A stretch of 64,000 nt of DNA, from positions 55,198,841 to 55,262,840 of the forward strand of contig OX419762.1 of NCBI GenBank assembly GCA_948567375.1. Reading direction: 5' to 3'. Positions 1 through 64,000 of this stretch are shown here, piece by piece. The notes beneath the pieces are model-generated. The model had not been told where the DNA came from. It searched no databases and saw nothing but the letters and a program-made list of their open reading frames with translations. The translations under genes were made by a program, and so were the position numbers. Source of the DNA: Lunularia cruciata. Lineage: Eukaryota > Streptophyta > Marchantiopsida > Lunulariales > Lunulariaceae. Each line of letters begins with the position of its first letter. Position 1 is the stretch's first letter.

Positions 1-770
1 CACAAGAGGATAGAGTTAGCTAGATAAATAACAGTGTGAGACTTTTCAACTAGAAGAGAAGACATTGCATAAATGGAAATTCAAGATAGGTTTAGAGCAG
101 ACACAGCACCAACATGGAAGAGGAGAGAGATCGGGATATGGAACGAAATCGATCATCTTGTCAATGAGTTTGTATTTTATTTTGGAGGATTATATAAAAG
201 GAGTTTTACATATGGAGAAAAGAAGCGGAGTCGGATGTTTCAAATGAAAACTAAGCGAAAGCGGGGGAGAAGGGAAAGCGTGCAGCGGCATTTGTTAATC
301 AGGATGGGCATAATCGACCCCTTCACATGAGAGGAGAGGGAAGGGGAGAGAGAGAGAAAGGAGGCAAGGAATGAAAGGATATTCTAGAGTTTTAGAGACT
401 TCACCAGCCTACATCACATGAGTGAATAGCCGGGTCTATTTGTTTTTCAATTTTGGTTCCATTGGTACCTAGATTGAAGGCTATGGAGAATTGAAAGAAA
501 GTTATGAACACTTTTAGGTTTTTTAGGGTTTAGAGAGATTATTCACATTAAGAGTGATGGGTCTGGAATTTTTGTTTTGTAATCTCTTGCTATTCATGCT
601 TGAGTTCCATGGGAACTTAGTTTGAAAACTTTTGAGATGAAAATTGGAAATTATGACAGTTTATAGTCTTTAGGGTTTGTAGAGATTGTATTTACTCATA
701 TGAGTTGGGATGTGAGGGGTTGTGGTTTTGCAAGTATATAGAGAAGGGCATCATGGGTCACAATAGTTAT
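1..770. other. Unassigned sequence upstream of LINE 1
   Basis: I recognise no gene or repeat boundary here. A short open frame at 73-330 encodes about 85 residues with a basic Arg/Lys-rich stretch but no domain I know, and the surrounding purine-rich sequence could open frames by chance. The 5' end of the LINE that follows may lie in the last part of this interval, but I cannot place it. Confidence 0.4.
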
Positions 771-774
771 TCTT

Positions 775-999
775 GTGCTAGCCATGGCTACACTTCTTCA
801 TATGGGGTCGCCTAGAGCAGCTCGGGATGTACCATGCCCGGTGTATCATAGAGATTTTACCTTGCAAGGAGTAAAGACCCATGTGGGAAGGATGCACAAA
901 AACTATGATTGGACCACTTGGGATGCTCACGTGGCGAGTGACCACATCTACAGTGGTGACATTCAAGGACTACACATGCTTCCTCTATCCCTTCATTGA
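775..999 (+). pseudogene. LINE 1 N-terminal C2H2-type zinc finger segment
   Basis: The frame encodes about 74 residues with a zinc-finger-like pattern: Cys, a position where Tyr now stands in place of the second Cys, then Phe, Leu, and His-x3/4-His (CPVYHRDF...KTHVGRMH). R2-clade retrotransposons carry such fingers at the N-terminus for DNA target binding. The lost second Cys and the early stop agree with decay. It lies in the same orientation as, and upstream of, the reverse transcriptase. It could be a chance remnant of another zinc-finger protein, but the downstream linker and RT support the LINE reading. Confidence 0.55.
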
Positions 1000-1799
1000 C
1001 TGTTCCAGGAATACAGATAGAATTGTGGGAGTGCTTAGTATCTTAGGCAGGTTGTATCTTGGGGTTATTTGAGACTGGTTTTCCATGTCCACATATATTC
1101 CATAGGCTACCCCATACACTCCATGATGAGGCTAGACATGCTTCTTTTTTTACCACTTGATCATTTAGCAGGTGATTCCTTGGACGAGTTAGCATGGTTC
1201 TTATTCCTCTTACTCCCTTTATGGTGCCTTTGCTATGCTAGAGAAGGACATGCATGGAATATAAACGTGGCTGCTAGATTTTGTAAATTCTGAGTGGAGT
1301 ATTGTACTGCATTGCAAGAGGAGTGTGTTAGGGCTGCACATTTTAGGAGATAGATTCTGCCATAGGATACCACAAAGTCCACAAGATTACAATGGTGTAG
1401 GATATTGGGTAAGGCAGGAGAATTTAGTAGAGCAGAACAAGCATTACACCTTCTGTTTATGGCCAGTCCCACTGATGAGACTATCTCTTCCATGCACTCA
1501 CTACATCCTATGGCAAGAGAGGGAGTACCATAAGAGGTCTAAGAATATTAGCTTGAGCAGCTTTTATGTCTTGATAGGTTACTATTTTCACAAGTGTTGT
1601 GCTTTGCCCCTTGCTTCTCCTTTTTTGCTTGTCAAGGATGATATATGAGCATCTTAGAGATTTCTTTCAAGCAAATGATCCTTCTAGTGGATTTATAAAG
1701 CTATTTTAGGTGGCTATAGTAGTAGCAAGGGACATATTCCTATGCAAATTAGTTGGGTGTTAGCGGTTAGTTGACTTCTCATGATAAAGAAGAGCATAA

Positions 1800-2660
1800 G
1801 GTGCATTAGACCAGTTGTAATTAGAGAGATCTTTTGCACTTATTTAGCCACACCATTGTCCTTCAACATTAATCTCACTTCCAAGAGCACCTTAGTCCAT
1901 ATCAATTTGGAGTAGCTACATTTGGAGGTCGCAAAGCTATTTCCCTAGGTATTAGGGCACTCCTAGATATCCATCTAAAATGGGTTATCCTATAGGTGGA
2001 TGTTGAGAATGTTTTTAATAGCATCTCTCAAGCATCTATCTTTAGAGAGCTTAAGGAGGCTAGTGGATCCTTGCCAAGTCTCATTCCCTTTGTGCAATTT
2101 TTCTATGGCTCTCTTGCTTCCTTTTATTACTAGCATGGATGGTCATATGAAGGAGTCATTGTCTTGGAGTCAATTGTTGATACACAATAGGGAGATCCTT
2201 TAGGGGGACCTTTGTTTGCCATAGCTCACTTCAAAGCTCTCTTATTTACTACTTTGGCCATGTTAGGTTGGGTATTTCACTCCTTGGCAGATGATGCATA
2301 TGATACACACATTGTGGGCCTTGTAGATTAGGCAGGCCTTGGATCACTTGACTACCAAGCTACATTTTGTAAGCTTGAGAGTCAAGGTGTCAAAGTGCAA
2401 AGTATGGTCCCCTTTAAGTGTCCCTCCCCACCTTGAGCTTCCAGAGTGGTGTGCCACATCCATAGATGGTCTATGTATTCTTGGAATACAAATAGGATCT
2501 GAGGATTTTGTCACATGCTTCTTGGATGCTACTCTTGTTAATGCTCCATGTGGATGACCTTCCTCTACTAGGAGATCCGTAGGTGACATTTGGTATACTC
2601 TCCTCTAGTATTGCGCATCAATCAACTTACCTTCTCTGCATGGTTCCCCCTTCCTTGACT
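1800..2660 (+). pseudogene. LINE 1 reverse transcriptase core (broken)
   Basis: Translation across several stops shows the fingers/palm motifs of a LINE reverse transcriptase: GGRKAISLGIRALL, then VDVENVFNSIS (first catalytic Asp region), then QGDPLGGPLFA (template-grip motif), then SLADDAYDTH (the ADD of the catalytic site). The protein would prime reverse transcription of element RNA on nicked chromosomal DNA. Several in-frame stops, for example just before the GDPLGGP motif, show that it is not functional. The copy at 34,964-36,161 is too truncated to retain this domain. Confidence 0.7.
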
Positions 2661-2672
2661 TTCTTATGATGA

Positions 2673-3770
2673 TTGAGAGCTTTTGATAAGAGGATTATGG
2701 GAGTCTTTGGTTATATCATTGGACCAAGGACATTTGAGTATGTGACGGAGGATTTGGCATGTAGACAGACATTTCTACCAATCTCATATGGAGGGGTAGG
2801 CCTATTATCTATGGAGGAGACTGCACTTATAGAAATTTTGGGTAGTTGTGCTCTCTTGGCACCCCTACTTTCCTCATGTTTTGTGGTTGCTGATAGTTTG
2901 GGAGACATATGTGACCAAGGTGAAGGAGGGATCATTTCTCTCCATGTATTACTATGGCAGATGAGAGATGGTCTATCTCCACAAGCACAAGAGGACCTTC
3001 AATCCTTTGCTTCACTACTGTCAAATTGGACAAGAGGTTTGCAGACTTCCTTGATGGAGCAATAGTGTCATCATATGCTACATTCTCTCTTAGATGACTT
3101 GTCTATTCCTTGGGCCACTAGAGCACATCTTTGCTCTTGCTCCAACAAGTATGGATGCTCTTGGATCCTAGCTCAACCATACATTAGGGCTTTCCAACTC
3201 ACAATCGCAACTTTCTCTACCATGATGAGGTTATGTCTAGGTTTGGTCCACCCATCTACATCTTAGTTACTCACTTGTGAGTGTGGTCCTACACTAGATG
3301 CAATAGTTGTCCATATGACATGGTGTCCTTATGGAAGACAGAGGATATCTACCCATGATATCATCAAGGATATAGTGTTTGCTATTGTATGAGAGAGTGG
3401 ATACCTTGCTTGGAAGGAGCATTCGTGTTCTTTGAAAATAGCATATGTCAAGGTAGACTTATACTTGGTCTGAGATGATCAGGTGACAATAGTAAATGTT
3501 GTGGTTATAGATCTTGTGTGTGATGCAATTTTGGAAAGGGTGACTACTTATTCTCCTGGATGGGCGGCAAGCGTAGTAGCAGCACGTAAGGTTTACAAGT
3601 ATAGGGGTATGCAATGAGGTCACCTCTTTGTTCCTCTAGCCTTGGAGTTATATAGAGCAATGGACACAATGTTAGACACATTTGTCAAAGAGTGCATGAG
3701 AGCTTATCATATTAGACGCCAAGGGGTACCACTCTCACCCTCATATTTTGTAGCATACTTTAGATAGAGT
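2673..3770 (+). pseudogene. LINE 1 C-terminal region with Cys/His knuckle and endonuclease
   Basis: The first part (2,673-3,065) encodes the segment after the RT, with the conserved LPISYGGVGLLSMEE motif. After a stop and a second segment (3,075-3,266), the remains of a Cys-x-Cys...His...Cys knuckle (CECG...VHM...CP) lead into a nuclease-like region in which the acidic residues of the PD-(D/E)xK type are partly lost (VDLYLV, then VNVVVID). The better copy at 35,175-35,708 keeps ADLYLV and ADVVVTDP. The family role would be nicking the target for target-primed reverse transcription. Confidence 0.65.
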
Positions 3771-4018
3771 GTGTGCATTGCTCTATAGAGAGCATTGGTT
3801 GGTGCAATCCATAAGGAAGCAATCAATCTAGGTGATATTTCTTTGGATGCTCTAATATTTTGTAAACCTTACAACTTTCATAGGGTCGGATATCTTAGGT
3901 GCGATAGGGTAGATTTCTCATATTGGTACTTTTGGGCTAGGCCATTTTACCTCTTCTCTCTCCCTTGTATGGCTTGATGGGGTCTTCCCATCCTTGTGTT
4001 CTATGTTCCTTGTGGGCA

Positions 4019-4296
4019 TAATAACAAAGGAGGAAGGTAATTGCAACACTTGATAGGCATATTATTTGTTCCCTTCCTATGAATATTTCATGAATGAGTA
4101 TAATAGATAGCAATCATATGATGATTATGAAGAAGCAGCTTAATAAGGTTATATGGGCAAGGAGATAACTTAGGATTTCAATTAGTAAATTATGGAATTT
4201 TCAACAAAAATAATATAAAAACCTTTATGAATGATCTTGTGAAATTTATTGGGTGGGTTGGCAAATTACTCATAAATTTTTCAGGATTCTAAATCT
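4019..4296. other. Intergenic, nothing recognised
   Basis: AT-rich sequence between the LINE tail and the tRNA-like fossil. No coding or repeat signal is visible. Confidence 0.4.
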
Positions 4297-4380
4297 TATC
4301 CACTTGGCTGAGTGCTTCAAAGCGACAGACTGTAACTCTGCTGAAGGTTTTCTAAGTAGGTGCAAATCCTACCTCTTCCA
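4297..4380 (+). pseudogene. trnY-like: tRNA-Tyr(GTA)-like fossil of organelle/bacterial type
   Basis: The stretch contains TTGGCTGAGTGCTT (D-arm side), GCGACAGACTGTAACTCTGC (anticodon stem-loop with GTA anticodon), a long variable arm and GTGCAAATCCTAC (T arm), followed by CCTCTTCCA. From memory this order and spacing match class-II bacterial-type tRNA-Tyr as found in plant mitochondria. The 5' acceptor strand no longer pairs well with the 3' strand and the T loop has lost GTTCGA, so it is probably a nuclear fossil of organellar DNA. A tRNA-derived SINE head is a less likely alternative. Confidence 0.55.
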
Positions 4381-4796
4381 AGTATACTTGGTATTTCAAA
4401 TAGAGGCAAAGTATGTAATTGTGTGCTTAACCCTTCAGGCAGTTATAAACCTTAACCCTCTTGTGTTTTCACCGTGAAATTCACCTTTGTTGACCGTGAA
4501 TAGTCACAAAGAAGCAAATTATCCATAAATTTCACTCTTTCAACAAGAAACCGTGAAATTCACATTTTTGACTATTTTGTCTATCTTTCTTGAGAATTTT
4601 TGAAATAAATTTATAGACCCTTTTAATTTGATAGCCAATTTTAATTGAAGTGTCCCGTTAAAGTGCCCAGATTCATGATGGGAAGTGTCGGAAGCCCATT
4701 CAAAAAATGACCACTTTTAGTTTCATTGCCACATTTTTAATTACGGAGTGGTAAGGATTTCTCGCTTCTCTAATAGATGATAGGCTTTACAAGAAA
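4381..4796. other. Intergenic, nothing recognised
   Basis: Contains repeated short phrases such as CCGTGAAATTCAC at about 4,472-4,484 and 4,550-4,562, without a larger structure that I can define. Confidence 0.35.
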
Positions 4797-5665
4797 TGGT
4801 TGAGGTACATGAAGCAGTACAAAGAAACACGGGAGCTTAAGAACAAGTTCACCGGAGAAGAGCTCACAGAGAAGGAATATGGCAAAGAGTGGAGAACTAT
4901 AACGGATAAATTGAATGGAATGTGTACGTGTTTTGCAAAAATGGAAGTCATGTTTAAGAACAGAGCAAACATTAGTCCACTTCTATGGTAATTCTAGGAG
5001 ATATAAATCCCAAATCAAGCCTAATTGGCGAGGAGGAGGTCCATGAAAGTGCATAGGAGTGATCTCAGTTCCCATCTCCTCCAGAGGTGGTGCATGAGGA
5101 CTTGGGCCCCTGCTTTGTCCCAAACATCCAAGGGGTGGAAAGTATACTACTGAGTGTATGCATGGACAATGGAGTTGTATCACCCAAGGATGTGTTACCA
5201 TTTTGTTGCACCAATCAAGAACTCACCTTTTGTTGCACCACCTCCTTTAAATCCTATAGTGCATGGATCCGAGTGTGCTTTCCTTGACCAAGAAGTGGAA
5301 TGTGACTCAAAGAGGAGAAAAGCTAGAATATCAGCCAATAAGGTATCAAAGTTGTCACCTAGTTTATCATTGTCTCATGATTTAGCAAAAATTACCATGT
5401 TGAAGGCAAATATTATAGAGTCTAGTGAGAGGTTAAGACTAGCTTAACTAGAAGCCACAAACATGAGAAAAAGAGAGAAAAAAATGATGAAAATGGAAGC
5501 TGAGCGGGTTAGATTAGAGACAAAGAAAATGAAAGTTGAAATTGAGAAGAAATTGAATGTAGATAAAATGAAAGGTATGGAAAACAAACACAAATTTAAG
5601 GAGAAAAGTTTGGAGTCAAAGCACACTCATGAAATCAAAATGAGTCTCATACCAGCTGGAAAATC
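4797..5665 (+). pseudogene. Myb/SANT-like plus coiled-coil protein, 5' part, split by the DNMT retrotransposon
   Basis: The region starting at 4,800 encodes a Lys/Glu-rich segment with KEYGKEWRTITDKLNG and KNRANISP, which resembles the trihelix/Myb-SANT accessory proteins of plants and Harbinger transposons. A frame shared by 5,154-5,444 and 5,448-5,665 follows, broken by a TAA at 5,445. Its end is a strong coiled coil of Glu/Lys/Met heptads (about 5,463-5,640). The frame runs to the target duplication AATC at 5,662-5,665 and continues at 15,489. It was probably already decayed when hit, because stops interrupt both halves of the 5' part. The exact family is uncertain. Confidence 0.55.
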
Positions 5666-5771
5666 TGTTGTGCGTATATACATCGCTACACAACATACAT
5701 CGCTGTCAACATCATACACTATAGAAGCACAACTCACACATAAGTCATACATAGACTCTAAAGTGCCACAA
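5666..5771 (-). repeat. Split direct repeat B2 (106 bp, element end)
   Basis: The 106 bp are nearly identical to 6,232-6,337 (B1). On the plus strand B2 begins TGTTGTGCG at the target duplication and ends GTGCCACAA where repeat A2 starts. It is the outer end of the element on the coding strand's 3' side. No copy lies next to A1 at the other end of the element. Confidence 0.85.
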
Positions 5772-6229
5772 TGATGTAATCAGATTGCTTACACTCTCAA
5801 CTCAACTCAACTCAACTCAGATTAGTACTTGATCTGTCACTCTATCAACTGCCAACAACTTGGCACTGGTTACAGTCAAGCCACACCCACTCAAGCATAG
5901 AGAATCCAAGTGACGCTCGCCGGCCTCTGTCCACCATAGCCAGGAACTCGAAGGCTCAACATCAGAGAAGTGAGCTCTCTGGAGCTCACTTCAAAACTAT
6001 ACCCCCTGGACTCGAGCTAGCACTGGAACCCTAATGGTCCCGCTGACGGCACACTCAACGGTGCGAACGGTGCAAAGTGACGGTGGGCCCCACCGTGAAG
6101 TTAGTACCCCGAACACCAAATCAAACTGTCGGAAAGTAGTCCCTAAGAAACTACTAGAATAACTCTAACTACTATCATTGGAACTCCAATGTCCGAGCAG
6201 CTAGATGTGGAACTACAAATGGCATGATA
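5772..6229 (-). repeat. Split direct repeat A2 (458 bp)
   Basis: Matches 15,041-15,488 (A1) over its full length with scattered substitutions and one 10-bp difference in a CAACT-type run near its plus-strand start. On the coding strand it begins TATCATGCC, where A1 has TGTCACGCC (two C/T-type transitions), and ends in TACATCA. Confidence 0.85.
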
Positions 6230-6235
6230 GCTGTC
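6226..6235. promoter_or_regulatory. Palindromic A2/B1 junction (inferred GACAGCTGTC)
   Basis: The present sequence is GATAGCTGTC. Comparison with A1, which ends in GTGACA on the plus strand, suggests an ancestral perfect palindrome GACAGCTGTC. The outer ends of the insertion correspond to cutting this palindrome on both sides of its central GC. I infer that this is the integrase-processing or circle-junction site. Confidence 0.5.
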
Positions 6236-6337
6236 GTGCGTATATACATCGCTACACAACATACATCACTGTCAAGATCATACACTATAGAAGCACAACT
6301 CACACATAAGTCATACATAGACTCTAAAGTGCCACAA
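6232..6337 (-). repeat. Split direct repeat B1 (106 bp)
   Basis: Near-identical to B2 at 5,666-5,771. On the coding strand it begins TTGTGGCACTTTAG directly after the polypurine tract and ends CGCACGACA before the GC spacer and A2. B1 plus A2 together (565 bp including the spacer) have the position and TG...CA limits expected of an LTR unit defined by polypurine tract and primer site. Confidence 0.85.
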
Positions 6338-6348
6338 TCGCCCCCCTA
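6338..6348 (-). promoter_or_regulatory. Polypurine tract
   Basis: On the coding strand the sequence AGGGGGGCGA lies immediately before B1. A purine run at this place primes plus-strand cDNA synthesis in LTR retrotransposons, so it defines the start of the repeat unit as B1, not A2. Confidence 0.65.
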
Positions 6349-6505
6349 GCTGGCGGTTAGGTCCCTCTAACCCCAGATAGCCATCTACTCTAAGTATATG
6401 GTATACCCTCTAATGGGCAAAGATCAGGAGGCCAGGTGCTATGGAGCCCCATCGTTAGTCGCCTGTCTGCAATCTATACCATATAAAGAATGAACTAGCT
6501 ATAGG

Positions 6506-6850
6506 TCAAGTACATCTAGGACATAACCACTGTCCTTGAGGAACCACCGTGAGGGGAGGAGTCATACATGCCATATGCCATCCTCTCGAACAGCTATCAC
6601 ACACTAACATAGTAGCAGCTCCACCAGAAGAGCCACATAACATACACCTCAAGCCTGCACGTACAAGTGCCAAGCTTGGGTCCATAGTACCATCAATGTT
6701 TGGAAGGTGGCATGGCGCACAATTGCGCACATGATCCTTCCAAACAACACCATCACGTCCTTCTAACACAAGGACTCCAGATGACAAAACCTCGCGCACT
6801 CTCAAGATAGTGCGGCCTATAGAAACATCAAGTGTCGTTGGTGTTGTCTG
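6506..6850 (-). CDS. C-terminal tail with PHD finger of the retrotransposon integrase
   Basis: The polyprotein ends with a clear PHD zinc finger of C4HC3 type at about 6,512-6,646: CMLC, then CDSC-SRGWH-MAC, then the conserved Trp and CPRC. PHD fingers of this kind usually bind the histone H3 tail and sense Lys4 methylation. It follows a GPY/F-like segment (VREVLSSGVLVLEG, then VVWKDHVRNC) at the integrase C-terminus, the place where chromoviruses carry a chromodomain. By analogy it may steer integration to chromatin with a given H3 state. All eight zinc ligands are present. The only nearby break is a TAG at 6,851-6,853 at a predicted Gln codon. Confidence 0.85.
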   Translation of the reverse strand, partial: QTTPTTLDVSIGRTILRVREVLSSGVLVLEGRDGVVWKDHVRNCAPCHLPNIDGTMDPSLALVRAGLRCMLCGSSGGAATMLVCDSCSRGWHMACMTPPLTVVPQGQWLCPRCT

Positions 6851-8179
6851 CTATAGATATACATAGTCGCCTGGATGAAATCGATGGATCGAGGGTCTAT
6901 AACCTCCTCCTCGAATGGTAGCATAGCGTAAAGTATCTCTATGCTGAGCAATCGCCAAGTTCTCAAAGGCCATCGGCATCACTCTCCGAAAGATCTTTGC
7001 CCGCTGAGAACATGCGCTCATCCATCCATCGGGGTCATCCAAGTCCAAAACTATAGTAGCATCTCGACAAATGGCTGCAGGTAAATTTGGATCTCGTCCA
7101 TAGAGTAGAAAGTATGGAGAGAAGGATGCTAAGGAGGCTTGCCGGCTGAACCGATAGCCCATGGCCAACCAAGGTAACTGGAGATCCCAATCTCCCAAGT
7201 GGCCTCTCTACAAACCATACTTTCGCAATCCTCTCTTCACCGTCTGAACCACTCTCTCTGCTAATCCATCTGCCTCAGGGTGATCTCGGGATGTAGTACG
7301 ATAATCAATCAAAGCCTTGTCACACAAGACCTGAAACTCCCCCAAGAACTCTGTACCCTAATCAGTCAAAACCTCAGCTGGTGCACCAAAATGACTAAGA
7401 ACTCGATCTAGGAACGAGTAAGCTGTCCCTTCACTAGACTTGTCAAGAAGTGCCACCAACTCAATCCACTTGGAGAAGTGCTTCACCATCACCAAAACAT
7501 ACCGATGATGTCTCACAGTCAGCGGTAAAGGTCCGCTGAAGTCCAAACTCCAACGGTAACCCAATCCCATGATAGATAATGGGTGTAACTGTGGCATAGG
7601 AGCATTGAATGATGCTCTAACTCGGTCACAAACCACACATCTGGCAACAAACTATTGTACCTCGGTCTACATACCGCGCCATCAATAATGACTTTGGAGT
7701 AAGCTATATGTACGCTTTACTCCAAAATGTCCTAGCTCCTCATGAGCATGACGGACCAACTGTGGTCTCTGTGATGGAAGTGGTACTACTCGCACTCTAC
7801 CATCCTCCCATACACGCAAAAGGTGTCTACCCTCCAATCTGAACCGTCTGGCTCGCTGAAGAACACAGTCTCTCTCCTTGGCCCCAACTGTGCCACCCAC
7901 AACACCAGTGCAAAGATAGTCCATCACTAAGACATCATCATGAATGTCTCGCTGAACTGTACCAATACCTTCACTCTCTGGATCTGTGACCTCAATAACT
8001 CCTCCTATATGCGCTGAGAAAGATACCACCAAAGTCTCTGCAAATATACACAGAAAGGCCGATGCATGCCAACCTGGCACCATCTCCTCATCTGTCTCAC
8101 CATGCCAACGTGCTCCGGTCTGATCCTGCTGGCTGGGACATGGGTTTCTACTCAACCCATCTGCATCACGGTTCACCAC
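6851..8179 (-). pseudogene. Integrase of the DNMT gypsy element (stops at TAG/TGA)
   Basis: Zinc-binding HHCC module: VRHAHEELGHFG (about 7,700-7,760), then the CVVC pair near 7,635. The catalytic core has the first Asp in RWSLDFSGPL (about 7,540), the second in EVLTD followed by a stop where Gln of DQGTEF is expected (7,358-7,360), and the Glu in ADGLAERVVQTVKRG. The domain joins cDNA to chromosomal DNA. It shares one frame with the PHD tail. In-frame TAG codons at 7,358, 7,208 and 6,851, plus TGA and TAG codons between 7,636 and 7,682, break it. No tyrosine recombinase is encoded, which matters because the termini are of split-repeat type. Confidence 0.85.
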
Positions 8180-8750
8180 TCCAAGTCTGTGAACAATCGT
8201 GAAATCATACTCTTGTAAAATTAGAGCCTATCGTGCAAGCTTCCCTGAAAGCTTGTTGGACTCCATCAACCACTTCAGCGGCTGATGATCAGTGATGAGA
8301 GTGAAGGGGTTACCAAATAGGTAACATCGAAAATGTGCTATTGCCTAAATTGTTGCCAAGCACTCTCCCTCATATGAACTATACTTTGCCTCCGCTGAAT
8401 TTTTGGAGCAACTAGCATAGGCCACCACAAACTCCTTCTCCTCATCATCATGCTGGGTGAGCACCGCTCCAAGCCCCAACATACTCCAATCAGTGTGAAC
8501 CTGAAATGGTCGTCCCCTAATCGGTCTCCTCAAAATAGGAGCAGATGTCAACCTCTCCTTGAGCTCTACAAAAGCTCTCTCCTGCTCATCTCCCCAACAC
8601 CACTCCTGTGTAAGCTTGGTCAGCTTTGTCAAGGCCTTGGCAATGGCACTAAATCCTCTAACATAGCGGCGATAGAAGTTTGCCAACCCAAGGAATGCTC
8701 GCACTCTGCTCGCATCCGTAGGCCGAGGAATACGTGCAATAGCCTCCACC
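8180..8750 (-). pseudogene. RNase H domain of the DNMT gypsy element
   Basis: Follows the RT in the same frame. VHTDWSMLGLGAVLTQ carries the first acidic residue, YSSYEGECLATI the Glu-containing helix, and LITDHQPLKWL the TDH motif typical of gypsy RNase H. The domain degrades the RNA strand of the replication intermediate. Two stops, TAG at 8,345-8,347 and another near 8,231, stand where Trp is expected (AIAHFRCYLFG and LAR-ALILQEYDF contexts), consistent with TGG to TAG changes. Confidence 0.8.
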
Positions 8751-9618
8751 TTGGTCTGCTGGACACCAAGTCCTCCGGGGTAGATAGTGTGACCCAAATA
8801 CTCAACTTGCTCGTGGAAGAACCTACACTTCCCAGGATGTAGTTTGAGTCCATGAGATCTCAACCTCTCAAACACCTCCAACAACTGTCTCTCATGCTCC
8901 TCCACACTAGTGCTATAGACCAAAATGTCATCAATATAACATCGAGCAAAATCCAATCCAGCTAGGATCCTATCCATGACCCTCTGGAACTCAGCAGAAG
9001 CATTCTTCAACCCAAATGGTAAGAACCTCCACTGATATAACACATCCTTGCCGTGAGGATCAATAGCCCAAAATTTGTCTTGGACTTATCCTCCTCCTTG
9101 ATCGGCAACTAATGATATCCCGCTCAAAGATCCAAAGTACTGAAGACCTTTGCATGCCCAATCGCATCAAAAATCTCCTCCGGTGTAGGCATGGTATACC
9201 GATCAGCCCTGGTCTGTTGGTTGATAGGACAGTAATCTCCACACATCCGCCTATCTGTATAGTTGCCATGCATATCCTTCTTGGTTGGCATCACTGTCGC
9301 TGATGCATACTCTCCATGTGAAATCTCCACCAAACCAGCCTCAAAAAGGTCATTGCTCCGGCTTTGAATCAATGTCCTCTCCATATCACTATATTGATAA
9401 GGACGTCGGAAAACTGGTGTGTTGCTAGTCAGCTCAATCCATATACCAGGTCCTTTTAGAGCACCCAAATCCTTCATACTGAAGGCAAAACAACTCGTGT
9501 GACTCCTCAAGAACCTCCAAACCCTCCGTCTTTCCTCTCCAATAAGCTTGGGTCCAAGATCTGGCTCCAAAGTATCCTCTATAATTGTAGTAGGAGTGGA
9601 CGACGTACTGACTGGCTG
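8751..9618 (-). pseudogene. Reverse transcriptase of the DNMT gypsy element
   Basis: The RT begins after a spacer near 9,570 and shows YQYSDMERTLIQ, then GDYCPIN-QQTRADRY, KVFSTLDL, and after a frameshift at about 9,070 YQWRFLPFGLKNASAEFQ and the catalytic CYIDDILVYS (8,927-8,944). The thumb has FLGLANFYRRYVRGFS. The order and motifs are those of Ty3/gypsy RT. A TGA at 9,124 (Arg of LDLRAGYH expected) and a TAG at 9,109 (Gln of GYHQLPI expected) fall in conserved positions. With these codons and the one-base frameshift the copy cannot make RT. Confidence 0.85.
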
Positions 9619-9621
9619 CTA

Positions 9622-9960
9622 CACTGGGCCCTTGGGAGCAATAGTGTCATGCTCCCGACCACTAGAGGTCCCAACCTTTGTGCGAAAAACTCCCTCCACT
9701 CTGGCTGCAAGCTCCACACGTCCTCTACCTGCATCCCATGTGGACCAAGGGTGTAATCCAAGTAGCCCACGCTCACCTGGATGGACTCCAAGTAGACCAC
9801 TCTCCCTAGTAGCTACTAGATGTGTCCCAAGAATACCATGTCCACTCGGTCCATCGCCTCCAGCATGTGCCTGAATCGTCTTGATAGGCACAGGGCTCAC
9901 AAGTGTCCGAGTGGTGATGCCTATCAAGCGCATCCTACGCTGCTCTGCCAAGCCAAGGCT
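9622..9960 (-). pseudogene. Linker between methyltransferase and reverse transcriptase
   Basis: About 110 codons in the pol frame, rich in Gly, His, Thr and Leu, with a short internal repeat of GLLGVHPGE/GLLGLHPW type. I recognise no domain. It ends at a TAG (9,619-9,621). It may be a flexible joint or contain a protease cleavage site that releases the methyltransferase. Confidence 0.5.
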
Positions 9961-11013
9961 CACAATCCAGGTCAAACAGTTCAGGTCCATAGCCTGACCT
10001 AACACCTAACGCCTAGATGCCTTTGACATTACTGGAACAGCGGTAATACCGGTGCAAAAACCCATCGCCCGCTCTCTCTCATCAGCATTGGGCTCCACCA
10101 ACTGTTGTAACTATGAGTCCCAAACAAGTCCATGTCCTCCCTCTTGAAAAGCATGAGAGCCTGGGAAACTCATGAGTGTGGGAAATGCAGCTCTAGGCTG
10201 TCCAACTAGGTTCACCACTGCCATAGGTGACCTATCAGCCACTACCACTATCTGAGATTGATGTCCAGCATCCAAGATATCATCAACAAGAATGTGGTCT
10301 AGTCGTTGAATCCCATCATAACTACGATGTAGAACCTCTCTGGGTAAGAGGTTCGTCCACCAAAGACGAAGACGATGAGCCCGTGATCCCACTCTGGCTG
10401 CATCTAACAATACAGCAGGTCCCATCCAAGAATGGACCTGATGTGTACTCGCCACCACTCTAGTGCGAGAATCACCCATCAATGGAACATTCTCCAAAAG
10501 GTAAGCTGGAGAAACAAACTGATGAACCTGGAGATGTTGTAGTATCCGTAACATCTCCCAAAACACACCAGAACGAGAATCTTGAAGACCCAAACCGCGG
10601 CCCGCACGTGTATGTCCCTAACATGGCCATCCAAAAATCACCAAGTGAATAGGCCCATGTCTCTCTAGGTCATGCGCCCCCAGTAAGGAAATGTCTCCTG
10701 GTAAGGCCTTCTGGTAACCTCTGACTACTGACATCGCTAATAACTCCGGATACCGATAAGCCAAGTGTGCCACATGATGTAGAGAGACTCGCCTAGCAGT
10801 CTCATCTCTCTCTACATACAAGTACCTCTGTACTCGTATACTCGCTTGTAACACCGCAGCTAGTCCGGTGCTGATCCCACCAAACAACTCCAATAGACAT
10901 ATCCCCTCTACTGGATACTGCCAAGCAATGAGTGTGGTATCCAGAGGTGTCAAAGCAATCGCCTCTGGAGGCTCATCCTCACACTCATCCCCTGATGGTA
11001 CAAAGGCTCCACT
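9961..11013 (-). pseudogene. DNMT3/DRM-like C5-cytosine DNA methyltransferase domain inside the Pol polyprotein
   Basis: Methyltransferase motifs appear in canonical order in the pol frame. Motif I, LLELFGGISTGLAA, about 10,855-10,896, binds AdoMet. Motif II-like YLYVERD follows. Motif IV, HLVIFGWPC (ends at 10,621), holds the catalytic Cys, with a TAG at 10,618 at the expected Gln. Then come GLQDSRSGVFWEMLRIL, motif VI LLENVPL (Glu-Asn-Val at 10,486-10,494), motif VIII-like GSRAHRLRLWWTNLLP (about 10,340-10,389), ADERERAMGF, and the motif X-like end ASRR-VLGQAMDLN (about 9,980-10,015). WWTNLLP and the last motif recall the DNMT3 signatures FWGNLPG and LLGRSWSVP, so I place it near DNMT3/DRM, not DNMT1 or CMT. 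It would methylate DNA or cDNA de novo. Three or four TAG/TGA codons break this copy. Confidence 0.85.
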
Positions 11014-12348
11014 TCAAGCCTACTGCACCAACTGATCTGCATGTTGCTGCAATGCCTCCTCTGAACTCCACAATGGAACATCCAAGGTGGATGGAACAAT
11101 CCCACTCGTACTCCAAAGCTGAGTGATCTCCTCTGGTACTGCAGTATCCTCTGCATGGGCGTTCCCCTCCAACAAGTCACCAGGCCAAGTAACTGCACCG
11201 CTGAAAGCTAAAACTAATGCTGCCATGGTCCCGGACTGTAGTGAGCCAAGACAGCCACTACTAAAGTGTACTGGTAGGTGACATACCCGTCCCTCACCAG
11301 ACTGCCAACCAGGTCTATAAGAGGTTGTCTCCTCCCAATAGTCAATGCTGAAACCCATAGGGTATAACACTGCTCCCCCAACTAGCACATCATATGACTC
11401 AGCTATTGTCACAATAGCTTGAGCTCTCACCATCGAGCTATCAGTCGGATGACCAGGCTGAATCTGGACAACAAGCTCTCCACGTGTGATGTACTGTGTC
11501 GAACCACCACCAAGAGATGTCTGGATCTAAAATGGACACCTCTCCACATCGGTCTTCCGTAACTCCAGACCGACAACTACAGCCTTCCCCAACATAGAGA
11601 GCTACGCACCAGAGTCTAACAAGACTCTCTGTGGTGTATAGACCTTCCCTGAAGGTCCCACCAAACAAAAGATCCCCCTCTGGTTATCCAATAGGACAAC
11701 ACCAGGTGTAAACCGCGCTCTCTCAAAGGCCGGTCTAGTTGGCAACTCCTCCAGTCTAGCCGCTGCTGCCTGCCATAAACCACTGGTCGCTGAACGGATC
11801 CCATGCTCCTCAACCAAGTCAGCTCCACTACCAACCACCTCTGCTCTAGTAGTAGGAACTGCACCATCCCTACTCTCACACAACATGGCAGCCAACCGGA
11901 ACATTGGAGTTGGGTCAACTCCCAATGTAAACATGTCACTGGCTGAAAATAAAGGATGCCGCATAATCAGCTGAGCCGCCCCCAACATCATGCTAGACTC
12001 AGTCTGTGTAGTAGCAGGTGGCTGACTAGCAGGTACTCCAACAGGTACTCCATCAACACCTACCACACCTGCAATGGGACGTCTAGGAACCATAGATGTT
12101 GTCTGTAATGCCTCAGATAGCATGAAAGACTGGGGAAGTCTGACCTGTCTCCCAACCTCTCCTCTTTGTGGGTCCAACTCCACTGATGCTCCTCTAGGCT
12201 CTGGAGCACGTACTGCACTCCTAGTCATTGCTGCAGATGCATCCACCTGGCAAATGAAGTCCAAAGCATCTCTATCACCAGCATATGAGGTGGAAGCCTC
12301 AGCACCCGAATCTGATCTCCTCTGAGCAATAGCCATACTAGCCAATCT
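11014..12348 (-). pseudogene. Protease region of the DNMT gypsy element
   Basis: The pol frame from 12,348 holds an Ala/Ser/Arg-rich linker and then the retropepsin active site VLLDSGA at about 11,605-11,622, followed by a TAG where Gln is expected. Downstream, YDVLVGGAVLYPMGF has the place of the conserved hydrophobic-Gly motif of retroviral proteases, and DYWEETTSYRPGW continues towards the methyltransferase. The protease would process the polyprotein. TAGs at 11,602, 11,527 and 11,020 and a TGA at 11,014 interrupt the frame. It is joined in frame to both Gag and the methyltransferase. Confidence 0.75.
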
Positions 12349-13620
12349 CTACTCCAACTGCTCAATCCGAGTAGCCATAGCTGTGTCAGAAGTAAGGGCA
12401 GGAACTGCACCCCTACTAGGTGTAGATCCTCTACCACCTCGTCCTCCATGAACTGGAGCTCCTCTACTACCTGCCATAGCAGCCCTACCGCTCCGTAACT
12501 CCGGGTGTAGGTCGAAACACCGGTCACTAGTATGACCAAATCTATGGCAGTGCTCACACTGCCTCTGTGCTGGCTGTGATGCACCAAAGGTATCAGGTCC
12601 GCTGCCCTGAGTACACTCTCTCCTATGGTGAGGTCCACCACAAGTCCAACAAGCAACACCACCACTCACTGGCTGCTGCTAACCCAAAAATGAGGGTAAG
12701 GGTCTAACTCCACTAGGCCCTCCACTCGCTCCATAGGATCTGGGCTGTCCACCTTGTCCTCAAAAACCAATTGGGCGTGGTGCACTCTGCTGCACTCTAG
12801 AAGAAGTCACAACCGTGGATGAGGTCTCTCTACCAAATCCAGCTGTCACCACTCTCTCTTCCACCATGTTGAGCTCAATACACTCAACCAAACCAAAGAC
12901 TACTGCCAAAGTGGGCGAAGTAGCATGCAACAACGTAACATCACGAACTCTACGTCGCAACTCCCTGTCCAGTAACTCCCTGAGTGAAACTCATCAGCCG
13001 CCTCATGCGAGTGTATGCCTCGCGTAGGCTCTCTCCAGCCTTCTGCTGGAACTCCTGCAAGCTCCTCAGCTTGTCAGTCCGCACTCCCTGGTAGTTCTGC
13101 CTCAACCATAGGAAGAACTCAACCATGGGGTTAAACCCCGGTAGCACACCACCTCTTGCAGCGGTACCTCCACTCGTAGTAGCACTATCTCCAGCTAGTG
13201 CACCTCCACTAGCTCTACCAACACTACTCGAGCTAGAACTCATGGGTACAGCCAATCTACTCCTGGCCACCGAGCCTGAAGTAATGGAGACATAGTGTGG
13301 AGACCAATACTGTCTCCATAACTCAATCTCCTCCAAATGAGCTCTCCTGAACTCATGGTAGTCATCCATCGGCGGACCCTCCAGATGCTAAAACAACCCC
13401 TTCCATGCCATGAAGGGTGTGAACAAAGTCGGGTTCCGCATCTGCTGCAGATCACACCAACTATCAAACTCTTGGATGAAGTCATCCAACTCAATGGTAC
13501 CCACTGTACCAGAGTAACGCCTAGGGCCTTTGGAAGCCCCATAAATCTCGTCCTTGTCCTACAACAACGGTGTGGACACACCAAGTGCAATCTCAACTGA
13601 ATCAGCTCCTGTGTCAAACT
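12349..13620 (-). pseudogene. Gag with capsid and two zinc knuckles, DNMT gypsy element
   Basis: The N-terminal part (about 13,620-13,390) has GTVGTIELDDFIQEFDSW and NPTLFTPFMAWKGLF, followed by a TAG at 13,388 and HLEGPPMDDYHEFRRAH. The retrotransposon Gag core is visible in LRSLQEFQQKAGESLREAYT at about 13,010-13,080. After a frameshift near 12,955 come two zinc knuckles: CWTCGGPHHRREC (CX2CX3HX4C; about 12,613-12,651) and CEHCHRFGHTSDRC (CX2CX4HX4C; 12,517-12,558). Gag forms the particle and binds RNA. The knuckle region shares a frame with pol, separated only by a TAG at 12,349-12,351. Confidence 0.8.
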
Positions 13621-13807
13621 TCAACTCAGAATCAATCTCCTCCCTCACTGGGACCTGAGATACAGGCTGATACCGAGCACCACTCCGAGTAAACCTACTG
13701 CATACTGCAGGGCTAACTCCTCTGGAATCTCCAAAGAACTTCGTCGTGACCACGTAACTGCAATAGCAAACCTGAACTACCAACTGCAACCGCAAGTGCC
13801 ACACCAA

Positions 13808-15040
13808 GTGCTAACACCACCACCCACTAATGTAACTTTAACCGAGATAACAACACTAGGGGAAGGGCAACCTGTAACCTACCATCATAACACGCACTCT
13901 CATGGTCTGCAGGTCATCACTTCCTGCCTCACCGGAGAGAAACAAAGGTAGTCTGACTGGTCATCACTCCAGCCTCGCCATCGAGAGCACACCAGAGCAC
14001 CAACGCTCAAAAGTCAGTGCACCTCACACAAATGTGGTGCACAAATAGGAACCAGAGAATGGAGGGGATCCAATTACAAGAAATCTAAACAAAAACCCTC
14101 CATCTCATAACACAACACGGGACTGACTCTGCAACCATTTGGCATTTGACATAAGAGAGTGTTTGTATCTAAGTCCTAAGCTACTAGGATCACCAAGAAT
14201 GGGATCAAACTGCCTCTCCTAGCCAAAGCTACATGTGTAAAGATAACAGTGGCGCAGTCACTAGGACAACAAGTGAGGGTGGACCAGTTGGCTAGGGCAC
14301 TAGTCTAGGAACAAGAGATCTAGGGGTCAAACCCTATTGCGCACAATCTAGCAAGAAAGGCAGATTTTGCCAACCAATGACCAAGATCTACTCTAAACTA
14401 GCTAGCCTCACGCCACCAAGCTGGCTTGCTGGCCCTTCTAGGCCTTCGTAGCCTCTCAAAGCCCACAGCCCTATGCCTCAAAGCCTCTAAATGCCAAAAT
14501 TCAACCAAATGAGGCCTTTCTTGTTGCCACTTTGAAACCTCCTTCAAAATTGGCAAAAGTTCTCCAAATCTGCAAAAGTTCTCCAAACTAGCAAAACTCC
14601 TCCAAATCTGGCCCAAAATCTGACGTAAAATCTGACGTAAACCCTAAAGATGGCTGTCCGCCAAATCCCCCGCTAACTTTCCACTCGAGCCAAATTGACA
14701 AAACGGGTTTTTCCAAATTACAATTTCATGAGAAGAGCTTCCCAACTCTACCTTCAATTTCACTTTATGAGCCCAACTCGCAGCAAATTGGTCCTGCCTT
14801 CACCTCCTGAGCTCAAAATCACAACACTGCTCAAAAATTGCTCCTTCTTTGCTCAAAATTTGGCCAGCGCTTCCGCACACCGTCTGCCTAACTGCCAAAT
14901 CTAAATCACTTGAACGAGCTTCTGCACACTAGGGAAACACAGAACTTGAATCGAGCTACCACGATCCACCGAGCTTGGAGATACCACCAACACTCAACGT
15001 TCCTGCACTCGATTTCCCCCTGATTTCACTTTCACTTCTC
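13808..15040 (-). other. Leader of the DNMT gypsy element
   Basis: About 1.2 kb between repeat A1 and gag without a credible coding frame. Directly after A1 the coding strand reads CATCAGAGAAG. A standard tRNA-iMet primer site (TGGTATCAGAGC) is not intact, although ATCAGAG is present. The part at 13,860-14,090 is homologous to 30,600-30,800, and 14,250-14,345 has a tRNA-like look. Confidence 0.6.
14250..14345 (+). repeat. Possible tRNA-like/SINE-like segment in the leader
   Basis: CCAGTTGGCTAGGGCACTAG resembles a pol III box A context and GGGGTCAAACCCT a box B, about 40 bases apart. This could be the tRNA-related head of a SINE or a decayed tRNA gene. No poly-A tail or duplication is visible. 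Confidence 0.25.
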
Positions 15041-15488
15041 TGATGTAATCAGATTGCTTACACTCTCAACTCAACTCAGATCAGTACTTGATCTGTCACT
15101 CTATAAACTGCCAACAACTGGGCACTGATTACAGTCAAGCCACACCCACTCAAGCATAGAGAATCCAAGTGACGCTTGCCGGCCTCTGTCCACCATAGCC
15201 AGGAACTCGAAGGCTCAACATCAGAGAAGTGAGCTCTCTAGAGCTCACTTTGAAACTAAACCCCCTGGACTCGAGCTAGCACTGGAACCCTAACGGTCCC
15301 GCTGACGGCACACTCCACGGTGTGAACGGTGCAAAGTGACGGTGGGCCCCACCGTGAAGTTAGTACCCCGAACACCAAATCAGACTGTCGGAAAGTAGTC
15401 CTTGAGAAACTACTAGAATAACTCTAACTACTATCACTAGAGCTCCAGTGTCCAAGCAGCTAGATGCGGAACTACAAATGGCGTGACA
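15041..15488 (-). repeat. Split direct repeat A1 (448 bp, 5' end of the element)
   Basis: Homologous to 5,772-6,229. On the coding strand it starts TGTCACGCC at the target duplication and ends TACATCA before the leader. It should contain the promoter if transcription starts as in other LTR elements. The 106-bp B sequence is absent on both of its sides. Confidence 0.85.
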
Positions 15489-15580
15489 AATCTCCCAAGG
15501 AAATTTGTCAATATTTCAAAGTGCTCACTCAAATTCATCATCCTACTCCAAATCCATCATACTCTAGTGATAGTGAATAG
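15489..15580 (+). pseudogene. 3' end of the split coiled-coil gene
   Basis: After the AATC duplication the frame continues as SPKEICQYFKVLTQIHHP and ends Ser-Asp-Ser-Glu with TAG at 15,578-15,580. It is in phase with the frame that stops at the insertion point at 5,665, so both parts belong to one former gene. Confidence 0.6.
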
Positions 15581-16450
15581 GAGACAAACATGTAAGGTCA
15601 TTATGATCATAAATAAAGATGAGTTATAGATTCTTGATTAAGCCTCTTCTAATTGGTTGAGTGTCGCTCATTGGTGCTCAATGCCGCCAATGTTTAGTTT
15701 GCATCAATGGCAAGTAGCACAAGCTGGATTTAGGGCTCTGCTCAATGGCAGATGTAGGCATGGAGTGACGCTAAGTGACACTAGGTGATGCCTAGAGCTG
15801 CTAGAGTCCACCAATTTTCCACTAAATTCTTGCATGATGTGGGTGGTGCATGTAGGCACCAGGTGACGCCCGGTCTGATGCACAAGTTATATAAAACACA
15901 TGACAAGGAGGAAAGAAAATAGATATGAATAAAAGTGATAAATAGGAAAGAAATAGATATGAGTGATAAATATATATATATATATAAGTAAAAATGAATA
16001 GAAGATGTATATAAATGTGGAGCTAATAGAACTTGTGACTATGGTAGAGGAGAAAAGGGTGAAGAAGAAGAGGGAGATGCAACATGGTATCTACTTGTTG
16101 CTATTGCGTCCTCAAGTCTACAATGGTATATACAATGTTGAATCCAAAATGGACTCAATAACCACCAAAGGAGCCACTCACTATCATCCAAGTCTCTGGC
16201 CACAATACCACTAGCAAGAAGAGAATGTGGGTCACTATTATAAGACCTCAACCTATCAGATGTCCACTCCTCTTCTTCCCAAGTAATAGTAGGCCTATCA
16301 TCATGCACAAATTTGTCCAAAGCCCTCATCAAAGGGTCAAATGACCAAGAGCATGATGGGCTCTCTACCCTATAAGGACAAAAGTGGGTAGGGTGGATAG
16401 CACCATGTGGATGGTTCCTATAATCAGAGAGTGCATAACTATCTAGGATC
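15581..16450. other. Mostly non-coding flank with GTGACGC/AGGTGAC-type repeated phrases
   Basis: Around 15,680-15,880 phrases such as GTGACGCTAAGTGACACTAGG and GCACCAGGTGACGC recur. Similar phrases occur at 26,640-26,920 and 27,880-28,130. They may be subterminal repeats of a DNA transposon or an old satellite, which I cannot decide. Confidence 0.35.
16039..16450 (-). CDS. Uncharacterised protein fragment next to gypsy 2
   Basis: An open minus-strand frame of about 135 residues runs from the gypsy 2 LTR border leftwards. It has WSFDPLMRALDKFVHDDRP, a Glu/Trp-rich patch and a Ser/Pro-rich end. It may be the 3' part of the minus-strand gene whose other parts lie at 24.3-26.5 kb on the far side of gypsy 2, because orientation and position fit. 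I recognise no family. Confidence 0.35.
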
Positions 16451-17137
16451 CGCAACACGTATTTGTGCATGTATGTGGTATTGTGATATTTAACTTAGTA
16501 TTAAAAATACTTGAGAGATATTATTTATATAAAGATAAAGGATGGTTCTATATTAGTCATGATTAGCTGAATTTAGTCATAGCTAAGATAGTGGGGACCT
16601 TACTTTAGAAGTGGAAAAGATGAACACCACTCTTTTGGATTCTAGTGTGTTGACTTAACATTATTCTTAGGTATTTGGCTTTGAAGAAAGAGTTGAGAAC
16701 TCTTGGCCCCGCAAGCCTTTTTGTTTTGGATTTTTCTTTACTCCAATGATAGCCCATGTGAAGGAATCCTTGACTTAGTGGTTGGGTCAAGATAAGATCA
16801 CATTCTTAGTAGAATATGCCCATGTGGATGGATATTCCTTTATACTTTTTGACTTTACTTGAATTTTAGCCTAATAACTTGGGTTACTCCAATAATTAGT
16901 AACTTTAGTGCGTAACTATTTCACAATTATATGAACAAGGGATGAGGAGGTACTCATCATCCTTTCATTTGCAACTATCTTTCTCTCATTGAGTTTTCTA
17001 GTGAGCAATGTCTTGAGTCTTGGAGTATAAGCCTTGGAGGAGTATGATGGAGTTGGGGTTCCTTGCCTTCTTATTCTATGGTGCGCTACCATAATAGCCA
17101 TCAGAGGTTCATCCTCAATGAGAGATAGGCCGGCTCA
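16451..17137 (+). repeat. Gypsy 2, 5' LTR
   Basis: Begins CGCAACACG, a decayed form of TGTAACACC in the right LTR, and ends GGCCGGCTCA. It shares long blocks with 23,462-24,149, including ACTTGAGAGATATTATTTAT and GCCCATGTGGATGGATATTC. Confidence 0.85.
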
Positions 17138-18039
17138 CATTTTTCATTCCGTTATTAGGACCTCTCTAGGAGGCAAGATAATATTCCATGTACAATTCTA
17201 TATTAGATAGAAGGAGGCTATGAGAGCTCACTTGGAGAGAACTTTAGGGGAAGAGAGTGCTGAACTTATGTTAGAGAACTTGGACCTATTGGTATACCTT
17301 GTAGTTTATTATGATGTCTTTGAGGTGATTTTGTACATCTTGTACACTTGAAAGGATTTGGAGAGATGGTGTGAAGTGGATTGCAGATTTTGGGGATTAA
17401 GGTGATTTTAGGCAAAATCTCAAGTTTGAGATGTGGACTTGAAATTTCAACATATGATAGATTTGGTTATTTTTCAGTTAATACACTTGAAATTATTGTG
17501 AGAGATACTATGCGCACTAGGTTAGAATTTTTTAAAGTTGATAGGGTAAACTACTTTCGCAACTACATGCTCTCTAGAAAATTATACAGAGTTTGCCATT
17601 TCTTCAATTTTTAGTGGATTGCTCTAAAAAATTCCAAGAAAATTAAGTGTATTGTATCCTACCTACGGACATAAAAATAAGAGAGAGATAAGAAAAGATC
17701 TGAAAAAATTAGAAAATATCTGAAATTTTGCAAAGAGGGATGGACTTGAGTTGTGATCAAGTGTGCAAAATTTCAGAGGACTGTGACATACCGGTTGAGA
17801 GATTTGAGTGACATTGTGAGGAAAGACACTTCCTCACAATTTTATAGAAATGAAATCTTATGCATGAGGAGTTTGAGAGCAACAAAAAGCATGTTTGAGT
17901 GTTTAGATTCATCTTGCAAACATGGCATCAAGAGTGGAAATTGAGACTATGCAAGGTTCCCCAAGGGTTTGAGGTGATTGTAGGGGTGGATTGAGGAGAA
18001 GTGAGTTTAGAATAGAATTTGAAGAGAGTGTTGAGAGGA
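17138..18039 (+). other. Gypsy 2 leader
   Basis: No credible gene. No TGG-type primer site follows the LTR, so the primer site is decayed or unusual. Confidence 0.45.
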
Positions 18040-18389
18040 TCCAAAAAGCTACACCACTTGGAGGAAAGAGTGAGTCTAAGTGCTTTCTATATGGAGAGAA
18101 GGGACATGAGGCAAGTCCATGTCCATTGACCTTTAAGAGAAAGAGATTGAGGTAAAGGAGAGGATTACTTGACTTGGGTTTGCATGTTGGACCTTCTTCA
18201 CCAAGACTGGGAAGTAGAAGATCTAAGACTAAGGAGTTGTGTGAGGTTTGTGGAGTTGAAGGACTTCCAAAAAGACATGAGTATAGTGGAGTAAAAGCAT
18301 TTTTGGAGACTTTGGTGAAGGATCTTGGAGAGATTCTTAGTACAGCTATAGAAATATTGTCACCTTCATCAACTAGTTCTCAAGATTAA
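18040..18389 (+). pseudogene. Zinc-knuckle ORF fragment ahead of gypsy 2 gag
   Basis: The frame contains CFLYGEKGHEASPC (about 18,078-18,120), a CX2CX4HX4C knuckle with its second Cys changed to Tyr, and further on LCEVCGVEGLPKRH. In most gypsy elements the knuckle lies at the C-terminal end of Gag, not upstream. This may be a duplicated Gag fragment or a separate small ORF. A stop separates its two parts. Confidence 0.45.
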
Positions 18390-18615
18390 TGATGGAGATG
18401 ATCTTTCAACTTATGAATTAATTATCCATGAGGGTTTGATAATATGCACTCTAGGATTTGATGTTGTTATAGAAATCTTGGAGCAATTTGAACCTTTTGT
18501 GTTCCCTAGTGTGGATTACTCTCCAATGGTATTAGTCATATACATACTCTATTAGTTATAGAGTGAAAGAAAAGAAAAAAAAATTGAGAGAAAAGAAAGA
18601 TAGTGAGAGGTTAAG

Positions 18616-19511
18616 ATGTGGAAAATCCCGGTTTTCTTTGGCAAGGATGGAGAAGATGTGGAGGCCTTTGTGAGAGAATTAAAGAGAGCTTGCATAGGGA
18701 AAAATGAGAGGAAGAAGAATGAGTGGGCCTCATTATTACCAGATTTCTTTTAGGATGCAACACTTACATGTTATGAATCAGAATACCAAAAAAAAAAAGG
18801 AGAGATGGGCAAGAAGAGTCTTGGGAGAGTTTGACTTCAGCACTCATTGAAAAATTTCTTCTAGATGAGAGATTGATGAGTGAAGGTACCTTTCTCAATC
18901 AAGGGGATGGAAAGAAAGTGAGAGTCTATGTGGAAAGAGTGGAAAAATTAGAGTCCAGATTTTGCATAGTGTTGAGGAAAAGTGTGGATGATGTAGAGAT
19001 GACTATGATTGGTATAAAAGCTATGCTCACCAAGAATTTTGTGGGAGGATTGAGATCACAAATAAGAAGCAAGGTGAGATATGAGAAACCTTCTTCCAAG
19101 GTTAAAGCTACCAAGATTACAATTCGTATGTAGGAGAGTTTGGAAGGAGATGAGAGTGGTTTCGTGGTGAAGGAGGTTGTGCATCCTCCTCAAGGCTACA
19201 AGTATGGTGAAAATTTTGATACTTTGGTGGCAAGGGTTGCACCAAAAGTAGGAGTTGCTCTAGTTTTTGCACCTCCACCAAAAGATCCACTTCAAACCAT
19301 CACAGAACAACTTGCAGATCTCAAGATCAATGTGGTGCAACTATGGGAGAAGAGAGAGGTGGATCAAAATGTAAGGAGAGGGCCTAGGAGTTATGGAAAC
19401 TATCCATATAGAGGAGGCCAACCGGCCAACAATTTCAATGATAGAAATTTTTTTGGTCGTAGAGGAAGAGGTAATATCCAAATGAATTGCCCAAATTTCA
19501 CTTACTATTGA
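18616..19511 (+). pseudogene. Gypsy 2 Gag
   Basis: Starts MWKIPVFFGKDGEDVEAFV, a typical plant gypsy Gag beginning, with a stop at about 18,751. Continuing frames hold a Gag-like helical region (18,831-19,133) and a Gly/Arg-rich C-terminus with GRRGRGN (19,140-19,511), which would bind nucleic acid. The stop before CYESEYQ and the frameshift at about 18,810 show decay. Confidence 0.6.
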
Positions 19512-19664
19512 GGAAGGGGTTATGAGGGAGCCAATAGAGGGAAAGAGGGAGGTAGTGAAACCCAAGTGGCTCCTTATACAAAAAGAGGTAAGGGGAAAGC
19601 ATCTATATATGTGGTTGAGAGCAAGTATGAGAAAGGAGAGTGCTCAAACTCCTAGAGTCTTAAT

Positions 19665-20460
19665 TTGGAGCTTTTGGTACAAGAGAAGAAGAGAGCTCGT
19701 TTTGCAGAGGATGTGCACTCTTCTCAAGGATTTACTCCTAGCAAGGATACTCCTATTTCTACTAGGAGAACTTGCACCTCACCACCATCAACAACAAAGA
19801 CTCCAAGAAAGAAGTTGGGGATGGAGGACTTCTTGATATCAAAGCAACAATGTAACTACAATGTCTTGGAAGATGTTGGTAGTCACAACGCTAATATCAC
19901 AATGGGCCAACTGATTGCTTTGAATCCTACTTTGAGAAAGGAACTTAGAGGTGGTTTGAGTTCTACAAGGAGCAAGAGGAAGAATAAGGCAAAAGCTCCA
20001 ATATCAATGGGGGTGGTGGATGCCAAGCCAGCACCATGGGAGACTTGTGAATATGCCTCCAAGATTGATGTGAGAGTAAATGGTCAAAACATCAAGGATG
20101 CATTGGTTGATGGAGGATCAACAGTGAATGCCATGTCAGAAAGGTTAATGAAGAAGTTGGATCTGGTACCCTCTAGACCTTCAACATTTGTGGTAAGCAT
20201 GGCATACAAACAACAAGTTTGACCCATATGGATGATGGATAAAGTTGAAGTTTCAGTTATGGGAGTTCAAAATCTCATGACTTTCTAAGTCTTGAAGGAT
20301 TCAAGCTATGATTTACTTCTTGGGAAGCCATGGTTGCAAGCAGCACGCACAACTGATCAATGGCACAAAGGGTACTTGAGGATTGGGCCATCAAACCAAA
20401 GAGTCACAATTCTTGTGACTAACACCACCAACACTTCACATTTAGATACACTATCTTCTA
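19665..20460 (+). pseudogene. Gypsy 2 protease
   Basis: The active-site region reads ALVDGGSTVNAMS, a DGG in place of the more common DSG/DTG, followed by YDLLLGKPWL, the usual second protease motif. Stops occur at 20,221 (TGA) and 20,287 (TAA). The domain would cut the polyprotein. Confidence 0.65.
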
Positions 20461-20498
20461 ATAATTAGGAATCAGATTTAGAAGAAGGAGCTTCAAGT

Positions 20499-21600
20499 GT
20501 GGACACAAGCATGGAAGAGGATACTTCTACGGAGGAGGCTGAATCTGAATTTGATTCAGATGTGTATCCTTTGTGTGCTATGGATTTTGCACCTAAGCTA
20601 GAGGTTTTGAAGGACCCAAATAAATCACCATTGACACTTGAGGAGATAGAGAGGAGGTTACCTACCCTCAAGTATGGCCTAAATGTTACCAAGGAGGAGA
20701 AGGTGAGATTTGAGGAGATTTTCCACAAATTCATCCATGTTTTTGCTTTCAGTTACAAGGATTTGAAAGAAGTCACCTTGGAGGAGCACAAGATAGAGAT
20801 AGGGTCACATGCAAGACCAATCCGCCAAAAGCAATGTCGCATTAGCCCACCAATATCTTTGGTTGTGAAGGAGTAGATTGATAAGCTCAAGGAGGCAAAA
20901 TTTATCTTTGAGGTGTAGAATTCAGAATGGGTGTCTCCAATTGTCATTGTGAAGAAAAAGAATGGCAAGCTTTGGGTATTTGTGGATTACAAGAAGCTCA
21001 ATGCTATTACCAAGAAGGACTACTACCCATTGCCATTCATTGATGAGATCTTGGAGGAGGTTGCAGGTCATGAGAGGTACAGTTTTGGAGATGGTTATAG
21101 TGGATATAACCAAATCAAGATTGCACTAGAGCATCAACAACTCACCGCATTCACCACACCTTGGGGAACTTATGCTTTCAAGGTCATTCCTTTTGGGCTT
21201 TGCAATGCTCCAGCCACATTTGAACAGTACATGAACAAGGTATTTGAACCTTTCATTGGGAAATTTATGAGAGACTTCATTGATGACTTGTGTCTATGGG
21301 AGCAAGGAAGAGCACTTTGAGCACCTAATCAAGGTCTTGCAATGCTTGGATGAGGCAAATGCATCACTCAACCTAGAGAAGTGCATTTTTGGATGTGAAG
21401 AAGGTCTACTTTTGGGGCACATCATCTCCAAGGATGGAATAGCAGTTGATCCTAAGAAGGTGAGGAAAATCTCAAACCTTCCATCTCCTTCAAGCTTGAC
21501 AAAGTTATGTCAATTCTTGGGGATGGTTGGATACTATAGGAGGTTCATATTCTCATTTTCCAAAAATGCTTATGCATTGACCATCTACATGAACAAGGGT
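20499..21600 (+). pseudogene. Gypsy 2 reverse transcriptase
   Basis: After an acidic linker come HKIEIGSHARPIRQKQ, VSPIVIVKKKNGK, VDYKKLNAITKKDYYPLPF, FGDGYSGYNQI, PFGLCNAPATFEQYMN and the catalytic FIDDL. A one-base frameshift next to FIDDL (about 21,285) and two TAGs at about 20,874 and 20,916 break the frame. The thumb continues with FLGMVGYYRRF in the shifted frame. Confidence 0.8.
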
Positions 21601-22131
21601 GTAGATTACATGGTAATTTTGGAGGACAAGGAGGCTCTCAAAGCTTTTGAGGAGCTCAAGCAATCCCTTGTTGTAGCTCCAATTCTTGCTAAACCTGATT
21701 GGAGTAAGCCTTTTGTCCTTTACATTGATGATTCCAATGTTGCTATTGGATGCACTCTTAGTCAATTAGACCAAGATGGGCATGATCATCCAATAGCTTA
21801 TGTTAGTAGGCAGATGGTTTCAATAGAAAAGAACTACTCTGTCACGGAGAGAGAAGGGTTGGCAATGATCTTTGGTCTCAAGAAGTTTAGACACTACTTA
21901 ATTGGAGAGAAAGCCACCATTTTCATGGATCACAAGGCCTTGAAGTTCATCTTCAACAAGCCTAATGTTGAAGGAAGACTAGCAATGTGGATGATACTCT
22001 TGTCTGAGTATGACTACCCATTGAGGATAGGCCAGGAAAGAAACATGCAAATGCTGATTTGTTATCTAGGGCCTATGATCATGATGGAGATGAGCCAATG
22101 GATGATTCCTTCCTGGATGAGGAGCTCATGA
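21601..22131 (+). pseudogene. Gypsy 2 RNase H
   Basis: FVLYIDDSNVAIGCTLSQ, then NYSVTEREGLAMIFGLKKF and FMDHKALKFIF give the acidic residues and MDH motif of gypsy RNase H. A frameshift at about 22,040 separates it from the integrase. Confidence 0.75.
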
Positions 22132-22139
22132 CAATCTCA

Positions 22140-23400
22140 GTCACTCAAAAAGTTCCAATGGAGTGCAAGGAGATTGTGGATTTTGTGACAAGAGATAACT
22201 ATCCAGAAGGGATGCATGCTAGGGAGAGGAAGGCCCTTGCATCAAGATCTAGACCTTACACAAAGGTCAAGGATATTCTTTTTCACCAAGGAGTAGATGG
22301 TCTACTTTGAAGAGCAATGGGTAAGGAAGAGTCTTTCCTACTCATAAAGGAGTTTCATGAAGGTTTAGTATGTAGAGGACACTTTGCAAGAAAGGTGACT
22401 ACTTTCAAGATTCTAGATGCAGGTTACTATTGGAGAGGAATTTTTCAAGGATTGTCTTGATTATTGCAAAAATTGTCATGTTTGTCAAAATTTTGCTAGA
22501 AAATCTACTTCTATTCCACCACTTAGATCAATTCCATTACCCTTTTGAGAAGTGGGGAATTGATTTTGTAGGTCCTCTCAATAGAACCCCAAGGAAAAAT
22601 TGATACATTGTGGGAGTTACTAATTACCTTACCAAGTGGGTTGAGGCTTGACCATTGAGGGACAAGAATGAAGATGAAGTTGATAGATTTCTTTATGAAT
22701 GCATTATCACTAGGTTTGGATGCCCTTTAGAGGTGGTTCTTGATAGAGGAGGAGAATTTAAAGGAAGCATTACTATAGCCATGCTACAACATTTCTCTAT
22801 CACACATAGAGTAAATAAATCCTATCAGCCAAATTGCAATGGCTTGGCAGAGAGAACCAATCAGACCTTGTGCATGATGTTGGCCAAAGATGCAGAAATG
22901 GAAGGGGCTAAACATCATTGGGACAAGAGGATTCATGCAGTTTTGTGGGAGTATAGGACAACCATGAAGACTTCCACCAGATATTCCCTATTTCAATTGG
23001 TAAGGTATTGATTCTACCTACCCTATTCACTTTGATGTTCCTACCTTCCAAAGCATTCATAGGAGATTAAAGAAAACACAAGGAGTTGATGCATAGAAGT
23101 CAAGGAAAGATCAACTCATGGAATTGAAAGAGGCAAGAGCAGTTGCTATGGTTCAAGTAGAGCAAGCCCGAAGGAAACAAAAGGAGAGCTATGACAAGAG
23201 GCAAGGCAAGAAGAAGGTGGAACCTTTTAAAGGAAGTGATTGGGTAATGTTGTTTGATTCCGTTCGATTTAAGAGAGTGCAAAAGAAGTTTTTGCCTAAG
23301 TACTTTGGACCTTTCATAGTGGAGAAGGTATAGGGCAATTACACCTATGATCTCAAGGAGTTGGGAGGGATAGGATTAACCATGATAAGTTGAAGATATA
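22140..23400 (+). pseudogene. Gypsy 2 integrase
   Basis: The zinc-binding part includes GHFARKVTTFKIL and CHVCQNF. The core has EKWGIDFVGPL, VLDRGGEFKGS and NCNGLAERTNQTL with the catalytic Glu. A GPY/F-type end is visible in KKFLPKYFGPFIVEKV (about 23,280-23,330). Several stops and frameshifts lie between 22,310 and 22,660. No chromodomain or PHD finger follows. Confidence 0.8.
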
Positions 23401-23451
23401 TTATAGGAGGTAGAGAGACCTTCACTTTGAGGTTAAAGTGAAAACTTAATC

Positions 23452-23461
23452 GAGGGATGAA
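23452..23461 (+). promoter_or_regulatory. Gypsy 2 polypurine tract
   Basis: CGAGGGATGA directly before the TGTAACACC start of the right LTR, the expected place of the plus-strand primer. Confidence 0.6.
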
Positions 23462-24149
23462 TGTAACACCCATTTGTGTATGTGTGTGGTATTATGATAT
23501 TTAGCTTAGTATTGCAAATACTTGAGAGATATTATTTATATAAAGATAAAGGATGGTTCTACATTAGTCATGATTAGCTTAAGTTAGTCATAGCTAAGAT
23601 AGTGGGGACCTTACTTTAGAAGAATTGGAAAAGATGAACACCACTCTTTTGGATTCTAATGTATTGACTTGGTATTATTCCTAAGTGTTTGGCTTTGAAG
23701 AAAGAGTTGAGAACTCTTGAGCCTGAAAGCCTTTTTTTTTGGATTCTTTTATAGTCCAAGGATAGCCCATGTGAAGGAATCCTTGACTTAGTGGTTGGGT
23801 CAAGATAAGATCACATGCTTAGTAGAATATGCCCATGTGGATGGATATTCCTTTATACTTTTTGACTTTATGTGACTTTTAGCCTAGTAACTTGAGTTAC
23901 TCCAATAATTAGTAACTTTAGTGCGTAACTATTTCACAAGTATATAAACAAGGGATGAGGAGGTACTCATCATCCTTTCATTTGCAACTATCTTCTCTCA
24001 TTGAGTTTTCTAGTGAGCAATGTCTTGAGTCTTGGAGTGTTAGCCTTGGAACAGTATGATGGAATTGGAGTTCCTTACCTTCTAAGTCCATGATGCACTA
24101 CCATAATAGCCATCATAGGTTCATCCTAAGTGAGAGATAGGCCGGCTCC
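23462..24149 (+). repeat. Gypsy 2, 3' LTR
   Basis: Starts TGTAACACCC and ends GGCCGGCTC. Direct repeat of 16,451-17,137. Confidence 0.85.
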
Positions 24150-25156
24150 TAGATCAAAAGATTACAAAGAGGTAAACCTAATGAAGTGAGATGCTCATAT
24201 GATCTAACTGTAAGTCCTCTAAACTCAAAATCTTGTTGGATATCTATATAACACAAATAGGCCATGAAGCAAGACCCAGTGTGAACTCCCTTATGGAATT
24301 CCAACCACTACCATATGCTCCATAGCAACCACTCCACTCCATCCTAAGTAAGATCTATCCACAAGATAACCTCAAAGCATAGCAAACAGAACTGGATGAA
24401 ATGGCTAACACCAAGACATGCTACCCACTCTATAGGCCTTGATCGTGTGTGAGGGCACCAATCATGTCTAGTCATCCAACTCTCCCATGCATGGAAACCG
24501 GCAACACAACAAATCCATAATGATGCTAAACAAGTAACATCCACAACAATAATCTTCTTCTTAAAGAAGCTAGGGAAGAGAATATGTAGAATATGCTCTC
24601 TCAATAGACTAAGCCTATCTTTAAACTTAGTTTGGGTCCCTTGAGTCTAAGTCTCCTAAGTCTCTACATGGTGAGATAAGGAATGGGAGGCAATAGTTGG
24701 GGTCTCTCAAGTCACAACACGGGATGCAAGGTGGATGGGGATCATCTCTAGCAAGGGTGGCATCGGTGTAGGTCTGCATCTCACTACAGCTATGGGTTTG
24801 GCAAGCAAAAGTACAAAGTCTAGGTCCAAGATAAGCCACACAAGTCCTCACCTGAGCTAGACTACTCTCATTCTCCTCTACTTGAGCATGAGCACTCTCA
24901 CACCTCTCCATAGCATATGCTAACTTTCATGCATGAGTTTGTAACTAGACCCTATAACCCTCATCCATGGCAACTGCACCTATAATGTCCAAGTCCAAGT
25001 CAGCTAATCTCAGCTCTCTCTCCATCTCATAAGTGCTCAAGTCGGATGCCGCTCCTCCTTGGCAGCAAGAGTCTCCTCTAGCTCACAAAGGAGTCTCTCT
25101 CTCTCTACTAATAATCTACCCTACTCCTCAAAGCTCTCCGATACTCTTTTGCTCAA

Positions 25157-25411
25157 CCAAAAGTCTCTCTTGCTCCTCTACACTCTCCACTCTACTCTCG
25201 CGCTCAACCAAAAGTCTTTCTCGCTCCTCTACACTCTCCACTCTACTCTCGCGCTCAACCAAAAGTCTCTCTCGCTCCTCTACACTCTCCACTCTACTCT
25301 TGCGCTCAACCAAAAGTCTCTCTCGCTCCTCTACACTCTCCACTCTTCTCTTGTGCTCAACCAAAAGTCTCTCTTGCTCCTCTACACTCTCCACTTTACT
25401 CTCTTGCTCAA
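25157..25411 (-). repeat. Five tandem 51-bp units encoding a 17-residue coiled-coil repeat
   Basis: Units start at 25,157, 25,208, 25,259, 25,310 and 25,361 with an exact 51-bp period. On the minus strand each encodes a variant of VESVEERERLLVERESR, a charged coiled-coil-like unit. The period is a multiple of three, so the frame is kept. Confidence 0.85.
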
Positions 25412-25412
25412 C

Positions 25413-25514
<102 letters not shown>

Positions 25515-26495
25515 ACACTCTCCAATCTACTCTTGCACTCAACCAGAAGTCTCTCTCTCCTCATCCACTTGAACACAATCATCTAAAACATGCATGATGT
25601 CAATAGAACAAGAAGAGGGTGAAGGTATTCTGAAGGGTGGGAAGTGAGGTCCTCCCTCTAGTGACAGAGAAAGAGCTGAAGGTGAAGAAGAGTGTGAAGG
25701 AGTTATCTCAACATGTATCTTAACACAAATCTGTTGAACACTTGTTCACAAGTGGTAAATTTAGTCATCCATCAAGTAAACCTCAATTTAAAATCAATCT
25801 ATCTAATACACAAGTTTATCAAGTAAGCCATGTTAAATTAACTCATTTATAAAATCCAATGTATATACAATAAAACTTGGTATGTTTTCAAACATACCAA
25901 ACATGCAAATATGCAAAAACTCAAATCTAAGTAATCACTCACTGTCCTCATCCTCCCAATCATCATTGTCCTTGTCTTTGTCCTCACTCTCTACATCATC
26001 ATGATCATCATCCTCCTCTTCATCATGAATAATCTCCTCCTCTCCATCACTAAGAAACATCACTTCCTCTTCGGGAATGAAACCTCTCTCCATAAAGAGA
26101 TGAGTGATTATCTGGCCAAGGAAAGTGACTCTGAACTTATGCCCCTGAGGTCTCCTCACTTGGCTTTTCAAACTATCCAACCTTGCAATGATAGCTTGGA
26201 ATGCCACTTCCCTCCAATCATAATCCTCCATACCAAATCTCCTCAACGTTGTCTTGATGTTGAGAACCAAGTGTCCATGTACAATCTTGGACCTCAAACT
26301 TGGTACCACAAGTGCACCAATCAAGTGGAAGAAAGGCCTGAAAGCAGGATACACACATTGTCTTGCCAAATACCCCTTTGCAACCCTATCTTGTTGGGGA
26401 AACCAATCTGAAACAATTGTGTAAGGAACAGTTCTCCTCCTTGGTGTCCTCTCCCTAAGCATTGCAATTGCTTCTCTAATTACATCCACATTCAA

Positions 26496-28130
26496 TTAAA
26501 ACCTCCTCCCCTTGACCCAAACCTCTGCATGAATTCTTGTCCCAAGAGTTTACAAACTTAGTACACGGATGAACCTGCAAAAAGAACAAACCACATCAAC
26601 TTAAACGTCAAAAAATGCCTCAAAATTGATGAGATGACATAGAGCAACACCCACCAATGTTGGCAGACAAGCGCAAAACATGCAAGGTGGGGCCTGGCGC
26701 CACTAATGCGCAGACAAAACAGGAAAAATGTCATAGGGTGATGCATGTCTATGTTGCCAGACAAGCGCAGTTGTGGGCACTATGGCGCCAAATGATGCTC
26801 ATTGGTGCCATAAGATAGGGAGGGTTTAGGGTTTAGGGCTACAACAGCGCTGGGAGGCATTAGAAGGTGCCAAGGAGCATTGCAAGATAGGACCAAGAGG
26901 CGCTAGTCAACGCCCGTAGGCTCTATACATTGAGCCCCCCCTCCCAAAATCCACTTCCAAAATTTGAGAAAAACTTGAAAAGAACTAGAAAAACTTGACA
27001 AAACTTGCAGAAAATGAATGATGAAAGCATTGGGGATACCTTGGGACATGGGAAGTGTAAGCCAAATGTGATTTTGAGTCCAACTATATCAAGATTGAGC
27101 TTTTTGATTCCATTTACAGCAGTCCCAATTTGATGTTTATCAAGCAAACACCATTTGATGAAGTTTGTTGGGTGCTGAATGTTATGGAATCTAATCAGTC
27201 AATCTCCTTCTTGCATGTTCCTCATGTCTCCCCCATCAATGATCTTCTCGCAATCCCAGATTTTTGCCATGGAGAATGAAATTCAAATGAATTGGACAGC
27301 TTGCAAAATGCTTGCTTGCTCTCTCTCGCTTTGTTCAGAATGTACTTCTCTACTTCTCCTCCCAATTTGTTCAGAATGTACTTCTCTACTTCTCCTCCCA
27401 AAATGGTCCCCTTCTACTCTCCTCTCAAAACTCCTCTCTACTATGTCCCAAAGCCTATCTTCTCCTTCTTCTCAGTTCTGAAATAACCTCAATTTCTCTA
27501 CAGTCTTGAAATGCTCAGTTTTGAAACCTTGGTGTCTCAAAACTCTCTCAAACCTTTCTTGATTGTCTTGAACCTCCTTGTTCAGCCCCAAAACTGCCCA
27601 TCTCAAAACTCTCAAGAACCTCTCTCAAACCTCCTTGTTCAGCCCTAAAATGCTTGCAAAATGACTGATTTCCTCCCTGAATTCTTCCAAAATTTCTAGT
27701 CAATTTGAGAATTGTAAAACTTTCAAGGAAGGGGAGGTTTATATAGGCTTCCGCATGAGGAAATTTATCAATAGCATGATCAAGTATATCTATAAAATGC
27801 ACTCTTTATATTTGAATTTCATCCAGACTTAACCCAATTTCCACCCCAAAATATCAAATCATGAGGTTCAACTGATGCTATCATGCGACCCTCCACGTTG
27901 CCAATGGACACAACCAACCATTATTTTACAAATCTGTGCCTCCCAATGCCATCTCGTGGCAATGAGTCGGGTGTCATTGAGTGGAGATGAGCACCACGGG
28001 GGACCCATGGGAAAAAGAAAAAAAATAACCTATTGGTGTGCAACTCCTTAACGTCTACGGACAAGCACCCACAGGCGTCACCCAGTGCCACCTAGTATCA
28101 CCTACTGTCACCTAGTGTCCCAGAGTGAAT
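26496..28130. other. Non-coding stretch with GC-rich repeated phrases
   Basis: At 26,640-26,920 and 27,880-28,130 phrases with GGCGCC, GCGTCACC and GTGCCACCTAGT recur, similar to 15,680-15,880. Between them lie short open frames on both strands that I cannot assign. Confidence 0.35.
27330..27401. repeat. Perfect 36-bp tandem duplication
   Basis: The unit starting TTTGTTCAGAATGTACTTCT at 27,330 is repeated exactly at 27,366-27,401. Thirty-six is a multiple of three and all frames stay open, but no protein is recognised. Confidence 0.85.
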
Positions 28131-28327
28131 TCTCTATAATTTTTGAACTTGGAGGTGTTTGTGTAGAGGCAAGCAAGCTTTGGAAAAATAGTGTAAACAT
28201 TCCTTATAACAATTTTTGCAACAAGATATTGATCAACAGAATTAGGCAAATGATATTTTTATTATAAAGGACATTACTCTCATATTTCATTCTAGTATGT
28301 GGGCATGGTGAGCAGTGCATTTTTGCA

Positions 28328-29663
28328 TCATCCTTGACCTACTTCTTCTCTACCAAGCTCTATTCTACTAAAGGACATTTTTGAATCTATTTGACTTTCA
28401 TAGCTAAATCTTCCATCATCTTCTGACCAAACATCTGACCTATTGATTAAAAATTTATGCAAAATAATGCAAACTGAGACCCATTTCAACAAATATGCAT
28501 TTCTACTCTTGTCTTTAAGTTGCGCTATAAGTTCACAAAGAGAACGCCATCTAGCTTTCAAAACTCCTATACAATGCTCATTTATCATTGTTGCCTTAGC
28601 CAAATATTGGTTAAACTCTTGCTTGTCCTCTATTCATTCCTGCTTGAAGGCATGGACTAGGTGATGTATGGATGCATAACCTGAATCCCCTAAAAGGTAC
28701 TCTTTTGTCTCAAAACTATAACATTCCACTCTCTGATTCAAATCATTCCATAATGATTTTTTCAAACAGGTCATATTGTGACATGACCCTAACATTCATG
28801 CAAATAAACAAACCAAATCTAACCTTTAATAAAATAATGAAATGTACACTAAGTACCACCAAAACTGAAACCAAAAAAACCATAATTTAAAACACCCTCC
28901 TACTAAAACAAAATATAGAACACTTAGCTCCTATAAAATGTATAATTCTCCTTTTATCATCACAAATCACTTGGCCGTTTATGGAATATGAACCCTTTCT
29001 ACTGAAAAATTTTCCATCCATAGTGGGTCATGCAAAAAGAGGAAACAATGTTCCATCTACCAAACCAACACAACCAGAGAAAATTGTTTGGGCAAAAACA
29101 GCGGAAATCCTCTTCCTCTCCTTGGGCTCAGGCCATGCAACTTGACTCCTCGTCAAATTTAATATTGTTGTCATAACTCTATCTGTAAATGCAATTGTTG
29201 AACCTGCACTAGTGCCCCATATGTTTAACCCCCTCGTAACACAAGCCCATTATAGTGATGCCCAAATCTATCAAGAGCTAGAGCTACTTGGATCCACACA
29301 GGTGTTTGCTCTTGCCTGTATTTTTTTCTGAAAACACTATGTGTTTTTATCACTTCTACTAATGTTGAAAAAGAATTAACATCCATTCTAGTAAGCTGCC
29401 GACAAGCCTTCACATGTAGATTTCAAATACTTAATCACAAATTCTCTACTTTGAAGATAAGTAATACGAGGTTCCAAATATCTATACAAATGTGCATACT
29501 CCCACTCACCAATCAATAATTCTAGCATGTTTAAATCTACTTCTCCATATTCATCCTCATCTTTTAATCTTTCATGCAAAGTCTCCAAATATAACTTTAT
29601 AATCCATTGTATATATTTATTAATATTTCTAGTTAATTCACCATGAGTACTCCCTCTGGGCAT
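28328..29663 (-). pseudogene. PIF/Harbinger-type transposase relic
   Basis: The N-terminal part at 29,225-29,413 has CRQLTRMDVNSFSTLVEVI and TPVWIQVALALDRFGHHYNG, the helix-turn-helix region of Harbinger nucleases. The C-terminal part at 28,328-28,603 has EHCIGVLKARWRSLCEL and VCIILHKFLIN, the end of the DDE nuclease domain. The central part (28,604-29,224) is full of stops. Upstream, 29,388-29,663 encodes a leucine-rich N-terminal extension. The protein would cut and join the transposon ends. No terminal inverted repeats could be set. Confidence 0.65.
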
Positions 29664-30060
29664 GTTGTATCTGAACTTGGTCCTCCTTGCTCAAATCATG
29701 AATCACCAAAAATAACAACTCAATTCATGAATCATGAGCTTGGTTTGACGTGCTCTCAACATCCTTTGGGCATGTTGTTTTCAATGTTGTCCTCACTTGA
29801 TTCCTTCATCACCAAAATTAACACTTGTTCTGGGCATGTTGTATTCAACACTGTCCTCCCCACTTGATTCAACACCTTGTACTCCTTTGGGCATGCTCTA
29901 TTCAACATTGTCCTCCTTGCTTGTTTCCTTCATCACCAAAATTAACACTTGGTCAAGGCATGTTGTACTCAATGTTGTCCTCCTCACTTCATTTAGCACC
30001 TTGTCCTCCTTGCTTGATTCTTGAATCACCAAAAATAACACTTGGTCTATATGCTCTCCT
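29650..30060 (-). repeat. Degenerate minisatellite with GGGCATGTTGT units
   Basis: Variants of GGGCATGTTGTATTCAA occur at about 29,659, 29,769, 29,832, 29,889 and 29,956, each followed by TGTCCTCCT-like and CACCAAAA-like phrases. On the minus strand they read partly as repeated Glu-Asp-Asn/Ser-Val-Glu motifs, and may extend the Harbinger protein N-terminally. Confidence 0.6.
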
Positions 30061-30599
30061 CTTCTCAATGCAATACTTTGTTCTATTCACAATGACAAGC
30101 TAGCTACAAGATAAAAAAAAATTCATTTTGTAACTTGTAGTAGTTTAAAGAGTAACTTGCATATTTTAGATATAGTTTCAAATGAAATTCATTTCCCCTT
30201 CCCACCTTCACACAACCCACCCTAATCTTCACACCGCATAATCTTCTAATCTTCACATAGTGTAATCTTTAAATCTTCACACTTTGTTGTCAATAATTTC
30301 TTGATCTAGTATTCCTCTTGCACTGCGTTCTTGCAGATTTATTGTTCTTATCATGCCAAGTGTGTCACACTTTTGCAATTCATTTATGTTCTCCCCCGTC
30401 TTGCTCATTGTGTTGTCCTGCTTGTCATGTCGTGCTTGTACAATTCATTTATGTTGTCATACTATTCCTTTCTCTCTCTAGGATCACACATGGTGCCTAG
30501 CTGTGGAGACTACAGATTAGAGGCTAGAGGTAAACCCGTAACTACTTGACTAAACACACGTGTTACTCAACCGCCAGAATCCTCCTCTCTTGTTACTAA
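30061..30599. other. Intergenic, nothing recognised
   Basis: AT-rich with some TCTTCACA repeats at 30,205-30,285. No feature is supported. Confidence 0.35.
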
Positions 30600-32140
30600 T
30601 ATTCTTGGTATTGAGAAGGGTAATGACGGGCGACCTAACTTGTAATCACAACACGCACTCATGGTCTGCTAGTCATCACTTCCAACATTACCAAGGAGAA
30701 ATACACATCACTCCTAGAAGGAAACAAACTAAGCATAACGCTTGCACACCAATCCAAACCAATTGGGCGTACAAACATAAAAGCATAGATAGGATCCAAT
30801 GATAAGAATACGATAATAACTCTTTGTGCTTTTTTTTTGGAAAAGAGCTTCAGAGCCTTCTTGCTCTATCATCAAGCTCATTTCAACCTATACTCCAAGT
30901 CTCCTCCAATTTGAACTTCAGATTTTAACAATTTCTACTCCAAGTGGAAAATTCCTATGTCTTCTTGATGGGGAAAACTCTGTGCAGATCATATGAACAT
31001 AACGTTTTTGTGTAGCTTGGATTCAAGTGTGTTCTAGAATTAAATGGAAAGCCAATAAGATACTCTTTCCAATGACATAAAATAGGCCTCAATCAAATCA
31101 CTACAGCTCCCTTGACAACCTCTCAAATTTAGCCAGGTTTTTTGCAACTTTCACACTAATTTCAAAACCCCTATTTTAAGGTTTGCTCTTGGTTCTTGGC
31201 AACTTCTCCCCAGATTTATGATTTCAGGAGTATACTTGATCCTTAAAACCATTTTGGCAATCTGAAACCCTCAATCTAGGATAGGAGAATTGACATTCCA
31301 ATCAAGATGGAAGATAAAACTGCTCTACCAAGCTTATAATAGTTTGCAGTAGAATGTTTTGCATCAGATCAGATCTCCATAGATCTAGAGCTAGCCAAAT
31401 TTTTCATAATAGCCGGTTGTGTCCTTGTCTAAACTTCTACAAATGTTTGTAGCCTAATCCAATCCCAATCCTTAGATGTGGATCAATTCCTAAGTTGTGC
31501 TAACTTGTGAGCTCTATACACCCAGGTATACTTGATCCAAGACACTAAATTCTCTATTTCAAGAATTCACATGAAACCTTTGCAATAAGGTGCAAAACCT
31601 AACCAAAAACACCTTGGAAATTTTCATAAGGTGATTCAAATCACAACTTGGGGAGTGACCAAAAATCCAAACCTGATCATCAGCTCTTCTCCAACCCTTA
31701 CATCTCAAAAGCTTCAACTTTGATCAATTAGATCTGATTCAAGATTGATCCAAAACTGGAATTTCTTATGCTCAAAGCTATAAGAACTCTGGCTACTCTC
31801 CAACCCCACCAGCAGATCATGAAAATGTTTCAAGAAGCTATCCCAATTGTATACTTTGTGCTCCTTGGTATGAATTCTGCCCCCCTTGACTCAATTGATG
31901 ATCCCTCTCAAAATCTACTCAAATTGTTTGGTTTTAGTCTCAAGATTGTAGGCTGTGAGCTCCTCTCTCCAATTGTGGTCTCCACTCCTCAAATGCCTTC
32001 CCCAAACTCCCTTGATGGTCAAAAACTCCATACTACTTCACTAAAGACCCAATCTCTTGGAAATTTGTCCTTTAGTCTCTTCACTTTTGACAAATGGACA
32101 ACACAACTCCACCTTGAAGCTTATGAGTGAAAATTCAGGC
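30600..32140 (-). repeat. LTR-retrotransposon leader relic related to the DNMT element
   Basis: 30,638-30,675 shares ACACGCACTC, ATGGTCTGC and GTCATCACTTCC in the same order with 13,890-13,930, and GGATCCAAT occurs colinearly at 30,790 and 14,069. The rest to 32,140 has the Phe/Leu-rich non-coding look of such leaders but no alignable block. No methyltransferase or LTR remains here. Confidence 0.45.
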
Positions 32141-32620
32141 ATTCCCCAACTATAGAAGTACATAGATTGTCAAGTCACAGACATGTTCATAAGTAAGCAC
32201 CGGAAGGATGATAGGATCTGGGTTTCCCATCACCAACTCCATGAAAATAGCCCCAAAATGTGCCACCATCTCGTCCCGTAAGCCGTCACGGTGTAAAATT
32301 TGAAGTATGATGAGAAAAGGATTTGGGAGTGGCAGATCGAGAGCATGGGACATCTCATACTCAAATGTCTCCTCTGATGCTCTAACACTCGTGCTCTGCT
32401 ATAACTCTCACTCCCAATGTACTCCTCTCCCTCAAGACTCATTAACTAAAACACACCCGTCTCTCCACTCTCTCTCACCTATATACATCAGAGCCCTTGA
32501 ACATGATAACATTGTAACTCACATGGCCAATCGCAAACATGTCCATAGACTGCTCACATGGCAACGTCTCATCTGTCGGATCTATCATACAACCTACTCC
32601 ACTAATGTAGAGATAGCCAT
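32141..32620 (-). repeat. Second retrotransposon leader-like fragment
   Basis: A minus-strand frame at 32,150-32,442 ends with PIILPVLTYEHVCDLTIYVLL. The leader of gypsy 3 at 52,139-52,396 encodes a similar phrase (LILPVVTYGDRW). This suggests a leader fragment of a related element. The match is short. Confidence 0.3.
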
Positions 32621-32621
32621 G

Positions 32622-32700
32622 ATAATTTTATTTTTATTTTTATTTTTTATTTTATTTTTTATTTTTTTTTATTTTTTTATTTTTATTTTTATTTTTTTTA
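32622..32700. repeat. T-rich low-complexity tract (TTTTTA-like)
   Basis: About 80 bp of runs of T separated by single A bases. Simple sequence, possibly a poly-A tail of an old retroposon read on the other strand. Confidence 0.8.
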
Positions 32701-32929
32701 TCACGGGTTGCGTAAACCACAACACGACAACGTTCTCCTTTGCTAGCAAAATCATTTGCATTCATGTATGTAATCTATTTTCATCAATTTTCTTGTTCTT
32801 GCTTGGAGGACGAGGAGCACAATCCATCACCTATCTTCATCATCCCCACTTTGGTTGCCCATCCCATTCACGATGCCGCCCCATTCACCCTAACCTAAAC
32901 AACCATGTTATTAACCCTAATGGGTAATT

Positions 32930-34500
32930 AATGCACTATGGAGCGATAATGGAAATTTCCATATTCCTTATTTTCTACAAACCACCCTATATGGAGTGTG
33001 CTAATAATAACAAACTTGGCCGGAACTCCGTAACTATCTCTTTTTGTCCCCGATCCGCACTTCGTGCCGATTAAGTCAATGCTTTGTAACAATCTATATG
33101 AAAAGATGCAGAGCTTCGTAACAATCTATATGAAAAGATACAGAGCTCCGTAAATCTATTTCTGAAACCCCCTAATCAAAACATCTAGTTTTTAAGTTTT
33201 AGCTATAAGATAGAAAAGGAAAGGGCCCAAATACACACCAATTAAATAATAATTTTGTGAAAGGACTTACAAAAGAAAATATTTAAATATGAACTGGTGT
33301 AGTATTTGTGTAATAAATAATTTCTTGTTGGCAGTAAAGAATATTTTCAAAGATCTGAAGATATGTATATTGCAACTAAATATGTTTTTTACGATGCATG
33401 GTAATCTAAACTATGAAATGTAATACTAATATGTTATTGTATTAAAGTATGGTTCTTGCTTCTAACTAAAGAAGTCTCTAAAAATTATTCCACAAAGTAT
33501 CCTTTCATTCATAGTAAACATATTAAAACCTTTGGGTTTGAAAAATGTAAGCATCATATATTATAAGATTTATATTAAATTATTATATAAATACCGTTTC
33601 TATAGTAAAAAATCTGCAAAAAACCGAACTACAACCGTTCCCTTGATTGAGTGGTAATATAGAATAAGCAAAACATCCAAAAAGAGTAGGGATAGTTTCA
33701 AGTGGTACTATAGAATAAACAAATAAACAACAAGAGGTGTGATTAATTTATAATGTAATGAGTTTTCTTTATTACATATGACATTGGCATACATAATAAC
33801 CGGAACTTCGCTCGTTTCTACAAGAGAGAAGTTTCGTAATTGGAATAATGCATGCATAGTTAATTTCTTAAGTACAATATTCTATTTTCGATGTTTAGTC
33901 ATGAGAAGGCCTCTTTCTAATACTCTTTGATTTCTCAGAATTTTTCTCTTTGAACCCAACGGTAAGGGAACTACCTAAGAGATGTGATATTTTTTTACTC
34001 CAGAGAAGTTCTTTGTCTTCCTACTTGGTCTATCTTTCAGATATTAAACATATAATTTTTTCCACTTTTCTAATCAAGATATATTATATAGCTATAAATA
34101 TTCTATGGAAGGTTTAATAGATAATATTAAGTATGCAGAACTATTAACTATTCAAGAAAACCTAGTCTCATTAAATTTAAATTCTAAAAACTGTTCACAT
34201 TCTTTAAATCTTTAAAAAAAAAATTTAATCGAATCTTGTTAGCTTAGCCATTCCTCTCATTAGCTAGCGTGTCTTAATTACGTGACAAACAACATAAAAC
34301 ACTAGTTGATATAAACCCTCGGTGAATGAACGTAGTTCACTCCCTATTTCAGCAGAAATCCAACTCACCGGTAGATTATTGAGCATGTCAAACCTCGTCC
34401 GTCCTCAGGTTCTGAAATGTGCCGTTTAGGTTCGGACGGGCTGCGATCGAGTATTTTACCACAACCTTAACGGGGTTGCCGTGAAATTTTCCACCGTCGG
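32930..34500. other. AT-rich intergenic sequence
   Basis: No gene seen. A 25-30 bp phrase (CTTCGTAACAATCTATATGA-like) is repeated in tandem at about 33,080 and 33,114. The rest looks like ordinary AT-rich spacer. Confidence 0.4.
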
Positions 34501-34523
34501 CGGTTGTCTGCTACGATTACCAT

Positions 34524-34772
34524 CTACAATACTTGTGATATTTCAGTAAGCAGATATGAGTCACGAAATCCATTTTTGCAGAGTGGATCACGAATTAGAA
34601 ACCCATAAATTACCGAATCTTTTCCATCGATGACTATAAATTTGCATTCGATCACTATATGATTTACCTCTTGCAGGATCCGTAGAAAATTAACCGGACA
34701 TTTGCCGTTCTGCTGCACGGGAAGAATGAAACCGGCAACCACTCCGGGTCGGCAACAACTCTGGCGGGTCAC
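34524..34772 (-). CDS. Uncharacterised 82-codon ORF
   Basis: Encodes a protein with VAGFILPVQQNGKCPVNFL and HIVIECKFIVIDGKDSVIYG, a plausible globular composition. A second frame upstream of it (SNAPNDSFVAVSSVERIKY) is also open. No family is recognised. It lies in a CpG-containing block just before the LINE-tail repeats and might be an exon of a host gene. Confidence 0.3.
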   Translation of the reverse strand: MTRQSCCRPGVVAGFILPVQQNGKCPVNFLRILQEVNHIVIECKFIVIDGKDSVIYGFLIRDPLCKNGFRDSYLLTEISQVL

Positions 34773-34862
34773 TGATATTTGATACGCTCTACTGAAGACA
34801 CAGCGACGAACGAATCGTTTGGAGCGTTGGACAGACCATCTAAAACCGGTTTTGTTAGATCA

Positions 34863-34963
34863 AAAGGCGACCTCGCCAGAAACACTAAGGACGGGAAGAC
34901 CCCTTGAAGCCCGCACAAAGGTGAGACAAAAAGATAAAATGAAGTTAAATTTCAGCATAAAAA
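34863..34963 (-). repeat. LINE 3'-tail fragment, part 1 of the target repeat
   Basis: GGCGACCTCGCCAGAAACAC, then GGGAAGACCCCTTGAAGCCC and GGTGAGACAAAAAG are homologous to the 3' tail of the LINE. The sequence continues after the LINE insertion at 36,171, where GGATAGGAAGACCCCGTC begins a second unit. The target was thus already a tandem of LINE tails. Confidence 0.7.
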
Positions 34964-36161
34964 GGGCGACCGCGTAGGAAAAACGAAGGATGGGAAGACC
35001 CCATCAAGCCGTACAAGGGAGAGACAAAAAAGGTACAAGGGAGAGAAAAAAAGGTAAGGGGGGGCTAAGCACCAATAAAGTCTATATGAGAAATCTGCCC
35101 TACCGCAACTAAGATATCCGAGCTATACAAGTAGTATGGTCTACACACAATTGGAGCATCCAAAGAAACATCACCTAATGTGATTCCTCTCCTGTGGATT
35201 GCACCAGCCACTGCCGTCTCACATGATAAGCTCTCGCGCACTCCCTGACAAATGTGTCAAATGCCGTGTCCATCGCTCCATATAACTCCAAGGCTAGAGG
35301 AACAAAGAGGTGACCTCGCTGCATGCCCCTATACTTGGAGACCTTGCGACCTGCTGCTGCACTCGCCGCCCATCCAAGAGGATGTGTAATCACTCCCTCC
35401 AAAACTGTATCCCGCGTAGGGTCCGTAACCACGACATCCGCTATTGTCACTTTCTCATCTCGGACCAAGTATAAGTCTGCCCTGACACGTGTCATCTGCA
35501 AAGCATACGAATGCTCCCTCCAAGCCAAGTATCCACTCTCTCGTGCCATAACAAACACTATGTCTCTAATGGCATCATGGGTAGCTATACTCTGTCCTCC
35601 AAAAGGACACTGTGTCATGTGGACCGCTGCTGCATCTAGTGTAGAACCACACTCACAAGTGAGTAATGAAGATGCAGATGGGTGGACCAAACCTAGGCAA
35701 AACCTCATCGCTGTAGAGAAAGTAGCGGGTGCGAGTCGGAAAGCCCTAATGCACGGTCGAGCTAGGATCCAAGTGCCTGCACCCTTGCCGGAGCAAGAGC
35801 AAAGACGTGCTCTAGTAGCCTAAGGAATGGACGAGTCGACTAAGAGAGAATGTAATGTATGCTCACACTGTTGCTCCATCAAGGAAGACTGTAAACCTCT
35901 AGTCCAATCTGACAATAATGAAGCAAAAGATGGAAAATCCTCTCATGCTCGTGGGAATAAAACTATCTCTCGTCAGCCGCAATAACACCTGGAGAGAAAA
36001 GGATCCTCCCTCCACCTCTATCACATAAGTCTCCAAAACCGGCCTATCAGCAACCACAAAACGAGAGGAAAGTAGGAGTGTTGAGAGAGCCCAACTACCC
36101 AAAAACGCTATAGGTGTTGTCTCCTCCATAGAAAGCAAGCCAACCCCACCACATGAGACCG
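34964..36161 (-). mobile_element. 5'-truncated LINE insertion, copy 2
   Basis: 1,198 bp flanked by a perfect 9-bp duplication GCATAAAAA (34,955-34,963 and 36,162-36,170). The 3' end on the minus strand is CGCGGTCGCCC without a poly-A tail. The 5' truncation lies just before the GGVGLLSMEE motif, which removes zinc finger and RT. It is the same family as 771-4,018 and less decayed in its last 530 bp. Confidence 0.85.
35175..35708 (-). CDS. LINE 2 C-terminal knuckle and restriction-like endonuclease
   Basis: An open frame of about 177 residues. MRFCLGLVHPS leads into LLTCECGSTLDAAAVHMTQC, a Cys-x-Cys...His...Cys knuckle, then THDAIRDIVFVMARESG. The nuclease-like pair ADLYLV and ADVVVTDP shows the acidic residues of a PD-(D/E)xK fold, as in the endonuclease of R2-like LINEs. 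Its role would be nicking the target. Upstream, 35,899-36,165 encodes the MEETTPIAFLG part of the same protein, but 35,709-35,898 is out of frame. Confidence 0.65.
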   Translation of the reverse strand: MRFCLGLVHPSASSLLTCECGSTLDAAAVHMTQCPFGGQSIATHDAIRDIVFVMARESGYLAWREHSYALQMTRVRADLYLVRDEKVTIADVVVTDPTRDTVLEGVITHPLGWAASAAAGRKVSKYRGMQRGHLFVPLALELYGAMDTAFDTFVRECARAYHVRRQWLVQSTGEESH

Positions 36162-36170
36162 GCATAAAAA

Positions 36171-36840
36171 GGATAGGAAGACCCCGTCAAACCTGTACAA
36201 GGGTGAGACAAAAGAGCTAAAATGGAGCTGATTTCCAATATGATTTGTATTAAAATTCTGTCTTATTGAATAGAGATTGAATAATCTAATCAATCAATCC
36301 TTTCCTTTCCTATTTCATGTTTTAGTTCAGGAATCAATCGGTAAACCCGCCTCTCATTTTAGCAAATCTATCTCACTGTACAATACCAACCAATCTGATG
36401 GTTTTGTTTGACAAGATCTAAAGAGTAAGGAATAATAGTGGGTAATGGCAGGGTTTGGGGAGCCATGCCCCCCAACTGGGATCTTACAGCCAGGTCAGCA
36501 AGAGGGTTCAAGGGGAGGCCTCTTCTTGTGAGGCCGCATGGATGTTGCACCAGAATAAATGTTTTGCTCAAAGAATGCTCAAATTTCTATGTTTCCTCAA
36601 TGGTATTGTTTTGAATTGAAAGATCTGTTGTTTGTTACATTGAACTGGAAATGGTCGCTTGGTGCAGCCTCACCCCAATATTCATTCTGTGGCATGTTCT
36701 AGTGTTGTGGCCCAGCTCATGACAGACACCATTGGTATTCATTCTGCATTTTTCAAAATAGACCTGGTGAATACCATGTCTATTTTGAAAAAATGACTCT
36801 CCACCAACTCAAAGGCAGAAAGGTCACATCTCGTGGAATT
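36171..36840. other. LINE-tail remnant, then unassigned sequence
   Basis: 36,171-36,225 is the second LINE-tail unit (GGAAGACCCCGTCAAACCTG). The rest holds a short minus-strand frame at 36,368-36,571 that I cannot assign. Confidence 0.4.
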
Positions 36841-38420
36841 CTACAATGTTTGTGTTGCACAACATGTTCCAAAAGGGAGACCTCTTGGTTGCATCATTAA
36901 GGGATTATACACTACAAAATCTTGCATAAAAATTTCAACAAGAGCTTGTTTCATCATGTGTTGTTGATGGGGAACAATATTTTGTGCTTTTGTTGAATAC
37001 ACTCCATAATCTCCGCAAATGCTTTCATTGGTTGATTGGTTGTTGAAGCCACCATAGCTTGTTGAAATGCAAAATAGACAAAGACACATTACGATCCCTC
37101 TCCTTCATTTGTTTGATCTGATGTGAACAACGAATGCACATTGTTGACTAGAACACATTATTGCTTTGATCATCCACTTACAAAGAAAGTGAATTGTGGT
37201 ATTGTTTGAGAGCGTCCCTCATTGCAAAGATTGAGATCTTCTTCATCATATCTTTCCACAAAGGTTCCTTCCATGGGATAGAAGAGATAGAGTTTGTTGG
37301 TAATTGTTGGTTCGGTAAAGTTGGAGAGCTATTGGTTGCAAGAAACTTCAAGCAACTCATAAACACCAAGTAAATCTCCAGTTGACCTCTAGATCCAACA
37401 CTTCAACATGGCATGTGCACCTTCCACTTGAGAAGTTGATGTATGCCCAAGTGCATAACATTTCAAAGCCATGCGACAACAAACTTCTTGCTATGGCACA
37501 ACAATGTTGTTGCAAGATAATGGAAAACCGCACTAGGAGTATTGCCATAAGTTGATGTACATTTTTGTGATACTCTTCCTCACTTAAAGAAGCAATAACG
37601 CCTTGCCATAATTGGATGAAGCTAGTCCAAGAATCTTCTGAGTCAAATGTTGCACGCTGATTGGCAAGTATGTTCTTGTTAATGTGCCACACACAAAGCA
37701 TGTTGATTGAACCTAGGAAAACTACTGATATTGCATTCATTAGTGCAAGTTCATGGTCAGTTACAAAGACAAAGTGACAAACTTGCATCCATTCCAAGCT
37801 TTTTGCCAAAGGTAGTATGTAGCTTTCTCATTGCTCAAATGTAATCCTCAAAATTTTCTTAACACATAAAACAATAGAGCAGGATGGACGTTTAATTTGT
37901 TGCTGAAACCCCAATTCCATGCAACAAGTGCATTCTGTCTTGATTTGTTTTATAAGTGGAATCCAAAGGCCAAATCTTGTTTGTACAGAATGTCTATGTG
38001 ATTGCCTTGACAGATTTTGGGACAATGAACATGTACATGTGCGTCAAATTTCCACCAGCATTGTGTTGAAGGTTGTGGTTAACATCATGCTCAATGAGTG
38101 CATCTAACAAGGCCTCTATAGCATATCATCCATCGAGTGCTTTCCTTTTGGAGCAAGTTTCATGTTGTAGATATCTTGCTTTGTTGCATGATAGATGTGT
38201 TGGTTTCACGGAGATTACCAAGAACTAGATGCGGTGCAATGCAAACTATGCTCAATTGCTGTACAATTTGCAACTCTGCAGCTGAGAGTACTCTGCACTT
38301 GGATATGCAGCAATGCCATCCACTGGCTCATGATTATGATTTGTGTTGATGACATCTATCATCCAAGTTCCATTTTTTCCTTGTGAATGACCACTTGGAA
38401 AGAACAGAGTATGCAAACAT
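36841..38420 (-). pseudogene. FAR1-type MULE transposase relic 1
   Basis: The minus strand encodes a broken transposase. Near 38,360-38,400 lies a FAR1-like piece (SFQVVIHKEKM, then DVINTNHNHEPV). The DDE region at 37,357-37,809 has FVTDHELALMNAISVVF and LCVWHINKNILANQ, the second catalytic Asp and the conserved Cys-x-Trp-His of MULE transposases. Many stops break it. It is related to, but not the same as, the copy at 44.2-46.4 kb, which has SDVDKELAIAI and LLCVWHIKKNV at the same sites. Confidence 0.7.
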
Positions 38421-38573
38421 TGCTGGTGCTATGCAAGCAGACTTTGTTAGTGTTCTTACCATCGTGGACACAACGCATTGTACAGATATGTATGAGATTG
38501 TAAAGCTGCAATGGCTTCATCAAGAGTGGTATAAGAACACTGAGGAGGCATTCGGAGGCATGACAATAAGCAA

Positions 38574-38725
38574 GCAGATTATGAGCAACCAATGGTAACA
38601 AATGCAAGCAGATTGTGAGCAACCAATGGTAACAAACGCAAGCAGATTATGAGCAAGCCTTGGTAACAAATGCAAGTAGATTACAAGCAAATAGTGGTAA
38701 CAAACAAACACAGATTACAAGTAAG
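38574..38725. repeat. 34-bp tandem repeat, about 4.4 units
   Basis: Units beginning GCAGATTATGAGCAACCAAT start at 38,574, 38,608, 38,642 and 38,676, with increasing divergence to the right. Confidence 0.85.
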
Positions 38726-38749
38726 AAGACAAGTCCACACTTGGGGGCA

Positions 38750-40180
38750 TATCCCCATGACCCCGCCATTACTCGCTATTATTCTTTACTAGTTAGATTT
38801 AATATTGTCAAACATAACCATCAGATTGGTTAGTATTATACTGCTGAGGTAGATTTGCTGAAAAAGGTCAGGTGGGTTACCAATTCCCTTTTAGTTCTTA
38901 TTATATAATTCACATTCATACAATATATTTCTTTCATACTAGATAATTCATCCTATATGGATGTTAACTTCTTTATTTTCAGAAAACTATGCCCGGTATA
39001 TTCACCGTTTGATACTAATGGTTTCTCCTACTGTCTTAGGAATGAAGATATTTTCAGGGTATCTATGACTTGAGAAAATGACTAGCATGCAAAATTCAGT
39101 TAGGAGTGGATGATCAGAACATTAAAAGAAGATTTTGTGCCCCTGTTAACGAAGGACTTGGCTGTACGCATCCTGGCCGGATAACTTTGATGCGTGCCAG
39201 AATCGACATTTTGCTACGTGATCGAAGAATTGTATATTGAACGTACGAATCTCTTGCATACAAATACGGATAAAGTATATTGCATTCATGCTAGTTGAAA
39301 CATTATTGTTTTCATTTTTGTCAACAAGATCAAAGACCTCGAGTTTCCAGAGGACAAGGTACTTTATTCCATGGATAGGACTGCAATGGAATATCGTTTC
39401 CAGGTTCAGTTCCAGCGTACTCATGAGTACAGGTGCCCATTTGAGTCACGTTAACATCGGTTTCAAATGCTTGAATAGAATATAGTAACTTGCATTCACA
39501 GTGTAGTGAAGTTCCCTGCTCGCACACACTTTCCATAGTTGTTCGTGCTTCCGCTGCATTTGGGCAATTTGGCTGCAGTAGGTACTGGACGTACTCTGCT
39601 CTGCGTCCCTTGCTCATTAGTATGGGCTGCGGGCCTCTTGAGGTTTGAGTACGACCTGTGCGCATATGAGAGGTTCATGGGGACTTAGCAGCAGGATTGT
39701 TCCTGCTGATGCCGGTGCGCAGTCACGGGGTTGGTGTATATTCTATATTGTACCGTCTCCCATCTTTGAAGTCCTTGGAGGTGTGTCTAGTTTCGGTTCA
39801 CACAGCTTTCGTGGTACTTCCAGACAAACTTGTATCAAAATTTGGGACTTGCTCCTCGTAAAGTTACGCATCTCTCACCGGATTACAGTTAAACCGTACA
39901 GCAAGTAGCAATTGTAATTCGAATTTACAGTACCACGCTCGATCTAGCATAACACGGTGGAGTTGAAATGGACGGCCCAAACTATTGTGACAGATGTAGA
40001 AGGGGAGTGTAGGACAACTACAGTACAGTAATCGATTCTGGGTAGTGAAAACTGGCGTTTGCTGCATAAAGAAAGACTTGCGTTTCACGGAAGGGGCATC
40101 CGAATACAAGGTCAATACAACCAAATGGGTACGGACTGTGAAACAGCATCGTTTTCGAATGACCTTCAGAGAAAGCAGAG
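38750..40180. other. Unassigned, CpG-retaining from about 39.1 kb
   Basis: Short open frames occur on both strands but none gives a recognisable protein. From about 39,100 the frequency of CG is visibly higher than in the repeats on the left. Confidence 0.35.
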
Positions 40181-40630
40181 ATGGACTAAACAGTACCGTA
40201 ACTTTGACAGTTCGACTTAAAGGAACCCAAGTTGGCAGAAAGACTTAACAGTTCCCCAAAGCATAACGTGCTCAAACGTGGCAATTAGTTGTCTTAGCTA
40301 GCAGCTTGATATGGACTCACGTGGCAGCTGATCGTCCTAGTTGGACGGGAATGAAAGACTGCTCAGACCTTTTCGTGCGAGGCAGGAATGATTACCAGGT
40401 CATTAGATTAATTACATCTGTAAGAATTTCCTCGAACTGCAATGATCTATGATGAGTGTGCTTCTGTATGAATAATGATGGTTAGAGAAACAAAGTCTAG
40501 TTGTCCAGAAAGTTGAGTGCCAGCGCGGATTGACTATTCCACGTCAAGCTTTGACGTTCTGCAAAGTCTTTCTGCCAACTTGGTGCCCTTAACTCGAAGT
40601 GCCAAATTTGCCATCTCTGTGAGAGAGAGG
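40181..40630. repeat. Imperfect inverted repeat, arms about 60-70 bp
   Basis: CCAAGTTGGCAGAAAGACTT (40,227-40,246) is found inverted at 40,564-40,583, and flanking phrases (TTCGACTTAAAGG against CCCTTAACTCGAA; AGAGATGG) extend both arms. The spacer is about 315 bp. This could be a MITE-like foldback element or a promoter duplication. No target duplication was found. Confidence 0.6.
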
Positions 40631-42504
40631 CCAACGAGCTGACAGACGAGGGAAAGTACGAGCATATCGGCCATTGCAGAGGGTTTTCATCTGTTCAATT
40701 TTCTATAAGTAGATTCCGACACTAAACTTCCCTCGTGAACTTTAGTTTCACTTCTAAAGCAGGAGAGTGAGCTGTAGGCCTCACCTCGTTCGCCAAAAAT
40801 CACCAACATGGATCAGATACCCTGGCGGATTAAGCTCATGTGTATCCCTAGAGAAAGAATGGAGTCAGGACAGCAGTACAATTGGCAGACAAAAATTGCA
40901 TGCTATAGTAGAAGTACTATCGCCGCAAAAGCTTGAAGAGCCTCATGACAGTTCATGCTCACAGTGATGATGACTGCTGTTAAATGTGTTTTTGGCGGTA
41001 TAACATTCAAATAGTAACCTGCAATCCTTCTGTATGCTCGGATTTTGCGATTTGGACACAAACTTAACCTTTTGTCGCCAGTGATGTTCGAACTTATAAG
41101 GTCTAGCCGCGCTTTTACTGAAGTCCTCAACTGGAGCAGATGGGTCGACAGTCTTTGGAGCTAACGCGATCGTTCTTAGTTTCCCTTATGTTTCTTGTAG
41201 CATTTACTAGTCTACAAGTCCATCATGGAATTTGCAATAAGTGCAAACAGATATTGACTAAAACTAAAATTTGAATCATGAGCGGCTGCGTTTAGAACAT
41301 TAGAACGTTATTTTGCATGAAGCAAGACGCCCAACTTGCCTGGACGAGTCTCGAGAGTGTACGATAAGTTAGAGTAATTCAGGCACTCGCGGGCCTTGTC
41401 GCGCACGGTTTTTCCGTCTTAACCGTTCTGTGTCTCGCTCAGAAAAAGAAGTTATCGACCTGCCCGTCAAATCAAACACATCTTCTGAATCTAAATTCGC
41501 CCCACAAGAAAATGTTGGCGGGTATGAACTCTTGGGTGGGATGTTCTCGGTTTCTATATATTGCATCATGCGTGACCGAAGGAGCGCGACCAGTGTAGTC
41601 ATGCCTTCTGACGAAATGTAGCAGGTGAAAAGCATGCTGAGGTCACGAGAACAGGAAACATAGGTATCTGCGCTGCACCTTTTGGGAAGCGTCCTTGCAA
41701 CTGGATCTGATAGCCTGTCAATGTGATATTACAGACGAGCAAAGTACATACTACGAACGTACACATGTATTGAGAATGAGAACTGATCTATGCTCCAAAC
41801 CAGAAACCAATTCACGTGATGACATCAACACTCGTTCTCCAAGAATACCCATTATTGTTTGATTCTCCATGCACGATTCTTAATTCACATGTTACGCGGC
41901 CTGCTGCTCCAGCTCCAAAAAGTTTGCAACTTCAAGTTGTCGATCTGTTCGATTGAGATATCATGATACTTTATTGGGGCAAAGTGAGAGCGGGCCACCA
42001 AGCTACCATATTTATCCGGTTCTAGTTTCTAACACCGCATATACATAATCGCCAAAATACCATCACAGGCAGTTTTTCAAGTCTCTAAAAGATTTGTCAA
42101 TTTTAATCTTCGAAGGTGTTCAAGGAACCTCGAACACAATCTGACCAAATTGTCAACCTTGCGATCCAATTCATCTATTATTCGAGAACTTGGACTAAAA
42201 TGTTGCGGCCCAACCCACAAGCATACAGGTTCATACGGCCGTAGATATTTAAACCAGCTGCAGTCACATAACATCCAGCCTACAACACGGACGAATGAAT
42301 GTCCGGAAGCACAAGCCTACGGGCGGAAACGGCTTGATGATTTACGGGCCGGAGTTTAAGACTATTGTCCACCGAATTTCCTGTGACTTTTCACGACGGT
42401 GGTTAGCTTCCTACCTGAGCGAGCTGCACACAGATGGAGTTGCAGGAGAAAGAGATAGCTCAGAAAAAGAGACGTTATAATTTACAGAAAAGTGAGCAAA
42501 TTCG
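40631..42504. other. Unassigned CpG-retaining sequence
   Basis: A TATA-like CTATAAGTA occurs at 40,703-40,711 and a short ATG frame at 40,809, but no recognised protein follows. I see no repeat boundaries. Confidence 0.35.
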
Positions 42505-42906
42505 TCAGCAACGCCTGGGACGAAAAGGGGGTGCACCAGGATACACGGTTTGAAATCCCATTACCAACCCAGCTCCACTTCCGAGTTGGTCCTGCGCTAC
42601 AAGCATCATCTGCACATACGCATCTGCCAATTTTTTCAACCATACAACCGGAGAAATCTTGACACGAATTCGAAGTCTGGAAACGCGCACTCTAAACGAC
42701 CGCAGACCCCTTCTGAAGCTCCTCCGTTTTCCTAGTCTGAGCGGTTTCTGTAGACTGGTGGACTCCTTCCCGTTCTCGATCCCTGTTATCTGTTTATAGA
42801 TCACCCTGTTCCATCGTAATTTCGCCAAGCGCGCAGTCCAATTCGTCGGCGAATTGACGACGTTCTTGTTCCTAGGAAGATTCGACACATTCTTATTTCT
42901 AGCCAT
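42505..42906 (-). CDS. Uncharacterised basic 133-residue protein, possible host gene
   Basis: An intact ATG frame. The N-terminal third has two similar LPRNKN/MARNKN phrases, the middle is strongly basic with alternating Arg (SFRRGLRSFRVRVSRLRIRV), and then comes an amphipathic stretch ISPVVWLKKLADAYVQMMLV. The last motif reminds me of small plant-specific proteins with a conserved LxxLRDAYVRMML-like helix, from memory and unverified. A TATATATT box lies about 165 bp upstream on the minus strand (43,069-43,076). The codon-length pattern and CpG retention favour a real gene. Confidence 0.45.
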   Translation of the reverse strand: MARNKNVSNLPRNKNVVNSPTNWTARLAKLRWNRVIYKQITGIENGKESTSLQKPLRLGKRRSFRRGLRSFRVRVSRLRIRVKISPVVWLKKLADAYVQMMLVAQDQLGSGAGLVMGFQTVYPGAPPFRPRRC

Positions 42907-43880
42907 CGTTCCGGCCAGATTCAGATCAGCGACGCCTCCTTAGTGAAAGTTCACGAACACAGTATGAGTATGTCCAACCCGTAGATAAGCGCAGATAATC
43001 CAAGCCTTCTACTAGATAAGACTGTGTCCACAGCCTCACTCAATCTACTGAAAATCCATTTAGTACAATATATATGAAACAAACTCTTGCGAGCGGGTTC
43101 ATTCTATGTCCTTCTCCCGCCTTCAAACTCGTCCAAAAAGCACTAGACTACCACATTCTCCTTCCCGCTCGAGATAGAACTTCTACTTGTAAATCTTTTG
43201 CTCCTCTGCAATCTCTGCGAGAGTAATTAACAAGCTGACGACTAGCTCAGCTCTGGTCCGAAAGCGAACGAAGAATTTCTTCTACTCAAGTATGAGTAGT
43301 AGCAGGAAGTGAACCTTCACTCACAATCACATCCTCGTGTCCCAGTATTCTCGTCGACCATACGACCTCTGCTCTCCTCTCTTGACTGGACTCCCAAAAG
43401 GATCTGACCGCTCAAGTTCCAATCTCATGTGTCTCAAGCGCAGCTGATCATCTTAGTGCGCAACTGACAACTCCAGCGTCGTTTTACTTGGACAACACGT
43501 TCGAGTTGTTCCTCCTCGAGTCGGACAGCGATCGTTTATCCGACGGCTATTAACCGCCGTGCCTCTTTCTGCTATCCACCTGTTCACTAGAAATCCCTGG
43601 CTGACGTGCCACGAAGACTTGAGCTGTCGTATCTTATAATATACTTGAAGAAAACCGATCTCTTTAGAAACAAACATCTATATTTCAACAACTTTTTGGT
43701 TTTCTCTATTTTACCCGGCGTCTGTTTTTTGTTTTTTAGTTAAACAAGCTTCATTTCACTTCACACATCCCAAGCTTCACTTCACAAATTATTATCATCC
43801 GAGTCTGGATAAAAGCCAAACGCCAGGAACAGGGGATCACGGGAATATAAAGGTTTTAAGGGTAGTATTCTGCTGGTAAA
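42907..43880. other. Probable upstream region of the 133-codon ORF, otherwise unassigned
   Basis: No protein or repeat recognised apart from the TATA-like box near 43,070. Confidence 0.35.
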
Positions 43881-43960
43881 TGTTGTGGCCAAAAGGAAAA
43901 CATAAATGGAGGTATTCCAAGACTAATCTTGAAATACCTCCATTCTTTTTTTTACCACAA
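43881..43960. repeat. 80-bp foldback with 17-bp near-perfect stem
   Basis: AATGGAGGTATTCCAAG (43,905-43,921), a 6-base loop, then CTTGAAATACCTCCATT (43,928-43,944) with a single G-U type mismatch. The arms extend weakly to TTGTGG/CCACAA and are followed by a T run. It could be a tiny MITE or an RNA hairpin. Confidence 0.6.
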
Positions 43961-44216
43961 TAGAAGCGATGCTACTGAACATCGATTTTAATTTTAAATG
44001 CGCTTCAATTTTGCTGAGTGTACTGTTCAGTCAAAGTAAAAGGAGGTTACAAGAAGTCCTTCATGACTTTCTCGAGGAGTAATTTAAATACAATCTAGTG
44101 CTCTTTCTAAATAGTGTTTTCATATTCTTAACTAGATGGTAAAATTTGCACAACAGAAACAATTGCTTTCCTAAAAGGATTTCTCTGGTTCTTGAGATAT
44201 ATATATGTATGGTAAT

Positions 44217-46427
44217 GTTAAATACACCACAGCTAGTGTGTAATATTCTTAGAAGATACCAACGCACCACTTCGGAGACCACACCACACTTTCCAGACCT
44301 CGACGAAATGGAGTGCATGCAATTAGCAAATATCGGTTTAGCACTCCCCAACCAGCGGTTGGTGCTTGATCCCGACACTACTTTTCCCGAGCACGTGGAC
44401 TTGGTAGCGCATGTCCAGAATCACGGCCTAAAAAATGGGTATGCGTACATCACCCAATGTTCGGACACCAAATGCAACACTATTCAGCTGGGTTGTGATC
44501 GTGGAGGCCAGTACCGCAAGTTTCAAAAACCTGCAGTCTCCATGCAAAGCCCAGGCAGTGGCACCCGCCGTGTTGGTTGCCCATGCGAGGTGGTTGGCAA
44601 GAAACAACATGGCCTTTGGCAGATGAAGCTGAGCTGAGCTCTGTACAACACAATCATGATCTGTCCACAAATATGGCCGGACATCCCAGCAGCCGGCTAC
44701 TGACAAAGGAGGCGGAGCAAATTGTGAATAAGTCTTTAGCCCCTGGAGTCCCAGCTCATCAGATTTTGACGTCGTAAGTCAACAGGACTGCAATTTGCTA
44801 GCTATTGCCAGAACTATATACAATGCAAAGGCAAAGCACTGGCATGGACAACTGTCGGGGCACACGCCAATTCAAGCACTTCTGGATGAACTTCAGCAAA
44901 GTCAATTCAAACATGTTGTCCAATGCAACAACAGCGATAATGTCCTAAGGCTTTTCTTCACATACCCAGATTCAATTTTGCTTGGCAGACAGTTTAATTT
45001 AGTTATCATGTTGGACTGCACATACAAGACAAACAAATTTGGAATGCCATTGTTGCATGTGATTGGACGAACTAGGCTCAATACATCCTTCACCATCATC
45101 ATCATATTTCTCTATGGAGAAGAACTTGGTGATTACCTTTGGGCTTTAGGTGAGCTCAGCACTCTCTTTAATGGCTAATTCCCAGCGGTTATTGTGTCTG
45201 ATGTAGACAAGGAGCTTGCCATTGCTATTGCCCATGTTGCTCCAAATTCCCACCATCTCTTATGCGTTTGGCATATCAAAAAGAATGTAATTGCTCAATC
45301 ACAAAAGCACATCAAGAGTGATTATCACCACAAAATTTTCATGATGTCATGGTCAAGCGTGTGGCCCACACAGACACTAGCGGATTTTGAAATGAAGAAA
45401 TCTGCATTATTTGTTGAAATAACGGATATTCTTGCACTTATAAAGTATCTAAGCAACACTTGGCTCCTTGACAAGGAAAATTTTGTCACTGCTTGGACTA
45501 ACTACTGCCAGTATTTCCACAACACTACGACATCCACAGTAGAAGGTGCACATGTAGCTTTGAAGAGATACCTACAAGTCAACACATGAGACTTGTATGC
45601 AATACAAGAACAAATTGTACATATGCTTCAACGTCAAGTTGTGGAGTACTACGCTGCAGAAGCTACACAGAAGTTGTATGTGCCACACAACTTGCAAGCG
45701 GTCCCGATCTTCAAAAATCTCGTTAGAAATGTGAGCCAATATGCATTAAAGTTAATTAAGAACATTGGGGTTTGGTGCTAGAGGTAGTAGCCAGAATAGC
45801 ATTACCGGTTTTTCAGGGCACATTTAGACGCACATTAGGTCTACCATGTGCCCATGACATTGTGTTAGCTGGTGAACAACCCATCGCATTGCACACGATT
45901 GCTCAACATTGGCATCTGCACTGTACTCTTCTATCTAACGTCCCACCTGTGGATAAACCGCAGGTTGGGCATTTCGATCTATTTCAAAAGCAACTCCAGA
46001 TGCTTGAGTCCGCTTATGTGGAATGGCCACCTGCTCAATAGGCTGTGGCCTTGATGCAAGTCTTAGAGCTCATTGTAGGAAAGATGCACTCACTTGCCAA
46101 CCCGTTACTGGTGTGATCAAAACGACGTCCACTTGGTGCTAAAAACAAACCAAAGAGTTTGACAAAACGTGATCCATCAGCATTTGAGTGTACAAAGAAG
46201 ATGCATTGTTGCGGTGAATGTGGCCAGGTCCAAGATACTCACGATAAGCACACTTGTCTATCATGCAAACCACCAATACCAGTTTATGTATAGCAACATG
46301 TATAATGCATTTGGAATGTTGTGTCATGTTTCTTTTTCAATAAATTGCGGTGTGATGGTTGTAGTGTATTTAATTTAGTGGTGGTGCAGGGTGTGGTGTA
46401 TTTAGTATAAAGTGTGATGTATTTAAC
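44217..46427 (+). mobile_element. MULE DNA transposon with 15-bp terminal inverted repeats
   Basis: GTTAAATACACCACA at 44,217-44,231 is found inverted with one mismatch at 46,413-46,427, enclosing a broken FAR1-type transposase. The 2.2-kb size suits a compact autonomous MULE. No 9-bp target duplication is visible, and gypsy 3 starts ten bases after the right end, so that flank may be altered. Confidence 0.6.
44300..46041 (+). pseudogene. FAR1-type MULE transposase 2
   Basis: Domains in order: FAR1-like DNA-binding region (KNGYAYITQCSDTKC...RVGCPCEV, about 44,430-44,600), linker KAKHWHGQLSGHTPIQALLD, first catalytic region LVIMLDCTYKTNKFGMPLLH (about 45,000-45,060), second catalytic region VIVSDVDKELAIAI (about 45,190-45,230), LLCVWHIKKNV, and a SWIM-like end FRRTLGLPCAHDIVLAG (about 45,825-45,875). 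In-frame stops at 45,176 (TAA) and about 45,587, and frameshifts near 44,640-44,790 and 45,770, disable it. It would excise and move the flanking inverted repeats. Confidence 0.75.
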
Positions 46428-46436
46428 AATTCCCTC

Positions 46437-47579
46437 TGTAAAAGACCATGACCAATGAGCAAAATAGGAGAATGGAAGCTCACATTGGGACACTTGAATG
46501 AGGGAAAACTCCAAATGCCTAGCATGAGCTTTGGCTCTTGTATTTATATGGATCATACAAGGCTCTTAAAAAGCTTCTCAAGAAGCTTTCTTGAGCAGCT
46601 TTCTTGGAGTGCAAGCTAAGTTAATTGTGAAGCTTCTCAAGAAGCTTCTTTCTAGAAGTCGCTTCCTTGGCATGTAAGTGTAATACTCCGAGGAAAAGAG
46701 AAGAGAGAAAACACAGATTGCACACTCAAACATTCGATGCCCCAAGGGAGCACCTTCTCCTTATTATATAGACAAAGAGGATCTCCTCCAAGGAAGCTCC
46801 ACCATAGGATTAGGGACACAGATAGGTGACATGTCAGCAAGCTCCACCCTTGGATTACTTACTTGGATGGGTGACCTGTCTGGTCTAGGTCCTATCAGGT
46901 TGGTCAAACAAGCTTTGACCGGAGGGAATCTTTTAGGGAATCTTCCTGTATGAATCTCAAAATCACGTGAGTAAGGTACCGTTGGAAAGCTCTCGACGAG
47001 ACAAAGCAGTGGGGAGGGAAGGCCAGCCTTTCCTTTGTTGGGGGAGGATGTATACATTTTCGAGGCCTAATTCATCCGTTTAGGCCTCCAAAATTGCCTT
47101 CAAAGATTTCAGGCATATTTTGGTTCCTACTCTATTAGTAGAAGTCCCTTTTTGGTGATACCTCTTTCTGATCTATTTAGTCCATCATGTGTAACATCCT
47201 TCCAGATGTTACCAAACCAATTCTCACCTTTAAATCATATGTCTAGCTATTGGTTCTAAGGTTCTCAAGTCTATTTTGGTTTCTGCCCTATTAGTAGAAG
47301 TACTCTTTTGGTGATACTTCTATCTGATCTATTTTGACCATCATGTATAACATCATTCCAGATGTTACCAAACCAAATTTCACATCTAGATCATATGGCT
47401 AACCCTTGGTATTACAGTAAGCTAAGCTAATTGGAACCTTCTAGAAGCTACTTACTTGAGGTGCAAGCTAAGCTAACCGGGAAGCTTTCTAGATACTTCT
47501 AGAATATTCTAGGCTAATTTGTCTTATTTGCTATATCATTAGCCCTACTAACTTTGTTGCCAAACTCCGTATTGTTATA
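46437..47579 (-). repeat. Gypsy 3, 3' LTR, interrupted by a solo LTR
   Basis: 46,437-46,678 and 47,422-47,579 together match the 5' LTR at 52,378-52,803 and the third copy at 53,163-53,574, including the AGCTTCTCAAGAAGCTTC palindromic repeats. Confidence 0.85.
46679..47416. mobile_element. Solo LTR (738 bp) nested in the gypsy 3 LTR
   Basis: Begins TGTAATACTCC and ends TTGGTATTACA, so its ends form the inverted pair TGTAATAC/GTATTACA. A perfect 5-bp duplication GTAAG flanks it (46,674-46,678 and 47,417-47,421). Inside, a unit of about 150 bp is duplicated (about 47,116-47,272 and 47,273-47,409; shared CTATTAGTAGAAGT and CCAGATGTTACCAAACCAA). No internal retrotransposon genes remain. Confidence 0.85.
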
Positions 47580-47654
47580 TATTTCCCCACCACTAGTTGG
47601 TGACGTCCTCGTTGCCATTGAAGCTTCAAACTCCTGGATGCCCATCTATGCATT

Positions 47655-47790
47655 TTGGAGGTGAGAAAGAGGTTCCCATGTGGCATCATGAAAGGGATAC
47701 CCTTTCCAAAGGACCTTGTATTCCATATGTTGTTTGTGTCCTCATTGAATGTGGCAATGTGCAAGGATACAATCAACTTTGTACTTCTCA
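47655..47790 (-). pseudogene. Gypsy 3 chromodomain
   Basis: The minus strand encodes MEYKVLWKGYPFHDATWEPLSHL, here best read as YKVLWKGYP and ATWEPLSHL, the core of a chromodomain. Chromodomains at the integrase C-terminus bind methylated histone H3 and direct integration. An upstream stop (before GHKQ) shows decay. Confidence 0.75.
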
Positions 47791-47965
47791 TAATCATTGA
47801 TAGGGATGGGAAGAGGAGGAGGTTGGACACAAGAGGAAAACAAAGATGGGTTAGGAACAAAGGGTTTCAACTTCAAAATGTGAAAGATAGTGTGGATGCA
47901 CATATGACAAGGTAAGACAAGTCAATAAGCAATAGGAGAGATGATTTGGGTGACCTCAAAGGGTC

Positions 47966-49120
47966 CTATCTAATTAGGGGGAGTTTAAGAAATTGGGTAT
48001 CAAGTGGGAGAGGTAGGTTACTAAAGGATAGCATGAATTTATCACCAACTTCAAAAGTGAGATCGCGACAATGGTGGTCTGCGTATTGTTTTTGACAATT
48101 TTGAGCAACAAGGAGGTGAGATTTGGCTTGTTGGAGAGATTGAGATATGATGGTCAAGAAGGTGGAAGTATGAGGGACCTAAGATGGAGGAGGAGTAAGA
48201 AGAGAATCTAGAACAAGCGGATCTTGGCCAAAATTGAGAAAGAAATGAGAAAATCCGGTGCTTGCTTGTTTGGAATTATTGTATGCAAATTTTGCAACTA
48301 CAAGACATTCATCCCAATTGTTATGGTGGACATTGATGAAGGCACATAGCATATCCTCCAAGGTACAATTTTTATGTTTGGTTTGTCCATCAGTTTGAGG
48401 ATGATAGGCCGTGGAAAAAGCAAACTTGGTGCCAAATATTTGGAAAAGTGCTTGCCAAAACTTCTTGGTGAATTGAGGATCATGGTCGGGGATGAGTACA
48501 CGTGGCATCCTATGATGCTTGAAGACATTGACAAAGTAGATTTGCGATAAGGTTGGAGCATCCACATTATCAAAGGTTGGTGCCAAGTGGATTTGCTTAT
48601 TGAGCTTATGCACAAACACCACAATTGTTGTGTGACCTTGCTTTTTCTAGGGTAAGGATGTGATGAGATCCAAGCTCATGTTTTCCCATCGAGTGGATGG
48701 AATGGGGAGTGGTTGAAGGACTACACTTGGCTTTTGGTTGCTGGCCTTGTTACATTGGCAACTCTCACACGATTGGGCAAATTCTCAAACATCTTGGGTC
48801 ATGTTGGGCCATCACCATTGGCGTTGGAGGGTACCCAAGGTCTTGTCTACACCCATGTGTCCATCTATTGGTAAATCATGGGCTTCTTGAAGGTGTACAA
48901 GTCGGAGATCACCTTTGGTTGGAACATAGATCTGGTACTCATAGAATAGAAGGCCTTCCTTGAAGAAAAAGGTGTTGTGCTCCTTGTCACATGTTGTAAG
49001 ATGACCATGTACCATTTGGAAGAAGGGATCTTGTTGTAGCACTGACCAAAACTCATTTTGGACCTTGGAGTCAATTGACACTGTCGTAATTGCTGCAGTT
49101 ATGAGAGGAAGAGACTTCAA
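47966..49120 (-). pseudogene. Gypsy 3 integrase
   Basis: Zinc module: AHDLPIDGHMGVDKTL and CESCQCNKAS (49,120-48,750). Core: WENMSLDLITSLP, IPDHDPQFTKKFWQ and AYHPQTDGQTKHKN. In the last, Lys stands where the catalytic Glu is expected (normally QTE), so the enzyme would be inactive even without stops. Confidence 0.75.
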
Positions 49121-49199
49121 ATCAGGTTGCCATGATAGAGCATCAGGGATGACATGGAACCGACCTGGTTTGTACTCAAGTTTGATGTCAAAAAATTGG

Positions 49200-49690
49200 A
49201 GTTGTCCCTGCCATCAATGATGTTGACTCTTCATGTGTTCCAAGTGTAAGGTCTATAATAATGGTTTGTGATCAGTTCGCATGATCACTTGTTTCCCCAA
49301 GAGATAATGTCTCCATACCTTAGTGGCATATACCATTGCAAGTTGTTCTTGGTCTCAAGAAAAGTAATTTCTTTTAGCTGTATTTAGTCAGCAAGACACA
49401 AAGGCAATGGGATGTAGTCCATTTGGGAATTCATATTGCAACACGGCTCCAATTGCAAAGTTAGAACCATCAAATCAACCACAGAAGGTAGTTGAGGATC
49501 ATATGGTTGAAGGATGGGTCTTGAAGACACCATATGTTTCAACTTTTGGAATGCTTTTTTATCCATGGTGGTCCATTGGAAGCTCAAGTTCTTCCCCAAG
49601 AGGTCAATCAATGGTGCAACTACTTGAGCATAATAATGAATGAACTGTTAGTAAAAACTGGCCAATCCATTAAATGTCTGTACTTTTATA
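49200..49690 (-). pseudogene. Gypsy 3 RNase H region
   Basis: FQWTTMDKKAFQKLKHMVSS and ILQPYDPQLPSVVD lead into the RNase H fold in several frames (49,384-49,611). The downstream DH-type motif is only partly readable. Confidence 0.5.
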
Positions 49691-49697
49691 GTGTTCT

Positions 49698-50765
49698 TTA
49701 GAGTAGGCCAATTAGTAATGGTCTTGATTTCTCCTCTTCCATCTTGATCCCCTCTGATGAGATCTTGTGACCCAAGAAGGTAACTTCCTTTTTCCAAAAT
49801 GCACACTTTGACTTCTTGCAGTAAAATTTCCATTGTTGTAGTCGTCTTAGAACTTCTCGCATGTGATTCACGTGTTCTGCCTCTATCTTGCTATAGATTA
49901 AGATATCATCCAAGAACACTACCACATAGTAATCCAATAGTCCATCTAACACCCAATGCATCTGATTCATGAAGACCATTGGAGCATTAGTAAGACCAAA
50001 AGGTAGAACTCTCCACTCAAAATGTCCATACCTTATGCGAAAGGCAGTCTTTTGCACATCCTCCCTATCAATGGGGATTTGCCAATAGCCATTGTGAAGA
50101 TCTAATTTTGAAAAGTATTGTGCTCCACTCAATTGATCAAGCAAGTCATCAATCAGAGGTAAGAGATATGCGTTCTTCACTGTTTGCTTAATGAGCCCAT
50201 GATAATCAATACAAAAACAAAGTCCTCCATCCTTCTTTGGAACCAATAGTACCGGTGCTCCCAAAGGAGAGGTACTATGTTGTATGAAGTCCTTCTCCAA
50301 TAGCTCCATAAGTGTTGTTTGCAACTCCTCCAACTCCTTTGGTGAGAGCCTATAGATTGGTCTACTCATTAGAGTACTCCTTGGCAATAACTCAATCTTG
50401 AAGGGCATACCACGATCGGAGTGTAATCCCTTTGGTAGATCATTCGGAAACACGTCCACAAACTCCTGAACTATCTGATTAACCCTTGCTTGATGAGGCT
50501 CTTGGCTCTTCTCAGATTGTCCTTGTGCAATTTGCTTCATCCACACCGCAAAAACAGACCTATCTTCCTCCAAAGCTCGCTCTATGGCTACTTCACTAAC
50601 AAACTTCCCATCTAGGGACTCAACTCTCTTCAAAGCTTGCTCCATAGTTGCCTTCCTAGCAAACCTCCCATCTTGGAGCTCCTCTCCCTTCAAGGCATGC
50701 TCCATGGCTACCTTCTCAACCAACTTCCCATCTTGGGACTGACTATTCTTAAGTGTCTTACTCAT
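49698..50765 (-). CDS. Gypsy 3 reverse transcriptase with N-terminal repeats
   Basis: A 355-residue open frame. Residues 1-65 contain three similar units of 20 residues with the pattern DGKxVxxxAxExALK (about 50,560-50,740), which is unusual for this place. Then come FVDVFPNDLPKGL, SRPIYRLSPKELEEL, APVLLVPKKDGG, CIDYHGLIKQTVKNAYLLP, FSKLDLHNGYWQI, RVLPFGLTNAPMVFMNQM and the catalytic VVVFLDDILIYS. The frame breaks after FLGHKISSEGI. It is the longest undisturbed part of this element. Confidence 0.8.
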   Translation of the reverse strand: MSKTLKNSQSQDGKLVEKVAMEHALKGEELQDGRFARKATMEQALKRVESLDGKFVSEVAIERALEEDRSVFAVWMKQIAQGQSEKSQEPHQARVNQIVQEFVDVFPNDLPKGLHSDRGMPFKIELLPRSTLMSRPIYRLSPKELEELQTTLMELLEKDFIQHSTSPLGAPVLLVPKKDGGLCFCIDYHGLIKQTVKNAYLLPLIDDLLDQLSGAQYFSKLDLHNGYWQIPIDREDVQKTAFRIRYGHFEWRVLPFGLTNAPMVFMNQMHWVLDGLLDYYVVVFLDDILIYSKIEAEHVNHMREVLRRLQQWKFYCKKSKCAFWKKEVTFLGHKISSEGIKMEEEKSRPLLIGLL

Positions 50766-50816
50766 AGGTGCTAGACAACCTAATCAAAAATTCTTACTTT
50801 GGTGTTGTACTTGAAT

Positions 50817-51170
50817 TTATCGTTGGGTCCAATCAAATTGAACCTTATAACATTCAAGCCAAGGTAGTCCTAGAATGACATCATAGTGTAGAGGTGCCAC
50901 TACAAACCTCATACACTCTAAATATTCCTTCCCAATCTTAAAAGTAACAGGATGTAAGGTACGGAATGCAAAACCCTTTCTACCATCCGTCATCATCAAT
51001 CTACTTCCAATCATTGATAGTAATACCCAATTCCTTTGTTACTTGCATAGACATGTAATTCTCTGAAATTCTAAAATCAACCAAAATCCTACAACCTTGA
51101 TTAGATATCATACCTTGCAAGTGAAGCAAACTTGTATAGGTCGAGCTTTCAATCCCATTGGAACTAATCA
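50817..51170 (-). pseudogene. Gypsy 3 protease
   Basis: The end of the domain is clear: VVAPLHYDVILGLPWLE (about 50,840-50,900). The active-site Asp-Ser/Thr-Gly upstream at about 51,080 is decayed to VDFRIS. Confidence 0.6.
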
Positions 51171-51219
51171 AGCTCTCAATAGGTGGCTCAAAATCTCCTA
51201 CTAGGATTCCTCATTTCCT

Positions 51220-52130
51220 TGATCATTTTGTTCCACAAACTCCAACTAGGCAACTTGTCGAGGTCACCCATTCCTGAGTGGACATTCAACAATGCAATGT
51301 CCAACTTGGCAACAATAAAAACAACCTCCATTTTGTTACAATCTTTCTCTCTTTGCTGTACTAAGTGGTCTCCGTTGGATAGCATCAATCTCCATTGGTA
51401 TGGTTTCCTCCACCTGTGCATAGTGTATGGGTAGGCTTTACGTAGGTCGAGGTCAAGACCAAGTTATCGCAACTAAGGAATCAAAGCGCTCAACCAATTG
51501 CATGGCTTCTTTTATGTTTTGTGGTTCTTGCATGGTCACTTCCAATTTGGTTTGTGCCTTCAATCCCCGCACAAATTGATCCAAAACTTCACCTTCTTGT
51601 ATATTTAGAATTTGCATGATGATGTTTTGAAATTGTGTGATATAGCTCCTTACAAAGCCAATCTGCTTTAACTCCGTCAGTTTATCTCATGCAGCTCAGG
51701 TCACATTTATATTTTGAAATCGACTAAGTATTGCATCCTTGAATTTTGCACATGTCAAAAATTTTGTAACAATCTATCATTCAGCTCACTCCACTTAAAA
51801 TCACCACCAAATTTTTGTCACACCATCTAATTGGCTAGAAGCCAAGAGAATCTATCTTTCTTCATCTTGAAGGTTGGTGGCTTCAAAATAATGTTCACAA
51901 TCAAACACAAAATTCTCCATTGTCCCCAAAAGATTCTTGCCTTCAAACACCTTGGGTTTTGGAAATTGGATGTGATCTTCTCCATCTCAAACTGGTGCTC
52001 TCTCTCTATATGTTCTTGTCATTGTTGCTCTTGTTCATCCAACAATCGAGTAAGGTGCTCAATTTGTTGTTGCATTGCAAGAACAACATCCGGTATTGCC
52101 GCTATAGTTACTACTTTATCCCACTACTCT
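51220..52130 (-). pseudogene. Gypsy 3 Gag
   Basis: Around 51,460-51,690 the frame reads KLTELKQIGFVRSYITQFQN and EGEVLDQFVRGLKAQTKLEV, the core of a retrotransposon Gag. Stops separate it from a preceding part (KPPTFKMKKDRFSWLLAS) that resembles the Gag N-terminal half. Confidence 0.65.
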
Positions 52131-52364
52131 CAATTTACCTAATTGATTAACACATAGATGCAGCACGTCCACCGGTCTCCATAAGTTACAACCGGAAGTA
52201 TCAAGGGTTCCTTAGACATGATGCTCATATGCAAAAAATCCCTACCCAAAACACAAGGTGGTGAATTGGGTGAAATGATGCTTGGGTAATATTTGGACAT
52301 GAAAATCCCAATGGTTTGGCAAAAGTGGATTTGGTGGTCCATAAATTCCATCCATCCCATTTTT

Positions 52365-52376
52365 GCTCTGATACCA
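52365..52376 (-). promoter_or_regulatory. Gypsy 3 primer-binding site (tRNA-iMet)
   Basis: On the minus strand TGGTATCAGAGC follows the LTR after one base, the standard complement of initiator tRNA-Met 3' end in plant LTR retrotransposons. Confidence 0.85.
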
Positions 52377-52377
52377 A

Positions 52378-52803
52378 TGTAAAAGACCAAGACCAAGGAG
52401 AGAAATAAGAGAATGGAAGCTCATATAGGGACACTTGAATGAGTGAAAACTCCAAATACCTAGCATGAGCTTCGGCTTTGGTTTTTATAGGTAGCATACA
52501 AGGCCCTTGAGAAGCTTCTCAAGAAGCTTCCTCGAGCCACTTTCTTAGAGTGCAAGCCAAGTTAACCATGAAGCTTCTCAAGAACCTTTCTTCTAGAAGC
52601 CGTTTACTTGACATGCAAGCTAAGCTAGTTGGAAGCTTCTAAAAGCTTCCTTCTAGAAGCTACTTACTTGAAGTGCAAGCTAAGCTAGCTAGGAAGCTTC
52701 CCAAGAAGCTTCCTAGATAATTCCAAAATATTTTAGGCTAATTTGTCTTATTTGCTACTTTGTTAGCCCTACTAACTTCATTGCTAAACTCCATATTGTT
52801 ACA
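52378..52803 (-). repeat. Gypsy 3, 5' LTR
   Basis: 426 bp from TGTAAAAGACC to TATTGTTACA. Rich in inverted AAGCTTCTCAAGAAGCTTC-like palindromes. Confidence 0.85.
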
Positions 52804-53573
52804 TCATTGATGCTCTTGTTCATCCAACAATCAAGTAAGGTGCTCAATTTTTTGTTGCATTGCAAGGATAACGTCCGGTATTGCTGCCATAGCTACTACT
52901 CTATCCCAATACTCTCAGTTTATCTAACTGATTAACACATAGATGCAGCACGTCTACCGGTCTCCATAAGTTACAACCGGAAGTATCAAGGGTTCCTCAA
53001 ACAAGGTGATCATAAGTAGAAAATTCTGCCCAAAACATGAGGTAATGAATTGGGTGAAAATGATGCTTGGGTAGTATCTGGATATGAAAATCCCAATGGT
53101 TTGGTGGAAGTGGATTTGGTGGTTCATAAATTCCATCAATCCCATTCTTGCTCTAATACCAATGTAAAAGACCGTGACCGAGGGTCAAAATAAGAGAATG
53201 GAAGCTCACATTGGGATATTTGAATGAGTGAAAACTCTGAATGCCTAGCATGAGCTTTGGCTCTTGTATTTATAGGGATCATACAAGGCTCTTAAGAAGC
53301 TTCTCAAGAAGCTTCCTTGAGCCACTTTCTTGGAGTGCAAGCCAAGTTAATCAAGAAGCTTTTCAAGAAGATTCCTTCTAGAAGTTATTTACTTGGCATG
53401 CAAGCTAAGCTAGTTGGAACCTTCTAGAAGCTACTTACTTGAGGTGCAAGCTAAGCTAGTTGGGAAGCTTCCCAAGAAGCTTTCTAGATACTTTTGGAAT
53501 ATTCTAGGCTAATTTGTCTTATTTGCTATATTGTTAGGCCTACTAACTTTGACACCAAACTCCATATTTTTAC

Positions 53574-53574
<1 letters not shown>
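52804..53574 (-). mobile_element. Second partial gypsy 3 copy: leader plus LTR
   Basis: 52,804-53,162 repeats the leader at 52,018-52,377 and 53,163-53,574 is a third LTR, so the order is LTR-internal-LTR-leader-LTR. A degenerate primer site TGGTATTAGAGC lies at 53,150-53,161. This fits unequal recombination between elements, or insertion of one into another. Confidence 0.8.

Positions 53575-53576
<2 letters not shown>

Positions 53577-53666
<90 letters not shown>
53577..53666. repeat. (TA)n microsatellite, about 90 bp
   Basis: Uninterrupted TA repeats directly beside the last gypsy 3 LTR. Confidence 0.95.
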
Positions 53667-53669
<3 letters not shown>

Positions 53670-56600
53670 TGTTAATTCATGAGTTTTCATTCTTTAAGTT
53701 CTTTAATAGGTTTGTACTATTAATTCTTGAAAAAACTGACCATCTTTGGTGTTTTAATTACTGCTATCCTAAATCAGTCTAAGTTGTATGAAGAATGGAG
53801 ACCTCATTCATTCCGTGTGATATCCCATTGATAAGATTACCAATAAAATTTTATTTCTATTTATAAAAAACCACTATGTTTACTCTATTTCTTCTTTCAC
53901 TTCTGACCGTGCACGTCATAACCATGAGGGACATTAAGTACTTTTTGGCCCTAGAGACACACAAGTACAAATTAGAAATTGTAATGAAAGGTGAATGTGA
54001 TGATACTTATGCTATCTTTGAATTTTGAAATTTCCTTTGAGGTCTAGAAACATTAAAAACTGGAGTATAAATATATTCATCCATCAAAGATTTAGATATA
54101 TATGTAGTTGACTATAATTAAATTTTATTCTACATAATATGCATAATTATGATAGTATTGTTCCATCCAAACATCTACTTCCGTATATCAACATACGCCA
54201 AGATACTTAAATATAATAAAAGTAATCTAAAATAGAAGAGGTTGTATTGATAACGTGAAATCTATATATGCTAGTTTGATACACATGATGCATAATTTTC
54301 CTAAATAATTTATTATCCTACACAATGAACTTAAATTCTTCAACAAAATAATTAAGTAAGTATAGTCCTTCCTCCATACTTTCCTCGTCTTCATCCACCT
54401 AGGAGTACTAAACTTGAACATTTATGAAAATTATAATTTGTGCTACCATAGTAGTTGGGAACTAACTACAAATCACAAATTCAAACTATAATACATACAA
54501 TAACAATATGCATCTTACCATTTGGACTTGGTTCCTTGTAGAACCTTGTGGTTTATGGTGACTAAAGATAATTCTTTTTCTATCAAAAGCCATTGCTAGA
54601 TAAAGATACCAAATTGCTTGTCTAACTCCATAATTCCGCAATTCATATGGTGCTCAATGGAGCAAAGTAAAGCAATTCCATTATCAAAAAATGATTTTAC
54701 ACACATTCCTTTGCACTACTAGTAGATCAGAGCATGAGATTTCTGTAATAGGAAATCTATCCAAAAATCACATCTGGATACTCTAACTTTAGAAAGACAA
54801 CAAAACACATTGTTGATACTTGATAGAACATCTACTTCATAGTATTAGAGTAAGAGGTAAAGTTAAGTATAGACCTTATTTCCTCTTGGTCTAGTAACCA
54901 ATCATGATGTACTTGTTGCAAGGTTGATCCTAGAACCACCAAAGCTAAACACTATGCTTATCTTTGTGAATACACTAAGTTAAGAAAGAAACCACCTTTA
55001 GAGAAAAAGAATATGCCATGAAGTTTGAACAAATAGCTTAATGTATCATATAGTTAAAAATTAGGCATTGGCTGAATAACCTTGTCTAAACTACCAAATT
55101 ATCCAAAAAATGGAAGATGAAAAACTTCCAATGGTCATACAATAATGATATGCATCCCACCATCTGGACTTTGTTCCTTGTAGAACATTGTGATTTGTGG
55201 TGATTAAAGATGATTCTTTCTCTATGAGAAGCCATTGCTGGATAAACACTAAATTTTTTGTCTAACTCCACAAATCTGCAATTCATTTTGAATCAATTGC
55301 AACAAAGTAAATTATTTCCACTATCAAAACAAAGATTTTACACCCATTCCTTTGAACTACTAGTACTTCAAAGCAAGGTAGTTTTTATATGCATCTATAA
55401 GAACCTATGTTATGAAGTTTAAAAAAATAAATTACCATTTCATATAATCAAGACCTATACATTAGTTATATTACCTCGTCTAAACTATGAGATTAATCAG
55501 AATACTAGAACATAGAAAACTTCCAATAGTGAAATATTATTACTTGCTTGAAGCTTGAAGCTTGATACCATATCAAACATTCTTCCTTTTTGAACTCATA
55601 GCTCTGAGTGCGCTTTCACTTCTTGAAAACGTAACCATTGTAAGGTTTGTAAATGATTAAAAATGTAGCCATAATAAGGTTTGTAAACTATGAGTGTTTA
55701 CTTACTTGAAGTTAGGAAATACCTCAACTTTTAACAAGCTGTCATGTTTGCAACAAAATAATCTATAGTTCCAACTCTAGATTGGTCAACCTCTTCTTTG
55801 GAGATGCCTTAAAACACACCTTCTGCATTTCTGTTGTTCCAAGCTCTTGTGTTTCACACCAAAGATCGGAGGTAAAGAGAAAAGGAACACCTACAAGAAT
55901 TGATTATACAATTAGTTCATCTACTTCTTCAAAAATAATTTTTTTCCTTAAGTGTTTCTTTAATACACTTGGGCTTTATTCTAATAAACTTCTCTATATC
56001 TTCATCCTCCTAGAAAATACCAAATATTTATTTATTTATTTATTAAATACACTAAAAGGATAAGAAACTATAACTTAACAACTTCTAAAAAAGACATATA
56101 AAGAATAAGTAATTTCTACTCCATGCAATGCAAAAGGTAGATTTGGATTGTTTCTTCTCTATCAAAAGTGATCAATAATTTATAGTGGTGTAAGATCATG
56201 ATGTGTAGAGAACTTTTTCCAAGGGAATATTAAATTGTAGGTGTGCAACATCATGAGTACAAGATCTTGTGGCATTTGCATCTCTCTATTTCTTGGTCCT
56301 TGAGCAACCTTGTCTTTTTTCACTTGTTAAGTCATTCTCTCATGTATTTATTGTCTACAAGACCTCTCATTATATATCTATTTTCAATGCAATCTTTTAA
56401 ATGTTATCATTAGTAATGATTTTTGTCTCCAAAGTTGGCTTGAACAAGGTACTTTTTAGAAGATGCATTTTCTTGTATCATTCCTCTACAAATTACTAGT
56501 GCTGCTAGTATTCATTATTTAAAATGTCTCATTTAGAGAAATTTTTAATTTGGCATTATTGTCTACCAATAAAATATGTGGATGGCTAAATTCATTCCCA

Positions 56601-57030
56601 TGTTGGTAAATTCACCCCTCACTTGCCATTTATGGCTGCAAGGCATGAAGGAAACATCCAAGGAGGATGAATTTAGCAATTCCCTATATAACTTCTATAT
56701 CATGTTGAACTTATCCAAGGATCAAGGCCTTATCTCATCTAGTTTTTTGGATGTCCTTGCCAAATACTGGTTTTATTGTTGTTTGTATAGCATCAGCTCA
56801 ACTCAAGGAGTTACCTCACCATGTACATATTCTTGCAAAAGGATAAAATAATTTACATGTTGAGCATGTCCATCTTTGGAAATCTACCTCACTTTGCTCC
56901 TTAGATATTCTTAGAGTAAATTTCTAGTGTTGTAGATGTATATCATTACCTCCGCTCAAACCACTCATATTTTCTTGGTTGCAACAATTTATATTCTTGT
57001 TGAGTTTATCGAAGGATTAATGCACTATCT

Positions 57031-57222
57031 TATCTAGCTTGTTAGATATCCTTGGCATATAACTTTTTAATTTTTTAATTGTATAGCATTACCCCAAGCT
57101 AAAGAATTACCTCACCAAATGCATAGTATCTAGCTTGTTAGATATCCTTGGCATATAACTTTTTAATTTTTTAATTGTATAGCATTACCCCAAGCTAAAG
57201 AATTACCTCACCAAATGCATAG
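57031..57222. repeat. Perfect 96-bp tandem duplication
   Basis: 57,031-57,126 and 57,127-57,222 are identical, starting TATCTAGCTTGTTAGATATC. Identity amid otherwise diverged repeats indicates a recent event. Confidence 0.9.
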
Positions 57223-58734
57223 TCTTGGCAAAAGCACAAATATTATTCATTTTGAGTTTATCTAAGATTTGAGTCTCTACTTCATTCAGCTCCTTAGATG
57301 TCCTTGATGTAAATTTTCTCTCCTATAAATATATATCATTACCTCGATTGAAACTAAGGTAAGGTATAGATTGGCATAAAAAAACATAGAGAGTTTTTTC
57401 CATCAAGGTTTGATAGTACACTTGCCTTTTCTTTTATATAGGAGCTTCATCCTCTTCCTCCTTGTGTTTGTGTACCACTATTAAAGTGGTCTTTTCTTTT
57501 ATCATCTTAGATAGCAAATGAAAAATGTTTGAAATATGGAAGAAATTAAGGATGTATGAAGAAGTTCCTTAGAAATTTTGGTGATAAATGTAAGAGGAAG
57601 CAACCGAATGACAACTGAAATAAAATATTGACAAAATTTCTCTTTACTCTTTTAACTTTATATTGTAAAGAAGAATACTTGCATATCTTGACAATTGAAG
57701 TGAAATTGTTAAAGTTTTAAAATTTGTAGTAAAAGTATCCAAAGCTTCCAATGTAAATGTAGTAACATCATTCTATGTAAAATTATCTCCAATTATTTGC
57801 AATATAAAACTCTAATTTTAATTCATTCCTATATATATTTTATTTAACCTAAAAAATATTTAATTATTACTAAATTTCAATTGATAAAAAATATCCATTC
57901 AAATTAACAGAAACTGAGTCAAAAAATAAGGTACCTCAAAGGATATTAGGATGTTGTAAATATCTTCCAAAATAGAAAAAAATTCAATGTGGATGACGGA
58001 TTTCATATCTACAAACTATTGATATTATTTCGAAACTTGAAGCAAATAATAAAATAGTTTCCTAACTTTATCACGTTTCTCATTTTAAAATCCTTCATTA
58101 AATATCATTGTTGTAACTTGTATCAATCTATCCACAAGTTATAATGACTCTTTCTTCATTATAAACTACTTGAAAACAATCTCATCGCAAACAAGTAGAT
58201 ATTCATATGCAATATTAGGCATATCTGAAGCAAGTTTTGAACCTTATATCCTCTTCTAGAGAACTTTACTAAAGTAAATTAGAATTGAAGATTTTTCTGT
58301 TTTGGAGTAGCTTAACATATCTCATTTTTTTGAGATATATCTAATTTAAATATTTAAGAAATCTTTCCATTTGATTTTAATGAGTGTAATTAATAAGCTC
58401 AGTTATAAATATATAAAATAATTTTTAGAACACATATTATTATAGAAAAAAGATCAAATTAAGATTAGATGACTATTATATGATGAATCAAGCATTGCAG
58501 GTTATAAACATCTCACATATATCCTATCCTATGTATGATCTCAAATAGTACTCTTATCTTAAAAATTAAGAACTAACACATAGTAACCAATTATTGAGAT
58601 CCAATATTTCATATATGAAAATCTTTAAATAAAATTGGTGTGAAATGTTGGTGTTTAATTACAACTAGAGCATCCAAAAGCACACTTTAGAATTGGAAAA
58701 AAGATATTTTTAAGTTATCCTTTATTTTGTCCTT

Positions 58735-58830
58735 ATATATATATAGATATATATATATATATATACTTATACTTATACTCAAAACATATATACTTATACT
58801 CAAAACATATATATATATATACTCAAAACA
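58735..58830. repeat. TA-rich and TACTCAAAACATATA repeat tract
   Basis: Short TA runs with three TACTCAAAACA-type units at about 58,776, 58,796 and 58,820. Confidence 0.75.
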
Positions 58831-59195
58831 GCATTTTGATAGCAAAAAGATCATACATAATCTAATTGGATGGAATTTGGATATAAGTTTATAAAATCAT
58901 AACATCGATATCTATGGGTTCTAAGATTTACCCAGCAACTATTAAGTAAATGTTCATTTGTCTGATTATAGACATACTTTACAACGAATAAAAAATGGAT
59001 GTCAAAGTTTCAAATCACATCAAAGAATGCATATAAAAGAACAGCGAGAACTTCATTTTATATTTATTAGGAAAACATCATCAATTAGAGTGGAGGAGTA
59101 GGTGTGCTTTACGTAGATAACATGAATCAGACCAATCATAACACAACTCCAAATTAAACAAGATAATGACTTAATTATACAGTAAGTAAGGGAAA

Positions 59196-59386
59196 GGCGA
59201 CCGCGTAGAGAACAAGAAGGATGGAAGACCCATCCTTCTTGTTCAAGGGAGAGACTAAAAAGGTAAATGGGGCTAGGTCTCAATAGAGTCTATATGAGAA
59301 ATTTGCCCTATTGCACCTAAGATATTCGAGTTATGCAAGTCTTATGGTCTACAAACAACCGGAACATCACCTAGTGTGATTGCTTT
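59196..59386 (-). mobile_element. LINE 3'-tail insertion, copy 3
   Basis: Starts GGCGACCGCGTAGAG and follows the tail of the 34,964 copy through GTCTATATGAGAAAT and ATCACCTAGTGTGATT. Only about 190 bp of the LINE 3' end are present, typical of severe 5' truncation. It holds a 15-bp perfect hairpin at 59,210-59,244. Confidence 0.75.
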
Positions 59387-59735
59387 TTTATTATATAATA
59401 CTTGCAGAGAAACACATGAGTAAAATAATCATATAATAATTAGATATTGCATAATTTCTGATGAAAATTGTATGTAAATGAAATTTTTTAATAAAATTAG
59501 AGAAATTTAACATGAGTCAAAACTTTAGTTCACCAACCTAGTTAATTAAGATATATATTGTGTAATGTAAGACATTCTATCCAAACTCATCTTTTATATT
59601 TATAATTATAATTAGGATGTACGGTTTATAATGATGATTAATATGATCAACACGGAAACTCAGCCCTCTAACTTCTAGGAGATAGTATAGAATACCTCGT
59701 TAGAATCTTACAATATACAAGCTAAATTTTTGAGA

Positions 59736-59766
59736 AAGGGCGACCGCGTGGAAAACAGAAGGATGG
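59736..59766 (-). mobile_element. Very short LINE tail, copy 4
   Basis: GGGCGACCGCGTGG and CAGAAGGATGG match the extreme 3' end of the LINE family on the minus strand. Only about 31 bp. Confidence 0.55.
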
Positions 59767-62700
59767 CAAATTCAAGTTTCATGTTATATCCCTGTGAATC
59801 TCGTTCGACCATAAAATCTACGTGGAGGAGACGTGGAATCTCTAACGAAACTGATGACGTGGATGCAATGTCCCGTGAGGTTTCTCGGATAAATTCCGAT
59901 CCGCATGATGTTACATACAGTGGGTTTCTATCTCGGTTTTGAAAGTGCCACGTAGCACTCTATGCCTGTCATGACCAGCCCACTCTCGCATGGTTAGCCG
60001 CGAGTCAAGTGGCAGGGGTAATCGGCGTAATTCCTCGAAGCCGACATGTCTGGAACACATTGATTCGTTTTGTCTTGCATCTCTGACAGATAACTCAAAT
60101 TGTGGTCAGCTTTGCTTTCAGCTAAGACTACGTAGCGGCCCAGAGAAGTTTCAAGAATGTACAGTATCTTTGTTCAACTTTTCACGAGTCGGAGTGCTAC
60201 CAATGAGGTTGTCCCACATGACGTATCCGTACATTGGTGGACGTTGTGGCGGCAGAGACGATTCCGCAACATGAACGGAACAAACTATGTTTCTCCATTC
60301 ATAGTTTAGCGATAAATCAACACTGGATAGGACGGCATACGTCTATGCTTTTGTTGACATCTACTGCAGTATGTGGATGTCCCAATAAATGACAGTTTCG
60401 TACATTGGTGGACGTTGTTGCGGCAGAGATGATTCGCAAATGAATGTAACAAACGGTCTCTTCATTCATAAACGTCGTCCAGAAAGTCGAAATATTATCG
60501 TTAAACACACGTTAAGGGTTGTTATTATACCTGGGCGGCGTGAAAATTATTGAATGAGTTCGGCCGATCTCGCCAACACATGGTACAGTCTGTAAACTAC
60601 TTTCTAATGAGCTTACTTTTCGTGAGTTCATAGCGAGTTTGCTCAAGAAATTAAAAAAGTTAATTGTCATCCAGAGGAAACTTCTCATACCGAACAATCT
60701 TATCGTAACCGTAAGCACATTAAAATCTGCTATCATTCATCATGTTTCTTTCAATATATCCATCGCATACGAGTTAATCCTAAATTATATTTTACGTGGC
60801 ATCAATTTTTTAACATAATCATAATATACGCGAATTTAATACTAAAAAATATTTTCCGTCACGTCAGGTTTTCATGGATTTGAAAAAGCTCGTTTCTGCT
60901 TTGCGAATACATTATAGTCTCGCGATAAATCAATACTAACCAGTTGGATAGGACGGCATTCGATTATGTATGCCACTATTTGGACTTGCATGCTCATTTT
61001 GTTTGACATCTACTTCAGTATGTGATGTTGGGATGCGTCTTTGAGAAGATTCTATCATTCATGTAGTATAACCGTGTTGCTTATGGTAATCATGGAGACA
61101 ATTCTAGTGAACAATTCTAGCGACAATTCTAGAAATTGACAGTATTTGATGTTTCTCTTGTTGTAAAAGTGACCGCCTTTTGAATGCTCATGGAGGCATG
61201 CGACCAATCTTAGTTTATAATGGTCTTTTCCGTGGATCGCGTGTGAAGAACCCGAGATTGCAAGATTTCCACATAGACATCGAGATTGCGAGAAGTTGAA
61301 TGTACATTCTTGTAAAAGCTAAAGCCGCAATCTTGATCATAGAGTTAGTGAAGCTACAGTACCGTCTTTCAATGCAGTGTAGAGCGTCGGCACGAACCGT
61401 CAAGTTCGCAGTCGGTGTAAATGAACTGTGGAGCAGGGGGAACTCACACTACTGTAGATCAAAAGAAGCTGCCGTAACAATGAAAACTGTGACCGCGTGT
61501 AAATCGACCTCGATCCCTTATACTCCAAGTAACGTTTGGGGGATTTCGGCTCGAAGGAAGTTTGCTAAAATATTCAACTGATTGTGCGTTGCAGGTTGTA
61601 GACAAACGATAAACTTCACGTGAGCTTCAGACGATGACATTCTTGTGATTCGCCGACCGGTAGAACAACGGAAGGTATCTCAACTAGATCAAAATTACTG
61701 TGAATAGCCGTGCGATCCCGCTCTGCATTGAGATTGTACAACGGTAGGCTTTTGCCTGAAAGATTCAAACGTCGTTATCAGGCCAGCATCATGGGACCTT
61801 GTGTATGTAATTTTTTGGTCTGGCTTTCTAGGTGGAAATCTGCCGTGGTGCACACGTTGGAATCTCGAGACGGTGCTTCCATCCAACTTATCAGTGCATA
61901 CAGCTAGTAGAATCTCTATAGTAAAGAATTGAGGGAAGATTCTTCTCATTTCAACTACAGCTCCAGCCTTTCACTCTATTCTATTTCATAATCGCTGCAG
62001 GTGGAACAATTTACAGTCAATTCAACTTGCTCAGAGTTTACATACAGACAAAATAAAATCGTACAAAATTGCATTTGCAATTATAGGTACCTCCCATAGA
62101 GGACATCTCACACTACTTCCTCACTCTTGTGGAAAGATCGAACAAATCGAAAGCATTCCACTGAACATGGTGTCGATACAAATCATGGATTCTTCAACTT
62201 TCCAATGATTTGAACCGTCAGTGCATATCAATAACCCTCAAAGTCTTCTTTGACCTCAAACTACGGAGTACCTGGAAAAGATCTCCAAAACGTCTCATTG
62301 CTCTCCATGTTACCCTCCGGAAACAAAAGTGCCAATCGAAACTTTCATTTCCAAAGCCAGATCCTGGCACACACAAATTTACATGCAAATCCGCTCTCTA
62401 CTTAGACACAAGCTCCTAGGAGTTTAGCATATGCCTGGCTCCGATGATTGCGGCCCGTGATAAATCTTCAAAGTGTGAAATCAAAGATCACAAGATCATG
62501 TGCATCTCTAACAATTTCATCTCCTCAACTCCAAAACCAAGAGCTTTGAGTTGATACCTTGAGTTAAGAAAACTTTATTCAAGCACGGTTTGATAACAAA
62601 CCAAAGACTTGACCGAGAAACTATAGTACAAGAAATTACTCATCAGAGCATAAGACTTATAAAAGGGCAAATAAGTAGAATTCACTTAATATTGATGAAG

Positions 62701-63737
62701 TGTAACCGGAAGACATTTTTATGTTCAGGAAACAGTTGCATGTGTGTATTGAGAACCATCGATTATTGCCTATGTAGAAACATATGCTGAACATCTTCAC
62801 CATAGTAATCTGAATATATCTAAACCAGAATGCCACCCAGTAAATACCTTTTTGAAACTATAACTAGCAACGATGAGATAAACGTAACATTGACAGAATC
62901 ATGCCCAATAGAAAGATCACAACTTAGAAATCAAGTCGTCACGATAACTCAAAACTATGTCAGAATACAACCAATGATGAAAGGTCAGTTGTCTTTTTGT
63001 TTGTTTCGCACGTCTACAACCAATATAGAAGCTTAGGTTGACAAAAGGTGAGCTTCTTACAAACTTTTACACGTCCCGTGGAAATTAGTATACCCTCAAT
63101 AAAAGCTACTTTTCATGATGCAGAGTAGTTAACAACCATGCGGACAAAGAAATCACTGCTCTTGTCGACAAATATAGAAAGTTTGTGTAAGCAACGTGCC
63201 CTGACGATATTCAAGTTAGTGCATTCTTGACAAAGACAGCGCTTTCATATGCAAGGAGTAACGACCATCTGCACTATCAGGTCACGACTCTCGTCAAGAA
63301 ATATGTGAAATTTGTACGGGAACCTCCCTTACGAATCATTCACATAGTCAGACATACTATCCTAGCCTTACAGAATGAATTGTAATTGCAGTCCTCAAAC
63401 ATGATTAACATCATCGTGCAGCAGTATGTGATATGACGCAGTATCCTCCCTCAACAACCGAAGAGTGAGAAAATTGAACTTTCTCTCCCTGACTCATGAA
63501 GCATAAACCACAAACCACACAAGATCTATGGAGCGTAACTAAAACTAGACGTCCTAAAGTCCGTTAGGTTTGAATTAAGGGAAAACAAAACATTCCGTTC
63601 TTTGCGGTTCACAATCTTAAGCCCTGTCTTTCGGAGGAGAACTTTCCATTGTAGTAACTAGAAGATCGGCATTCTCAAAATCAGAGACAATTGCAGTTTC
63701 TGTTTCTGATCTCATCAAAGGACATTCGAGTCTCTAG
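59767..63737. other. CpG-retaining sequence, no gene recognised
   Basis: Short frames on both strands, none assigned. A block at about 60,220-60,300 is repeated at 60,400-60,480 (shared GTACATTGGTGGACGTTGT and GCGGCAGAGA), and GCGATAAATCAA with GGATAGGACGGCAT occurs at 60,309 and 60,922. These may be fragments of a host gene with introns or of its promoter. Confidence 0.35.
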
Positions 63738-63995
63738 TTATCTGGAGGTAACTATGACATGTGAGCATGACCAAATCATACTGTAAAGTAGTCCTTTGAA
63801 GTTTGGGAGTTGCTTTTGACAAGGTTTCCTATGCTTCGCAAAGAGAAACGTCGGGGATGTTTGTAGCCACTCACAAAATTTCCAAAGGCGCTCGTTCAAC
63901 CCATAGATGTCGAAGATAATCCCGTCTTCATTAAAAATGCGATTGTAAGACCAGCTGTGCGACAACAAAAGCAAGTGCTTGTGTGCTCGAGACAT
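63738..63995 (-). CDS. Uncharacterised ORF at the window end
   Basis: About 85 codons with DGIIFDIYGLNERLWKFCEW, an ordinary globular composition. No family is recognised and the region upstream is cut by the window. It may be a chance frame. Confidence 0.25.
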   Translation of the reverse strand: MSRAHKHLLLLSHSWSYNRIFNEDGIIFDIYGLNERLWKFCEWLQTSPTFLFAKHRKPCQKQLPNFKGLLYSMIWSCSHVIVTSR

Positions 63996-64000
63996 TGTTC

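Follow-up and report, generated by a model that had tools for sequence, protein, structure and literature searches.

A Predicted DNMT3-Type Cytosine Methyltransferase in a High-Copy Ty3/Gypsy Retrotransposon of Lunularia cruciata

Introduction

Transposons normally suffer DNA methylation, and a locus of Lunularia cruciata raises the question of why one of them should carry a gene for making it. An earlier note, written from the letters alone, had read a C5-cytosine methyltransferase (MT) between the protease and the reverse transcriptase of a gypsy polyprotein. It is asked here whether such an enzyme is present, how it is likely to be expressed, where it came from, and what it might do for the element.

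As the note had stated for charophytes, the kind of element is already known. Like the present element, KnitGypsy-Dnmt3 of Klebsormidium nitens is a Gypsy whose Pol includes a DNMT3-type MT with unpermuted motifs (de Mendoza et al. 2018, PMC5890265). Two dinoflagellate elements described in that paper, SymbioDIRS-Dnmt3 and SymbioLINE-Dnmt, also hold a DNMT within retrotransposon frames; the former, of DIRS type, has a tyrosine recombinase and the latter is a LINE (PMC5890265), whereas a DDE integrase and 4-bp target duplications are found here. Retrotransposon DNMT3s in streptophytes and dinoflagellates are mentioned elsewhere as previously reported (PMC12344493). Searches of freely available journal papers yielded no paper on DNMT Gypsies beyond Klebsormidium. 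What is added here is the spread of these elements, the two positions of their MT, a leaky stop, and permuted integration.

Results

The minus strand of the 64-kb window (the whole stretch of DNA analysed) holds one Ty3/Gypsy element at 5,666–15,488 (Table 1). Gag, protease (PR), reverse transcriptase (RT), RNase H and a DDE integrase (INT) follow one another in the Ty3/Gypsy order, Gag and PR being recognized by weak profile match and motif. The PHD finger finds its best matches among solved structures in CHD4, KMT2D and KDM5B; many plant Gypsies have a chromodomain in its place.

Table 1. Features of the element, in positions of the 64-kb window
Feature	Position	Strand	Remark
4-bp target-site duplication, 3′ side of element	5662–5665		AATC on the plus strand; identical bases at 15,489–15,492
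Repeat B2, 3′ terminal	5666–5771	−	
Five extra bases at A2/B2 junction	5772–5776	−	Same as the five after A1 (primer-binding side); also in copy L021
Repeat A2	5777–6229	−	
Repeat B1	6232–6337	−	Two bases between B1 and A2
Putative polypurine tract	6338–6346	−	Purine-rich, directly before B1; presumed role
PHD finger, C-terminus of ORF2	6512–6646	−	PF00628, 7.5e-12 in window
Integrase: H2C2 zinc finger and rve core	7279–7774	−	Interrupted by stops in window copy
RNase H	8209–8596	−	
Reverse transcriptase core	8783–9258	−	Broken in window copy
Conserved UAG between ORF1 and ORF2	9619–9621	−	Followed by CAG CCA, fitting CAR-YYA; 25 of 25 copies
Predicted DNMT3-type C5-cytosine methyltransferase, motifs I–X unpermuted	9925–10950	−	Three premature stops in window copy
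Aspartic protease region	11206–11688	−	LLDSGA motif and position; window piece has no Pfam match
Two CCHC-type zinc knuckles	12536–12651	−	Read from sequence
Gag region	12685–13564	−	Retrotrans_gag 7.9e-4, 20 bits, under cut-off of 24.1
Repeat A1, 5′ terminal	15046–15488	−	
4-bp target-site duplication, 5′ side	15489–15492		

The window copy is dead. Its ORF1 has 12 premature stops, seven of them between 12,348 and 9,622 and three within 9,961–11,013, and its ORF2 has ten; two 1-nt deletions and one 35-nt deletion all lie outside 12,348–9,124. The earlier statement that no frameshift occurs from 12,348 to 9,124 thus holds insofar as the only indel there is of 9 nt, but the frame is closed by stops. 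The element is an old insertion of a high-copy retrotransposon. Because the window piece is too damaged to give a clean profile match by itself, it was interpreted beside other copies from the same genome (565,766,749 bases in 74 contigs), of which L009–L028 were chosen mostly for long open frames and L029–L048 from stop-free matches, so that the sample is biased against decay. In copies L009 and L010 the first frame runs for 1,428 residues and comprises Gag, the two CCHC knuckles, the protease motif and the MT at residues 986–1,327; L013 and L014 have an uninterrupted second frame of 1,037 residues, comprising RT, RNase H, H2C2, rve and PHD.

MT motifs I, IV, VI, VIII and X do occur in order in one frame of the minus strand and align to DNMT3A at the places claimed, and the reading of a C5 methyltransferase set between the protease and RT domains of a Gypsy retrotransposon is borne out, the enzyme being DNMT3-like. 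The profile similarity on which the earlier note had made its claim depend was found in another genome copy, where Pfam DNA_methylase scores 1.9e-7 (31.2 bits, above the cut-off); on the broken pieces of the window the best E value is 0.012 (15.5 bits against a cut-off of 22, from one of three MT pieces). Against solved structures, a single MT sequence has DNMT3A as its top match (8e-12), and a nine-row MT profile ranks DNMT3A (1.7e-23) above DRM (1.2e-11) and M.HaeIII (3.7e-8), with M.HhaI (9.1e-8) and then DNMT2 (3.3e-5) further down. Among known enzymes the nearest are the DNMT3s of animals and bryophytes and plant DRM; the closest solved structures are DNMT3A/3B, followed by DRM. Scans for tRNA, Rfam and NCBIfam families gave nothing further on the MT (NCBIfam dcm, 1.3e-6, under its cut-off). 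Chance origin of the open frame is rejected, since the genome holds at least 118 near-identical matches to the MT (118 of 118 scored, from 13,753 first-look candidates), which cover 340–342 of its 342 residues at 96–100% identity. A DRM-type enzyme is likewise rejected: motif order is rearranged in plant DRM, including that of the host (L002), and is unrearranged in the element. Judged from its sequence, the MT is a C5-cytosine methyltransferase of DNMT3 type, for which DNA methylation is predicted. Host methyltransferase genes seen in translations are two intron-bearing DNMT3s (L001, L004), the rearranged DRM, and a CMT-like exon (L003).

The ranking of structures bears on the nature of the substrate. 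An MT made at the Gag level, as predicted below, would lie beside zinc knuckles and might act on RNA, namely the genomic RNA in the particle, instead of DNA, and RNA methylation was suggested for the LINE type by the 2018 authors (PMC5890265). The profile, however, matches DNMT3 (1.7e-23) far better than DNMT2, a tRNA enzyme (3.3e-5), and we regard an RNA target as quite improbable.

Conservation of the active site bears on a second alternative, in which the MT would be kept for nucleic-acid binding or particle structure and catalysis would not be needed. All 44 genome copies compared, that of the window included, retain both the catalytic Cys and the ENV Glu. Among relatives (98 rows: L009 and the 97 of 111 matches in which the MT alignment is longer than 280 residues), the Cys is present in 97 of the 97 rows with a residue at that place, the Glu in all 98, and the Arg residues of motif VIII are nearly invariant. 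In favor of a noncatalytic role, motif IV of relative P0030 reads G-W-E-C-Q, with Glu for the Pro beside the catalytic Cys. This Glu occurs in 48 of 74 rows of the group whose MT lies between RNase H and INT (RNaseH-MT-INT) and in 3 of 24 rows of the PR-MT-RT group, whereas Pro is found in 102 of the 106 DNMT3-like rows in which the motif was found (120 taken from the matches listed). Near invariance of the catalytic residues argues against such a role, which we consider improbable.

The MT and the RT do not share one open frame, as the earlier reading of a single PR-DNMT-RT polyprotein would have it: a conserved UAG parts them, ending the Gag-PR-MT frame, in 25 of the 25 copies that hold the junction. 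The bases that follow are CAGCCA in 21 copies, CAGCTA in three and CAGTCA in one, all of which fit CAR-YYA, a context essential for readthrough of UAG in TMV RNA (PMC2754532). To judge by these bases, the UAG stands in a leaky-stop context. Ribosomes would mostly halt there, giving MT at the Gag level and RT and INT at a lower level. The split occurs in other genomes too, since 15 of 24 PR-MT proteins of relatives that lack RT end 70–139 residues past the MT. It is not universal, however: in 14 relatives a single predicted protein contains both MT and RT, in some cases perhaps because the gene model includes introns.

ORF2 might instead be expressed by re-initiation or from a spliced RNA. The RT proteins of relatives begin 55–213 residues ahead of RT in most of the rows listed, and other plant Gypsies have introns between pro and RT. 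ORF2 is nonetheless in frame with ORF1, and the UAG and CAR-YYA are kept in every copy although the context bases vary within that rule; re-initiation or splicing is therefore rather unlikely.

Relatives of the element are widespread. Searching with the MT yielded 111 proteins from 8,000 scored candidates, among them proteins of Marchantia polymorpha (61–72% identity), Sphagnum fallax, Cymbomonas, Chlamydomonas eustigma, Haematococcus and Monoraphidium, together with many from metagenomes; a search with ORF2 gave 205, and the 120 listed include Klebsormidium, Riccia, Calypogeia, Volvox and Tetrabaena. In the combined set of 226 proteins (two of them from this element), the MT lies after PR or before RT in 40 and after RT/RNase H in 82; its position is indeterminable in 29, and 75, many of them ORF2-like pieces, show no MT. 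These counts indicate that the MT occupies one of two places, PR-MT-RT or RNaseH-MT-INT. They do not fit the earlier view that PR-DNMT-RT is a rare arrangement, with the proviso that the proteins were selected for their resemblance to this element, so that the shares are not natural frequencies. One relative, P0192, has PR, RT, RNase H and INT and no detected MT, and loss of the MT thus seems possible.

K. nitens protein P0210 (KFL_009030040), which we infer to be KnitGypsy-Dnmt3, matches this element in its PR-MT-RT-RH-INT order. Their MTs share about 40% identity, and motif VI of P0210 reads EHV. The Lunularia element differs in the conserved UAG that ends Gag-PR-MT and in the PHD finger that ends ORF2, a comparison in which P0210 is partial.

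The descent of the MT was examined in trees of retrotransposon MTs from green-lineage and metagenomic sources together with DNMT3-like proteins. FastTree on 165 rows sets 126 retrotransposon MTs together on their own side of a branch from 39 DNMT3-like rows (support 100), and joins the 99 rows of the RNaseH-MT-INT group (support 97). This tree was built without nine named Marchantia rows and without MT matches shorter than 231 residues, whereby Sphagnum row P0028 was dropped, and it used 38 of the 120 DNMT3-like matches listed. A tree of 59 chosen rows under a better model, from which the long-branch rows P0109, P0110, P0087 and P0215 were left out, recovers the same split (100), with support of 93 for one position group and 87 for the other. 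The groups are sisters in the 59-row tree, whereas the PR-MT-RT group is paraphyletic at the base of the 165-row tree.

The RT tree supports the RNaseH-MT-INT group at 99; the remaining rows do not fall cleanly on one side, and the outgroup there consists of two rows, both long and partial. In the integrase tree the split between the position groups has support 95. In both trees, eight rows labelled as group A and the ORF2 of L014 hold no MT and took their labels from placement in an earlier tree; P0192 and P0154, labelled group B, likewise lack an MT.

On the 2018 reading, the Klebsormidium MT was an "independent acquisition in the K. nitens lineage" (PMC5890265), and one may imagine recent, separate captures from a resident DNMT3 gene in the present host line and in Klebsormidium. 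The host has such genes, L001 and L004, with introns, and DNMT3 is the closest known family. Against this, AU tests reject joining four plant DNMT3 rows to this element and Marchantia (p = 2.5e-6), and reject joining these four to the Klebsormidium MT (p = 2.1e-4) or to the RNaseH-MT-INT clade (p = 3.4e-5). The two groups seen with the MT also appear in the trees of RT and integrase. Separate captures from plant DNMT3 are rejected by these tests, and recent capture is a highly improbable account. A topology with Klebsormidium outside all other retrotransposon MTs is not rejected (p = 0.37), so that the Klebsormidium MT may also belong there; and because the outgroup was collected with the host's DNMT3, a closer source may lie outside the sample.

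The trees support one old MT lineage common to the Gypsy elements of the green lineage, within which the MT changed its place in the polyprotein once, and a single old capture followed by one move is the simplest reading. The presence of relatives in liverworts, a moss and green algae suggests that the MT has been retained since that capture and not regained in each host. The element could have spread by movement between hosts.

Variation among genome copies gives a mixed picture of selection. Outside CG and CHG sites, MT variants found in three or more copies comprise 7 nonsynonymous and 16 synonymous changes, against 65 nonsynonymous, three stops and 39 synonymous among singletons (Fisher p = 0.005). 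RT variants treated in the same way shift similarly (1 and 6, against 40 plus five stops and 18; p = 0.005), and the stretch from knuckles to protease gives no signal of constraint (p = 0.65). The 44 MT columns invariant across nine relatives make up 13% of sites and hold 12 of the 165 amino-acid variants. The earlier note had looked to purifying selection as a check on the MT. The shift with copy sharing agrees with it, whereas MT variants found in exactly two copies (35 nonsynonymous and four stops to 11 synonymous) are unconstrained and count against the explanation preferred below. These counts make a moderate case for purifying selection on the MT within this genome; the sequence case across species is stronger.

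A strand-specific mutation mark of self-methylation was sought in the genome copies and not found. Singleton C-to-T changes per thousand site-copies number 11–12 at CG, 10–12 at CHG and 3.6 at CHH, both strands alike. With CG and CHG sites decaying at equal rates on either strand, the copies appear to be methylated in plant fashion. Such methylation needs no enzyme of the element, and host methylation alone would give the decay pattern.

The ends of the element are unusual. Copies read A-coding-B-A-B, an order published for KnitGypsy-Dnmt3, with repeats as in DIRS elements (Fig. 4 legend, PMC5890265), and SymbioDIRS-Dnmt3 also has a DIRS-like repeat order (PMC5890265); the target duplications and the reading of the junctions come from the present analysis. 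The A2/B2 junction is direct in 17 of 21 copies. Five additional bases, which look like imprecise joining of ends, stand at this junction in the window copy and in L021; L017 and L025 have a single B and no A2. The A1 and A2 repeats are 93.0% identical in the window copy, and the range is 89.9–99.7% in the 15 others for which most of both repeats could be compared.

Duplications of 4 bp flank TGTC...GACA ends in 15 of 18 complete copies, the ends being circularly permuted; L013, L020 and L021 have no duplication, and 2 of 20 copies are incomplete. DIRS retrotransposons are not known to make a target-site duplication. With 4-bp duplications present, and with ORF2 matching rve and H2C2 and no phage-integrase family among the Pfam matches, assignment to the DIRS elements is rejected.

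Two identical LTRs at the ends, as in an ordinary Gypsy, were not found; one end is A and the other is B-A-B. Because a purine tract stands before B1, ordinary reverse transcription would yield LTRs composed of B plus A. A palindrome, GACA-GC-TGTC, lies between B1 and A2, with small variants in a few copies. Joining of the cDNA ends would give a two-LTR circle, and cutting at the palindrome would give the permuted genomic form. Alternatively, template switching may be the source of the repeat form. We put forward tentatively, as possible though doubtful, a scheme in which the element transposes through a two-LTR circle that its own integrase opens at the LTR palindrome, the circle having been methylated before integration by MT supplied at the Gag level. 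If this were true, a circle that is usually a dead end would be a working intermediate of a Gypsy life cycle, and a DNA-marking enzyme would have been carried for its sake since early green-plant evolution.

Discussion

The preferred explanation, to which we give about an even chance, joins an ORF1 that encodes Gag-PR-MT, a leaky UAG, an ORF2 that encodes RT-RNase H-integrase-PHD, and one old MT lineage whose enzyme acts on the element's own DNA. The protease would free the MT inside the particle. The MT would then methylate de novo its own cDNA, the circular form of that cDNA, or the new insertion, and the CG and CHG maintenance enzymes of the host would keep the mark. De novo methylation of cDNA or of the new insertion is the likely role; the earlier note had suggested that the enzyme could hide the element from host silencing, tune that silencing, or protect cDNA. 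Self-methylation of cDNA had already been proposed in 2018 (PMC5890265), and retro-DNMT3s of the DIRS type methylate CG de novo in yeast (PMC5890265). KnitGypsy-Dnmt3 gave no methylation in the same test, a result that its authors called inconclusive (PMC5890265). This yeast result, the host-like C-to-T decay, and the MT-less P0192 were counted against the preferred explanation.

Alternatively, the MT could work in trans on the chromatin of the host, interfering with silencing or placing a burden on host targets, from which the element would gain. High copy number is in keeping with such action, as is a PHD finger that resembles readers of histone tails and might read them itself. Set against these, the methylome of Klebsormidium is described as plant-like (PMC5890265), and we consider action in trans very unlikely.

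Methylation in cis remains the preferred role, and here a large group of transposons retains a gene for the very modification that they normally undergo. Should a single gain have been followed by retention from chlorophytes to bryophytes, the MT would be more than a chance peculiarity of one alga, and what it is used for would become a general question, testable in Marchantia, the home of MTs 61–72% identical to this one. The two MT positions, the leaky stop and the permuted ends allow concrete predictions of dosage, of what the particle contains and of the DNA intermediate.

Elsewhere in the window, other Gypsy remnants (protease, RNase H and RT) lie at 19,656–22,128 and 49,704–50,783, and a MULE transposase-like fragment (2e-5, under the curated cut-off) lies at 37,363–37,827. 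G+C content is near 0.30 at 54,000–60,000, below that of the rest of the window, and a perfect 96-bp tandem pair occupies 57,031–57,223.
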